This document shows positions 1 to 46,247 of a stretch of 46,247 nucleotides of DNA, one piece after another. The stretch lies in NCBI GenBank assembly GCA_013298985.1, contig JAAFJS010000013.1:1-46247 (forward strand). Reading direction: 5' to 3'. Every line of letters begins with the position of its first letter. The first letter of the stretch is position 1. The stretch comes from Cytophagales bacterium. GTDB lineage: Bacteria; Bacteroidota; Bacteroidia; Cytophagales; Thermoflexibacteraceae. The position numbers and the translations under genes are program-made. The notes beneath the pieces are model-generated. The model saw only the letters and a list, made by a program, of their open reading frames with translations. It made no database searches and was not told the DNA's origin.

Positions 1-1379
1 ATAATGAAAATTAAGGAGATGCAGAACTGGACTATGAGCAATGCCCTCCTAAGCGTCATGCGTTTAAACAGTTTCATACCTGCAAAGTTTTTCAAGACCT
101 GAATAGGGCTGAACGCAGAAATATAGATGGAAGGTAGTGCGCCCGCTATTACACCTATGAGAACAGCAAACACTATGAAAATGAAGAAGATATAAATATT
201 TTCATCAAAAGTAATTTTCAAATATTGGTTTAGCCACAAATCTGCAAAAGTAAATTTCAACAAATTGAGGAAAAAGATAGATAGTACAAGTGAAAACAAG
301 GAAATCACAACCGCCTCTATGATAAATTGTATAAAAATTTGGCGACGAGAAGCACCTGCCACCTTGCGAACTCCTACTTCTTTGGCGCGAGTGAGCGCGC
401 GAGCTACGGACAAGTTCGTATAGTTCAAACACGCTGATAACATGACGATTAGCCCCAATACAGACAGCACTACCAATACAATTTTAGGTACGGTAAGGCT
501 GGTAAGATTGCCAATAGGGTCGGAGGGCGTGATGTCAGCCAATGCCTCTGCTTTGAAATCGAACTGATTGGGTGCTTTGGCTGTATATTGGTTTTCAGAG
601 ATTTGGGTGAGTGCAGTTTGCAAGTCCGTTTTGGTTTTCCCTTCTTCCATCAGCACGTAGGTATAGCTTGTCCAAGCATTATCCCAATCATTTTCAGTAA
701 AGTCCAATTTCTTTTCTTTGCCCAAAATAGGGAGTGTAGAGAGCGAAGCTAACATTTTAAAGGGCAAGTGCGTTTTACCTGCGGGTTTTTTCATCACCCC
801 TGTAATCACAAAATCGCCATATTCGGTTTCTCTGTATCCAGATTCAAGTTCAATAGGACCTATGCCTTTGTCATTAAATTTGACAGATTTGCCCAGAGGG
901 TCTTCATTGCCAAATAGTTCAGCAGCAATTTCTTCTGTGATTATCAAAGAAAAAGGATTTTGTAAGGCAGTATTTTTATCGCCTTTGGAAAGCTCGAAGT
1001 CAAAAATTTTGAAAATACCTCCATTGGCAAAATAACCTCCTCCAGAGGCAATTTTTTCGTTATAAAAAACATCACCACCAAAGCCCCTGACCAAACTTGC
1101 AGTCTGCTCTATGCCTGTATATTCCTTTTTCAGTTTTTCGCCCAAAGGCAGGGTAGAAGTTGCTGTTTTAAAATCTTGTCCATTCTTCCCCCAAGTATTT
1201 ACCCTATAAATTCTATCTTTTTTTGTATGGAATTGGTCATAACTTTTTTGGTCGGCAATAATGAGCATAATGAGCAGGCAAACGGACATACTCACTGCCA
1301 AGCCAAAAATATTGATAAAAGAAAATACCTTGTGCTTCAAGATATTGCGGAGGGCGATATTAAAGTAGTTTCTGAACAT
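1..1379 (-). CDS. ABC transporter permease, FtsX/MacB type (3' end outside window)
   Basis: Reading leftward from the ATG at 1379, the protein starts MFRNYFNIALRNILKHKVFS and has a first membrane helix at about residues 18-42. A long periplasmic MacB-like domain follows, then FtsX-type helices; VGVRKVAGASRRQIFIQFI is the typical cytoplasmic loop between helices. The gene runs off the left edge, so about 459 codons are visible and the C-terminus is missing. Large permeases of this kind in Bacteroidota usually have about 800 residues and work with a separate ATPase to move lipoproteins, peptides or antibiotics. The substrate cannot be told from the sequence. No Shine-Dalgarno site is seen, which is normal for the phylum. 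Confidence 0.88.
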   Translation of the reverse strand, partial: MFRNYFNIALRNILKHKVFSFINIFGLAVSMSVCLLIMLIIADQKSYDQFHTKKDRIYRVNTWGKNGQDFKTATSTLPLGEKLKKEYTGIEQTASLVRGFGGDVFYNEKIASGGGYFANGGIFKIFDFELSKGDKNTALQNPFSLIITEEIAAELFGNEDPLGKSVKFNDKGIGPIELESGYRETEYGDFVITGVMKKPAGKTHLPFKMLASLSTLPILGKEKKLDFTENDWDNAWTSYTYVLMEEGKTKTDLQTALTQISENQYTAKAPNQFDFKAEALADITPSDPIGNLTSLTVPKIVLVVLSVLGLIVMLSACLNYTNLSVARALTRAKEVGVRKVAGASRRQIFIQFIIEAVVISLFSLVLSIFFLNLLKFTFADLWLNQYLKITFDENIYIFFIFIVFAVLIGVIAGALPSIYISAFSPIQVLKNFAGMKLFKRMTLRRALLIVQFCISLIFI

Positions 1380-1535
1380 AAATTTTTGATTTAGAATGTG
1401 TAAACTGAATCTCTCATTAGAAACAATAGCTATTCAAATCAAATACCAAATTTTAAAACGCACATAATCAAATATTTATGAATTAATATTAAAAAAAACT
1501 GCGCGAAATTGAGCATTTTTGTCCGAAATCGGAAA

Positions 1536-3290
1536 TTAGCTCCTGAGCCAGTTTTCAAACGCTTTTTCCTGTTTTTCTGTTTTATTCTCTATCTCTTTGA
1601 CCTCATAGTCAGGCAAATACGCTTTGCCATCTGCTTTTATCACGATTTCTTTAATTTTTCCATGTCGACTGACGGTAAGTGTGGCAACTGTTTTCTCAGC
1701 CAATAAATCATTTATTAAAACACCTTCTTCTGAAATAACTTCCTGATTATCAATTAATAAAATCTTATCTTTGAGTGTAAGACTTCTATCGGCGGGAGAG
1801 TCTGGCTCTATCAGTTCCACAATCAATTCACTATTTCGCAAAGCGGCAATGAAACCAAAAATATGAACATAACTATTTTCATTGTTTTTTGTAACTAATT
1901 CACAACCAATAATTTGTAAAGCATTATTCAATCTTTCTGCCAAGTCTATTGTCCCAAAAATACAATCATCAAAATAACTTTTCATGTTCTTTCCTGCTAC
2001 CTCATTCACCAAGCTGATGTAATCTGTGGCAGTGTACCCAATTTGTCTTTTACCAAATCTTTCCCAAAGCAATTTCAATACATTGTCTATATTGTGCTGA
2101 TTATCAGCAGCTTGTCGTATTTCCAAATCGAGAATCATGCACGCCACTGCGCCTTCTACATAAATAGAACCTTTGCGATGCGGGATTCCTGCCACATAGC
2201 CGTCCAGCCACAAATCAAAAGAAGAATCTGCCACTGACATATTCCAACGCCCAAAATTATAGAAATGGCGTTTGAGGAATAGCTGCAACTCGCTGAAATA
2301 TAGCTCTTTATTCCACACTCCACTTCTTGCCAAGAGCCAGTCGCCGTAAAAAGTCGTAATCCCCTCGACTACGAAGCCCGTTCTAAAATAATTTTCTTTG
2401 GTCAAATCATAAGGCATTAATTCTTTTGGTCTAATTTTGCACACATTCCAAGCGTGGAAAAGTTCGTGGGAGGCAATGCCCAGCACATTGTTGTAAAAAT
2501 AAGGTTCATTAAATTTGCTTGCTTCCCCAAGCACGATGACCGTAGAGTTGGCGTGTTCGACTCCATGATACACAGGCGTATCTGGAATCAGGAAAATAAA
2601 ATGATAATCCTGCTCAGGGAAATCGCCAAAAATACTGACCTGTTTGTATGTAAATGCCTTAAAATCAGGAATTAACTTTACCCATTCGGGCTGGCAATCC
2701 CCATGAAACCAAAGATGAAAAATAGTATCTGTATTTTCTGCTTGGTAGCTTTGGTGCTGGATTTCCGCGCTCGCAAGCAAGGGAGCGTCTATTGCTTGAT
2801 AGAAATTGGAGGCATTGAGTTGGATTACTTTGTTTGGCGCGTTTGTTGAATCTACTATGGTATGCCCTAAGCCACAAGCTACTTTGTAGTGATTTGGTAA
2901 TGAAATATTTAGCTCGTATTTTTCTTCTATCCTTCCCTCGACATAGAGTAAAAAATTTACAAAGTTTACATAAAATAAATCTTCGTCAAGCCAGCTACCG
3001 CCTGCGTCTAATTGCTGGGCAAAGTAGTTGTATTTGACTTTGATAGAATCTATATTTTTCGTAAAAACTTTCCAACGGTCTTTTGTAATTTTTTGAAAAT
3101 GAACAGCTTGGTCGTTTTGGTCTGTGATGGAAAAACGCTGGATATTTTTGGCGTAATCTTGTAGTTGATACCTTCCTGCGCGCCATGCAGGAAGCTGAAT
3201 TTCTATTTCAGAAGATTGAATATTAGTGATATGTAGCTCTAAATCAATGAAATGTCTGTGAGGAAGCTGGTATGAGATGAAATATTGCAT
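1536..3290 (-). CDS. M61 family metallopeptidase with PDZ domain
   Basis: A 584-residue protein with an N-terminal beta-rich M61 domain. The zinc site HELFH is at residues 275-279 in the context SHELFHAWNVCKIRP, followed by a downstream Glu in VVEGITTFYGD, the expected third ligand. A PDZ-like domain lies at about residues 470-560 (VELIEPDSPADRS, then LLIDNQEVI). M61 enzymes are glycyl aminopeptidase-like zinc peptidases. No clear signal peptide is present, so a cytoplasmic place is likely. The gene stands alone, with 150-240 bp gaps on both sides. Family assignment is firm; the peptide substrate is unknown. Confidence 0.92.
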   Translation of the reverse strand: MQYFISYQLPHRHFIDLELHITNIQSSEIEIQLPAWRAGRYQLQDYAKNIQRFSITDQNDQAVHFQKITKDRWKVFTKNIDSIKVKYNYFAQQLDAGGSWLDEDLFYVNFVNFLLYVEGRIEEKYELNISLPNHYKVACGLGHTIVDSTNAPNKVIQLNASNFYQAIDAPLLASAEIQHQSYQAENTDTIFHLWFHGDCQPEWVKLIPDFKAFTYKQVSIFGDFPEQDYHFIFLIPDTPVYHGVEHANSTVIVLGEASKFNEPYFYNNVLGIASHELFHAWNVCKIRPKELMPYDLTKENYFRTGFVVEGITTFYGDWLLARSGVWNKELYFSELQLFLKRHFYNFGRWNMSVADSSFDLWLDGYVAGIPHRKGSIYVEGAVACMILDLEIRQAADNQHNIDNVLKLLWERFGKRQIGYTATDYISLVNEVAGKNMKSYFDDCIFGTIDLAERLNNALQIIGCELVTKNNENSYVHIFGFIAALRNSELIVELIEPDSPADRSLTLKDKILLIDNQEVISEEGVLINDLLAEKTVATLTVSRHGKIKEIVIKADGKAYLPDYEVKEIENKTEKQEKAFENWLRS

Positions 3291-3527
3291 AGGTATATTA
3301 TTGGGTTGTAGTTGGGTAACGAAAAAGGTAGCTTCTATGTAGTTTTGCGGTGTTTACATCTCTACTGCTGATGCTTGGTGCTGAAAAGAAAAATATCTAC
3401 AAAAGTAAAGGTGTAACATCTGCCCTTCCACTTTCCCAAAAAATGGAAGGACTGATATATTTTCTCAAAACCTCTTTTCTTATTTGAATTTACCAATGCC
3501 CAGAGGTGATAAGTAGTTTAATTTCAA

Positions 3528-4430
3528 CTATTTAATAATATTGTTTTCTAATTTTTCCATTTTGGGGTCGCGTCCGCCACGCAAGATAGAATTTCCATTG
3601 AATCGTTCCGTTTGGTCAATCTCGGTAATGAAATCGCTTTCGTGCATTTGTCCGCTTTGGGCAAAGGCATCAAAGGCATTTTGATAACAAATGAGGTGAA
3701 TGTCTTTTTCAGAAATTCCCCTTTCTGCCATCAATTTGGCAGTTTTGGGTACAGCAAGCGGGTCGCTGATGCCCCAGTCTGCGGCACTATTGATAAAAAT
3801 ACGTTCTGAACCATATTTTTTGGCAATTTCTACCATGCGTTCGTTACCCATTTTGGTACTTGGATAAATGGAAAACGCTGCCCAAAAACCTCTGTCTAAG
3901 GTTTCCCTTACGGTTTCTTCGTTGTTGTGGTCTATAATTACCAAGTTAGGCGCAATGCCATGCTCTATACAAACGTCCATGCTGCGGCTCGTGCCTGCCT
4001 TTTTATTGCGATGCGGCGTATGGATTTGCACAGGGAGATTTGCCTCGCGTGCCAGCTCTAACTGCAAGCGAAAATACTTGTCCTCTAAGTCCGTTTGGTC
4101 ATCGTAGCCTATTTCGCCTACGCCCACCACGCCTTCTTTGTAAATAAAAAGTGGCAATATTTCCATGACCTGCTCTGCAAGTGCTTCATTATTAGCTTCT
4201 TTGGAGTTTAAGCCAATCGTGCAGTAATGTTTGATGCCAAACTGACTTGCGCGGAAACGTTCCCACCCAACCAGCGTGCTGTAATAATCTTTGAAGCTAC
4301 CAACCTCAGTGCGCGGCTGCCCCAGCCAGAAAGCAGGCTCGATAACAGCCACAACGCCAGCGCGACGAAGTGCCTCGTAGTCGTCTGTGGTACGTGAAAC
4401 ACAATGAATATGTGGGTCTATAAAGTTCAT
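3528..4430 (-). CDS. TatD-like metal-dependent hydrolase, EboB-like
   Basis: A 300-residue amidohydrolase-fold protein. The N-terminal metal motif is DPHIH, followed by AFWLGQPRTEVGSF, VGVGEIGYDDQTD, QIHTPHR and VIIDHNNEET, and the late SAADWG contributes the last Asp. This pattern is that of the TatD-related proteins called EboB in ebo gene clusters, which are implicated in moving or processing metabolites. The usual ebo partners (UbiA-like prenyltransferase, dehydroquinate-synthase-like protein, xylose-isomerase-like protein) are not next to it here. It either works alone or has partners elsewhere. The reaction is unknown. The start ATG at 4430 gives the expected N-terminus. Confidence 0.85.
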   Translation of the reverse strand: MNFIDPHIHCVSRTTDDYEALRRAGVVAVIEPAFWLGQPRTEVGSFKDYYSTLVGWERFRASQFGIKHYCTIGLNSKEANNEALAEQVMEILPLFIYKEGVVGVGEIGYDDQTDLEDKYFRLQLELAREANLPVQIHTPHRNKKAGTSRSMDVCIEHGIAPNLVIIDHNNEETVRETLDRGFWAAFSIYPSTKMGNERMVEIAKKYGSERIFINSAADWGISDPLAVPKTAKLMAERGISEKDIHLICYQNAFDAFAQSGQMHESDFITEIDQTERFNGNSILRGGRDPKMEKLENNIIK

Positions 4431-4530
4431 AATTTTTTGATAATTAAGTAATTAGATATTTTTAAAAATATTTTTTTTGATAAGAAGCCTAATATAGAAA
4501 GAAAAAGAAATTCCTTTAAAAAACACTTTT

Positions 4531-5520
4531 TTAATTCCCCACCAACTTCAAAAATGTAGCTTTTGCCTTGCCGCCCATCAATGAATCATCTGCTTTTTCT
4601 TTTGCCTGCGCGATGGTCAAGTGTGGTTGTGCCGTTTTCAGTGCTAAGGTCGCATTGGCAATGACCACTTCGTTTTGAACTTTTGTGCCTTCGCCGTTCA
4701 AGATTTTTTCTACAATTTTCGCCGCCAATTCCACCGTTTCGCCTCCATACAAATCTTGGGGCTTGCATTGGTGAGCAAATAAATCCTGTGGCTGTAATAC
4801 TTTTTCCCCTTGATTGTCTATTACTTTGAAGTTTCCTGTGAGTGAAATCTCATCATAACCGTCTAAGGAATGGACAATCGTGTAGTTTTTATGCAAACTT
4901 TGATAGAGATAACCATACAGGCGCGCCAGTTCCAAGCTAAAAACGCCTACAAACTGATTATTGGGGTTGGCAGGATTCACCATAGGTCCCAGCATATTAA
5001 AAAAGGTTTTCACGCCAAGCTCTTTGCGTACTGGCGCAACATTTTTCATGGCGGGGTGAAACAAAGGTGCGTGAAGGAAACAAATGTTACAACTTTCTAA
5101 TTTATTGATTAAGAATTCTTTGTCATTTGTAAAATTGTAGCCAAAATACTGTAATACATTAGAAGAACCAGAAACTGAGGAAACGCCATAATTTCCATGT
5201 TTGACGACCATCTGTCCTGCGCCCGCAACGATAAAACTTGCTATCGTGCTGATATTGAAGGAGTCTTTGGCATCGCCGCCTGTTCCACACACATCAATCG
5301 TATTGTAGGCACTTACATCAAGCGGCACACAAAGCTCCATCATGGCTTCGCGGAAACCACTCAATTCTTCCACCGTAACGCTACGCATCAAGAAAACGGT
5401 CATAAAAGAGGCAACTTGACTATTATTGTAATGTCCTTGCGCCAAATTGATAAGCACTTCTTTGGAGATTTCTTTGCTAAGTGTTTTATATTCAAAGAGA
5501 TGATTCAAAATTTCTTTCAT
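4531..5520 (-). CDS. trpD: Anthranilate phosphoribosyltransferase
   Basis: TrpD transfers the phosphoribosyl group of PRPP to anthranilate, the second step of tryptophan synthesis from chorismate. The 329-residue protein from the ATG at 5520 (MKEILNHLFEY) has the PRPP loop DVCGTGGDAKDSFNIST, then KHGNYGVSS, and RKELGVKTFFNMLGP carrying the Arg/Leu-Gly residues that contact anthranilate. The reading frame is open for 48 further codons upstream, but the shorter start gives the standard length. No other trp gene is adjacent, so the pathway is split in this genome or its other genes lie elsewhere. Confidence 0.95.
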   Translation of the reverse strand: MKEILNHLFEYKTLSKEISKEVLINLAQGHYNNSQVASFMTVFLMRSVTVEELSGFREAMMELCVPLDVSAYNTIDVCGTGGDAKDSFNISTIASFIVAGAGQMVVKHGNYGVSSVSGSSNVLQYFGYNFTNDKEFLINKLESCNICFLHAPLFHPAMKNVAPVRKELGVKTFFNMLGPMVNPANPNNQFVGVFSLELARLYGYLYQSLHKNYTIVHSLDGYDEISLTGNFKVIDNQGEKVLQPQDLFAHQCKPQDLYGGETVELAAKIVEKILNGEGTKVQNEVVIANATLALKTAQPHLTIAQAKEKADDSLMGGKAKATFLKLVGN

Positions 5521-5573
5521 AAAAATAAAATAATTGATGCCATGATAAAATTGTTTTTCACTAACTTTTTTCT

Positions 5574-6923
5574 TTAAAACCGCATACTGAACGTGGTGGG
5601 TCCTCCTGACTTGGAGTTTACCATCAGCGAGCCTTTGTGTAACTGCATAATCTGACGCGACCAACTCAGCCCAATGCCCGAACCGTCAGACTTGGTGGTG
5701 AAAAAAGGAATAAAAATGCTGTCTAATGCTTCTGGAATAATGCCCTGCCCGTTATCTGTAACATCTATAATGACGTGGTGGTCGTAGGTTTGGTAGCCTC
5801 TGAGCAACACTCGCTTTTCTTCTTCTTGGATACACAAAGCCTCTATCGCGTTCTTTATCAGGTTAATCAGTACCATTTCTATCAATTCTATGTCTATATT
5901 CATTTCCAGATTTTTATGGTCAATACTCATTCTAAAATTAATATTTTCTTTCTCAAACTCTGCTGACATCAGCGTACTGACGCGGTCAAATAATTTTTGT
6001 ACGCTGACAATCTCAAACTGCGGAATAGGGATATTAGTAAAGCTACGATAGGTATTGATAAACTTAATCAGTGCTTTGCTGCGGCTTTGGATAGTTTCCA
6101 GCCCCTCGCTAATGTCCTCTAAGGTACTCGAAGAAAGTTTTAAACTACCATTTTCCCAAATCAGTTCTTCCGCCAAAATATCATTTAGCGTAGTTACCAA
6201 AGAGGCAATGGGCGTTACAGAGTTCATGATTTCATGCCGCAAAACCTTTGATAAATTCTGCCACGCTTCTATCTCCTTTTGTTGGAGTTCTGATTGAATA
6301 TTTTGCATGGAGATAATCTTGTAACTTTTCTCACGCAGGCGCAATTCGGTCGAACTCATAGAAAGATATGCCTCACTACTCTGGCGGTATAGCGTACTTG
6401 CGCCAATTTTGAGTTCCTCGATAATTTCGTACATTTCGGGGTTACTTCCTTCCAGTTCATGGATATTGTGCATTTGGGGTGCGTTCAGGAATCTACGCGC
6501 TACATTGTTGATTAGGTGAATGTTACCAGCACTATCATACGAAAAAATCCCTACATTTACGTGCTGAACTACGGTGTGAAGATATTGCCAGCTTTCCTCT
6601 TTTTCAGCCCTTGTTTTCCTAAAAGCATCTAAAACCTCATTAAAAGCCAAGTTTAACTGTTTAAAACTTCGCCCAAAAGTATTGTCAGCGGCAAAAAGTG
6701 AGGTAAAATCAGCATATTTGATGGATTCCAGAAAGCGAATCAGCTTGCGGTTGGTATTTTCTAAGTAGTTAAAAAGTTCATAAAGTTGGTACAAAATCAG
6801 GCAAAATACCAAAGCAGGAGCTACATAGCGTTCGTCAAAAAATAATAACCAAACCAATAGTGCCGTCGATAACCCTATAAAAATAACCCTGAAAATGATA
6901 CCAATTCTGAAATTTCTTAACAT
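5574..6923 (-). CDS. Membrane-bound sensor histidine kinase, NtrY-like
   Basis: From the ATG at 6923 the protein has 449 residues. Two membrane helices lie at about residues 8-28 and 33-50, and a PAS-like domain at about 110-205. The phospho-acceptor His is residue 230 in VLRHEIMNSVTPI. The ATPase domain has INLIKNAIEAL (N box), DNGQGI (G1) and SDGSGIGLSWSRQIM (G2). It is therefore a complete kinase. No response regulator is adjacent; the nearest receiver is at 14171-14548. A longer reading from 7001 would add 26 residues and leave only 8 bp to the lipoprotein gene upstream; I prefer the shorter one because the membrane helix then begins normally. Confidence 0.92.
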   Translation of the reverse strand: MLRNFRIGIIFRVIFIGLSTALLVWLLFFDERYVAPALVFCLILYQLYELFNYLENTNRKLIRFLESIKYADFTSLFAADNTFGRSFKQLNLAFNEVLDAFRKTRAEKEESWQYLHTVVQHVNVGIFSYDSAGNIHLINNVARRFLNAPQMHNIHELEGSNPEMYEIIEELKIGASTLYRQSSEAYLSMSSTELRLREKSYKIISMQNIQSELQQKEIEAWQNLSKVLRHEIMNSVTPIASLVTTLNDILAEELIWENGSLKLSSSTLEDISEGLETIQSRSKALIKFINTYRSFTNIPIPQFEIVSVQKLFDRVSTLMSAEFEKENINFRMSIDHKNLEMNIDIELIEMVLINLIKNAIEALCIQEEEKRVLLRGYQTYDHHVIIDVTDNGQGIIPEALDSIFIPFFTTKSDGSGIGLSWSRQIMQLHKGSLMVNSKSGGPTTFSMRF

Positions 6924-7008
6924 GAGAGGTGATGAAAAATTTGTTTTGTTGTTTATCTTTTGCAATTTACAAAAGGGAAATCGGAAAAACAAAAGATTCA
7001 ATTTAAAC

Positions 7009-8106
7009 CTATTGGCTGCGCGCCACTCGGAAGCCTATATTATAGCCACAATAAGCGGGGCTGCCATTAAAGCGGCTCGCCAAGCGGTTTTTTTCTGCGG
7101 CATCATGCCAACTTCCCCCACGCACCACGCGACTAATGCCACTTGGTACGCCTTTGGGATTGTCCGTAGGGCTATTTAGGTAATACTCACTGTCATACCA
7201 ATCGCCACACCATTCATACACATTGCCACTTAAATCGTGGATTCCCAACTGGTTAGGTTTTTTCGTGCCTACGGGAAAAGTGCCTTTGTCTGCTGAGGAA
7301 GTGATGTACCAAGCTATCTCGTCTATATTGTTACTTCCACTGTATTTGGTGTTTTTGTTTTGTGTACCGCCGCGTGCCGCAAACTCCCATTCAGCCTCAG
7401 AAAGCAGTCTGAATGATTTTTTGGTTTGTTCAGAAAGCCATTTGCAGTAAGCAAGCGCATCATTCCAACTCACATGAATTACAGGGTGGTCGTATTCGCT
7501 GGTGGGGCGCAGATTCCCACGCGCATCATGCCGCCAATTAATTCCTTTCATGTTTTTCCAGCTTCCTGTATAGATATAACTTTTTCCAATGCGTTCTGCC
7601 TCAGTCTGATAGCCCGCAATTTCAACAAAAGATTTGAACTGAGCTACTGTAACCTCAAACTTCCCAATGTAAAAATCGCCCACCTTTACTTCATGGATAT
7701 TGGTTTCGTCCTCTCGTGCTTCTGTATCTTTGCTACCCATTTTGAATGTGCCGCCCGCGACTTTAATTAGTTCTGGAATGACGGGTACAAGGTCTTTTTT
7801 GGACTTGCCCGTTGCTTCCGAAACTTGATTATCAGTATTGGTTTTGGTTTGTAAAGAATCAGTTTTTAGGGTATTATCTGCCTGATTTACTGGTGTTTGG
7901 CTTTCAGTTTTGTCATCATTTTTTGTATTCGCAATCGTATCCTTTGCTTCACCATTGAGTGGTGTAGCTTGTTTAGAAGTGTCGTTATTTTTATCTGTAA
8001 CTTGGGGAATAGAATCCGTATTCACCGTTTCTTTTTTGGCTACTTCGCCGCCGCAAGCCCACAGCAAAACGATTGCGGCAAGGAAAGCCTTTGTGATATT
8101 TTTCAT
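7009..8106 (-). CDS. Lipoprotein with SUMF1 / formylglycine-generating-enzyme-like domain
   Basis: The 365-residue protein starts with a lipoprotein signal (IVLLWACGG, Cys18). A Thr/Asp/Asn-rich linker to about residue 110 follows, then a FGE-sulfatase domain: AGGTFKMGS, FEVTVAQFKSFVE, HPVIHVSWNDALAYCKWL, GNVYEWCGDWY and the C-terminal RVVRGGSW and NIGFRVARS. Such domains are the fold of formylglycine-generating enzymes, but most Bacteroidota lipoprotein versions (for example GldJ/GldK relatives) are structural or of unknown function. No sulfatase is nearby. It lies directly upstream of the histidine kinase on the same strand, so the two may be cotranscribed. Confidence 0.87.
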   Translation of the reverse strand: MKNITKAFLAAIVLLWACGGEVAKKETVNTDSIPQVTDKNNDTSKQATPLNGEAKDTIANTKNDDKTESQTPVNQADNTLKTDSLQTKTNTDNQVSEATGKSKKDLVPVIPELIKVAGGTFKMGSKDTEAREDETNIHEVKVGDFYIGKFEVTVAQFKSFVEIAGYQTEAERIGKSYIYTGSWKNMKGINWRHDARGNLRPTSEYDHPVIHVSWNDALAYCKWLSEQTKKSFRLLSEAEWEFAARGGTQNKNTKYSGSNNIDEIAWYITSSADKGTFPVGTKKPNQLGIHDLSGNVYEWCGDWYDSEYYLNSPTDNPKGVPSGISRVVRGGSWHDAAEKNRLASRFNGSPAYCGYNIGFRVARSQ

Positions 8107-8538
8107 TAGAAATACAAAAATTGCAAAATAATTAAGTAACTTGTGCGTAAAGGGGTGATTGATTATAAGTAAAAACTACTAAAATATTATTGTCAAATTT
8201 CTTACCAAATCGTATCTTTGACTTTGGTAAAACTCGATTATCTTTTGTAGTATTGAAGCGCGCAATTTACAAAAAAATCTTTTTTTTTTGCATTTATTCT
8301 TGATTCAGGTGCTATTTTAAAGGTTAATTTTTTTTATTGAGTAGCAAATGTTTGATTTTGATGATGTAGCTGCTTGCAAGAGTGATAGCCTGCGCCCTGA
8401 AAAATAGTTCCAGTAAAGATATTCAAATGCACACCCGTTTGCGTATCTTTGCAAGTAAATAATAGGAGATATTAGTGGAAATTATAAGATTGAAACGTGT
8501 GCAGTCTTCACTTTATTAAAAACAAAAAAATTATCTTC
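8107..8538 (+). promoter_or_regulatory. Divergent intergenic region with two Bacteroidota-type promoters
   Basis: This 432-bp AT-rich gap separates the divergent lipoprotein and E1 genes. TTG at 8190-8192 and TATCTTTG at 8213-8220 are 20 bp apart and match the phylum's -33/-7 consensus, directed to the right. A second -7 box, TATCTTTG at 8444-8451, sits 88 bp before the E1 start but has a poor -33 element. No ORF with a convincing family is seen here. Confidence 0.55.
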
Positions 8539-10515
8539 ATGCAATTTGATAGACATCATTACACAGACCAAGTTCTCATAGATTTATACGCGGCGATAGT
8601 AAAACCTCGAATGATAGAGGAAAAGATGCTCGTTTTGCTCAGACAGGGCAAGATAACGAAGTGGTTTTCGGGCATTGGGCAGGAGGCAATTTCCGTTGGG
8701 AGTGCTTTTGCCTTAGACCAAGACGAATATATTTTGCCCATGCACCGCAATTTGGGCGTTTTTACAGTCCGTAATATGCCTTTTCACAAACTTTTTGCAC
8801 AGTGGCAGGGCAAAAAGTCAGGTTATACCAAAGGTCGCGACCGTTCTTTTCACTTTGGCGCGCAGGAACACCATGTAGTAGGTATGATTTCGCATTTGGG
8901 ACCTCAAATGGGCTTGGCGGACGGCATAGCTTTGGCTAATGTGTTGAAAAAGAGCCAAAAAGCAACGCTGGTTTTTACGGGTGATGGCGCAACCTCAGAG
9001 GGCGATTTCCATGAATCTGTCAATGTGGCGGCAGTTTGGGACTTGCCTGTGATTTTTGTGATTGAAAACAATGGCTACGGACTTTCCACGCCCAGCAATG
9101 AGCAGTTTAGGTGCAAACAAATGATAGACAAAGCAATAGGCTATGGCATGGACGCAGTGCAGATTGATGGGAATAATGTCTTGGAAGTCTATCACGTTAT
9201 CAAGGAGTTAGCGGAGAAAATGCGCGCAAACCCCAAGCCCATATTGGTAGAGGCGATGACTTTCCGTATGCGCGGGCATGAGGAGGCTTCTGGCATAAAA
9301 TACGTCCCCAAAGAGCTATTTGAAGAATGGGGCAAAAAAGACCCAGTAGAACGCTATGAACATTATTTGACAGAAATTGGGGTTTTAAATCAGGAAAAAA
9401 TAGCCCATCTTCGCGGCGAAATCAAGCAGGAAATAGAAGAAGGTTTAGAGATGGTTTTTCCACAGCCAGACCCCACTCCTGATACAGAAGAAGAAATTAG
9501 AGATATGTACGCGCCTCATCATCAAACAGTTACTTTTCCAATTTCTTCGAATAAAACTAATAAACGCTTTATCAATGCCATCACTGATGGACTTGGCTTG
9601 GCAATGGAAAAACACCCTAACTTGGTGCTGATGGGGCAGGATATTGCAGAGTACGGCGGGGCTTTCAAACTTACCGAAGGTTTTGTGGAAAGGTTTGGAA
9701 AAGAGAGAGTTAGGAATACGCCGCTTTGTGAATCGGCAATCGTGGGCGCGGGGTTAGGGCTTTCCATCAATGGCTACAAGGCAATGGTGGAGATGCAATT
9801 TGCCGATTTTGTAACCTGTGGCTTTAATCAGATAATCAATAACTTAGCAAAAATTCATTACCGTTGGGCGCAAAATGCTGATGTGGTCGTACGTATGCCT
9901 ACGGGCGCGGGCGTGGCGGCGGGACCTTTTCACTCGCAGTCCAATGAGGCATGGTTTTTCCATACCGCAGGGCTAAAAGTGGTGTATCCCTCCAATCCTT
10001 ATGATGCCAAAGGCTTGCTTTTGGCGGCTTTCGAAGACCCTAATCCTTACATTTATTTTGAGCATAAAGCACTGTATCGTTCTATTAATGAGGATATTCC
10101 AGATGATTATTACACCATAGAAATAGGCAAGGCAAAGCTGGTAAGCGAGGGCAATGACCTTTCCATCATTACCTACGGCATGGGCGTACACTGGGCAAAG
10201 GAACTTACCAAAGAATTGGGACTTTTGGCTGACATTTTGGATTTGAGAACATTGCTCCCTTGGGACAAAGACGCTGTAAAACAGACTGTTAAGAAAACTG
10301 GAAAAGTATTAGTTTGCCATGAAGACTGCCTCACTGGGGGAATTGGGGGCGAAATAGCCGCATGGATTTCAGAGCATTGCTTCGAGCTACTGGACGCACC
10401 AGTGATGCGCGAAGGAAGTTTGGATACGGCGATTCCTTTTGCACCAAACTTAGAAAATAATTTTTTACCCAAACAAAGAATCAAAGAAAAATTGATAAAG
10501 CTGGCGGAATATTAA
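8539..10515 (+). CDS. 2-oxoacid dehydrogenase E1 component, fused alpha and beta subunits
   Basis: A 658-residue thiamine-diphosphate enzyme that decarboxylates a 2-oxoacid and passes the acyl group to a lipoyl E2. The alpha half (about 1-320) has the ThDP motif GDGATSEGDFHESVNVAA ending in ENNGYGLS. The beta half (about 335-658) has GQDIAEYGGAFKLTEGF, the Glu of TPLCESAIVGAG, and EMQFADFV. Fused alpha/beta E1 proteins are common in Bacteroidota and are annotated either as pyruvate or branched-chain 2-oxoacid dehydrogenases; the substrate cannot be settled here. The ATG at 8539 (MQFDRHHYTD) is chosen over an upstream ATG that adds 14 residues. No E2 or E3 gene follows. Confidence 0.93.
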   Translation: MQFDRHHYTDQVLIDLYAAIVKPRMIEEKMLVLLRQGKITKWFSGIGQEAISVGSAFALDQDEYILPMHRNLGVFTVRNMPFHKLFAQWQGKKSGYTKGRDRSFHFGAQEHHVVGMISHLGPQMGLADGIALANVLKKSQKATLVFTGDGATSEGDFHESVNVAAVWDLPVIFVIENNGYGLSTPSNEQFRCKQMIDKAIGYGMDAVQIDGNNVLEVYHVIKELAEKMRANPKPILVEAMTFRMRGHEEASGIKYVPKELFEEWGKKDPVERYEHYLTEIGVLNQEKIAHLRGEIKQEIEEGLEMVFPQPDPTPDTEEEIRDMYAPHHQTVTFPISSNKTNKRFINAITDGLGLAMEKHPNLVLMGQDIAEYGGAFKLTEGFVERFGKERVRNTPLCESAIVGAGLGLSINGYKAMVEMQFADFVTCGFNQIINNLAKIHYRWAQNADVVVRMPTGAGVAAGPFHSQSNEAWFFHTAGLKVVYPSNPYDAKGLLLAAFEDPNPYIYFEHKALYRSINEDIPDDYYTIEIGKAKLVSEGNDLSIITYGMGVHWAKELTKELGLLADILDLRTLLPWDKDAVKQTVKKTGKVLVCHEDCLTGGIGGEIAAWISEHCFELLDAPVMREGSLDTAIPFAPNLENNFLPKQRIKEKLIKLAEY

Positions 10516-10518
10516 ATA

Positions 10519-10696
10519 TAGGACTTACGCAGAGGTTCTTTTAGACACTTTAACTGCTTATAGTGAGGCTAAAAACAGCAAAAAAATATCGTGCCTGCTA
10601 AATTAGGCAAAATTCGTTTTACTCGTTTTCAAAATTTACATTTTAAGGCGTTTTAAGCGTATATTTTATTAGTTTCAAATTTTTGCGTAAGTCCTA
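10519..10696. mobile_element. 178-bp MITE-like non-autonomous transposon
   Basis: The sequence is bounded by perfect 13-bp terminal inverted repeats, TAGGACTTACGCA at 10519-10531 and its complement at 10684-10696. The 5-bp direct repeat AAATA abuts both ends (10514-10518 and 10697-10701), a typical target duplication. It has no ORF of useful length, so any transposase must act in trans. The left duplication overlaps the TAA stop of the E1 gene, so insertion occurred exactly at the end of that gene without damaging it. It separates the E1 gene from the convergent TonB receptor gene. Confidence 0.75.
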
Positions 10697-10710
10697 AAAT
10701 AGTTAAAACC

Positions 10711-13059
10711 TTACTTTCTCAACACCACTTTCAAGTTAAAAAAACGTTGGGAAAGGCTATTAGGGACGGCGTATTGATTCCCCAAAAAATCAGGAATCCA
10801 CAAATAAGAAATTTTGTTGTCTGCCCCAAAAAGATTAAGAATATCCAAGCCCAGCCAGACAGATTCAAGATATTTTTTATCTTTCAGATTAATAATTTTT
10901 GAAAAACCAATATCCACACGCCTATACTCGCCACCGTTAAAAACAGAACGATATTCAGGGCGGTCAGGCACGCCAAAGGGCAATCCTGAACCGTACATCA
11001 TTCTCATATTCACCCGAATAGACGGATTGTTGGGGATATGGTCTTCGAAGAAAATCGTCAGTGTAACGCGCTGGTCAGTGGGGCGGCGAATGAAGCCACG
11101 TTCATCACCTTGCACATCTTCTTTGGTGGAAAGAATCCCCAAATTAAACCAAGATTCCGTCCCCTTGATAAACTCGCCACTCACGCGAAAGTCCGCACCT
11201 ACTGCATAAGCAACTGCCTCATTGTTAGCATAATAGCGCAGGCGTACATTGTCCATGTCATAAGGAATCACATGGGTCAAATACTTATAATACAGCTCAC
11301 TAATGAACTTGAACGGGCGAGTCCATTTTTTAAAATTCCAATCCATGCCTATTATCGCGTGGACAGACCGTTGCGCTTTCAAGTCCTTATTCAGTTGTCC
11401 ATCAAAGTTTCGCAATTCTCGATAAAAAGGTGGTTGCTGATAAAGCCCCAAAGCCGCATTAAACAAAATATCTTTTTTCCACTTAGGCTTGATGGCATAC
11501 TGGATTCGAGGGCTAAAAATCAACTGCTTATTTACTGTCCAGTAGTTCAGGCGGAAACCATAAGTCAGCGTTTGGCGTTCCCCAATAAAATGCGTTTGCT
11601 GGGCATAACCACTTATTCGTGAGGAGTTTAGCGTAATATCTGTATTGAGTTTTTCTGTAATTTTCACAAAATCTGAGGAGTCGACAAAGTTGTACTGATT
11701 GATTCTGTCATTGATGTTTTCGTTGGAGAGGCGCACCCCAAACTCTATTTTTCGCTTGTTATTTGGACGAAATTCATTGCGATTTTCGGCAGAAAAAATC
11801 TGCGCGTCCAAGAAGTTTCTGCCATAATTATAAATACTTCCCACTCCTCTCACAAACAAACAAGTATTAAAATCAGGAGAACTCAAATCCGTATTGACAT
11901 CACAAAGCCTGTACGCACCTTCGGTGTTAATAAACTCACGTTCAAAGGTTTGCAGTCCAGAAACAATAAGATGTGAAGTCAGTTTTTCAGAAAAATGATG
12001 TGTCAAGTTTGCGCCCACCTGCCAAGTATCGTAGTTCAGTGATTCCTGCCCCGCAAAATCTACAGTCAAGCGCAAGGTCTGGTTAAAAGTGCCAAAATCA
12101 GTTCTACGCGTCTGAGGGACAATTAGATAGCGATTTCTGCCGTAAGAAACCAAAACGGACAAATCTGTTTTTTTATTTAATTCGAAATTAAAAAAGCCCT
12201 GCACATCAGTAAAATTGGGGAAATACTGTCCTTTGGTAGGCAAGGTATTAAAAAGATAACGCCCTGACTTGTGGCGCACACCAATTAAGTAGCTGATTTT
12301 CTGATTTTTAGAACTGCCTTCTATGTTTGCTGTACCGCCAAGCAGCCCTGCGCTCATGGAGGCGTGAAGTTCCTTGGGCTTTTTGTAGGTAATGTTTAGC
12401 ACCGATGAAAGTTTGTCGCCATACTTGGGTTGCCAGCCACCAGAAGAAAATTCCACGCCTTTCACCATTTCGGGGTTAATAAAACTCAGTCCTTCTTGCT
12501 GCCCTGCGCGCACGAGAAACGGTCTGTAAATCTCTATGTTATTGACATAGACCAAGTTCTCCTCAAAATTTCCCCCGCGCACGTTGTAGGCACTTGATAG
12601 CTCGCTATTGCTACTCACGCCAAGCCCTATGGTGCTAATTGCCTGATTAAAGTCGCCAAAGGGAGAGGGAATATTTCGTAAGGCATTGGGATTCAGCTCT
12701 ATTGTGCTTACCTGCACGCGCACTTTGTCTTGCTCATCTCTGACCTCTACGGCTTGCAAAGTTTCTGTTTTCAGGCTCAATATCAGGTCAATCGTCATGT
12801 TTTCTCCTTTGACCAACTTAATTTTTCTTGAAACAGCTTGATAGCTAATATGTGTGAAAATCAAGGTATTAGCTCCTTCTGGAACATTGAGTTGGTAATA
12901 GCCCGCCGAGTCAGTAGCTGTGCCAATATTTTTTCCTTGTAATGCAATATTGACCAAAGGAACGGCTTTGCCTGTGCTATTTTTGACCCTGCCAATGATG
13001 GATTGAGCAAAGGAAATGGAAGAAAAGCAAACTAAAATGCAGAAAATAAGATATTTCAT
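10711..13059 (-). CDS. TonB-dependent outer-membrane receptor with carboxypeptidase-regulatory-like domain
   Basis: The 782-residue protein has a signal peptide (residues 1-18, cleaved after SFA) and a carboxypeptidase D regulatory-like beta sandwich at about 20-105 (GRVKNSTGKAVPLVNIALQG). A plug domain follows with NVRGGNFEENLVYVNNIEIY, then a long beta barrel ending in an aromatic-rich strand (RFFNLKVVLRK). Receptors of this kind import bulky nutrients or siderophores using TonB energy. There is no SusD partner next to it, so the substrate is open and it may not be a polysaccharide system. An S1/P1 nuclease gene lies 21 bp upstream on the same strand, which suggests cotranscription. Confidence 0.92.
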   Translation of the reverse strand: MKYLIFCILVCFSSISFAQSIIGRVKNSTGKAVPLVNIALQGKNIGTATDSAGYYQLNVPEGANTLIFTHISYQAVSRKIKLVKGENMTIDLILSLKTETLQAVEVRDEQDKVRVQVSTIELNPNALRNIPSPFGDFNQAISTIGLGVSSNSELSSAYNVRGGNFEENLVYVNNIEIYRPFLVRAGQQEGLSFINPEMVKGVEFSSGGWQPKYGDKLSSVLNITYKKPKELHASMSAGLLGGTANIEGSSKNQKISYLIGVRHKSGRYLFNTLPTKGQYFPNFTDVQGFFNFELNKKTDLSVLVSYGRNRYLIVPQTRRTDFGTFNQTLRLTVDFAGQESLNYDTWQVGANLTHHFSEKLTSHLIVSGLQTFEREFINTEGAYRLCDVNTDLSSPDFNTCLFVRGVGSIYNYGRNFLDAQIFSAENRNEFRPNNKRKIEFGVRLSNENINDRINQYNFVDSSDFVKITEKLNTDITLNSSRISGYAQQTHFIGERQTLTYGFRLNYWTVNKQLIFSPRIQYAIKPKWKKDILFNAALGLYQQPPFYRELRNFDGQLNKDLKAQRSVHAIIGMDWNFKKWTRPFKFISELYYKYLTHVIPYDMDNVRLRYYANNEAVAYAVGADFRVSGEFIKGTESWFNLGILSTKEDVQGDERGFIRRPTDQRVTLTIFFEDHIPNNPSIRVNMRMMYGSGLPFGVPDRPEYRSVFNGGEYRRVDIGFSKIINLKDKKYLESVWLGLDILNLFGADNKISYLWIPDFLGNQYAVPNSLSQRFFNLKVVLRK

Positions 13060-13080
13060 TCAAACAAATGCTATAAAAAT

Positions 13081-13875
13081 CTACCCTAAAACCTTGTTTA
13101 ACAAGCCCGCCAAGCGCACACCACCCTGTAAAAGTTTTAATTTTAGCATCTCATTAAAGTCATAGGCATAGCGATAGCTCAACTTAGCGTCCTCTTTGGC
13201 AGAGGCATATACTTTTTGGGCGGCAGCTTTTGATTCTTCTGCCCAAGCCCTGTGGTCTGTGCTTTGCCAAGTGTTAATTTGTTCCTTGCTTGGGAAGTTA
13301 ATAGATTCTGCAAGCTCGGTATAGCTAAGTTCCATATTATCAATCAAATCCGAATCCCAAACTCTATGCAGATTGGTTTCACGCCCAAACCACCTGACCT
13401 TTATTTTGTTGCCACCAAGGTCTTCTGCGCGTCCCGTATGCAAGGGCTGGTGCAAGTCGCCCACCAAATGAATCAGAAATCTAAGCGCAAAACGTTTTTT
13501 CTCGATGTTGGTAGCAGGGTCTTGGAGGTCTTTCATCATGCGGTCTATTGCTTCTATCACATCTCCTCTGGGGTCTTTTTGCATTTGCTCATAAGTTTGC
13601 CCGTCGGGAATATTGACATAGTGCCAGGTGGCAGTTTGGGCATTGAGGGAAGAGTCTGACTTGATAAAATCTGACCATGTACTTGCCATTGCCAGCGATT
13701 CATTGCCCAGTATTTTTTCTATTTTTTTACGTGCTTTCCTGCTCAAATGTTTGTCAGCAATGTAGCCAACTACGCGATGCCCATTATCGCCCCAAAGCGG
13801 TTTTGGTGTACTTGCTACTACAAAATTAGGAGCAAACAAACTCGCTACTAATAGCCATATCATTGCTTTTTTCAT
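13081..13875 (-). CDS. Secreted S1/P1-type zinc-dependent nuclease
   Basis: The 264-residue protein has a signal peptide ending near VVAS. Mature S1/P1 nucleases start with a Trp that binds zinc; here the early Trp is W28 in PLWGDNGHR, followed by HRVVGYIADKHLS, STWSDFIKSD, TWHYVNIPDG, LVGDLHQPLHTG and LHRVWDSDLI. All the His/Asp zinc ligands expected for the trinuclear zinc site appear present. The enzyme cuts single-stranded DNA and RNA outside the cytoplasm, probably for phosphate or nucleotide scavenging. It lies just upstream of the TonB receptor gene. Confidence 0.92.
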   Translation of the reverse strand: MKKAMIWLLVASLFAPNFVVASTPKPLWGDNGHRVVGYIADKHLSRKARKKIEKILGNESLAMASTWSDFIKSDSSLNAQTATWHYVNIPDGQTYEQMQKDPRGDVIEAIDRMMKDLQDPATNIEKKRFALRFLIHLVGDLHQPLHTGRAEDLGGNKIKVRWFGRETNLHRVWDSDLIDNMELSYTELAESINFPSKEQINTWQSTDHRAWAEESKAAAQKVYASAKEDAKLSYRYAYDFNEMLKLKLLQGGVRLAGLLNKVLG

Positions 13876-13913
13876 GGTAAAAAATCTATCTGCTTTGATG
13901 AACGGTAAGAAAT

Positions 13914-14168
13914 TTAAGTCCTCATCTTTGTAATACTTTCTTTTGCTTTGGGAAGCGGAGTGTCTTGTAAATCAAGTGTTTTTAAGATGTCGAGTAAGCA
14001 AGTGATGCGGGATTCTGTATTAAAAAATTTATTGACAATGACCACTTTGGTATCTTTGAGCAAGCAGTAGCCTGCCTTGAAGTTACCTTTTTCGTATCGA
14101 ACTATGTAACCCCACTCGGCAAAAGAGTCTTCTAACTTGCTCAAAAACTGTGGCGTATATTTGACCAT
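13914..14168 (-). CDS. Conserved hypothetical protein, 84 aa
   Basis: A small soluble protein starting MVKYTPQFLSKLEDSFAEWG, with YEKGNFKAGYCLLKD and VVIVNKFFNTESRI in the middle. I know similar uncharacterised proteins from Bacteroidota but no function. Its ATG at 14168 lies 2 bp after the stop of the CheY-like gene on the same strand, so both are almost certainly translated from one mRNA. No catalytic motif or membrane helix is visible. It may be an accessory to the signalling protein, which is inference from position only. Confidence 0.75.
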   Translation of the reverse strand: MVKYTPQFLSKLEDSFAEWGYIVRYEKGNFKAGYCLLKDTKVVIVNKFFNTESRITCLLDILKTLDLQDTPLPKAKESITKMRT

Positions 14169-14170
14169 TT

Positions 14171-14548
14171 TTAGACAGCCAGTCTTTTTACAGTTTCTAC
14201 CAAGGCATCAAAATTAAGCGGTTTTTGCAAATACTCGTTGATGCCTGCCTCTCGGAAATCCTCCAACGTGTAGTTTTTGGCATTACCTGTAATGGCTACG
14301 ATTGGAATGGCAGATTTTTTTTCGTCTTTGAGTTTGCGAATTTGGCGAGCGCACTCCATGCCGTCCATGCCAGGCATATTAATATCCATGAGTATAATGT
14401 CAAAAGATTCTTTTTCAAGTATTTCCAACACTTGTAGCCCATTTTTTACGGCAGAAATCTGATAATTTTGAAATTGAAGCACTTTCTTCGTAATGTTCTG
14501 AATCACAGAACTATCTTCAGCCACTAAAACTTGTTTTTGTGCAGACAT
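14171..14548 (-). CDS. CheY-like single-domain response regulator
   Basis: The 125-residue protein is a receiver domain only. The acidic pair is E11/D12 in VAEDSSVIQ, the phospho-acceptor is D55 in LMDINMPGMDG, the conserved Thr lies in VAITGNAK and the Lys in YLQKPLNFDAL. There is no DNA-binding output domain, so it must act through a protein partner or as a phosphorelay intermediate. The partner kinase is not adjacent. The closest candidate in the window is the kinase at 5574-6923, but there is no evidence linking them. Confidence 0.92.
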   Translation of the reverse strand: MSAQKQVLVAEDSSVIQNITKKVLQFQNYQISAVKNGLQVLEILEKESFDIILMDINMPGMDGMECARQIRKLKDEKKSAIPIVAITGNAKNYTLEDFREAGINEYLQKPLNFDALVETVKRLAV

Positions 14549-14738
14549 AAATATAATGATTATAGAAACGTTATTTTAGCAAAAGTATATTAATTTGTGT
14601 GGGTGAACTTATCTTATCACCAAATTATACAATAATTGGGCAAAAAGTATAGTGTTGGGTAAATTTAATTTTTATTATTTACAAACTTACAAATTATATT
14701 GAAATAAAAAGAATAATTTTTATTTCTTGTAGCTACCG

Positions 14739-15797
14739 CTATCCAATCTCTACCACTACGTTGTCTGTAAGTGGGTGCGCTACGCACGTCAAGATGTAGC
14801 CGTCCTTGATTTCCATTTCAGAAAGCCCTTCGTCCTCGTCCATTTTTACTTCGCCAGCTTTGCGCTTGCCTCTACACGCCGTACAAAGCCCACTTTGGCA
14901 AGAATAAGGCATATCTAAGCCAGCGTCTAAACCTGCTTCGAGGATAGTCGCGGTAGGTTTTACAGTTACGCGGTATTCTTCATCGTCCAAGATAATGACC
15001 ACATCGCGTTCTGTACCACCTGCGGCATTTTTAGCGTCTTCCTTTGCCTCAGAAGCGGTACTGCTCACAAAACTTTCGCGATGAATTTTCTCTTTGGGCG
15101 TTTGTAGGCTGGTTAGGGCAGCTACTACCTCGTCCATCATGCCTTCTGGTCCGCACATGAAATATTCCGTTTGAGATTTATCAAACTTAGGAAGCAGATT
15201 TAATACGTTAATAGTCAGTGTTTTATCTATTCTTCCCTTGTAGCCAATCCAGTTTTCTTCTGACCTACTTAGTACGTGAACCACATTGAAGCGTTCGCCG
15301 TATTTCTTTTGCATTTCCTCAATTTTTGCTTTAAAAATAATGGTATCAGTATTTCTATTGCCATAAATGATAGAAACTACACTTTTTGGCTCGAACATCA
15401 AGATACTTTTGGCAATAGACATCAAAGGTGTAACTCCGCTTCCTGAACCAAAAAGTACGACATGGCGCGCCAAGCCTTTGTCTGGCTCTAAGCAGAAATG
15501 TCCCATGGGTTCTATGATTTCCATTTTATCACCTACTTTGAGATGGTCGTTTACATAGTTGGAAACCAGCCCATTATCTACTCTTTTGATGGTAATGGAA
15601 AGCGTTTCGTCGATATTGGGCGCGCTGCTTAACGAGTAGGCACGTCTGATGCTTTTTCCATTGACAGGCAAGACAATGGTGAGAAACTGTCCTGGTTTAT
15701 ACTTGATTTTGCTAAACAGGGGCTGTTTCAAGTGAATCGTGATGGTGTCTGATGTTTCCTTCGTAATGTCTTTGACTTTGAGGTTATAAAACTTCAT
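14739..15797 (-). CDS. PaaE-like ferredoxin-NAD(P)H oxidoreductase with 2Fe-2S domain
   Basis: The 352-residue protein has three domains: an FAD-binding barrel (RRAYSLSSAP, about residues 50-65), an NAD(P)H-binding domain (LFGSGSGVTPLMSIAKS, and MCGPEGMMDEV) and a C-terminal plant-type 2Fe-2S ferredoxin domain with SCQSGLCTACRGK and a later LTCVAHP giving four cysteines. This order is that of PaaE, the reductase of phenylacetyl-CoA epoxidase, and of related oxygenase reductases. No paa or oxygenase genes are nearby, so the electron acceptor is unknown. A linker at about 235-262 is Ala/Glu/Ser rich. Confidence 0.9.
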   Translation of the reverse strand: MKFYNLKVKDITKETSDTITIHLKQPLFSKIKYKPGQFLTIVLPVNGKSIRRAYSLSSAPNIDETLSITIKRVDNGLVSNYVNDHLKVGDKMEIIEPMGHFCLEPDKGLARHVVLFGSGSGVTPLMSIAKSILMFEPKSVVSIIYGNRNTDTIIFKAKIEEMQKKYGERFNVVHVLSRSEENWIGYKGRIDKTLTINVLNLLPKFDKSQTEYFMCGPEGMMDEVVAALTSLQTPKEKIHRESFVSSTASEAKEDAKNAAGGTERDVVIILDDEEYRVTVKPTATILEAGLDAGLDMPYSCQSGLCTACRGKRKAGEVKMDEDEGLSEMEIKDGYILTCVAHPLTDNVVVEIG

Positions 15798-16159
15798 TGG
15801 GTTCTATTTCTTTAAGAATTTGCACTATTTTTTTGTCTATTTGCCACTATTGTTAGTAGGGTTGCAAATTTAACGATAAAAATTAAATATTTCTAAAATT
15901 AAATGCAGTTTTGATGAAAATTTCGAATTTGAAATAGGGCGAACCTCACTTCTATTCATCTGCTTTGTTTGCCCAACTATATGGTTATTTTTGAGGCATA
16001 GTTTTACAAATAACATTTCTGAATGGCGCAATGTTTTATCAGATTCTATTTTTTAAACCTTTTGCAAAAGTATTTTTTATTCGCCTCACCCGTAGCGACG
16101 GTCGCCCTGCCCCCTATCCTGCTGAGAAGGGAAAACAGCTACTTTTAGAAGGGATTTAA
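15798..16159. other. Intergenic region, 362 bp, no gene seen
   Basis: This stretch lies between two leftward genes. The part next to the reductase start is AT-rich and contains a leftward TAAATTTG box (complement of 15865-15872) that could be a -7 element, though the -33 side is weak. The part at about 16080-16125 is more GC-rich than its surroundings and may be a remnant of a repeat, but no inverted repeat or coding potential is evident. Confidence 0.4.
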
Positions 16160-16948
16160 TTACAAACAAGGTGTATTTCCTCCATCAACAGGCATATTGA
16201 TTCCTGTGATAAATGAAGCCGCAGGGGAAGCCAAAAACGCCGCCGCCGCCGCAACTTCCTCTGCATCACCAAATCTACGCATGGGGATAGTGGCTTGTAA
16301 TTTCTCTGTATATTCATCTACGGTGGTGCTTGCGCTTTTGGCGCGCGTCTGCATGAGGAAGTCCAAGCGAGCCGTTTTGGTAAATCCTGGCAAGATGTTA
16401 TTGACCGTAATGCCAAAAGGAGCAACCTCAGTCGCCAAAGTCTTTGCCCAGCTTGCCATTGCGCCGCGAATAGTATTAGAAACGCCCAAACCTGCAATGG
16501 GTACTTTGACCGAAGTAGAGATAATATTGATAATTCTGCCGTAGCTTGCTTTTTTCATCAGAGGCACGAGGGCTTGGCTAAGATGCTGACTACAAATGAT
16601 ATGCGCTGAGAAAGCACTGATAAATTGCTGTATATCTGCCTCAAAAATCGTCCCTGCAGGCGGACCTCCTGTATTATTAATCAAAATATGGACAGCCTCT
16701 TTCTTGGCAGCATACTGATTAATTTTTTCTTTGAGCTGGTCAGGATAGGCAAAATCTGCCACCAAATAATCATGCTTCTGTCCCATAGAAAGGTCTAACT
16801 CTTTGACTACCAGCTTTAAAGAATCCTCGTTTCGCGCCAGCAAGGTTACATTTGCACCCAGTAGTGCCAATTCTAAGGCAATCGCTTTACCTATTCCCTG
16901 CGTGCTACCTGCCACAACAGCTTGTTTGTTTTTTAAAGAAATATTCAT
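16160..16948 (-). CDS. Short-chain dehydrogenase/reductase family protein with altered active site
   Basis: The 262-residue Rossmann protein has the coenzyme loop GSTQGIGKAIALE, NNTGGPPAG in the position of NNAG, and IINIISTSVK with the catalytic-region Ser. The normal YxxxK is not there: the equivalent stretch reads LGVSNTIRGAMASWAK, with Asn and Arg in the expected Tyr and Lys positions. This substitution occurs in a subgroup of SDR proteins, so it is likely not a sequencing error. The C-terminus ends MPVDGGNTPCL, normal for the family. The protein may use another mechanism or bind a cofactor without redox activity. Confidence 0.87.
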   Translation of the reverse strand: MNISLKNKQAVVAGSTQGIGKAIALELALLGANVTLLARNEDSLKLVVKELDLSMGQKHDYLVADFAYPDQLKEKINQYAAKKEAVHILINNTGGPPAGTIFEADIQQFISAFSAHIICSQHLSQALVPLMKKASYGRIINIISTSVKVPIAGLGVSNTIRGAMASWAKTLATEVAPFGITVNNILPGFTKTARLDFLMQTRAKSASTTVDEYTEKLQATIPMRRFGDAEEVAAAAAFLASPAASFITGINMPVDGGNTPCL

Positions 16949-17121
16949 GCTATTTGTTTATTAAATTTTAGTATTACAAAATTAAATTTATGTACCTCTC
17001 TTTTTCAAAAATTTACGTATAATTACAGTATGAAGCAAGACGTGAATCGTGAGTGCTACCATACTTCAAACTTCAAGCCTCTCAAATAAATCGTATTCAA
17101 ACTTCAAACTACTGATAGCCA

Positions 17122-18300
17122 ATGACTTCTATATGCTTTTACTTCCAAGTTCATCAGCCATTCCGCTTGAAGGAATATGACTTTTCTATGATTGGTGAAG
17201 ACCACCTGTACGAATATGAAGAAAAAAATGCGAAACTACTCGACCGCATTGCTGATAGATGTTATTTGCCCACAAATAAACTGATTTTAAAATTAATCAA
17301 AAAGTATAAAGGAAAGTTTAAAGTAACTTTTTCTATTTCGGGCTGTGCAGTGGAGCAGTTTGCGCTTTATCGCCCAGATGTACTGCTGTCTTTCAAGGAC
17401 TTAGCAAAAACGGGCTGTGTCGAATTTTTGGCAGAAACGTATTATCACTCTTTGAGTTTTTTGTATTCCGAAAAAGAATTTGAAAGGCAGGTACACAAGC
17501 ATCGCGAAAAAATGAAAACACTTTTTGGGAAAAAACCAAGCGTTTTTCGGAATACAGAACTGATTTATAGCAACGAATTGGCGAAAACGATTGGCAAATT
17601 GGGCTTTAAGGGCGTACTGTGCGAGGGTGTGGATAGATTGCTTGGTGGGCGCAACCGTTCTCTGCTCTACCGCGCCAAAAATACTCAAAATATCAAATGT
17701 TTGCTCAAAAATTATGTGCTTTCTGACGACATTGCCTTTCGGTTTTCAGATGCTACTTGGTCGGAGTATCCACTTTCTGCGGAAAAATTTGTGGGTTCGG
17801 TGAGCAAAATAGAGAGTGGCTCAGTCAATCTGTTTTTGGATTATGAAACTTTTGGCGAACACCAACAAAAAGAAACAGGCATTTTTCAGTTTATGGAAAA
17901 ACTGCCCGCACTGATATTGGAGCAACCTCACTTGGACTTCAAAACGCCTTCTGAGCTATTAAATGCCCTGCCAATCACAGACGAATATGATGTTCCTGAG
18001 CCTGTTTCGTGGGCAGACGAAGCGAGGGACTTGTCCGCATGGCTGGAAAATAGTATGCAAAAAGAGGCTGTAAAGCGGATTTATAGCCTCGAAGACAGGG
18101 TGCTGGAAAGTAGCAACGAACACCTCATCGACACTTGGGGGCGGTTGCAGACCTCTGACCACTTTTATTATATGTCGACCAAATACCAAGACGACGGCAA
18201 GGTTCACGCCTATTTTAGTCCTTATAGCTCGCCTTTTGATGCCTACATCAACTATATGAATGTGGTCAGTGATTTTGAAGATTTGCTTGCTACACGCTAA
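17122..18300 (+). CDS. Glycoside hydrolase family 57 protein
   Basis: The 392-residue protein starts MTSICFYFQVHQPFRLKEYD, where HQPFR is the first conserved GH57 region. The catalytic nucleophile is expected at E146 in FRNTELIYSN and the acid/base at D240 in LFLDYETFGEH. GH57 enzymes act on alpha-glucans such as starch and glycogen (alpha-amylase, 4-alpha-glucanotransferase or branching activities). It has no signal peptide, so it probably works on intracellular glycogen. Its length is close to that of short bacterial GH57 alpha-amylase-like proteins. A class V aminotransferase gene follows after 90 bp. Confidence 0.9.
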   Translation: MTSICFYFQVHQPFRLKEYDFSMIGEDHLYEYEEKNAKLLDRIADRCYLPTNKLILKLIKKYKGKFKVTFSISGCAVEQFALYRPDVLLSFKDLAKTGCVEFLAETYYHSLSFLYSEKEFERQVHKHREKMKTLFGKKPSVFRNTELIYSNELAKTIGKLGFKGVLCEGVDRLLGGRNRSLLYRAKNTQNIKCLLKNYVLSDDIAFRFSDATWSEYPLSAEKFVGSVSKIESGSVNLFLDYETFGEHQQKETGIFQFMEKLPALILEQPHLDFKTPSELLNALPITDEYDVPEPVSWADEARDLSAWLENSMQKEAVKRIYSLEDRVLESSNEHLIDTWGRLQTSDHFYYMSTKYQDDGKVHAYFSPYSSPFDAYINYMNVVSDFEDLLATR

Positions 18301-18390
18301 GAGTAAGTATTCAGGGTGTAAATCTGTTAAAAAACGAATGAGTTAGAAGTTAGTTTTTCTAATTTTGAGTTTTCTAAACTAATTCTATTT

Positions 18391-19461
18391 ATGTTGTATT
18401 TTTATCCAGGACCCTCAAAGCTATATCCTCAGCTTCGCGAATACCTTGCCGATGCTTACGACAGTGGCATTTTGAGCATGAATCACCGAAGTACAGAGTT
18501 TGTAAATATTTCAAAATCAGTAATTTCGCTACTGAAAGACAAATTGGATATTCCCTCTGACTATACCATTTTCTTTGTTTCCTCCGCTACCGAATCTTGG
18601 GAAATCATCGCGCAGTCGCTGACTAAGAAAGGAAGTATGCACATTTTTAATGGCGCATTTGGGCAAAAATGGGGTGAATACGCCCACAAAATTCACCAAA
18701 AAGCGACTTATTTGCAGTTTGATTTGCATGAAAACTTACTTGACAAAATCCTTGACGATGGCACTCAAAATAGCAAAGAATCAAACAATTTTGATGTGGT
18801 CTGCCTCACGCAAAATGAAACCTCTAATGGTACACAAATAGATAATAAAACTATCAAAGCTATCACGGAAAAGTACAACCAATGCTTGATAGCTGTTGAT
18901 GTTACTTCGAGTATGGGAGGCATAGAGCTTGGCTGGGAAAATGCGGATATTTGGCTTGCCTCCGTACAAAAGTGTTTGGGCTTACCCGCGGGCTTGGGCT
19001 TGCTCATCTGCTCACCCAAAGCCATCAAACAGGCTACCAATATCAATGAAAATAAATATTATAATAGCCTCATTTTTTTACATGAAAATATGCAAAAATT
19101 TCAGACTAATTATACACCTAATGTATTGAATATCTATTTATTAAAAAGAGTTTTAGAACAAATTGAAAATATAAAAATAATCAATAAACGAATAAAAAAT
19201 AATGCACAAAATTGGTATCATTTTTTGCAACAATATGGCTTTGATTTATTAGTAAAAAATGAGGAATTGCGTTCAGATACAGTCATTGCTGTACGCGGAG
19301 AAGAAGGCTTCATCAGGCAAATCAAAGACAAAGCCAAAGAAGCCAATATCATTTTAGGCAATGGCTATGGAGATTGGAAAAATACTACTTTTCGGATTGC
19401 TAATTTTCCTGCGATTACTGATGAAGAAATCCATTTTTTAAAAGATTTTTTGATAAAATAA
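18391..19461 (+). CDS. Class V aminotransferase, SerC/alanine-glyoxylate type
   Basis: The 356-residue PLP enzyme begins MLYFYPGPSKLYPQLREYL. The PLP lysine is K194 in LASVQKCLGLPAG, the PLP-binding Asp is in VDVTSSMGG (about 170), and VSSATESWE binds the phosphate. The fold belongs to the phosphoserine, serine-glyoxylate and alanine-glyoxylate aminotransferases. In Bacteroidota similar proteins are annotated as phosphoserine aminotransferase-like, but a standard SerC is usually next to serA, which is not here. The AT-rich 3' half from about 19040 has a lower GC content than the 5' half. Confidence 0.85.
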   Translation: MLYFYPGPSKLYPQLREYLADAYDSGILSMNHRSTEFVNISKSVISLLKDKLDIPSDYTIFFVSSATESWEIIAQSLTKKGSMHIFNGAFGQKWGEYAHKIHQKATYLQFDLHENLLDKILDDGTQNSKESNNFDVVCLTQNETSNGTQIDNKTIKAITEKYNQCLIAVDVTSSMGGIELGWENADIWLASVQKCLGLPAGLGLLICSPKAIKQATNINENKYYNSLIFLHENMQKFQTNYTPNVLNIYLLKRVLEQIENIKIINKRIKNNAQNWYHFLQQYGFDLLVKNEELRSDTVIAVRGEEGFIRQIKDKAKEANIILGNGYGDWKNTTFRIANFPAITDEEIHFLKDFLIK

Positions 19462-19602
19462 GGATAAGTAAATTGCTTTTCTTTTCGCTTTAAATACGTA
19501 TTTCTACTGTATTTGAAAATAAAAATAGAATTAATCGAATATTTATTTGGATTTTTTAACAATCGTTATTTATATTAGCCTTCAAATTAAACTCCTACAA
19601 CC

Positions 19603-20196
19603 ATGAATTTTTGGGCTTTTGTTTCGTCATTTGTTCTCGTAGGCTGGGTGCTGTCGGGCGCATACGTTTATACCTGTAAATACAAAATGCTTTGTGATGA
19701 GATGAGTAACAAGGTGGTTGCTGTTTCCGATACGACAAAGACAGATTCGTTGCCAATCACAGTAGATACTACCACGAAAATAGAAAAAGAACAACCTACC
19801 CCCACCAACGACGACCCACAAGGCAAATTTAAACCCAAAGAAATAGAAATCCTGAAAACTACCCAACTTGTTTATTTCAAAACGGGGAGTACCACAATGA
19901 TAGAAACGCCAGAAGGGATTGCTTACCTCTCTATCCTAAAAAACTACTTGGAAACCTACCCAAATAGTAATATTATACTCACAGGACATACAGACAACGC
20001 TGGTAATGAGGAAATTAACGTGCCTTTGGGCATCAAACGTGCCGAAAATGTGAAAGAACAACTGGTCAAGAAAGGCATCAAGGCAGCGCAAATCAAAACG
20101 GATTCGAGGGGAAGTAGCCAGCCTGTTGCTGAAAATACGACCGAAGTTGGTCGCTATAAAAATCGTAGAGTAGAAATTTTATTCCAAAAGCAATAA
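19603..20196 (+). CDS. OmpA-family peptidoglycan-binding protein with N-terminal membrane anchor
   Basis: The 197-residue protein has one membrane helix at about residues 4-24, then a Thr/Pro/Asp-rich linker to about residue 75. An OmpA C-terminal-like domain follows: VYFKTGSTTM, ILTGHTDNAGNEEINVPLG, KRAENVKEQLVKKGI, and the late RYKNRRVEILFQ. This domain binds diaminopimelate of peptidoglycan. There is no lipobox, so the protein is probably anchored in the inner membrane. It precedes a coiled-coil membrane protein by 39 bp on the same strand, and the two may form a unit. Confidence 0.9.
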   Translation: MNFWAFVSSFVLVGWVLSGAYVYTCKYKMLCDEMSNKVVAVSDTTKTDSLPITVDTTTKIEKEQPTPTNDDPQGKFKPKEIEILKTTQLVYFKTGSTTMIETPEGIAYLSILKNYLETYPNSNIILTGHTDNAGNEEINVPLGIKRAENVKEQLVKKGIKAAQIKTDSRGSSQPVAENTTEVGRYKNRRVEILFQKQ

Positions 20197-20235
20197 TTAA
20201 GATTGTATAATTTTTAACCTAAATAAATAAAAGAA

Positions 20236-21312
20236 ATGACAGCAACAGCCGCATTTTTATATGCTACTTTTTGGCTTCTTATTGCCGCAATTTTGGGCGG
20301 CATTATTGTTTATTTATTGATGAAGAATCGTTTAAAACGCGCCAATGATTCTTTGGGAAGTCTAAAAAAAGAGTTTACAGCCTTCCAAGCAGAGGGTCAA
20401 AAAAAACAAAAAGAAGCACAGGTTGAAATACTGGCACGCGACAAGAAACTCGCCTCCATCAAGGCACAACTTGACGAGGTACAAGTCAAAGAAAAAGATT
20501 TGCAAGCCCTTCTTACGCAAAAAGAAGACGAAAAAGCTAAGTTACTCATTGAATATGAGGGGTTTAAAACAGATACACTTGCCAAGCAAACGGAGCTGGC
20601 TTCTGCCGTAGCAGACCAAGAAAGCCAACTTTCCAAACTCAAAGGAGAATACACTGGTTTCCGCACCAATTTCGAGAGTCAGCAACAGGGATTAGAGCTT
20701 TCATTAGACGAAAAAGAGCAATTATTGGAAACACTTGGCACGATGCGCGGTGAAATAGAGGTTTTGAAAGGCAATTTTATCCTCAAACAACAAGAATTAT
20801 CAAAGGCAAACACCAGCTTGACTGCTGCGGAACAGGAATTGAGAGCCGTAATGAGTGAGCGCGATGGCTTGCTGGCACTGCGCGATACCTTAGAAACGGC
20901 ACAGAGTAATTGTGAAGCAGAAAAAGCAAAATTACTTATTGCCTTGAATCAAGAAAAAACGAAAGAACCTGTTTTACAAGTAGTTACAGTACCTATTGCC
21001 AGCGCAGAGCCTCCTGCCGAAAATGATAAAAAAGCCATTGCACTGGCAAAAGTTCGCGAGAAAGCTAAAAATTTTAATTACAGCAACATAGGTTTTGCCA
21101 CCGCAGATGACAAGGACGATTTGAAAATTATTGTGGGTATTGGGGTTTTCATAGAAGAAAAACTCAATGCGCTGGGCATTTACAAATTTGCCCAAATTGC
21201 ACGCTTCAATGAGCAAGATGTGGAACAAGTTACCAAAGCCATCGAGTTTTTCCCTGGCAGGATAACACGTGATAATTGGGTTAGCCAAGCGGCAATATTA
21301 GCAAATAAATAA
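20236..21312 (+). CDS. Membrane-anchored coiled-coil protein with C-terminal helix-hairpin-helix-like domain
   Basis: The 358-residue protein has one N-terminal membrane helix (about 8-32), a long coiled coil (about 35-235) rich in Lys, Glu and Gln, and a C-terminal domain DDLKIIVGIGVFIEEKLNAL followed by YKFAQIARFNEQDVEQV and FFPGRITRDNWVSQA. The GIG-x-FIEEKLNALGI motif resembles helix-hairpin-helix folds found fused to ribosomal L21 or NADH-quinone subunits in Bacteroidota. Its function is unknown. Distance to the upstream OmpA gene is 39 bp. Confidence 0.8.
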   Translation: MTATAAFLYATFWLLIAAILGGIIVYLLMKNRLKRANDSLGSLKKEFTAFQAEGQKKQKEAQVEILARDKKLASIKAQLDEVQVKEKDLQALLTQKEDEKAKLLIEYEGFKTDTLAKQTELASAVADQESQLSKLKGEYTGFRTNFESQQQGLELSLDEKEQLLETLGTMRGEIEVLKGNFILKQQELSKANTSLTAAEQELRAVMSERDGLLALRDTLETAQSNCEAEKAKLLIALNQEKTKEPVLQVVTVPIASAEPPAENDKKAIALAKVREKAKNFNYSNIGFATADDKDDLKIIVGIGVFIEEKLNALGIYKFAQIARFNEQDVEQVTKAIEFFPGRITRDNWVSQAAILANK

Positions 21313-21329
21313 AAAAAGTTTGCCTGAAT

Positions 21330-21360
21330 TTTGAAAACCAAAAAAAAGTTTATATCTTTG
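21330..21360 (+). promoter_or_regulatory. Promoter of the rpmH-rnpA block
   Basis: TTTG at 21330-21333 and TATCTTTG at 21353-21360 are separated by 19 bp, an excellent match to the Bacteroidota primary sigma consensus. The rpmH start codon lies 70 bp downstream. Confidence 0.7.
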
Positions 21361-21430
21361 CAGTCCCAAAAATAAGCCTTTCGAGAGAAAGTATAAAAAA
21401 GAAACAAAAAATTTTAACAATAGATAAGTC

Positions 21431-21589
21431 ATGAAAAGAACGTTCCAACCTTCGAATAGGAAGCGCAGAAACAAGCATGGTTTCAAAGAAAGAATGTCAT
21501 CTGCAAACGGCAGACGCGTATTGGCAAGTCGCAGGGCAAAAGGCAGAAAAAAACTGACCGTTTCTGACGAGAAAAGCCATAAAGGTTAA
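21431..21589 (+). CDS. rpmH: 50S ribosomal protein L34
   Basis: The 52-residue, very basic protein starts [18 protein letters not shown] and contains [17 protein letters not shown], both invariant signatures of L34, a small protein of the large ribosomal subunit. A short C-terminal tail (VSDEKSHKG) follows. It heads the block rpmH, a 46-aa ORF, rnpA, the usual bacterial rpmH-rnpA arrangement with one extra gene inserted. Confidence 0.97.
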
Positions 21590-21615
21590 TTCACTCATTT
21601 TTAAATCGTTAAGTA

Positions 21616-21756
21616 ATGAAACTCAGGGTAGCAAAAAAAATTACAAAAAATTTGGACGTACTCCAATATCACGAAGCGCAAACTGTGAAAGCAGCAACTG
21701 TGATGAGGCGTGCCGCAAAAAGAGCCGACAAAGCTGAAAAGGCAAAAGTAAAGTAA
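21616..21756 (+). CDS. Small basic protein (46 aa) between rpmH and rnpA
   Basis: The ORF starts MKLRVAKKITKNLDVLQYHE and is rich in Lys, Arg and Ala (MRRAAKRADKAEKAKVK at the end). It lies 26 bp after rpmH and 28 bp before rnpA on the same strand. Small proteins with a similar MKL-x-VAKK start and mixed helical body are found in Bacteroidota, but I know no function. Its placement and charge suggest an RNA- or ribosome-associated role, which is inference. Confidence 0.7.
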   Translation: MKLRVAKKITKNLDVLQYHEAQTVKAATVMRRAAKRADKAEKAKVK

Positions 21757-21784
21757 CCTTTTAAAGAAAATAAATTTTTACAGG

Positions 21785-22240
21785 GTGAAATTGCACCGTT
21801 TTCCAAAGTCCGAAAGACTGCGAAGCAAAAAATTAATAGATGCACTTTTTAATCCCGCCAACAACTCTGTTATCGGCGGGAATGTTTTTTTATATCCTTT
21901 CAAAATTGTTTGGCTCAGTAATATTGATAATCAGCCAATTATGCAAAATTCTGAAATAGAAACTTCCCCACAGGCTCTGCAAACCAATGAGGAGAAGAAA
22001 ATAAGTTACCCACAAATCTTGGTTTCTGTTTCCAAACGCAATTTCAAAAAAGCCACTGACCGCAACCGTATTCGTCGCCAAATCAAAGAGGCTTATCGAC
22101 TAAATAAACTCCAACTGTTTGAAAATAAGCAATTTCCTCCTGTTTTAGCCATTATTTACATTGCCAAAGAAAAAAATGAATATGCGTTTATTCAAAAAAA
22201 ATTAATTGTGCTACTCAAAAAAATGTTAGCCAGCCAATAA
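21785..22240 (+). CDS. rnpA: Ribonuclease P protein component
   Basis: RnpA binds the catalytic RNA of RNase P, which matures the 5' ends of tRNAs. The 151-residue protein starts with GTG at 21785 and contains SERLRSKKLIDALF near the N-terminus and the RNR motif TDRNRIRRQIKEAYR. Between about residues 45 and 75 it has an extra polar stretch (NQPIMQNSEIETSPQAL) that separates the first beta strands, making it longer than typical 110-130 residue RnpA. Two ATG-free starts further in are less likely because the conserved start matches here. Confidence 0.93.
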   Translation: MKLHRFPKSERLRSKKLIDALFNPANNSVIGGNVFLYPFKIVWLSNIDNQPIMQNSEIETSPQALQTNEEKKISYPQILVSVSKRNFKKATDRNRIRRQIKEAYRLNKLQLFENKQFPPVLAIIYIAKEKNEYAFIQKKLIVLLKKMLASQ

Positions 22241-22423
22241 AAAGCCCTCCCACGCATACGCTTGCAGTTCATTTTGCCTTTATCAATTAATTTTTGAAAA
22301 AAATTTCTTTCTCATGCAACTCTCCCCTTTCTTTGTGTGTCTTTCGTACAGAAATGAAAATTTGAGTGAGTAAGCAGTTTCTTATTTTTATTTCTATTTT
22401 TCCAAACTTAGTCAAAAACAACA

Positions 22424-23008
22424 ATGATGTCAAAAGTCGTGGACATTTCGCAGTATCACAATGCCAATGAAAATGTGATAATGCGCTGTAAACGAGGCGA
22501 TAAGAAAGCACAATACGAAATCTACAAACAGTACGCCAAAGCAATGTATAACGTTTCTTTACGCATCACAGGCGATACACTCGAAGCAGAAGACGTATTG
22601 CAAGAGGCATTCTTGACTGCTTTTGACAAAATAGAATCGTATAGAAATGAGGCAACTTTTGGGGCGTGGCTCAAAAAAATCGTCGTCAATACGGCATTGA
22701 ATCAGGTCAGAAAAAGGAAATATCAGTTTTCAGAAATTACGGAAAATGATGATTATGAAGATGATAGCCCGCAAGAAGTATTGCTGAACGAAGAAAATAG
22801 CTTGCAGATAGTGCAGATTCGCAACGCAATCGCCAAACTTCCTGACGGATTCAGAGTAGTATTTTCCTTGTATTTGTTAGAAGGATATGACCATCAGGAA
22901 ATCGCAGAAATTCTCAGTATTTCCGTTTCAACTTCTAAGTCGCAGTACAACAGGGCAAAGAAAAAATTGCAAGAAATATTAAAAATACAAAATTTCAATA
23001 CAGTTTAG
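22424..23008 (+). CDS. ECF-type RNA polymerase sigma factor
   Basis: The 194-residue protein has sigma region 2 at about residues 25-95 (KQYAKAMYNVSLRITGD, AEDVLQEAFLTAFDKI, ATFGAWLKKIVVNTALN) and region 4 at about 128-185 (LPDGFRVVFSLYLLEGYDHQ, then EIAEILSISVSTSKSQYNRA). It has no region 3, as in the ECF group. The next gene downstream encodes a one-helix membrane protein that is a likely anti-sigma factor, and the third gene a cell-surface beta-helix protein, so this is a transmembrane signalling operon. Confidence 0.93.
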   Translation: MMSKVVDISQYHNANENVIMRCKRGDKKAQYEIYKQYAKAMYNVSLRITGDTLEAEDVLQEAFLTAFDKIESYRNEATFGAWLKKIVVNTALNQVRKRKYQFSEITENDDYEDDSPQEVLLNEENSLQIVQIRNAIAKLPDGFRVVFSLYLLEGYDHQEIAEILSISVSTSKSQYNRAKKKLQEILKIQNFNTV

Positions 23009-23084
23009 ATATAAGGGTTTGAAATAGTTTGAATAGAGTTAAAAAAATAATTCAACAATTCAATAATCTTAAAAATATAGGAAA

Positions 23085-23666
23085 ATGGACAAGTTTGAAA
23101 AATATATTCGCACCCACAAGGACTCTTTTGATGCAGAGGAGCCAAGTGACCAAATATGGAAGAAAATCTCTGATAAATTAGATGCGAAGTTGCCCGCCCA
23201 AAAGCAAGTAAAACTTGTGCCAATCACTCGGCTTTGGCAAGTGGCGGCGGGCTTTACAGGGTTAATCGTAGCAATGATTGCTTTCCAAGTTTACTATAAC
23301 ACAAAGAATAACAGCAAGTTAGTGGCAAGAGTAGAAAATGCTCAAAATATTAATTTGGAAAATCTAAATCCAGAATTAGCAGAAACAGAGCAATTCTATT
23401 TTATGCAAATCGAGGAAAAGCGAGAAGAATTAGAAAAATACAATTCCGAAGGCTTGAAAACTGATACTGAAACGGAAAAATACATGACCGAACTTGATAT
23501 TGCTTACAAGGATTTGAAAAAAGAGCTTTTTGTCAATAGCAACGAGCTGGTTATCAGCGAAATGGTGCGAAATCTCCAAATCAGAATGGACTTACTCAAT
23601 CAGCAATTAGAGGTTTTACAACAGATAGAAAGGTCAAAAGAAACTAAAAAAGGCAAAAGTCTTTAA
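23085..23666 (+). CDS. Putative anti-sigma factor, single-pass membrane protein
   Basis: The 193-residue protein has a short cytoplasmic N-terminal region (MDKFEKYIRTHKDSFDAEEP, then SDQIWKKISDKLD), one membrane helix at about residues 48-68 (WQVAAGFTGLIVAMIAFQVYY) and a helical, coiled-coil-like region to the end. The position directly after the ECF sigma gene (76 bp gap) and this topology are those of Bacteroidota anti-sigma proteins, although no zinc-binding anti-sigma motif is present. Function is inferred from context. Confidence 0.72.
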   Translation: MDKFEKYIRTHKDSFDAEEPSDQIWKKISDKLDAKLPAQKQVKLVPITRLWQVAAGFTGLIVAMIAFQVYYNTKNNSKLVARVENAQNINLENLNPELAETEQFYFMQIEEKREELEKYNSEGLKTDTETEKYMTELDIAYKDLKKELFVNSNELVISEMVRNLQIRMDLLNQQLEVLQQIERSKETKKGKSL

Positions 23667-23746
23667 TAAAAGCAAAGTAGTAAAAATGATGAATACAATT
23701 CATTATCAACAATATAGCAATAAACAATTTAATAATTTTAAATAAA

Positions 23747-24814
23747 ATGAAAAGGTTAAAATATAGTGTTTTTCTTTGGGCGTGTGTAAATTTACTCTTT
23801 ATCACCAATGCTTTGGCGTTTGAAGAGGTAACAAAAAAAATCTCGGAAAAGTACAATGTTTCGTCCAGCGATAAGTTAGATATTTCCAACAAATACGGCA
23901 AGGTAGATATTTATACATGGGACAAAAACGAGATTACGGTGGAGATTACCATGAAGGCATGGGCAAGCTCGGCAAGCAGGGCAAAAGAAGAGCTTGACCG
24001 CATTACTATCAAATACGGTAAAAGCGGAAATTTCATTACTTTTGAAACACAAATAGCAGGTAATAATGTGAATATCAATGACAATCGAGGTTTTGAAATC
24101 AACTATGTCGTGAATATGCCCAAAAGTAATGCCTTAAAGCTCTACAATAAATATGGTGCAACTTTCTTGGATAATTTCTCGGGGGAACTGGATTTGTCTG
24201 CTCGTTATGGCAAACTTCGCACTAATAGGCTGACAGGAGTGAGTAAAAATATCGAAGTGGCTTACGGTGGGATTGACAGCGAAGAAATAGAAAAGGGAAG
24301 GCTAAAAGCGAGCTATAGTGATTGTAAAATCCGCACTGGGGGTAATCTGGAAGTAGATAATGCGTATGGAAAATTGGCTTTTGATAGAGTCGGTACTTTG
24401 CAAGCAGACATTCGCTATGGTGAGCTGAGGGTGGAGGAAACGGCAGGCGCGATAAGAGGAAAAATGGGATATTCTGGACTGAGAATCAAGCAATTAACCA
24501 AGTCATTTGCTATGGAAGCAAAGTATGGAGGCGATTTCAACATAGAAAAAATTGCCAGAGGTTTTGAAAAAATTGAGATTGAGGGTAGCTATACGTCTTT
24601 GGATTTGACTTTTGATGCAGGAAATACTTTTGATTTTGAGGTGAATACTTCGTATGGTGATTTTAGAAATGGACTTAGCGACGCGCAAATTTCTAAGCAA
24701 ATAGAAACCAATAATTCAAAAGAATTTGAAGGATATGTGGGCAAGAAAGGCGGTGCAAAAGTTACAGTTTCTACGCGCTATGGTAGTGTACGATTCAAAG
24801 TTATCAAAAAGTAA
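23747..24814 (+). CDS. Secreted DUF4097-like adhesin-head beta-helix protein
   Basis: The 355-residue protein has a signal peptide (cleaved near ALAFEE) and then repeating units around the core YGKVDIYTWDKNEITVEI, YGATFLDNFSGELDLSARYG, YGGIDSEEIEKGRLKASYSD, YGKLAFDRVGTLQADIRYGE. Each starts with a Tyr-Gly and forms a likely right-handed beta helix. Families of this type are called DUF4097 or putative adhesin heads. It is the third gene of the ECF sigma operon and may sense or strengthen the envelope. A terminator follows at 24848-24885. Confidence 0.8.
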   Translation: MKRLKYSVFLWACVNLLFITNALAFEEVTKKISEKYNVSSSDKLDISNKYGKVDIYTWDKNEITVEITMKAWASSASRAKEELDRITIKYGKSGNFITFETQIAGNNVNINDNRGFEINYVVNMPKSNALKLYNKYGATFLDNFSGELDLSARYGKLRTNRLTGVSKNIEVAYGGIDSEEIEKGRLKASYSDCKIRTGGNLEVDNAYGKLAFDRVGTLQADIRYGELRVEETAGAIRGKMGYSGLRIKQLTKSFAMEAKYGGDFNIEKIARGFEKIEIEGSYTSLDLTFDAGNTFDFEVNTSYGDFRNGLSDAQISKQIETNNSKEFEGYVGKKGGAKVTVSTRYGSVRFKVIKK

Positions 24815-24847
24815 TAGTTGTCATAAAATATTCATTCTAAGTAGATT

Positions 24848-24885
24848 AAGACCTTGTAGGATTGTCAAAAATCGTACAAGGTCTT
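24848..24885. terminator. Bidirectional rho-independent terminator
   Basis: AAGACCTTGTA at 24848-24858 pairs with TACAAGGTCTT at 24875-24885 in an 11-bp perfect stem. It sits between the convergent adhesin gene and phosphatidylserine decarboxylase gene, so it can end transcripts from both. Confidence 0.75.
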
Positions 24886-24895
24886 TGATTTTTGC

Positions 24896-25555
24896 CTAAC
24901 TTAGTTCGGCAATCACCGTAACGCCCGCCTTGGTTACGTCGTTAATTTTAACGCTAATTTTGGCATCTAAGGGCAGAAATAAATCTACACGCGAGCCAAA
25001 CTTGATAAAACCAAACTCGTCGCCTTGCTTTACTATCTGACTTTCTTTGACATACCAGCAAATACGCCTCGCAAGCGCGCCAGCAATTTGTCGCATCAGA
25101 ATTTCCACCCCGTTTTCATGTCTAATCACGATAGTAGTTCGTTCGTTTTCAGTGCTTGACTTTGGATGCCACGCCACCAGATATTTGCCTGCATGATATT
25201 TCACAAATTTGACCACACCCGAAATCGGATTGCGGTTTACATGTACATTGATAGGCGACATAAAAATGGAAACTTGTCTTCTTGGGGTCTTAAAGTATTC
25301 ATCTTCAATAGTTTCCTCAATCACTACTACCTTACCATCACAGGGTGCAAGTACCTGATTGGGATTGGTTGACACTTTTACTACTGGATTTCTAAAAAAT
25401 TGTAATAGTGTAAAAAACAATATCAGACTGATAATCAGCACTATATTTTGCACCACATTATTATCAGGGAATAACTGCCAAATAGCAAAATTGATAATGC
25501 CAAGCGTGATGGTTACAATCGCCAACGTCGGATAACCTTCTCTGTGAATCGTCAT
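24896..25555 (-). CDS. psd: Phosphatidylserine decarboxylase proenzyme
   Basis: The 219-residue protein removes CO2 from phosphatidylserine to make phosphatidylethanolamine, the main membrane lipid. It has two membrane helices near the N-terminus (about residues 9-28 and 34-54), then VLAPCDGKVVVIEE, SIFMSPINVHVNRNPISG and the self-cleavage site at G187-S188 (FIKFGSRVD), where Ser becomes the pyruvoyl group. The length is that of the short PSD-A type. The neighbouring lipoprotein gene lies 94 bp upstream on the same strand. Confidence 0.93.
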   Translation of the reverse strand: MTIHREGYPTLAIVTITLGIINFAIWQLFPDNNVVQNIVLIISLILFFTLLQFFRNPVVKVSTNPNQVLAPCDGKVVVIEETIEDEYFKTPRRQVSIFMSPINVHVNRNPISGVVKFVKYHAGKYLVAWHPKSSTENERTTIVIRHENGVEILMRQIAGALARRICWYVKESQIVKQGDEFGFIKFGSRVDLFLPLDAKISVKINDVTKAGVTVIAELS

Positions 25556-25649
25556 TTTTTGAATTAAATTTAGTAATGATTAAGATTGATAAACGTAAGT
25601 AAAAGCATTGATTTACAAACGTAAGTATTATTTTGAAGTTCTCCAAATG

Positions 25650-26318
25650 CTAATTTACAATGGCAAAAACAGGTAATTTCTTCATATTCTTATATTTATC
25701 ACCCAGTTTTTCCAAATTTGCTTTTTCTTTTTCAATTAATTCATTCCATATAAAAACATTGGTATCATACGTTTTTCGCAAGCTAAGTTCCAACTCTTCG
25801 GCATATCTGATTTCCTCCAATAGCTCTTTGCAAGTTTTACACTTCTCGTTTTTGGGGGTAGTTTCGAGCAAACGCCCCAGTTTTTCTACCAAACTAATCA
25901 TATTGTTGTCATATTCGTCTATGCGGTTAGGCGTTAGCATATTCTCCTGCGTCATTTTCTTGTTCAAAGCGGCTTGGTGCAATAGCTTGACCGAATCGAG
26001 CAAAGCTTTATTATGCTTTGGCAATTTACCAATCTCCTTGCTTAGTGCCAGAATATTTGCATTGCGTTCGTCATCGCGCTTGTTCCACGCATACCACTGA
26101 ATATCAATACTATCCAGAAGGGCATCTGCTTTTTTGTCCAAAGCCAATCCTCTAAACGGGTCAGTTTCATCTTCTACCTCTCCCCCCGTCCATGCGTCAG
26201 GCTCTACGGCAATAGAGTCTTTGGGTGCAGCCTCAGTCGTTGTCTGTGGTTTATTTTCGCAAGCAAAAAACAGTAGCGTCAATACAGCTACCAACATACA
26301 TTTTTTTAAAGTATTCAT
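25650..26318 (-). CDS. Predicted lipoprotein of unknown function
   Basis: The 222-residue protein has a lipoprotein signal with ALTLLFFACENKP-type sequence (LTLLFFACEN) and Cys20. The mature part has helical, charged, coiled-coil-like stretches (DKKADALLDSIDIQWYAWN, LGDKYKNMKKLP) and a Cys-x2-Cys (KCKTCKELLEEI). I do not recognise a family with known function. It stands between psd and batA on the same strand. The first 25 residues after the Cys are Glu/Asp rich. Confidence 0.75.
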   Translation of the reverse strand: MNTLKKCMLVAVLTLLFFACENKPQTTTEAAPKDSIAVEPDAWTGGEVEDETDPFRGLALDKKADALLDSIDIQWYAWNKRDDERNANILALSKEIGKLPKHNKALLDSVKLLHQAALNKKMTQENMLTPNRIDEYDNNMISLVEKLGRLLETTPKNEKCKTCKELLEEIRYAEELELSLRKTYDTNVFIWNELIEKEKANLEKLGDKYKNMKKLPVFAIVN

Positions 26319-26365
26319 TTTTAGTCTATTGGTTTTTAAGATTTAAAGATAAATAATTTATTTTT

Positions 26366-27337
26366 TTAAATCTTCACAGTTTTTACTGTAATAAAAATAT
26401 CTAAGAGAATCAGCAGCAAAGCAGGAAGCAAAAAGATATAAAATTTATTCGCTTTTACGTCCATTTTGCGTTTGTCGCGCAGCTGCCCTTCCAATTTTTT
26501 CACCGTTTCTATCAACTGAGCTACATTGTTTTTCTCATCACTAATTTCAAAATATTTTGCCTTAGTACGGTCAGCAATGTCCATCAGAGGCTCTCTTTTC
26601 AGCGTAGTGATAACCTCTCTGCCCGTTTCGTCGCGTTTCACGCTTCGTTCGCGGAAAGGAATTGTACTGCCTTTCTGACTGCCTACCCCAAGCGTAAAGA
26701 CCTTGATATTGCGGCTTTCCAGCTCGCCAAGAGCCTCTTGGGTTTCCTCGCCAAAGTCCTCACCATCACTGATAAGAATGATTGTTTTTGCTTGGTCTTT
26801 GACCGCCTCGTCCTCGTCTTCGGTAAACTTTTTGAAGGCAATTTGCAAGGGAGAGGCAAAATCTGTCCCTGCGTTAGGTACTAAACCTGTATTGAGGGTT
26901 TCAATAAAGAGGTTCAGCGCACTTTGGTCATAGGTAAGTGGGCATTGAACGAAAGCCTCCGAAGAAAAAATAATCAAGCCAACTCTATCCGAAGAAAAAT
27001 TGGCGACAATGTTTTTCAATTCAAACTTCACCTTGTCAAGGCGAGAAGGCTGAATATCAGTCGCGTTCATTGACAGCGACAAGTCCACCGCGATATAAAT
27101 GTCCTTGCCTTTGCTCTCTACTTCCTTGCTGACCTCGCCAAAAGAAGGACCCAAAATCGCTAATACAATCAATGTAAAATAGATAATCCGCAAAAAAAGT
27201 TTGATAAAAGACCCTTTTGCACTCGTTTTGAGCATGGAAGCTATCCTATGGATTTTTCCCAAATAAAGAATATATAAAAAGATAAAAACGCCAATCAAGA
27301 TGAGTTCTATCCTGCCTAATTCGTTAAACCAAGTCAT
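26366..27337 (-). CDS. BatA-like von Willebrand factor A domain membrane protein
   Basis: The 323-residue protein has an N-terminal membrane helix pair (about 10-30 and 45-66), a VWA domain (about 85-280) and a C-terminal helix (about 303-320). The metal-ion site is DLSLSMNATDIQPSRLDKVK starting near residue 86, with the second Thr in AGTDFASPL and the Asp in ISDGEDFG. In Bacteroidota it belongs to the Bat aerotolerance operon with MoxR; MoxR and BatB-E would lie upstream or elsewhere and are not in this window. The gene is followed by the leftward lipoprotein and psd. Confidence 0.87.
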   Translation of the reverse strand: MTWFNELGRIELILIGVFIFLYILYLGKIHRIASMLKTSAKGSFIKLFLRIIYFTLIVLAILGPSFGEVSKEVESKGKDIYIAVDLSLSMNATDIQPSRLDKVKFELKNIVANFSSDRVGLIIFSSEAFVQCPLTYDQSALNLFIETLNTGLVPNAGTDFASPLQIAFKKFTEDEDEAVKDQAKTIILISDGEDFGEETQEALGELESRNIKVFTLGVGSQKGSTIPFRERSVKRDETGREVITTLKREPLMDIADRTKAKYFEISDEKNNVAQLIETVKKLEGQLRDKRKMDVKANKFYIFLLPALLLILLDIFITVKTVKI

Positions 27338-27514
27338 GGTAATAATGTTCCAATTTTCAAAGTTGAAGTTTGCTATTTTAGCTTACAAAAATACAAAATT
27401 TATCAAATTATAAAACAAGGAAAAAAAGTATTAAATATAAAATATTGATAATCAAACGCTTAAAAATAAAAAAATAAAAAAATAACATTTGTTGTGATAA
27501 AATTTGACAAAAGG

Positions 27515-27546
27515 TTTGGAACATTCAACTTATTGCCGTACCTTTG
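27515..27546 (+). promoter_or_regulatory. Promoter of the three-tRNA block
   Basis: TTTG at 27515-27518 and TACCTTTG at 27539-27546, with 20 bp between, match the phylum's promoter consensus. They lie 31 bp before tRNA-Ser. The gap 27338-27514 holds no other gene. Confidence 0.65.
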
Positions 27547-27576
27547 CAACACTTTTTTAGGAAATGATAAGAAAAA

Positions 27577-27661
27577 GGAGAGGTGCCTGAGTGGTTAAAG
27601 GAGCAGTTTGCTAAACTGTCACCGGGTAACTGGTGCATGGGTTCGAATCCCATCCTCTCCG
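27577..27661 (+). tRNA. tRNA-Ser (GCT)
   Basis: The acceptor arm GGAGAGG (27577-27583) pairs with CCTCTCC ahead of the discriminator G at 27661. The T arm contains GGGTTCGAATCCC. The anticodon loop TTGCTAA gives anticodon GCT. The long variable arm expected for tRNA-Ser is present, so the length is 85 nt. Confidence 0.95.
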
Positions 27662-27689
27662 CACTTCAATATAAATAGCAATAGCCTTT

Positions 27690-27764
27690 CGGGGTGTAGC
27701 GTAGCCCGGTTATCGCGCCTGCTTTGGGAGCAGGAGGTCGCAAGTTCGAATCTTGCCACCCCGA
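27690..27764 (+). tRNA. tRNA-Pro (TGG)
   Basis: The acceptor arm CGGGGTG (27690-27696) pairs with CACCCCG at 27757-27763, with A at 27764. The anticodon loop TTTGGGA gives TGG. The T loop GTTCGAATC is normal. Confidence 0.95.
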
Positions 27765-27835
27765 CTTAATCTGTTTCTTTTTATCAATTAGTGTTAATGA
27801 TAAATAAGAACAAACGAAACGAGCTTAGACGTTTT

Positions 27836-27887
<52 letters not shown>

Positions 27888-27909
<22 letters not shown>

Positions 27910-28016
27910 CATTTTAATACTTAAATTGTTTAATTGCCAGTCATTGCCAGATAAGAAAGCAACTGTTAATCAATACATTACAGTTGCTTTTCTTTTTTTA
28001 CTAACACTCACAAACA
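27888..28016 (+). repeat. attL: tRNA-Arg 3' end and downstream terminator (129-bp direct repeat, left copy)
   Basis: The stretch from the T loop of tRNA-Arg through a terminator is repeated at 45701-45825. The core is GAATCCAATCCA (27893-27904). It is followed by two ATTGCCAG direct repeats (27933-27940 and 27943-27950) with 10 bp period. A stem-loop GCAACTGT (27959-27966) with ACAGTTGC (27980-27987) and the T run 27988-27999 form a rho-independent terminator for the tRNA transcript. The left copy keeps the tRNA intact. Confidence 0.85.
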
Positions 28017-28024
28017 CATCTCTC

Positions 28025-28071
28025 AGGTTACTTAGTAGGTTACTTTTTTTGCCAAAAAATCCAAGTAACCT
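28025..28071 (+). promoter_or_regulatory. Candidate integrase arm sites, left cluster, overlapping the int promoter
   Basis: AGGTTACT occurs at 28025-28032 and 28037-28044 and inverted (AGTAACCT) at 28064-28071. The spacings 12 and 27 are exactly those of the cluster at 44749-44795. TTTG at 28048-28051 and TACCATTG at 28073-28080 are a near-consensus promoter for int, so binding here could also autoregulate the integrase. Confidence 0.55.
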
Positions 28072-28093
28072 ATACCATTGCAACTTCTTGAAA

Positions 28094-29260
28094 ATGAACA
28101 ACTTTTACACCTATTTTTGGCTTGCCAAATCCAAAAAAAACAAAGTGGGTTTATGCCCTATTTATTGCCGCGTAGTGATAGACGGCAAAAGAACTGAACT
28201 CTGCACCAAAATCTACATCAGCCCTTGCGAATGGTGTAATAAGACGCATAGGGTGCTTTCAAAAAAAAATGAATACCTCAATGAGAAGCTACATCTTTTC
28301 CGTATAGAAGTGGAAAAGGATTTGATACTGATGACCAAAAAGTTTGGTAAGGTTTCAGTGCAGACATTTAAAATACCCAAACCGTCCGTTCCTACGCTGA
28401 TACAAGCCTATAAACAATATTTAGATGATAAGCTAAAAGAATCACTCACGATTGAAACTATCAAGTCGCTTAAAAACTCTTATACTGTTTTTGAAAAATT
28501 CATTAGCAAACATCATCTCAAAAACATCTTGGTTACTGAGGTGGATATAAAAGTGATAGAGAGTTTTCATCAATACTTGAAACATCAGCCAATTAATAAT
28601 CCAAATGCGGTCAATAAAATAGGTTACTCTCCTGATGTGATTAGAAAGGTATTGAGGAAATTGGTAGTAGTGATGGATTATACGCATCATAGAGGGTTTA
28701 TAGAAACCAATCCATTGGCACATTATAAACCCAATATCAAGTCGTCCAAGAAGGCAATTGTTTTTTTAGAGCAGGAAGAACTGGACAGGCTCAGAAGTCA
28801 TCATTTTGCGACGGAGAGGTTACAGCAAGTAGCAGACTTGTTTGTATTTCAGTGTTATACAGGCTTTGCCTACAATGAGCTAATGAGCTTTGAGAGTTGC
28901 CACGATACCAAGACATGGAACGGCATGGTGTTTATCCAAAAGAAGCGCGGGAAAACAGGGACGGAGTGTCTATTGCCTTTTTTTGATAAGGCACGCGACA
29001 TCTACGAAAAGTACAGTCAGAAGCTACCCCTTTTGACCAATCAAAAATATAATGCGTACCTCAAAGAAGTAGCGGACATCATAGGGATAGATAAGAAACT
29101 GACTACACACGTGGCACGAAAAACGGCGGCAATGCGGTTTTATGAGCAAGGAGCAAGTGAACAAATGGTTGCTAAGATGTTAGGACATAGTACGGCAAAG
29201 ACTACATTTACTTTTTATGCGACAGTGAGAGAGCAGACATTGAGTAGGGTATTGGTTTGA
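28094..29260 (+). CDS. int: Tyrosine recombinase (integrase), IntDOT-like
   Basis: The 388-residue protein from the ATG at 28094 starts MNNFYTYFWLAKSKKNKVG, a Bacteroidota arm-binding domain (about 1-75). A core-binding domain (about 95-200) and a catalytic domain (about 210-388) follow. The catalytic domain has KKRGKTGTECLLPF, THVARKTAAMRF (His-x2-Arg), MLGHSTAKTT and the nucleophile Tyr in FTFYATVREQ. The first catalytic Arg is missing: the site reads CYTGFAYNEL where RxxEL is common, a feature shared with IntDOT-type recombinases. A longer frame upstream would encode 56 residues overlapping the attachment site, so I use the internal start. Confidence 0.92.
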   Translation: MNNFYTYFWLAKSKKNKVGLCPIYCRVVIDGKRTELCTKIYISPCEWCNKTHRVLSKKNEYLNEKLHLFRIEVEKDLILMTKKFGKVSVQTFKIPKPSVPTLIQAYKQYLDDKLKESLTIETIKSLKNSYTVFEKFISKHHLKNILVTEVDIKVIESFHQYLKHQPINNPNAVNKIGYSPDVIRKVLRKLVVVMDYTHHRGFIETNPLAHYKPNIKSSKKAIVFLEQEELDRLRSHHFATERLQQVADLFVFQCYTGFAYNELMSFESCHDTKTWNGMVFIQKKRGKTGTECLLPFFDKARDIYEKYSQKLPLLTNQKYNAYLKEVADIIGIDKKLTTHVARKTAAMRFYEQGASEQMVAKMLGHSTAKTTFTFYATVREQTLSRVLV

Positions 29261-29390
29261 TTGTGAGGTGTTATTTCATGGTGTAATTATTTTAATGCCT
29301 CCTAAATATCTGCTTTTCCTTTTTATTTTAGCCTCAAATGCGTCCATATCAGTATTATATTAATAGACAAATGTAGGATATATACATGAT

Positions 29391-29432
29391 AAATACGTGA
29401 TAATTCAGTGAAAAATACGTGATAATTCAGTG
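29391..29432. repeat. Tandem 20-bp direct repeat
   Basis: AAATACGTGATAATTCAGTG occurs twice without mismatch, 22 bp apart. A third partial TACATGATAA precedes at about 29383. Iteron-like, and located in the non-coding region of the element. Confidence 0.8.
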
Positions 29433-29474
29433 ATGTGTATGCTATTTATCGCTAAAAGAAAAAGAATGGAGTAT

Positions 29475-29502
29475 GTCAAAAGCTGTGGACAAAGGGCGAG
29501 CA
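29475..29502 (+). repeat. 28-bp repeat, copy 1 (inverted copy at 41843-41870)
   Basis: GTCAAAAGCTGTGGACAAAG followed by GGCGAGCA. It matches the complement of 41843-41870 at 25 of 28 positions. The second copy is itself part of an inverted repeat (GTCAAAAGCT at 41825-41834 and its complement at 41861-41870). Confidence 0.7.
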
Positions 29503-29550
29503 GAAAGATACCAAAAAGCGTGCAGTCCCTGACCTTACTGGCTTAAATTT

Positions 29551-29602
29551 GGTATCAAAAAAGGACTGAGCAGCTTGTTGCCCGAATTAAATTTGGTATC
29601 AA
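29551..29602. repeat. Paired GGTATCAA element, copy 1
   Basis: GGTATCAA at 29551-29558 and 29595-29602 are 44 bp apart. The second one overlaps the stop codon of the leftward gene 29599-30309. Two other pairs with 44- and 43-bp spacing occur at 38713-38764 and 41466-41516. Confidence 0.7.
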
Positions 29603-30309
29603 TTCAGGAAATTCTTAAAAAAGATAGAGATATACTCGATGTTAGTATTTTTTCTTTCCCTTAGTTCTTGCAGTTCTTTGGGCAGTTTATGCGATTGGTT
29701 GAGTAACATGAAGCGAATATTGGTCAGGTGATTGCTTAACTGCTTATGATAGTGCTTATAGTTCAAATCTACGCCCTGCATGGAGAACATCATTTTCTGA
29801 TAAATGTACTCCAAACATAGTACGCCTATTAACTCTCCGTAATAATCATAGATGGCGAAGTAAAGTCCTTGCTTTCCGTCCCTGTCTAATAAGCCGCGAT
29901 AAGAATTATAAAAAGGTGATATTCCTTCCTTGTGGTCATCTACATCAAGGGCAACTACTTGTTGTTTTTTGAGTATCGATAAAATGTCATCAAAAATAAT
30001 CGCCTTATAGTCTTTTAGTCTATCTATTGGCTCAATTTGGTAATTTGACAAAGATTCATCAAACACCCTTATTTTGAGTGCAGGCAGTCCACCTTTGTAC
30101 TTTTCGCCGTTTTTGAAAACCAATAAAAAAGCCCTATCGCACCCAGACTTTTTCAAAGACCACTCTAACTCACCTCTGATGATTGTTTTCACCCACTCGT
30201 AGAAAGACATGGGAAAATACTTATGAATACCATTGGGGAAAATATACTGGTAGATGACAAATAAGCACATGATACAGAGTAATACATCTTTGAATAAGGT
30301 GAATGTCAT
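29599..30309 (-). CDS. Membrane protein with GAF-like domain, last gene of the virion-like operon
   Basis: The 236-residue protein has one N-terminal membrane helix (about 3-22, TLFKDVLLCIMCLFVIYQYI), then a mixed alpha/beta domain: DRAFLLVFKNGEKYKGGLPA, IIFDDILSILKKQQVVAL and GLYFAIYDYYGELIGVLCLE. The order of strands and the closing strand resemble a GAF/PAS-like sensory fold, but I cannot prove it. It is 22 bp downstream of the previous gene on the same strand. Function is unknown. Confidence 0.65.
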   Translation of the reverse strand: MTFTLFKDVLLCIMCLFVIYQYIFPNGIHKYFPMSFYEWVKTIIRGELEWSLKKSGCDRAFLLVFKNGEKYKGGLPALKIRVFDESLSNYQIEPIDRLKDYKAIIFDDILSILKKQQVVALDVDDHKEGISPFYNSYRGLLDRDGKQGLYFAIYDYYGELIGVLCLEYIYQKMMFSMQGVDLNYKHYHKQLSNHLTNIRFMLLNQSHKLPKELQELRERKNTNIEYISIFFKNFLN

Positions 30310-30331
30310 GGGTTTTTTTGATTTCTTTAGT

Positions 30332-30778
30332 TTAGTAGTCTATTCCCATTGCGGTAATGTCGTAATTGAGGTTAAAAAACGAACCTCCTGTAACTTCAAA
30401 ATTGACACTGATGGTATCTCCAGTTTCTATGGAAATAAACCTATTATTTACACCATCGCGCTGTAGCCACGCAAATTCAGTTCTGTTTAGAATTTCTGCC
30501 AAAATAGGCGTTGTTCCATTGAGTGGTCCCAGTGAAGCAGAGCCAATCATATAATTTATGCCTGCCCTTCTCAGATACACATTGGCAGTAACCGTACTGG
30601 TAACACCCGCACTGGCAGAAAGCATACACATAATTTTATCCAACCTGCTACCATCTATAGCGGCGGGGAAGATATGAATTAACGGTGTTGGATTCACAAA
30701 GTTTACATTACTGCTTGTCCCTTTATGTACCGCATTATTAGCCCTTAATGGAAAGAACAACTTATCATTTTTTGGCAT
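30332..30778 (-). CDS. Beta-rich hypothetical protein, candidate spike or receptor-binding protein
   Basis: The 148-residue protein is almost all predicted beta strands (TVTANVYLRRAGINYMIGSA, DTISVNFEVTGGSFFNLNYD) with few Lys or Glu. It looks like a jelly-roll or similar fold common in viral surface proteins. It follows the repeat-containing gene by 11 bp. No family is recognised. That it is a receptor-binding tip is inference from position and composition. Confidence 0.6.
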   Translation of the reverse strand: MPKNDKLFFPLRANNAVHKGTSSNVNFVNPTPLIHIFPAAIDGSRLDKIMCMLSASAGVTSTVTANVYLRRAGINYMIGSASLGPLNGTTPILAEILNRTEFAWLQRDGVNNRFISIETGDTISVNFEVTGGSFFNLNYDITAMGIDY

Positions 30779-30789
30779 ACCATTTTTTT

Positions 30790-31128
30790 TTATAAAGTTT
30801 GAAATCTTGTTTGCACAAACAATTTGAGTAGCTCATTGCTTGGGGGTGGAGGGGGCAAGTTACTCAGGTCATTATAATTGCCTGATGATGCCACTGCTGA
30901 CAAAGTAGGACGACTACTCAAATCTCCATAGTTTCCTGATGTAGCCACTGCCACAAAAGCAGGACGACCACTCAAATCCGCATAGTTCCCTGATGTAGCC
31001 ACTGCTGACAAAGTAGGACGACCACTCAAATCCGAATAGTTTCCTGATGTAGCCACTGCCACAAAAGCAGGTTTGTTTTGAACTGCATTCCATGTAATAA
31101 TTTGTCTTTTTCTCAGTGTAATACCCAT
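30790..31128 (-). CDS. Repeat protein with tail-fibre-like GNYxDLSxRP motifs
   Basis: The 112-residue protein begins MGITLRKRQIITWNAVQNK and has four 18-residue repeats (about 20-91), with cores SGNYSDLSGRP, SGNYADLSGRP, SGNYGDLSSRP and SGNYNDLSNLP. The GNY/DYxDLxxxP pattern is well known in the N-terminal parts of phage tail fibres. A Pro-rich stretch (PPPPP) and a short C-terminal helix follow. The repeats alternate PAFVAV and PTLSAV, giving a 36-residue super-repeat. It lies 4 bp from the upstream gene. Confidence 0.75.
   Translation of the reverse strand: MGITLRKRQIITWNAVQNKPAFVAVATSGNYSDLSGRPTLSAVATSGNYADLSGRPAFVAVATSGNYGDLSSRPTLSAVASSGNYNDLSNLPPPPPSNELLKLFVQTRFQTL
30856..31071 (-). repeat. 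Tandem 54-bp coding repeats (108-bp super-repeat)
   Basis: Four in-frame units of 54 bp encode the 18-residue fibre motifs. Units 1 and 3, and 2 and 4, are more alike, so a 108-bp duplication is likely. Such repeats can change copy number and thus fibre length. Confidence 0.75.
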
Positions 31129-31132
31129 AGCT

Positions 31133-31423
31133 TTAACTATTGTAAGGATTGATAAATTTTCTAATAACCAACAAGTTAGCCGTTCCCACTACCTCTTCAA
31201 AGATAATTTGAAGATTGGTTTGAATGACCACTTCTGGATTTTCCTCGTCCAAGGTAAAATCATCACCAGTGGCAAGCGTCAAACCTGTTTGCCCAAAGCC
31301 AATCTTGACAGGAATTGTTCCTTCATTTCTGAAATAAACAGAATTACTATCAGGAAGCATTTGTGTACTTTCTGTGATGACTTCAGCAAGGTGTGTAGAG
31401 GCATACTTTGGCATTATTTCCAA
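31133..31423 (-). CDS. Small beta-rich hypothetical protein of the virion operon
   Basis: The protein has 96 residues from the first ATG, or 93 if it starts at MPKYASTHLAEVITES. It contains VYFRNEGTIPVKIGFGQTGL and VVIQTNLQIIFEEVVGT, a short beta-sandwich-like pattern. No family is recognised. It is placed between the lysin and the fibre-like gene; it could be a minor capsid or collar protein, which is a guess. Confidence 0.6.
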   Translation of the reverse strand: MEIMPKYASTHLAEVITESTQMLPDSNSVYFRNEGTIPVKIGFGQTGLTLATGDDFTLDEENPEVVIQTNLQIIFEEVVGTANLLVIRKFINPYNS

Positions 31424-31481
31424 TATTTATAAGTAAAAAAGGCTATGACAGCAATCAAAACTATACTGTTATCTGCGTTTG

Positions 31482-32033
31482 TTAGAGGTCGTTTTTTTTT
31501 AAAACCCCTTCTAACTCACGCATAAGCGAGAGCAATACGCGCTCATAGTTTGGGGCAGTCGCATACCCAGCTTTGGCGATTCTACTGGCAAAAGCATAAG
31601 CATCAGTAGTTTGAAAAGCAGACGCATAACGTGAATTACGTCTTAGAAAATTCCCATAGTCTAAAAATGAATCCAATGGACTATCATAAGCACGAAACCA
31701 GTCCATCACACGAAAGGCAGTACACTTTCCACAAGGATTGCCTTGCTGATGAGGAGCTACCGTTTTGAGTATCTTCCAAGTATCACCCATGCTATTGTTG
31801 GCAGACAACTTACAACATTCCCAAGTAGATAAGTATTGCTTGCTTCCTTTCCATGATTTGGTTGCTTTGATACCAAACATCATGTTTTGAGGCTTGGCAG
31901 TACCGAATCCACTTTCTAAAGCGGATTGAGCCAATGCAACCAAAGCAGGTACACCCGATTGTTTTTCTGCCGCTACTGCGTGAGTATGGTATTTTTGGAG
32001 ATAAGATAAAATATTTAACTCTCTACGCGTCAT
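31482..32033 (-). CDS. Endo-beta-N-acetylglucosaminidase (GH73-like) lysin
   Basis: The 183-residue protein cuts the glycan strands of peptidoglycan. The catalytic Glu is E40 in LVALAQSALESGFGTAKPQN, followed by NMMFGIKATKSWKG and the Tyr-rich RVMDWFRAYDSPLDSFLDYG, as in FlgJ/AcmA-type glucosaminidases. No signal peptide is seen, so export may depend on membrane-active partners. Its start overlaps the stop of the upstream gene by four bases (ATGA), indicating translational coupling with the two-helix membrane protein, a holin- or injection-like arrangement. Confidence 0.9.
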   Translation of the reverse strand: MTRRELNILSYLQKYHTHAVAAEKQSGVPALVALAQSALESGFGTAKPQNMMFGIKATKSWKGSKQYLSTWECCKLSANNSMGDTWKILKTVAPHQQGNPCGKCTAFRVMDWFRAYDSPLDSFLDYGNFLRRNSRYASAFQTTDAYAFASRIAKAGYATAPNYERVLLSLMRELEGVLKKNDL

Positions 32034-32872
32034 TTTTTGAAGGTTTTAAATGCTTGAAAAGCAATGAGTAAGCCAATGCCTATGACGATATTACTACTTA
32101 CTTTGCCCAAATCCATGCCTGATTGATTGTTTGCCACCAAGGTTTCAATCTCTCGTTTGATTTCAGGGTTTTCAGAAGCCATTTTTCGCAAGCTCTCTGC
32201 ATTTTTGAAGTCAATTTCAGACTGGCGATTCATAGAAATCAAACGTGCTAAAAGGGTAGCTATCACTCCTGAAGCAAGCCCTACCAATGCCCATTTGACA
32301 GCAGGTGCAAGGATAATGAATGGGGCAGAAATGCGAAAAAGCCCTGCAAACTTATTGGCAATCAGTTTCCAGCCCTCGCGCACCTGATGCGCTACGTAGC
32401 TCACTCCTCGCAGGTTCTGCAAAAAGTTTTGTCGCTGATTGAAAGAATTGGAAATCTGTGCTAATTGTGCTTGCATGGGTTGCACATTCACCCCCCTTTT
32501 AGCTACTCTATCCAAACTTTCTGCCACAGAAAGCAACTGATAGTAGGTATCATTGTCCCTATTGGCAATCTGGTTGAGCAGTTTTTCTACATCGGGTGTG
32601 CTTGCTGTACTATTGGTAGTGGAGGAAGGTTTGGAAGTCGTTATCACACTATTTCTCACCCAGCCTCCTTTGCTCAACTTGACATAAACCTCATTTTTGC
32701 CATTGACGCGTATAGGATTAGATACTGTCCCAGTGGCAATACCTACGATGCTACCCCTACGCACTGTCCTGAGAAGATTGCCTTCTATGACAGGGCGCGG
32801 GGTGCGATACACATTGACCACTTCAGCAGTGGCATAGAGTGTTTTTGTACGTAAATTGGCTAAAATAGGCAT
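32030..32872 (-). CDS. Membrane protein with N-terminal SH3-like domain
   Basis: The 280-residue protein has a probable bacterial SH3-like domain (about 8-78, EVVNVYRTPRPVIEGNLL, GSIVGIATGTVSNPIRV, VYVKLSKGGWVRNS), a Ser/Thr linker, a helical region (about 90-165) and two membrane helices (about 175-215 and 255-275). SH3b domains bind cell-wall peptides. It is translationally coupled (ATGA overlap) to the glucosaminidase. The TTTTCTTTTAGCGATA box lies just before its ATG. A role in delivering the lysin through the envelope is inferred. Confidence 0.65.
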   Translation of the reverse strand: MPILANLRTKTLYATAEVVNVYRTPRPVIEGNLLRTVRRGSIVGIATGTVSNPIRVNGKNEVYVKLSKGGWVRNSVITTSKPSSTTNSTASTPDVEKLLNQIANRDNDTYYQLLSVAESLDRVAKRGVNVQPMQAQLAQISNSFNQRQNFLQNLRGVSYVAHQVREGWKLIANKFAGLFRISAPFIILAPAVKWALVGLASGVIATLLARLISMNRQSEIDFKNAESLRKMASENPEIKREIETLVANNQSGMDLGKVSSNIVIGIGLLIAFQAFKTFKK

Positions 32873-32905
32873 ATTATCGCTAAAAGAAAAGAGATTGAAA
32901 AATGA

Positions 32906-33286
32906 TTACCTATTCAAAGAACGTCTATTAGAAGTTCCACCTACACTTTTTCTGGTGTGCTTTTTAGTGCCACTCACTGCTTTGGGCGTGGCTTTTTTGG
33001 AATACGCCTTGGTGATTGCCTTGCGAACCTCTCCGTTTGCTTTTTTTGCTTTGTCGCGCTTCTTGACGGCTTCGCTGAGGTCTTTCCTTTTTACAACGAC
33101 CTGTTTTTCGCAATCGTCCAATAGTTTCTTGGCGCGCTTCACCATGGGGTGATTGTTCACCTTGTTGTTAAAATCCTTCAGGTGATTAGCTCCACTGACA
33201 CGCGCACGTTTTTTCGTGGCTTTTTTTGCCTTGGAAGTGGTTTTTTTCTTTGCCCTGCTTCCAGTCGTTTTTTTCTTTGTTGCCAT
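32906..33286 (-). CDS. Histone H1-like, very basic protein
   Basis: The 126-residue protein is rich in Lys, Arg, Thr and Ala, with ATKKKTTGSRAKKKTTSKAK at the start, a short helical middle (KDFNNKVNNHPMVKRAKKLL), and a basic tail (AYSKKATPKAV). It resembles bacterial histone H1-like DNA-condensing proteins. In a virion operon it may neutralise or bind the packaged genome. Low-complexity composition makes detailed homology uncertain. Confidence 0.7.
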   Translation of the reverse strand: MATKKKTTGSRAKKKTTSKAKKATKKRARVSGANHLKDFNNKVNNHPMVKRAKKLLDDCEKQVVVKRKDLSEAVKKRDKAKKANGEVRKAITKAYSKKATPKAVSGTKKHTRKSVGGTSNRRSLNR

Positions 33287-33294
33287 ACAAATTA

Positions 33295-34023
33295 TTATAA
33301 AAATTGTTGCATGATTAATTTGAAATTCTCTGGATTGTTTTTTGCAAATTTTGCCAGCCCTTCCATGCCTTTGACGAAATCCTCTCCTGACGCTTTTTGA
33401 ATGTCCGTAAGTGCCTTTTCCAAACGTTTTTCCTCTACATTAGGCGTATTGCCACTACTATTCGCATTGCCTATCTCAGTGGGTTTGGGGGCATTTCCTG
33501 CCAAGTTTTGTTGCATAATTCCGCCTACAAAGTCTATGATTTTATCAAACTGATTATTGGGTTCTCGCTTTTGTTGTAACTTGAATAACTCCAATTTGTA
33601 ATTGCTCTCCGTTTCAATTTGCTTTGCCCTCAAATCTGCCATTTGTGTATGCAATCCCAAAATTGTATTAAAATTGCTCTCATAGATATTGCCAATACTG
33701 CCAATCCCTGCCATAGAGGTAGTAACCGCTTGCGTGCCATTTGCCTCCAACTTGTTGAAGGGAAGCGACTGCTCAGAGTTTCTGCCATTGACGGTTTTTC
33801 TGCCGTAAATCATGTACCTGCCTGCTGGATACATTTGCATCAGTCCCCTAAAGTGTGTGATGGAATCATCCACATTGAGCGCGCTCGTACTTGACTTGCC
33901 AGTGAGGTCATCTACGTCTATTTCCTGACTTTTGAAGGCAACTTCTCTACCTCCAAAATAGCATACACGCCAGTAAGGAAGGTTGTTTTGTTTGAGCCAA
34001 TTCTCAACGTTCTCAATCGTCAT
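33295..34023 (-). CDS. Hypothetical protein of the virion-like operon
   Basis: The 242-residue protein has an N-terminal alpha/beta region (MTIENVENWLKQNNLPYWRV, then CYFGGREVAFKS), a Gly/Ser-rich loop region (TSMAGIGSIGNIYESN), a coiled helix (ETESNYKLELFKLQQKREPN) and a disordered stretch with Asn/Ser/Pro. No family is recognised. Position next to the basic protein suggests a virion-core or scaffold role, but nothing in the sequence shows this. Confidence 0.6.
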   Translation of the reverse strand: MTIENVENWLKQNNLPYWRVCYFGGREVAFKSQEIDVDDLTGKSSTSALNVDDSITHFRGLMQMYPAGRYMIYGRKTVNGRNSEQSLPFNKLEANGTQAVTTSMAGIGSIGNIYESNFNTILGLHTQMADLRAKQIETESNYKLELFKLQQKREPNNQFDKIIDFVGGIMQQNLAGNAPKPTEIGNANSSGNTPNVEEKRLEKALTDIQKASGEDFVKGMEGLAKFAKNNPENFKLIMQQFL

Positions 34024-34035
34024 GTTGTCAGGGGG

Positions 34036-34437
34036 TTAGTCTTCGTATATTGCCAAAAAACAAATCGCACTACTGGCAGGGATTGCATTTGCTACGGTTG
34101 CAACAAATTCTAAAAAAGACTTATCCCATGCAATTTTCTTACCTTGCAAAGTGAGCATACTTTCAGCCCTCACGCCGCCTGCTACTACGCCCTCATACAA
34201 AATAGATGATGGTAGTGTTTCGTAGATAATAGCGTTATCATCACCTGTTAATGTAACATAAATTGAAGCAGGCTGATGAATCACCAAGCCAGTGGGTGAG
34301 TGCGTCATGCCCATAGGTAACAAGAGGTGCAATAGTTTTTTGCCCTGCAAAATCGCTTGTTGTCCAAAAGTATAACGTGCTGTACCAGTTCGCAAAGGAA
34401 TGGTAATCAGTGCCGATTTTGGTGTTTTTTTCAGCAT
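34036..34437 (-). CDS. Beta-rich hypothetical protein, candidate minor capsid protein
   Basis: The 133-residue protein has a pattern of short strands (SALITIPLRTGTARYTFGQQ, GLVIHQPASIYVTLTGDDNA, and AICFLAIYED at the end). It is one base from the upstream gene stop. No match to a known family is evident. The beta-strand density and location in the operon are typical of a jelly-roll or minor coat protein. Confidence 0.58.
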   Translation of the reverse strand: MLKKTPKSALITIPLRTGTARYTFGQQAILQGKKLLHLLLPMGMTHSPTGLVIHQPASIYVTLTGDDNAIIYETLPSSILYEGVVAGGVRAESMLTLQGKKIAWDKSFLEFVATVANAIPASSAICFLAIYED

Positions 34438-34438
34438 A

Positions 34439-34732
34439 TCAAATCCCTGCGTTTAAACGGTTAAAAAGCGAAACATTGGAGTAATGCGCGATAAATAAGG
34501 CAAAGGCTTCTGAGGCAGGAAGTGCTAAAATTGCCTGTACCACACTCTGGGCAGTATCAGGTAATTTTACATCTGCTAAATGAGCCTCTAAATTATTATT
34601 TTGCAACTCCAAAGCATCTATTTGGTCTTGTAAGCTGTCTTGCTGTGCCTTTACCTCAGCGAGGTCTGATACCAAAGCAACATAAGCATTATGTATTTCC
34701 TGCTTCGTGTTGCCCATTGTGATTTCATTCAT
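34439..34732 (-). CDS. Small coiled-coil protein
   Basis: The 97-residue protein starts MNEITMGNTKQEIHNAYVAL (a start at the second Met is possible). A coiled coil at about 25-55 (QQDSLQDQIDALELQNNNLE) is followed by a hydrophobic helix (VQAILALPASEAFALFIAHY). It could be a scaffolding or assembly protein beside the candidate capsid gene. No family is recognised. Confidence 0.6.
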   Translation of the reverse strand: MNEITMGNTKQEIHNAYVALVSDLAEVKAQQDSLQDQIDALELQNNNLEAHLADVKLPDTAQSVVQAILALPASEAFALFIAHYSNVSLFNRLNAGI

Positions 34733-34784
34733 AAGAATTACAGTTTAAAAATCCTTATTTTATTACACTATCGGAAAAATTCCT

Positions 34785-35498
34785 TTAAGAAGGATTTGTT
34801 TGCTGTAACGCAGGCGTATTTCTTCTGCGTACCATTGCTTTCTCGCGGTTTGATTCTTCTGTCGCGCCGCCCTCAATGAGATAGCCGCCCGCGTAGAATA
34901 CCAACTTATTGTCCGTACCCGCCGTAACTGATTCAATTTGAACACCTGTTATTAATGGGATTTCCAGTGTAAAAGTGTTTTTTCTTGCACCCGACAAACG
35001 CAACATAGGTTCTAACTCCATAAATGGGTACTCATACTCAAATTGTGAGTTTGAATTGACCGCTGATTGAAAAGTTTGTGGCACTTGTCTAAACCTCAAC
35101 GTATCTAAGGCACTATACACCACATTGTTTTGAATTTGAACGCGCATAATGGCGTTATAAATCAACTCTAAGTGAGCAGGTGTAAAGCCCGCGACGGCAG
35201 GGAAGTTAGTCAAGTTTGGAAAGGTCTGTAAAACACCGGTTCCTAATTGATTGGCTGGCTCACGAAGCAAAAAAATACCAAATTCGCTTGCACAGAAAAA
35301 GTCTTGACGATTGAGCCTGCGCTCAGTCAGCTTCTGCGTGTTGTCATCGTTGAAATCAACGGTGTAAGTGTTTTGCTGATTTCGTAAAACCACCTCTTGT
35401 TTCAAAAATGACTTGGTTGGATTTTGGTTGGGAAATTGTTGCCTAAGCAGGTTAAGCAACGCCCTATCCCTTTGGGTTTTCATACTTCTTGCTGACAT
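34785..35498 (-). CDS. Candidate major capsid protein
   Basis: The 237-residue protein begins MSARSMKTQRDRALLNLLRQ, then KSFLKQEVVLRNQQNTYTVD, RRLNRQDFFCASEFGIFLLR, and later MLRLSGARKNTFTLEIPLIT and DNKLVFYAGGYLIEGG. It is strand-rich, with no signal peptide or membrane helix, and sits between the membrane proteins and the assembly-like genes. I think it is the best capsid candidate, from composition and place, and I see no motif that settles it. Double jelly-roll capsids usually exceed 300 residues, so a single jelly-roll or another fold is likely. Confidence 0.5.
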   Translation of the reverse strand: MSARSMKTQRDRALLNLLRQQFPNQNPTKSFLKQEVVLRNQQNTYTVDFNDDNTQKLTERRLNRQDFFCASEFGIFLLREPANQLGTGVLQTFPNLTNFPAVAGFTPAHLELIYNAIMRVQIQNNVVYSALDTLRFRQVPQTFQSAVNSNSQFEYEYPFMELEPMLRLSGARKNTFTLEIPLITGVQIESVTAGTDNKLVFYAGGYLIEGGATEESNREKAMVRRRNTPALQQTNPS

Positions 35499-35561
35499 AA
35501 AATAAATTTAGAAAATAGTGTGAAAAAAAATAAGACTTAAAACATGGAAACCGCGATAATG

Positions 35562-36020
35562 TTATACTGTAAAATTATCTACGCACCCTACCTCATTTTC
35601 AGGCTCATCACCTGCTACAAAGTCCTCTGCATCACCTACCTGTCCGATAAGTTCTGCCTCATCTTCAGAGGAGGCAATCGCCTCATCATCTGCGCCGTCC
35701 AAGTATCCTTGAACATAAGCATCATCTTCAGCGATTCCTACTTCACCCACACCCGCAATGCGAGGGAATGAATTAGGGGCTACTGCCTGACCTATCATTA
35801 AGCCACCTATAGTCATCATGCCCTGCCCTATTTCGGACATTACTCCTTTTTTGGAGGCAAGAAAACCGCCTAAAATACAAACTACCCCTGCCTTGATGAA
35901 TGGATTAGCTCGCTCACCTCCCAAAGTGGCAGGGATAAACTTCGCTATTTGCACCGCCCCAAAGCCTCCGACCGCTTGCATAGCTACTTTGGTAGCTATT
36001 TGTTTTAAATTAATCCTCAT
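35562..36020 (-). CDS. Glycine-rich membrane protein with acidic tail
   Basis: The 152-residue protein has three hydrophobic Gly-rich stretches (about 15-35, 43-60 and 64-82; KAGVVCILGGFLASKKGVMS and GMMTIGGLMIGQAVAPNS), then an acidic tail of about 55 residues rich in Asp, Glu and Ala. Proteins of this type are common in virions with internal membranes. No family is recognised. A TTTTCTTTTAGCGATA box lies about 40 bp before the start. Confidence 0.6.
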   Translation of the reverse strand: MRINLKQIATKVAMQAVGGFGAVQIAKFIPATLGGERANPFIKAGVVCILGGFLASKKGVMSEIGQGMMTIGGLMIGQAVAPNSFPRIAGVGEVGIAEDDAYVQGYLDGADDEAIASSEDEAELIGQVGDAEDFVAGDEPENEVGCVDNFTV

Positions 36021-36079
36021 AAATTGATAAATAGTTAAAAATGAGAAACTTAGTTAAATCTATCGCTAAAAGAAAAAAA

Positions 36080-36406
36080 CTAAATCACATACAAAAAGCC
36101 TATCTCGTCTTCATATTCTCCACCGCTTTCCTCTACTGGTGGAGGCGTTTGTACTGGTGCAATTACCTCTTGTAATGGTACAGTAGTGGCAGGTGCATTT
36201 TGTACTGGTGGAGGGTTATTCACCACTGTTACAGGCGTTTGCTTGCTTCCTTGTTGCATCTGCTGACGTAGCTGAACATATCTTTCCATCGCATTAGACA
36301 TAGGAGTAACTGGCACTGATGGAGTGCTGTTTTGGGTGCGGCGTGCTGACCTTTTACTGGCACGTGCTACCCTCCTTTCCTGTCTGCGCTGTCTTCTTTT
36401 GCTCAT
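36080..36406 (-). CDS. Basic, proline-rich small protein
   Basis: The 108-residue protein has an Arg-rich N-terminus (MSKRRQRRQERRVARASKRS), a Gln/Met-rich middle and a Pro/Val-rich tail ending GGEYEDEIGFLYVI. The Arg cluster can bind nucleic acid. No membrane helix is visible. It starts one base after the stop of the larger basic membrane protein upstream, and the two have similar Arg-rich N-terminal parts, so they could share a role in DNA packing. Confidence 0.6.
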   Translation of the reverse strand: MSKRRQRRQERRVARASKRSARRTQNSTPSVPVTPMSNAMERYVQLRQQMQQGSKQTPVTVVNNPPPVQNAPATTVPLQEVIAPVQTPPPVEESGGEYEDEIGFLYVI

Positions 36407-36407
36407 G

Positions 36408-37301
36408 CTACTTGCCTTTTTTGGAAGTCAGAATAATCAATAAAATCACCCCCCCGATTGCCATGGTCGTTCCATTCAACTGTAACCCGCCGCCTGAAGC
36501 AGGTGGAGGATTGGTAGTGCGTTGTTGCCTCATTTGTGCCAAACGCTGTGGAACACGCGTACGCATCTGATTTTGATTTGCCACTGGTCTTTGTGGCAAA
36601 GGTTGCTGTCGTGGCATGGTCGTAGGACGATTTAACTGCCTTTGGGGTGTCTGTCTTTGGGTAGTAGGACGACTTCTTGCTCTACCAATCCCATATAAAT
36701 CACCCCAAATGCCTTCTACCGTACTTTCCATGCTCTCTTGTTGCCAAGCCTCGTCAGACCAACCATCATCTACAGGCATTTCCTCCTCTACAGGTACTGT
36801 ATTGGTTTCTACCTGCACTACAATAGGAGCTTGATTAAATGGTTGTGTTTGCATCACAAGCGGTGCTTGTGGTTCAAACATATCATAACCCTCCTGTAGT
36901 GGGTCCTCCATGAAAGGTTCTTGTTGCAAAGGTTGCTGCCTCATTGTCGCCAAGGAGTTTCTCACCTGACCGCCTAACGTGCGTATAGTTTCTTGTCGTC
37001 TGATGTTGCGATTACTACGCCTCACATCATTGTTCTGACGCGTAACCTCCTTTCTTTCGGCAGTGGCATTTCTGACATCATTTCGCAAGGTAGCGCGTGC
37101 CGTTCTTCGTTCCATTTTTTGCGAAAAACTTGTCCTGCGCTTATCTGCACGTCTGGTAGCTTTCGCATTGGTACGGTTTGACCTCCGCTCTGCACGCCTA
37201 CCTTGCCTGCGCGCAATGCGCCTACCCGCTCCAACTGCGCCGATGTCTTCTAATTCTGCAATGACATCATCTGTACCTGATAACCTAACTATTTTGCTCA
37301 T
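36408..37301 (-). CDS. Arg-rich protein with C-terminal membrane anchor
   Basis: The 297-residue protein has a strongly basic part (about 20-110; IARRQGRRAERRSNRTNAKA, NNDVRRSNRNIRRQETI), a Gln/Pro/Arg-rich disordered middle and one C-terminal membrane helix (about 272-294, LNGTTMAIGGVILLIILTSK). It looks like a tail-anchored membrane protein whose basic cytoplasmic side could bind the genome. No family is recognised. It is 9 bp from the upstream transglutaminase-like gene. Confidence 0.62.
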   Translation of the reverse strand: MSKIVRLSGTDDVIAELEDIGAVGAGRRIARRQGRRAERRSNRTNAKATRRADKRRTSFSQKMERRTARATLRNDVRNATAERKEVTRQNNDVRRSNRNIRRQETIRTLGGQVRNSLATMRQQPLQQEPFMEDPLQEGYDMFEPQAPLVMQTQPFNQAPIVVQVETNTVPVEEEMPVDDGWSDEAWQQESMESTVEGIWGDLYGIGRARSRPTTQRQTPQRQLNRPTTMPRQQPLPQRPVANQNQMRTRVPQRLAQMRQQRTTNPPPASGGGLQLNGTTMAIGGVILLIILTSKKGK

Positions 37302-37310
37302 ACATGATAC

Positions 37311-38306
37311 TTAATTGGGTACAACATCTACTTTGTACGTGTGTGGCTTTTCACTGTTAAAGAAAGGCAAACACGCATCTATTAAAATTTCCCTACCTTG
37401 CTCATTTTTAGCAACTACGTACACGTGTGTAGGGGTTTGATTGGCTTTGAAGGAAACAAAACGAAAGGCAAAGGGAATCCCTGAATTTCTCAAAATACTG
37501 GCAGTAAGGATTGAATACCCTTTGCAGTCTGAAAATCCATCGTAAATCACTCGGTCAGGAGTTTTGGAGAACTGTACGCCTATTGGGTCCAACTGATAGC
37601 GTATGTTTTTACGAAGAAAATCGTAAATGTTTTTACACGTTTCAGTCCTGTTTTGCCCTCTGAATTGCCCTGCCACTGCTTGTGTTTGATGCCAAGACAA
37701 CTTAAAGGTATTGGCAATCTCTACCATGATGTCAGCAGTATCTCCGTCATGGTGGATAGTTTCTGCAATGCCTTTGGGTTTGGGTAATACAGCAACAATT
37801 TGGTTGAAATTCACCTCGCCAATCCTTGCATTGCGTTGCTGTGGAATGTACTCAGAGAGTTGAACTGCTACATTAATAGGAAAATTTGCGCCTCTTGAAA
37901 CCAAGCCGCCTTTGACCTCTACCACTTGACTTCTCAGGGCGTTCACCGTTTCTTTGATGCCTCGCCTGATGATGCTCATGAGATTACTACCTAATACACG
38001 TGCCAATGCACCCAATCCAATGTTGATAGGGATTTCTATAATCGTAACATCTACTGGCGCAAGGTTAAAGGATTCGTTGCGCTGAATTGTACCTATCAGG
38101 CTTCCTTTCATGTAGAGGTTGAGCAATATTTTATCTACGCTTTGGGCAACTGAGGAGGGATTAGCAATGCGAATTACCGCGACTAATTCCATGCCTTGCA
38201 AATTGATGCGATGCACTCGTAAAGCGGTCAGGGCGTAATCTAAACGAGATACGCTACTGCCTTGACGCAATAACAGAAAAGCCAATATGCCGATTATCCA
38301 TTCCAT
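37311..38306 (-). CDS. Membrane-anchored protein with LEA2-like and transglutaminase-like domains
   Basis: The 331-residue protein has an N-terminal membrane helix (about 2-14), a LEA-2-like beta domain (about 22-105; LVAVIRIANPSSVAQSVDKI) and a transglutaminase-like domain (about 195-312). The catalytic triad is C261 in GFSDCKGYS, H294 in TPTHVYVVA and D310 in EILIDAC. Bacterial members of this superfamily include peptidases and crosslinking enzymes. First gene of the leftward operon, so it could process or stabilise virion proteins. The 9-bp gap to the next gene indicates cotranscription. Confidence 0.78.
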   Translation of the reverse strand: MEWIIGILAFLLLRQGSSVSRLDYALTALRVHRINLQGMELVAVIRIANPSSVAQSVDKILLNLYMKGSLIGTIQRNESFNLAPVDVTIIEIPINIGLGALARVLGSNLMSIIRRGIKETVNALRSQVVEVKGGLVSRGANFPINVAVQLSEYIPQQRNARIGEVNFNQIVAVLPKPKGIAETIHHDGDTADIMVEIANTFKLSWHQTQAVAGQFRGQNRTETCKNIYDFLRKNIRYQLDPIGVQFSKTPDRVIYDGFSDCKGYSILTASILRNSGIPFAFRFVSFKANQTPTHVYVVAKNEQGREILIDACLPFFNSEKPHTYKVDVVPN

Positions 38307-38341
38307 GAGGCGAACATAATGGAAGCGGAAAAACTGCTTTT

Positions 38342-38400
38342 CCGTTATTTTCCGTTAGTTTCAGATAATTGCCGTTATTTTCCGTTATTTTCAGCTAATT
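38342..38400. repeat. Iteron-like tandem 29-bp repeats in the divergent control region
   Basis: Two 29-bp copies (38342-38370 and 38372-38400), differing at two positions, each contain two CCGTTATTTT-type decamers (38342, 38352, 38372, 38382; one reads CCGTTAGTTT) at 10-bp period, followed by CAGnTAATT. They lie between the virion operon start and the small rightward HTH gene, where operator sites or a replication origin would be expected. Confidence 0.75.
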
Positions 38401-38430
38401 TTGGTAATTTTGATAAAAATTATTTTTTCT

Positions 38431-38622
38431 ATGGATATAAATGTGTTGCTGACTGCCAATAGTTTAGGAAAGTCGCAAATAGCCATCATTTTAGGCGTGA
38501 GTATGCCCACACTTAGAAAGGAATTAAGGAAAGCGGGTTTTTGTTTGGAGAAAAGGAGAATCATTTATGCGGTGGACTTGGTGAGAATCCACCGTCATTT
38601 TGTAGGACAAAAGGAAAGTTAA
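38431..38622 (+). CDS. Small helix-turn-helix regulator
   Basis: The 63-residue protein from ATG 38431 (MDINVLLTANSLGKSQIAII) has a single helix-turn-helix, with the recognition part LGVSMPTLRKELRKAGFCLE. An upstream TTG would add 10 residues. It is transcribed divergently from the virion operon and faces the iteron-like repeats, so it is the likely regulator of that operon. The rest of the region after it is short. Confidence 0.6.
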   Translation: MDINVLLTANSLGKSQIAIILGVSMPTLRKELRKAGFCLEKRRIIYAVDLVRIHRHFVGQKES

Positions 38623-38712
38623 AACATGAATTGAACGGTGCGCCGTAGCGACCTACTGCTCTCTCTTTGCGCCTCCGTTCCGTTCCTCATCACGCCCATA
38701 CTTTCCTTTTTT

Positions 38713-38764
38713 GGTATCAAAAAGCCCTGCTGCGGATTATAATATGAGCTTCATTTGGTATCAA
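38713..38764. repeat. Paired GGTATCAA element, copy 2
   Basis: GGTATCAA at 38713-38720 and 38757-38764, 44 bp apart, between the convergent HTH and Toprim genes. The right one is inside the last codons of the Toprim gene. Confidence 0.7.
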
Positions 38765-39650
38765 TCAAATACTCGTTTAAGTCTTTGTGGCGTGGATACA
38801 TGGATTTGAAAAAATCATAAAATTTTGCTTGAGGATAGATTTTTTTATAAAAATCAGCAGTATCGTTACCTGCTTCATCATTGTCTATACATAATCCAAT
38901 ACATGAGTATTTGCTTACAATATCTAATGAAGCCTCTTTGTTGCACACACCATTTAATATCAAAAAGTCAAATAAAGGAGTTACATTTCTTTTAACCGTC
39001 AGAAAACTTAAAAAATCCATAAATCCTTCAAAAATGACTATAAAAGCCCGCATATCCTCCTTTGAAATATTACTAATAAAAGTAACTCCCTTAATATTAC
39101 ACCCCTTGAAATACTTGTTTCGCAACTCGTACCCGCCTAAATCATTTTTAAATGCTAAAGCAAAATATTGTTTGTCATTAAATTGTATGGTGTAGTATGC
39201 CTCTTGTAAGTAGATTTTAGCAAGTTCCAAGTTTATTTTACGCGACTCAAGGTACTGTATCAATGCTTTGTTTTCCAATGCCTTGACCTTGTTTATAATA
39301 ATACGTTTTTTATTTACATAACCACAAGGCATTTCTATTTGAGCTATATCTTCCCTTTCTTCCGTTGAAAGACCTAAATGATGGTGGAAATGTAACAATA
39401 TTTCCATTGCTCTACCAAAATCGCACTGGTAGAGATTTTGCACCAAACGAATGATGCTACCTCTATCACTTCCAAAGTCATTGAACACGTTTTTTTCAGG
39501 GTGAACATAACAACTGGGTGTGTTCTCCTCTCTGATGCGATACAATAACTGACTGCCTACAGTCTTGACTGGCATGATGCCCACACTTGCCAAATAATCT
39601 ACAATGGAGATTTGACACACCTTGTGAATGGTTATTTTGTCGTAGTACAT
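38751..39650 (-). CDS. Toprim primase-like replication protein
   Basis: The 299-residue protein has an N-terminal CHC2-like module without most of the zinc cysteines (LYRIREENTPSCYVHPEKN, then VFNDFGSDRGSIIRLVQNL) and a Toprim domain with E208 in IFEGFMDFLSF and D256/D258 in CIDNDEAGNDTADFY. This is the arrangement of the primases carried by Bacteroidota mobile elements. It overlaps the Rep gene upstream by 19 bp, so both are translated from one mRNA and likely act together at the replication origin. Confidence 0.85.
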   Translation of the reverse strand: MYYDKITIHKVCQISIVDYLASVGIMPVKTVGSQLLYRIREENTPSCYVHPEKNVFNDFGSDRGSIIRLVQNLYQCDFGRAMEILLHFHHHLGLSTEEREDIAQIEMPCGYVNKKRIIINKVKALENKALIQYLESRKINLELAKIYLQEAYYTIQFNDKQYFALAFKNDLGGYELRNKYFKGCNIKGVTFISNISKEDMRAFIVIFEGFMDFLSFLTVKRNVTPLFDFLILNGVCNKEASLDIVSKYSCIGLCIDNDEAGNDTADFYKKIYPQAKFYDFFKSMYPRHKDLNEYLIDTK

Positions 39651-41197
39651 AATTTTTCTTCTTTTTGGTATTTTTGAAAGGAATCAAGGGTAAATAATTC
39701 AAAAAAATTGCCCGCGCTCACTAACTTCATTTGCTGAGGTACGGATAAGATGCTATTAATTTCATAGAGGTACTTTTCTCTTTTGAGGTCTTTTAACATT
39801 TTGGGGGCAAATGCCAAGTCTTTTTTAGTTTTTGAGTGGTAGTATAAGGTTTCTGGGCGCGTGCAATAAAGTAAAGTGTAGTCTGTATCCTCTACTTTTT
39901 CAAAGGTTTCAGGGCTAATGCTGTATGCCTCTGTATTTTCTATTTTGCCCATGCTCACTTCCTCACCTTGAGGCTGTGGAATTTCGGTTTCTTCTGTCCC
40001 TTCTGCCTCGCTGGGCTGTGGGGCATTGTCTTTTTGGTGATTGAGATTCAAGGACTTATCATTGTAGCAAAACCCAAAACGACCATATAAATTTAAGTTT
40101 TGTGTATTGGCTAATATGGTCTTTATCAAATCAAGGTCGTATTGTGGTATTTTACCCACTGTCTTGGTCTTATATTGCTCTCCTATTTGCTCTTTTTGCG
40201 TATAATCATCACTTTTGAAGTGGTATTTGAGGGTTTCTAACATTCCTTTTTCCCAATCTTGGAGAGAAGAATGTTCAGTAATATATACTTTCTGATAGCG
40301 GCTACTTTGTTGCACTTCTTGTAAGTTTTCTGCGTACTGGTGCATCACTTTTTCTTTGTAATAGAGTGATTCACAATGGATAATGAAACCGCCTGTAAGC
40401 CTTTGCCACTCATTTACGATTGCCTCACGTGCCTCATTGATGCTGTATTCTTTGGGCATAAAGCACAAAATATGCAAGTGTGAGTGAATACCATTGCCGT
40501 TGGGTGATTGCTTGTTTTCGCAATTATACTCACCGCCTGAGAGGTATTTTTTACACTTGGTTTTGGTGCGTAGGTACTTGAACTTTTCTATTAAATCATT
40601 GGCATAGAAGGTCTTACCATTCCAAATGCCCTCCTTATGTGGCACTGTCAAAACAATGTGTAAGGGAATATAATCGCCTTTTAACTTTTCAAAATTAGTT
40701 TGTAAATAGCTTTTCCAAATCTTTACTAATCGCTTGTATTTGAGGTAATTAGCTACGGCGCACAGTTTGTGCCTGCTGTAAATAGCGTTCCTAATTTGGG
40801 TTTTTCCTGTCTTTTTGAAGTGTTTGAGGAAAACACCCCTTTTCCTCAATTCAAAATAATATTTTATAAGTAGCTTATTATCAAGGAATCGCTCATTTAG
40901 AATCTCACCAGTTTCAAAGTCTATGCACGCTTTTTCTACTTCTTTGTACTTTTTGTAATGGGTAATATCTAAGTCATTGATTTTCAAATAGTCTGCTATC
41001 TGATTAGATAATTGGATTTGCTGTTTGAATTTATTAGCGATTTTATACGCATGACGATTGTTTGAAGACACTAAACCTTTGTGTTTCTCTAACACTAAGG
41101 CAGCGTTTTCACGGTTATTGCGTATATTATCAAGTAAGGTATCAGGACTGCCAAAATGCTTGCCCTGCTCGCGCCAATCTATCTCAAATGCTACCAT
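39632..41197 (-). CDS. Rolling-circle replication initiator, HUH endonuclease of the Rep_1 type
   Basis: The 521-residue protein has the three Rep motifs in order: motif I HIVLTVPHKEG (about 180-190), the HUH motif at H240-L-H242 in GIHSHLHILCF, and motif III with the nicking Tyr Y325 and Lys K328 in ETLKYHFKSDD, which closely resembles the KYxxKxSD of pC194-family Rep proteins. The enzyme nicks one strand at the origin and starts strand displacement. No helicase motif is seen, so host helicase is needed. The C-terminus is acidic and Gln/Pro-rich (about 390-430). Overlaps the 73-aa gene upstream by 7 bp and the Toprim gene by 19 bp. Confidence 0.88.
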   Translation of the reverse strand: MVAFEIDWREQGKHFGSPDTLLDNIRNNRENAALVLEKHKGLVSSNNRHAYKIANKFKQQIQLSNQIADYLKINDLDITHYKKYKEVEKACIDFETGEILNERFLDNKLLIKYYFELRKRGVFLKHFKKTGKTQIRNAIYSRHKLCAVANYLKYKRLVKIWKSYLQTNFEKLKGDYIPLHIVLTVPHKEGIWNGKTFYANDLIEKFKYLRTKTKCKKYLSGGEYNCENKQSPNGNGIHSHLHILCFMPKEYSINEAREAIVNEWQRLTGGFIIHCESLYYKEKVMHQYAENLQEVQQSSRYQKVYITEHSSLQDWEKGMLETLKYHFKSDDYTQKEQIGEQYKTKTVGKIPQYDLDLIKTILANTQNLNLYGRFGFCYNDKSLNLNHQKDNAPQPSEAEGTEETEIPQPQGEEVSMGKIENTEAYSISPETFEKVEDTDYTLLYCTRPETLYYHSKTKKDLAFAPKMLKDLKREKYLYEINSILSVPQQMKLVSAGNFFELFTLDSFQKYQKEEKLCTTTK

Positions 41198-41412
41198 GCA
41201 ACTTGTGGGGTTTCAAGTGGTGAAGAAAAAAGTAAAGTAATTTGTGCCTCTGTATGGGCGGGTAACTCGTGCCACTCACCTACCCTGCTTTCAAAGTCTG
41301 CGATTGCCTGCTCAGCTGAAATCGTGTATCTAAAAGTATCTGGATAGGTACTTTTAGAACTTTCTGCGACTACTTCGTGTTCTGCTTCTGTGATATATGC
41401 CAAATCTTGCAT
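41191..41412 (-). CDS. Small acidic protein, first gene of the rep operon
   Basis: The 73-residue protein (MQDLAYITEAEHEVVAESSK at the start) overlaps the Rep start by 7 bp and is the first gene of the rep operon after the terminator at 41431-41462. It has no recognised domain. Control or assistance of Rep is an inference from gene order. Confidence 0.6.
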   Translation of the reverse strand: MQDLAYITEAEHEVVAESSKSTYPDTFRYTISAEQAIADFESRVGEWHELPAHTEAQITLLFSSPLETPQVAW

Positions 41413-41430
41413 TTTTTTATGATGGTTTTA

Positions 41431-41462
41431 AAAACTCCTTACTTGTGATAAGGAGTTTTTTT
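41431..41462. terminator. Rho-independent terminator before the rep operon
   Basis: AAAACTCCTTA (41431-41441) pairs with TAAGGAGTTTT (41449-41459), with a T run following. It separates the RHH gene from the rep operon. It could act in both directions because short T-rich tracts flank both sides. Confidence 0.7.
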
Positions 41463-41465
41463 GTT

Positions 41466-41516
41466 TTGATACTAAATTAAGTTAAACCGGTTTTCCCCGA
41501 ACCTTTTTTTGATACC
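41466..41516. repeat. Paired GGTATCAA element, copy 3 (opposite orientation)
   Basis: TTGATACT at 41466-41473 and TTGATACC at 41509-41516, 43 bp apart. On the minus strand the order and flanks match copy 1 (GGTATCAAAAAAAGG near one end, TTAATTTAGTATCAA near the other). Confidence 0.65.
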
Positions 41517-41521
41517 AATTC

Positions 41522-41782
41522 TCAAAAGGTAGTGAGCATTTTTAGATTTTCTGTCGTCTGAAAATGTGCTTTTAGGTTGCTTTTGATAGCTTCTAACTCC
41601 TTTTGCGTTTTTGCCAATTCTAATTTGTAGCTTCCTAATTGCCTTTCCTGACTGCGAAACTGCTGTATGATGTACCGTACCGCGTCCGATTGATTACTGT
41701 CTATCTGCCCCATGATTTTGTCCAGTTCTGATGCGTCGGCTTCCTCTAAACGCAAGGGAAATTCTTTGACGTATTTTTTCAT
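41522..41782 (-). CDS. Ribbon-helix-helix regulator with coiled-coil tail
   Basis: The 86-residue protein has an N-terminal ribbon-helix-helix-like part (FPLRLEEADASELDKIMGQI, then SNQSDAVRYIIQQF) and a coiled coil. Such proteins are typical plasmid-type copy-control or operon repressors. It lies upstream of the rep operon but is separated by a terminator. Its targets are probably the rep promoter or its own. Confidence 0.65.
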   Translation of the reverse strand: MKKYVKEFPLRLEEADASELDKIMGQIDSNQSDAVRYIIQQFRSQERQLGSYKLELAKTQKELEAIKSNLKAHFQTTENLKMLTTF

Positions 41783-41842
41783 GTCGACTCTATTTTTTGT
41801 TTTTGATTTTAAATTATTTTTTTTGTCAAAAGCTCTGTACTT

Positions 41843-41870
41843 TGCTCGCCTTTTGTCAATAGCTTTTGAC
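41843..41870 (-). repeat. 28-bp repeat, copy 2, with inverted partner
   Basis: The complement matches 29475-29502 at 25 of 28 positions. The right end is one arm of an inverted repeat: GTCAAAAGCT at 41825-41834 and its complement at 41861-41870. A direct repeat TTTTGTCAAnAGCT is also present at 41821 and 41851. It lies in the 41783-41918 non-coding gap between the RHH and XRE genes. Confidence 0.7.
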
Positions 41871-41918
41871 TTAAAGTCCCTGACCGAGTTAGTACATAGC
41901 GATTGACAAACACCATTT

Positions 41919-42125
41919 TCAGGACAACACGTCTATTTTCATTCTTCGGAAAACTTCTGCAAATTTCTTTACGGTTTTCCAACTCATGTGCCGTTCTCCT
42001 TTGAGCATTTTTGATAGCAAAGAAGGGCTAACACCTGCTTGTATGCACAAATTTTGGCAGTTAAACAGTCTATGATTTTCTTTCAAATACGCCATTACCT
42101 TTTCGGTGATTTCCCAGTTGGTCAT
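41919..42125 (-). CDS. XRE-family helix-turn-helix protein (Cro-like)
   Basis: The 68-residue protein contains a Cro/C1-type helix-turn-helix (CIQAGVSPSLLSKMLKGERH, then MSWKTVKKFAEVFRRM). It is small enough to be a Cro-like partner to the CI-like regulator at 45189-45659, although they are 3 kb apart. The gene starts at ATG 42125 and is followed by a 136-bp gap holding the 28-bp repeat. Confidence 0.72.
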   Translation of the reverse strand: MTNWEITEKVMAYLKENHRLFNCQNLCIQAGVSPSLLSKMLKGERHMSWKTVKKFAEVFRRMKIDVLS

Positions 42126-42162
42126 CTTGATTCTTGGTTTATGGTTTCAATTTCAAACAAGG

Positions 42163-42468
42163 CTATTTCTGTCCTCTCACTTTCAATGCGTACATATTAA
42201 CACTGTCTGTGTTTTGGCTCTCTGGCTTTGGCAAGAACGAAATTGGAGTATTTGCTAACCCCCACTCTATTTCACTAAGCATTTTCTCGTTTTCAGCTAC
42301 TTTTTCAAAAAGACTTGATAAAATACTTTGTAGCATCTCTTGACTTGAATTAAAGTTGATACAATGCGTTCCTAACATGGATTCTATTTTGTCAATAACC
42401 TCACCTAAAAGCCTTTGTTCTTCTCGTTTCCTGCTTTGTGATAACTGTAATTCTTTGATTAAACTCAT
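42163..42468 (-). CDS. Soluble coiled-coil protein, fourth gene of a coupled cassette
   Basis: The 101-residue protein (MSLIKELQLSQSRKREEQRL) is helical with charged stretches. Its ATG overlaps the stop of the upstream 133-aa gene by four bases (42465-42468), so it is translationally coupled. It is unrecognised. The cassette has the order lipoprotein, zinc-ribbon membrane protein, 133-aa protein, this one. Confidence 0.65.
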   Translation of the reverse strand: MSLIKELQLSQSRKREEQRLLGEVIDKIESMLGTHCINFNSSQEMLQSILSSLFEKVAENEKMLSEIEWGLANTPISFLPKPESQNTDSVNMYALKVRGQK

Positions 42469-42866
42469 ATTTGCTTCCCCCCTTCCTTTACGGTCTCTAT
42501 TTCCCGTAATTCTAACTTGGTAGGCTCGCTTTCAATTTTTACCTTCTTTCTAAACCTATACTCTGACTGCTCATCAATAAAAATATAAGCACGAAAACAA
42601 TCATAACAGTATTCAGATTCAAGTTTGTACTGGTTACAGATAAATTTGAAGGTAGCTAAGGGTATTCGTTCAAAATCCTTGCTTATGCGCAAATCAGGGT
42701 GTTTTTTTACTACCTGCTTTATTCGCTTTACTGCATCGGCAATTTCTGCTAACAAGTCCTTGCTGGTTTCTTTTGCGCGATCCACCTGCGCGCTGTCGAT
42801 AAAAAGTGCTAACTGATTTACTGCCACAGCACTTTCTTTGGGTTGTATGACGGTCAGATTACTCAT
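42465..42866 (-). CDS. Conserved-looking soluble protein, third gene of the cassette
   Basis: The 133-residue protein has a helical N-terminal part (DRAKETSKDLLAEIADAVKR) and an aromatic/Cys-containing part (YKLESEYCYDCFRAYIFIDE). It overlaps the upstream gene's stop by four bases (42863-42866) and the next gene's start at 42465-42468. No family is recognised. Confidence 0.65.
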   Translation of the reverse strand: MSNLTVIQPKESAVAVNQLALFIDSAQVDRAKETSKDLLAEIADAVKRIKQVVKKHPDLRISKDFERIPLATFKFICNQYKLESEYCYDCFRAYIFIDEQSEYRFRKKVKIESEPTKLELREIETVKEGGKQI

Positions 42867-43954
42867 ATTTGCTTCTCCCCTTTCTTAAAGTTTAGTTTTT
42901 TACCTGTTCTTTGTTCCCATGCCTCATTTCTGCATTCATTGGTGCAATAGACTTGCTTATGATGTTTGTATATATAAGATTGATTACAATGCTTACAAAT
43001 ACGATTGCCTTCGCTTACACGATTATCGTCGACGATTTTCGCTGTATTGATACCCAATGTAAAACCGACTTTATTGATAGGATTGTTTCCATGGTTACTG
43101 GTATCATTGCGGTTTGGGTAGAGGGTGCGTAGCTTGGGTTGTGGTTCTTCTACCTCTTGTTTGGTAGCTATCTTGGATTCTATGTAGATGTAGTAGTTGC
43201 AATAGACCACAAAACACATACACGCAATGCCTACTATCTCCATGAGGAGGGAAAAGATAGCCACCGAATATCCTTTGTCCCCGATGTCGGACTGGTGATG
43301 TCCTATTTCCTTGCTTTTTTCTTGCTCGAGCATGGTTTTTTTGTCTTGAAACCCTGTTAAGATTTTGGCATTTGCCTTATTGTAGGTATCAATTTTGCCT
43401 TTCCACGAGATGGAGTTTTTGAACTGACTTTCTTCTTGGCTGACTGCCTGCAATAGGCTGTCGTACTTGGTTTGTATCATACTACTTGCATCTTTTTTGC
43501 TGACATATACTTTTGCGCCTTCAAAACTGGTGTAAATACTGATAACAGTGAGTAGGCAAGCCACTGGTATCAAAAAGGTTTTCATCTTTTCTGTCCCTGC
43601 CTTGCTCTTGTAATAAGAGGTGGAGAGGGCAACTAATATGGTTCGCTTGAGCCACTCCAGGATAACCAATGCTATCAATGTCAGTAGGGTAGCTAAGACC
43701 ATATCCAAATAGACGATGCCAAAGGGTAGGGCAGGTAGGGCGACTCGGAAGTAAAAAAAGCTACTTGCCAATACTCCACTTACCCCCTGTGCGATGTATC
43801 CTACCACGACCGCAAAGGATTTACTCCCTGCGTACCTTTCACGAAAACTTTTGCTGGCAAACATCTCTGATGCCTCGCTAACCTGCTCACTCTCAGAAAC
43901 TTCACGAAGTAGGATAGAGGTGGCATTGTGGGTAATCTTTTTGAGATTAATCAT
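42863..43954 (-). CDS. Polytopic membrane protein with C-terminal zinc-ribbon-like motif
   Basis: The 363-residue protein has membrane helices at about 48-68, 72-100, 128-150 and 230-258, a coiled-coil region between (about 160-220), and a C-terminal double-Cys motif (ICKHCNQSYIYKHHK and VYCTNECRNEAWEQ), a zinc ribbon of the FCS type. The topology suggests both halves of the soluble part face the cytoplasm. It is flanked by ATGA overlaps on both sides, next to a lipoprotein gene. It matches no family I know. Superinfection exclusion or DNA tethering are possible guesses. Confidence 0.7.
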   Translation of the reverse strand: MINLKKITHNATSILLREVSESEQVSEASEMFASKSFRERYAGSKSFAVVVGYIAQGVSGVLASSFFYFRVALPALPFGIVYLDMVLATLLTLIALVILEWLKRTILVALSTSYYKSKAGTEKMKTFLIPVACLLTVISIYTSFEGAKVYVSKKDASSMIQTKYDSLLQAVSQEESQFKNSISWKGKIDTYNKANAKILTGFQDKKTMLEQEKSKEIGHHQSDIGDKGYSVAIFSLLMEIVGIACMCFVVYCNYYIYIESKIATKQEVEEPQPKLRTLYPNRNDTSNHGNNPINKVGFTLGINTAKIVDDNRVSEGNRICKHCNQSYIYKHHKQVYCTNECRNEAWEQRTGKKLNFKKGEKQI

Positions 43955-44130
43955 TGTTGCTTACCCCTTTCCCAATCCCTGCTCTCCTGAATTGCTTTGA
44001 GTTCTGACTTGGTAGGGCGGCGGGTAGCGTACCTATAGGAGGGGCTACAACCTGCGATAAATACTATCGCTAAAAAGAAAAAAAGCAAAACCTTCTTTTT
44101 TTCTCTGTTTTTTTTTAACTTTGTTCCCAT
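43951..44130 (-). CDS. Small lipoprotein, first gene of a coupled cassette
   Basis: The 59-residue protein starts MGTKLKKNREKKKVLLFFLA and has a lipobox (FIAGCSPSYRY) with the acylated Cys near residue 26. The mature part is short, basic and Arg-rich (YATRRPTKSELKAIQ). Its stop overlaps the start of the 363-aa membrane protein gene by ATGA (43951-43954). This is the typical size of phage lysis (spanin-like or Rz1-like) or superinfection-exclusion lipoproteins, but the match is by size only. Confidence 0.68.
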   Translation of the reverse strand: MGTKLKKNREKKKVLLFFFLAIVFIAGCSPSYRYATRRPTKSELKAIQESRDWERGKQQ

Positions 44131-44196
44131 TGTTTGAGAAAATTGATTGTTGAAAACACGATTTTAGAGAGAGTTGCTGATAACAACTCTCTTTTC

Positions 44197-44433
44197 TTAT
44201 TTTAATTCCTTGTCATACCTTTCACAGATTACTCTCACCAGAAAGTCTATGTTATCGCATTTGCTGTGGATGTCTTGGCTTGCTGAGTAATAAGAGGTAT
44301 TTCGTTCTGCGTCTGCGATTTTCAAAAATAGTAGCCTCAACTTATGAATCCCTGTGCGTACCTCAATGCCTGTTTTGGCAAGTTCAAGCACCAAGTCTTT
44401 TTCTCGCTCTGATAGTGTGTTATTGTTTTCCAT
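44197..44433 (-). CDS. Small hypothetical protein, paralogue A
   Basis: The 78-residue protein starts MENNNTLSEREKDLVLELAK. It shares the opening TLSEREK with the 61-aa neighbour at 44420-44605, whose stop it overlaps by 14 bp. The rest is helical with no recognised domain. Both appear to result from a tandem duplication of a short gene. Confidence 0.6.
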   Translation of the reverse strand: MENNNTLSEREKDLVLELAKTGIEVRTGIHKLRLLFLKIADAERNTSYYSASQDIHSKCDNIDFLVRVICERYDKELK

Positions 44434-44605
44434 ACATATAAATCATGCTGTCTAAAAGTTTGTCAATCTCATTAATATTATCAACATAGTGGTTTATCAC
44501 GCCTAATAGAGCTTTTACTTTTACGGCGTGTCCTTTCATCGTGGCTACTTCTTTGAGTACCTCAAATCGTATTTCTTTTTCTCGCTCGGATAGGGTGTTT
44601 TCCAT
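44420..44605 (-). CDS. Small hypothetical protein, paralogue B
   Basis: The 61-residue protein starts MENTLSEREKEIRFEVLKEV. It resembles the neighbouring 78-aa protein at its N-terminus. Helical, no recognised domain. It is the first gene of the leftward pair. Confidence 0.6.
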   Translation of the reverse strand: MENTLSEREKEIRFEVLKEVATMKGHAVKVKALLGVINHYVDNINEIDKLLDSMIYMYGKQ

Positions 44606-44748
44606 AAAATAAAATACGGTTTAGTGAAATGTGGTATTTATAAGGTTACTTGGGATTGCGCCTCTGCTCGCGGGAGATGTACCAGTGAAAATATATATCA
44701 TCGTAGGTACGCTCTATCCAGTGAACAATGCGCCAATAATGGGTACGC

Positions 44749-44795
44749 AGGTTACTCAGCAGGTTACTTTTTTTAGGCAACAAGTTCAGTAACCT
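44749..44795 (+). promoter_or_regulatory. Candidate integrase arm sites, right cluster
   Basis: AGGTTACT at 44749-44756 and 44761-44768, and AGTAACCT at 44788-44795. The spacings are 12 and 27, identical to those of the left cluster (28025, 28037, 28064). It overlaps the end of the 93-aa gene. A third, partial cluster is at 45607-45635. Confidence 0.5.
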
Positions 44796-45054
44796 GAGAG
44801 TGAAATTTGGACTGAAAGTCAGGATTTTCTTTGTACTCTTTGATAGCTGTTTTGACCGCCACATATACCAAATTTGATTCGTTTACGAGATTTTTGCTAA
44901 ATCCAAGTACATTAATCATGTCCTCAATGACCTCCGAAAATTCTTTCTTAAAAGAAGGATTGCAGGTTGCTACAAGCCTTTCTGTCTTTTTTTCGTTACT
45001 GAGCATTAAATCTTCCGAAATAACCGCCCAAATATTTTCTTTACTAAATGTCAT
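44773..45054 (-). CDS. Small hypothetical protein next to the CI-like regulator
   Basis: From the ATG at 45054 the protein has 93 residues (MTFSKENIWAVISEDLMLSN). The open frame extends 32 codons further up as a hydrophobic leader, which I reject because it would overlap the divergent promoter. The protein has no recognised domain. It is transcribed divergently from the CI-like gene, the position of an early lytic or Cro-type gene, and its end carries the candidate integrase arm sites. Confidence 0.6.
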   Translation of the reverse strand: MTFSKENIWAVISEDLMLSNEKKTERLVATCNPSFKKEFSEVIEDMINVLGFSKNLVNESNLVYVAVKTAIKEYKENPDFQSKFHSQVTELVA

Positions 45055-45060
45055 AGTTTT

Positions 45061-45092
45061 TTTGAATAATTGTGTAATTAGTATTATATTTG
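45061..45092 (+). promoter_or_regulatory. Promoter of the CI-like regulator
   Basis: TTTG at 45061-45064 and TATATTTG at 45085-45092, 20 bp apart, are a perfect match to the phylum's consensus. The ATG at 45189 is about 90 nt downstream. The divergent gene starts at 45054, so operators here could control both. Confidence 0.7.
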
Positions 45093-45188
45093 TGATAAAC
45101 TTATTTGTAATATTTATTGCAAAGTAAAGTAATATAAAACTAAAAGCCAAATATTTTTAGACTTTTTTTGGACTAATTTTTAATCTTT

Positions 45189-45659
45189 ATGTATATGAAA
45201 GTAAATCAAGGCGTTATACTAAGAGATACTTTAGAAAAGTATGATATTAGTGTTAGTGAAATTGTCAAGAATGTAGGTATTTCCAAACAATCTGTCTATA
45301 ATTTTTTTGGGCAGGATAGAATAAAGCCTGATACACTTGATAAAGTAGTCAATTTTTTGTCTAACAAAATTCCAAATTTTGATTCAAGAATATTTGACTA
45401 TTATCAGGAGGAAAAACCACAAGTACAATCAGATATTTCTTTTTATCAAACCATTATTGATGAAAAAGATAAACGGATTGAGGAATTAAAAACTATGCTT
45501 GAAAAATCTAATTCTACGATTGATTTTTTCCAGCGTTTGGTACTTTCTAATTTGGAAGATATTAAGGGTAAACTGGGAAAGTATGAGGGTAGTAACGCGA
45601 AGCCAGAGGTAACTAAGCAGGTTACTATGGTTACTGCCCCATTACGCAATGTAGCGTAA
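45189..45659 (+). CDS. CI-like helix-turn-helix regulator with coiled coil
   Basis: The 156-residue protein has an N-terminal helix-turn-helix (KYDISVSEIVKNVGISKQSV, then YNFFGQDRIKPDTLDKVVNF), a coiled coil (about 80-135, IIDEKDKRIEELKTMLEKSN) and a short C-terminal tail that overlaps a further cluster of GGTTACT sites. No LexA/CI-type peptidase is present, so it probably dimerises through the coiled coil. As the outermost gene on the right side of the element, it is the likely lysogeny repressor. ATG at 45189 or 45195 are both possible. Confidence 0.75.
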   Translation: MYMKVNQGVILRDTLEKYDISVSEIVKNVGISKQSVYNFFGQDRIKPDTLDKVVNFLSNKIPNFDSRIFDYYQEEKPQVQSDISFYQTIIDEKDKRIEELKTMLEKSNSTIDFFQRLVLSNLEDIKGKLGKYEGSNAKPEVTKQVTMVTAPLRNVA

Positions 45660-45700
45660 GTGTCTGGCAATTACTTATTTAGGTTGTTAAGAAAAGGGAA

Positions 45701-45825
45701 GGTTAGAATCCAATCCAAACACATATTAGCATTTTAACGATTAAATTGCTCATTGCCAGATAAGAAACAACTGCAAATCAACGTATTGTAGTTGTTTTTC
45801 TTTTTTTTATTAATACTCACAAACA
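45701..45825 (+). repeat. attR: displaced tRNA 3' end and terminator (direct repeat, right copy)
   Basis: GGTT-A-GAATCCAATCCA (45701-45717) matches the tRNA-Arg 3' end but with a substituted T-loop base, and the following acceptor has lost one G. ATTGCCAG is at 45752-45759. A stem at 45767-45774 pairs with 45788-45795, followed by a T run, the same terminator with compensated bases. It marks the right boundary of the element. An inverted CTGGCAAT is inside it at 45664-45671. Confidence 0.8.
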
Positions 45826-45829
45826 GGCA

Positions 45830-45860
45830 TTGGGTTTATAATTTATGATGCGTAACTTTG
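45830..45860 (+). promoter_or_regulatory. Promoter of the ORF at 45865, nearly leaderless
   Basis: TTG at 45830-45832 and TAACTTTG at 45853-45860 are 20 bp apart. The ATG at 45865 begins only 4 nt after the -7 box, so the mRNA would be almost leaderless, or the true start is later. Confidence 0.55.
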
Positions 45861-45864
45861 CATC

Positions 45865-46194
45865 ATGAAAATAGATTTCGACGCACAAATTTTCGTTCAG
45901 CAAATAAAAGATAATAGCAATGGTAAAGCACCTTTTTTTGAAAGCGATGGTTGGTTTTACGAAGAAGTTTTAATCCAAGTATATGGCACTTTGGAGGAAA
46001 TGCCTTACAAAGGGAGAGGGAGAAAACCTCTACCCAAACAAGTACCCGACCCAGCATTAAAGTATGCACAAGTTGTCAAAGAATGTCAAAATGGGCAAGT
46101 AGTCAATATTAAGGACATAGTATTAGATAACTTGCAGAAATATATTATTTTTGTCAAAAACTTGATAGACAAATGGATAAGTATAAAATTTTGA
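45865..46194 (+). CDS. Short ORF next to a transposase-like start
   Basis: The 109-residue protein (MKIDFDAQIFVQQIKDNSNG) contains KGRGRKPLPKQVPDPALKYA and QVVKECQNGQVVNIKD, which remind me of sequences seen near or in IS transposases in Bacteroidota. The C-terminal 20 residues look unrelated and the ORF overlaps the next start by 22 bp, so it may be frameshifted. I cannot assign a function. It is outside the prophage-like element. Confidence 0.4.
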   Translation: MKIDFDAQIFVQQIKDNSNGKAPFFESDGWFYEEVLIQVYGTLEEMPYKGRGRKPLPKQVPDPALKYAQVVKECQNGQVVNIKDIVLDNLQKYIIFVKNLIDKWISIKF

Positions 46195-46247
46195 AGCAAA
46201 GCCCTCAAAAATCTACCCGACTTATTGGGATAGATATAGAAACATTT
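46173..46247 (+). CDS. N-terminal start of a possible IS transposase (runs off window)
   Basis: An ATG at 46173 opens a frame of 25 visible codons (MDKYKILKQSPQKSTRLIGI and then DIETF). RLIGIDIETF resembles the RLTGxxxETF start of IS5-type (DDE_4-like) transposases. Only the start is visible, so the assignment is weak. Confidence 0.35.
   Translation, partial: MDKYKILKQSPQKSTRLIGIDIETF

Follow-up and report, generated by a model that had tools for sequence, protein, structure and literature searches.

What purpose might be served by a 28-bp sequence that occurs as an inverted pair, 12.4 kb apart, in an integrated, provirus-like element encoding a HUH-type replication protein (Rep)? The window analysed (the whole stretch of DNA, 46,247 nt) covers positions 1-46,247 of contig JAAFJS010000013.1 from the Cytophagales bacterium assembly GCA_013298985.1. 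The pair reported in the first-pass annotation was recovered as described: 29475-29502 (plus strand) and the complement of 41843-41870 (minus strand) were identical at 25 of 28 bases, and both copies were non-coding, lying in the intergenic regions 29261-29598 and 41783-41918, respectively. The match was in fact longer, with 27 of 31 bases shared between 29472-29502 and the complement of 41843-41873. When the 6.06-Mb genome was scanned with the 28-mer pattern (at most three mismatches), these two places only were returned, and a reversed 28-mer used as a control in the same genome scan gave 0 matches; a scan of IMG/VR with the exact 28-mer pattern also gave 0 matches. When the 18-kb element was shuffled 60 times with its dinucleotides preserved, the best inverted 28-mer matched at 21-24 positions and never reached 25, and in shuffles limited to the intergenic regions of the element 25/28 was attained in 1 of 7304. 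The left copy was also considered as the start of a 19-aa ORF (MSKAVDKGRAERYQKACSP) and rejected as such, since, of the three bases at which the copies differ, two would be the first letter of a codon, and since no ATG, GTG or TTG occurs in that frame of the right copy before 41782.

The core of the 28-mer is a 16-bp near-palindrome, GTCAAnnGCTnTnnAC, found at four places in the window, one on the left and three on the right. A relaxed pattern (GTCAANNGCTNTNNAC) gave five matches at these four places, at 29475 (plus), 41825 (plus), 41855 (both strands) and 41892 (minus), where 0.03 matches were expected. The left 28-bp copy contains the 16-mer GTCAAAAGCTGTGGAC and the right copy contains GTCAAAAGCTATTGAC (S2), which is palindromic at 14 of 16 positions, while two diverged 16-mers matching the pattern, GTCAAAAGCTCTGTAC (S1, 41825-41840, plus strand) and GTCAATCGCTATGTAC (S3, 41892-41907, minus strand), form the outer arms of a dyad. 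The 28-bp pair is thus a genuine repeat whose basic unit is a 16-base near-palindrome. Chance similarity, for which it can be said that the repeat was spotted by eye in 46 kb, is extremely improbable in view of the shuffling frequency and the excess of 16-mer matches. Further matches of the 16-mer in the genome (contig C59) turned out to be the starts of paralogous coding sequences, and the idea of a dispersed repeat was dropped when GATACCAAA-N-TTTGGTATC was found at a single place in 19 genomes; within its own genome, the repeat is specific to the element. With four 16-mer places, of which three form a cluster, the pattern resembles a protein-binding site more than a single nick site. The first-pass annotation had also noted the word AGTCCCTGACC near both copies; it does lie near each of them, but on the plus strand in both cases (29524 and 41875) and at differing distances, so that it is a direct repeat and was ruled out as a component of the inverted unit.

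The element spans 27.9-45.8 kb (18 kb) and is integrated in a tRNA-Arg(tct) gene (27836-27910, plus strand). Imperfect direct repeats of the tRNA end and the following terminator are present at 27885-28016 and about 45700-45825, attL spanning the 3' end of the tRNA gene and attR lying at the latter position. A tyrosine integrase of the element is encoded at 28094-29260 on the plus strand (the ORF opens at 27926; the first ATG, at 28094, was used). On the minus strand, with the right 28-bp copy upstream, the order is an 86-aa ribbon-helix-helix (RHH)-like protein (41522-41782), a terminator-like hairpin (AAAAACTCCTTA..TAAGGAGTTTTT; 41430-41460, plus-strand coordinates) with a T-run seen by eye after the stem on both strands, a 73-aa ORF (41191-41412), the 521-aa Rep (39632-41197) and a CHC2/Toprim primase-like protein (38751-39650) whose gene overlaps rep.

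That the element encodes a HUH Rep, as first annotated, was borne out by a weak match to the Pfam Rep_1 profile (23.8 bits, under the curated cut-off of 33.2) and by the conservation of its catalytic residues: the three histidines of the HSHLH motif (H238, H240 and H242) and a Glu-xxx-Tyr pair (E321 and Y325), in which the catalytic Tyr has an upstream Glu at a spacing of four, were invariant in 12 homologues (the window sequence and 11 relatives; the truncated L015 was left out). Single-sequence Rep searches of genome and viral contigs returned nothing; relatives came from alignment-based searches, which yielded 12 with about 30% amino acid identity, one in IMG/VR (L008) and the others (L009-L019) in Siphonobacter, Hymenobacter, Rudanella, Microscilla, Arcicella and other Bacteroidetes genomes. 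A further candidate relative (L005, genome G319) was discarded as a spurious match inside an unrelated gene. Neither the Rep alignment nor that of the RHH-like protein picked up a relative among PDB sequences, and the Rep search of phage and plasmid records gave 0 matches (phage records, n=50,697). The Rep resembles those of pC194 and pUB110 in its HUH motif and in the spacing of its Glu-xxx-Tyr pair, which is that of pC194 Glu210/Tyr214 (PMC5703833), and the element may share with these plasmids a Rep-coated origin upstream of rep; it differs from them in the length and sub-threshold Rep_1 score of its Rep and in having sites without a known nick word.

The right copy was placed within a dyad by the first-pass annotation, and this was confirmed: GTCAAAAGCT...AGCTTTTGAC pair exactly (10/10) and are part of a larger imperfect dyad of 88 nt (41822-41909) with hairpin potential, which is built by the three right-hand 16-mers and lies in a 136-bp intergenic region upstream of the small RHH-like ORF and the pC194-type HUH Rep. 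Structure prediction of both regions as single-stranded DNA, which had been suggested as a check, gave a split outcome. The right hairpin was more stable than expected on both DNA strands (z -4.0 and -4.6; 0/200 shuffles) and as minus-strand RNA (z -3.4), but the left copy showed no significant fold relative to shuffles (DNA z -0.7 and -0.8; RNA z +0.1 and -0.5). The strong hairpin on either strand, together with the conserved catalytic residues of the Rep, is what speaks for the replication-origin function proposed in the first-pass annotation. In its fuller form this proposal has the right dyad as a double-strand origin (dso), combining Rep-binding sites with a hairpin for nicking; the left copy would then serve as a second origin, a leading-strand terminator or a lagging-strand origin. 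The location of the dyad upstream of the Rep operon agrees with this, because the dsos of rolling-circle plasmids hold Rep-binding repeats and a partial palindrome and are often found upstream of rep (PMC5703833). Against it, about 650 bp and two ORFs separate the right site from the start of rep, and no significant structure is predicted for the left copy. The word TTGATA is part of Rep_1/gpA nick sites; it is absent from both copies, and the only such words in the vicinity belong to GATACC-type sites outside the 28-mers. An origin is less likely than not here, and no evidence points to either copy as the nick site proper.

The same hairpin might instead act as RNA, as a leader hairpin (attenuator) of the RHH-rep transcript, the left copy then being a fragment. 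Its stability on the minus strand and the terminator-like hairpin after the RHH-like gene are in keeping with such a role, but the left copy corresponds to the centre part only, and the unit that is repeated is the 16-mer in both orientations, not the stem; we regard an attenuator as very unlikely. A sigma-70 scan of 41783-41918, with a model that may not suit this phylum, listed no site, and no convincing promoter was found by it in the right intergenic region.

Comparison with relatives bore on the origin as well. A perfect dyad with arms of at least 10 bp was present within 1.5 kb upstream of rep in 3 of 11 relatives and missing in the other 8, which counts against an origin of this form. 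The 16-mer (at most two mismatches) was absent from all 12 distant Rep relatives; absence of the sequence from close relatives keeping Rep had been named as the refuting observation, and no such close relative was found, those recovered all being distant. DNA searches of 18 related genomes with both intergenic regions gave weak, mostly A-rich matches and no homologous intergenic DNA. Three of the Rep-encoding loci (L011, L018 and L019) have in common with the element the Rep, a transglutaminase-like protein and a 237-aa protein (34785-35498, minus strand), and two others (L012 and L010) the Rep and the transglutaminase-like protein.

The left copy lies in a repeat-dense, convergent intergenic region of 338 bp (29261-29598), between the 3' ends of the integrase gene and ORF 29599-30309. 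This region also holds a 21-bp direct repeat (29391 and 29413), which can be read in favour of an origin, a GATACC at 29507, and two copies of TTAAATTTGGTATCAA at a spacing of 44 bp (about 29543 and 29587). On the right, two TTGATAC(C/T)-type sites at a spacing of 43 bp (41466-41520, plus strand) are located 3' of ORF 41522-41782, and the word TTGGTATCAAAAAA is common to the left region and the complement of 41413-41521, directly 3' of the RHH-like gene (0/500 shuffles). If the left (29475-29602) is set against the complement of the right (41870-41466), both show the 28-mer and two GTATC-type sites in one order and relative orientation, the RHH-like gene being between the 28-mer and the GTATC-type sites on the right only. 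The shared TTGGTATCAAAAAA and the matching inverted orientation indicate that the 28-bp pair belongs to a larger set of repeated sites and is not an isolated word. Such an arrangement could also have arisen by inverted duplication of the right cassette (16-mer sites, RHH-like gene, GTATC sites), the left region being a decayed remnant that has lost the gene and has no present function. The matching order and relative orientation and the patchiness of the matches outside the 28-mer would fit this. On the other hand, the RHH-like coding sequence has left no trace on the left, and the 28-mer is kept at 25/28 in surroundings that cannot be aligned, a contrast suggestive of selection on the site; a decayed duplicate is thus unlikely.

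A related element in genome G001, from the same genus, encodes a related integrase, a homologue of the 42863-43954 product and an RHH-like homologue together. GATACC/GTATC sites directly follow the RHH-like homologue there and recur beyond the integrases, to their left, in an 89-bp direct repeat (72%), and a 16-mer, AAAGATACCAAAAAGC, is common to the G001 sequence and the left region of the window (0/500 shuffles). No S-type 16-mer was seen in the G001 locus repeats, although the RHH-like homologue is present. TTGATACC words were also considered as Rep nick sites and set aside: one of them forms the end of the primase coding sequence, L012 has a similar word that also lies in coding DNA, and in G001, whose replication system is different, the GATACC sites lack TTG. 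The inverted 28-mers, together with the inverted GATACC/GGTATC sites, could in principle let a recombinase flip the 12.4-kb segment, and it is true that they flank the late operon, primase and Rep, and that in G001 two integrases and the RHH-like gene lie between the copies of the 89-bp repeat, which contains GATACC sites. The tRNA-Arg att sites, however, account for integration, and the copies differ at 3 of 28 bases, so that a role as recombination sites is highly unlikely.

The explanation we favour, tentatively and from the sequence, is that the 28-bp pair represents a duplicated binding site for an element-encoded DNA-binding protein in a replication-control region. In its favour, 16-mer matches are in excess, the core is near-palindromic and three of the four sites precede the RHH-like gene and Rep; chance hardly accounts for the 28-bp identity, and the repeat is specific to this element; TTGGTATCAAAAAA is shared in the matching inverted orientation; and G001 repeats the GATACC/GTATC sites beside its RHH-like homologue and across its integrases. 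The left site counts against it, as both flanking genes end there and no promoter role can be named, and so do the lack of a convincing promoter in the right intergenic region and of S-type 16-mers in the G001 repeats. The 16-bp near-palindrome would be the core recognised, with three clustered sites upstream of an operon comprising the RHH-like protein, a small ORF, the HUH Rep and the primase. By analogy with CopG and RepB in pMV158, we infer that a protein bound there would control operon expression and/or replication start. The same protein would also bind the fourth site, which lies apart in the convergent region and would act in cis, and the repeat-rich left region may be a second origin, a packaging locus or a regulatory locus. 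A binding site of this kind and an origin need not be separate things, since RepU of pUB110 (Rep_1) coats its dso and the adjacent promoter and can silence its own promoter (PMC5703833).

As for the binder, we infer a ranking with the RHH-like protein first, Rep second and a 68-aa Cro/C1-type HTH protein (41919-42125, minus strand; below Pfam cut-offs) third. Assignment of the 86-aa protein to the RHH class is putative and based on its sequence pattern, as searches of Pfam, PDB sequences and Foldseek gave no support for RHH; its structural model has helices at 17-26 and 29-85, but the N-terminal part is unmodelled and the strand is missing. Its G001 homologue is 44% identical in the alignment. 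In the dso-copG-repB region of pMV158 (Rep_2 rolling-circle plasmids), CopG acts at its operator and RepB binds repeats (PMC5717011, PMC5703833). The element resembles this region in having repeated sites upstream of a gene for a small putative DNA-binding protein, followed by a same-strand HUH rep, with a terminator-like hairpin between the two genes. It differs in that the Rep is Rep_1-like and not Rep_2, in that the small protein has a coiled coil and its kinship with CopG is putative, and in that the sites are near-palindromic, include an inverted outlier at a distance of 12.4 kb, and belong to an integrated element of 18 kb.

The conserved 237-aa protein was modelled as a single jelly roll (pLDDT 69) and is a candidate capsid protein: many of its best matches among solved structures were viral capsid jelly rolls, all with Z under 8, and Foldseek matches to a viral library were weak. 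Together with a predicted endolysin also encoded by the element, it suggests, as a lead, that the element is the provirus of a tailless virus. Likeness to FLiP and PhiCjT23, tailless phages of Bacteroidetes, lies in the host phylum and in the non-tailed virion that the jelly-roll protein suggests (PMC9719478); the element differs in its predicted single-jelly-roll capsid candidate and its size of 18 kb. Sequence comparison with these phages consisted of the Rep search of phage records described above, which gave no match. A bolder proposal, which we consider very improbable, is that the left convergent and right rep-upstream regions are two opposed replication-control loci with a common site, through which a single bound protein would coordinate the start of replication, strand conversion or the flipping of the 12-kb segment in a single-jelly-roll provirus; to our knowledge, such a paired, opposed layout is undescribed for HUH-Rep elements. 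As a site of regulation or replication, the repeat is probably nothing unusual. Exact 16-bp targets are now given for binding and nicking tests, and the repeat marks the likely control region of a little-known Cytophagales/Bacteroidetes provirus-like family with a HUH Rep and a predicted single-jelly-roll protein.

The 17.9-kb element is bounded by imperfect direct repeats (about 79%), at 27885-28016 and about 45700-45825, which comprise the 3' end of tRNA-Arg and the terminator that follows it. Near both element ends, the repeat AGGTTACTnAGnAGGTTACT (28025-28051, 44749-44775 and 45607-45633) possibly represents arm sites of the integrase. Within the left intergenic region, the 21-bp sequence AAATACGTGATAATTCAGTGA forms a perfect direct repeat with a period of 22 bp (29391-29433). 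A 20-bp repeat, TTATCGCTAAAAGAAAAAGA, occurs at 29446, 32874, 36060 and 44064, and several of its copies are near the ends or starts of genes in the minus-strand operon. An array of 10-bp TTTCCGTTAT-like units (38339-38408) lies between the operon of the transglutaminase-like protein and a small HTH-like ORF on the plus strand (38401-38622). Inside the ORF of a repetitive protein (30790-31128), a repeat with a period of 54 bp is present in three copies that overlap (30862-31071).

In a locus of a genome of the same genus (L038, G001), an 89-bp direct repeat (72%; 3180-3268 and 8452-8540) encloses two integrases, a homologue of the gene at 42863-43954 and an RHH-like gene, and contains GATACC/GTATC sites resembling those of the window. 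Upstream of rep in L018, the locus of a distant Rep relative, a 54-nt tandem repeat (2883-2990) similar to a tRNA 3' end is a possible att site.

A conserved protein with a predicted single jelly roll (34785-35498) has homologues in the loci of three distant Rep relatives (L011, 15740-16438; L018, 9711-10397; L019, 16479-17219) and lacks a match in PHROGs. These features suggest that Cytophagales and other Bacteroidetes carry a family of proviruses that has gone unrecognised.
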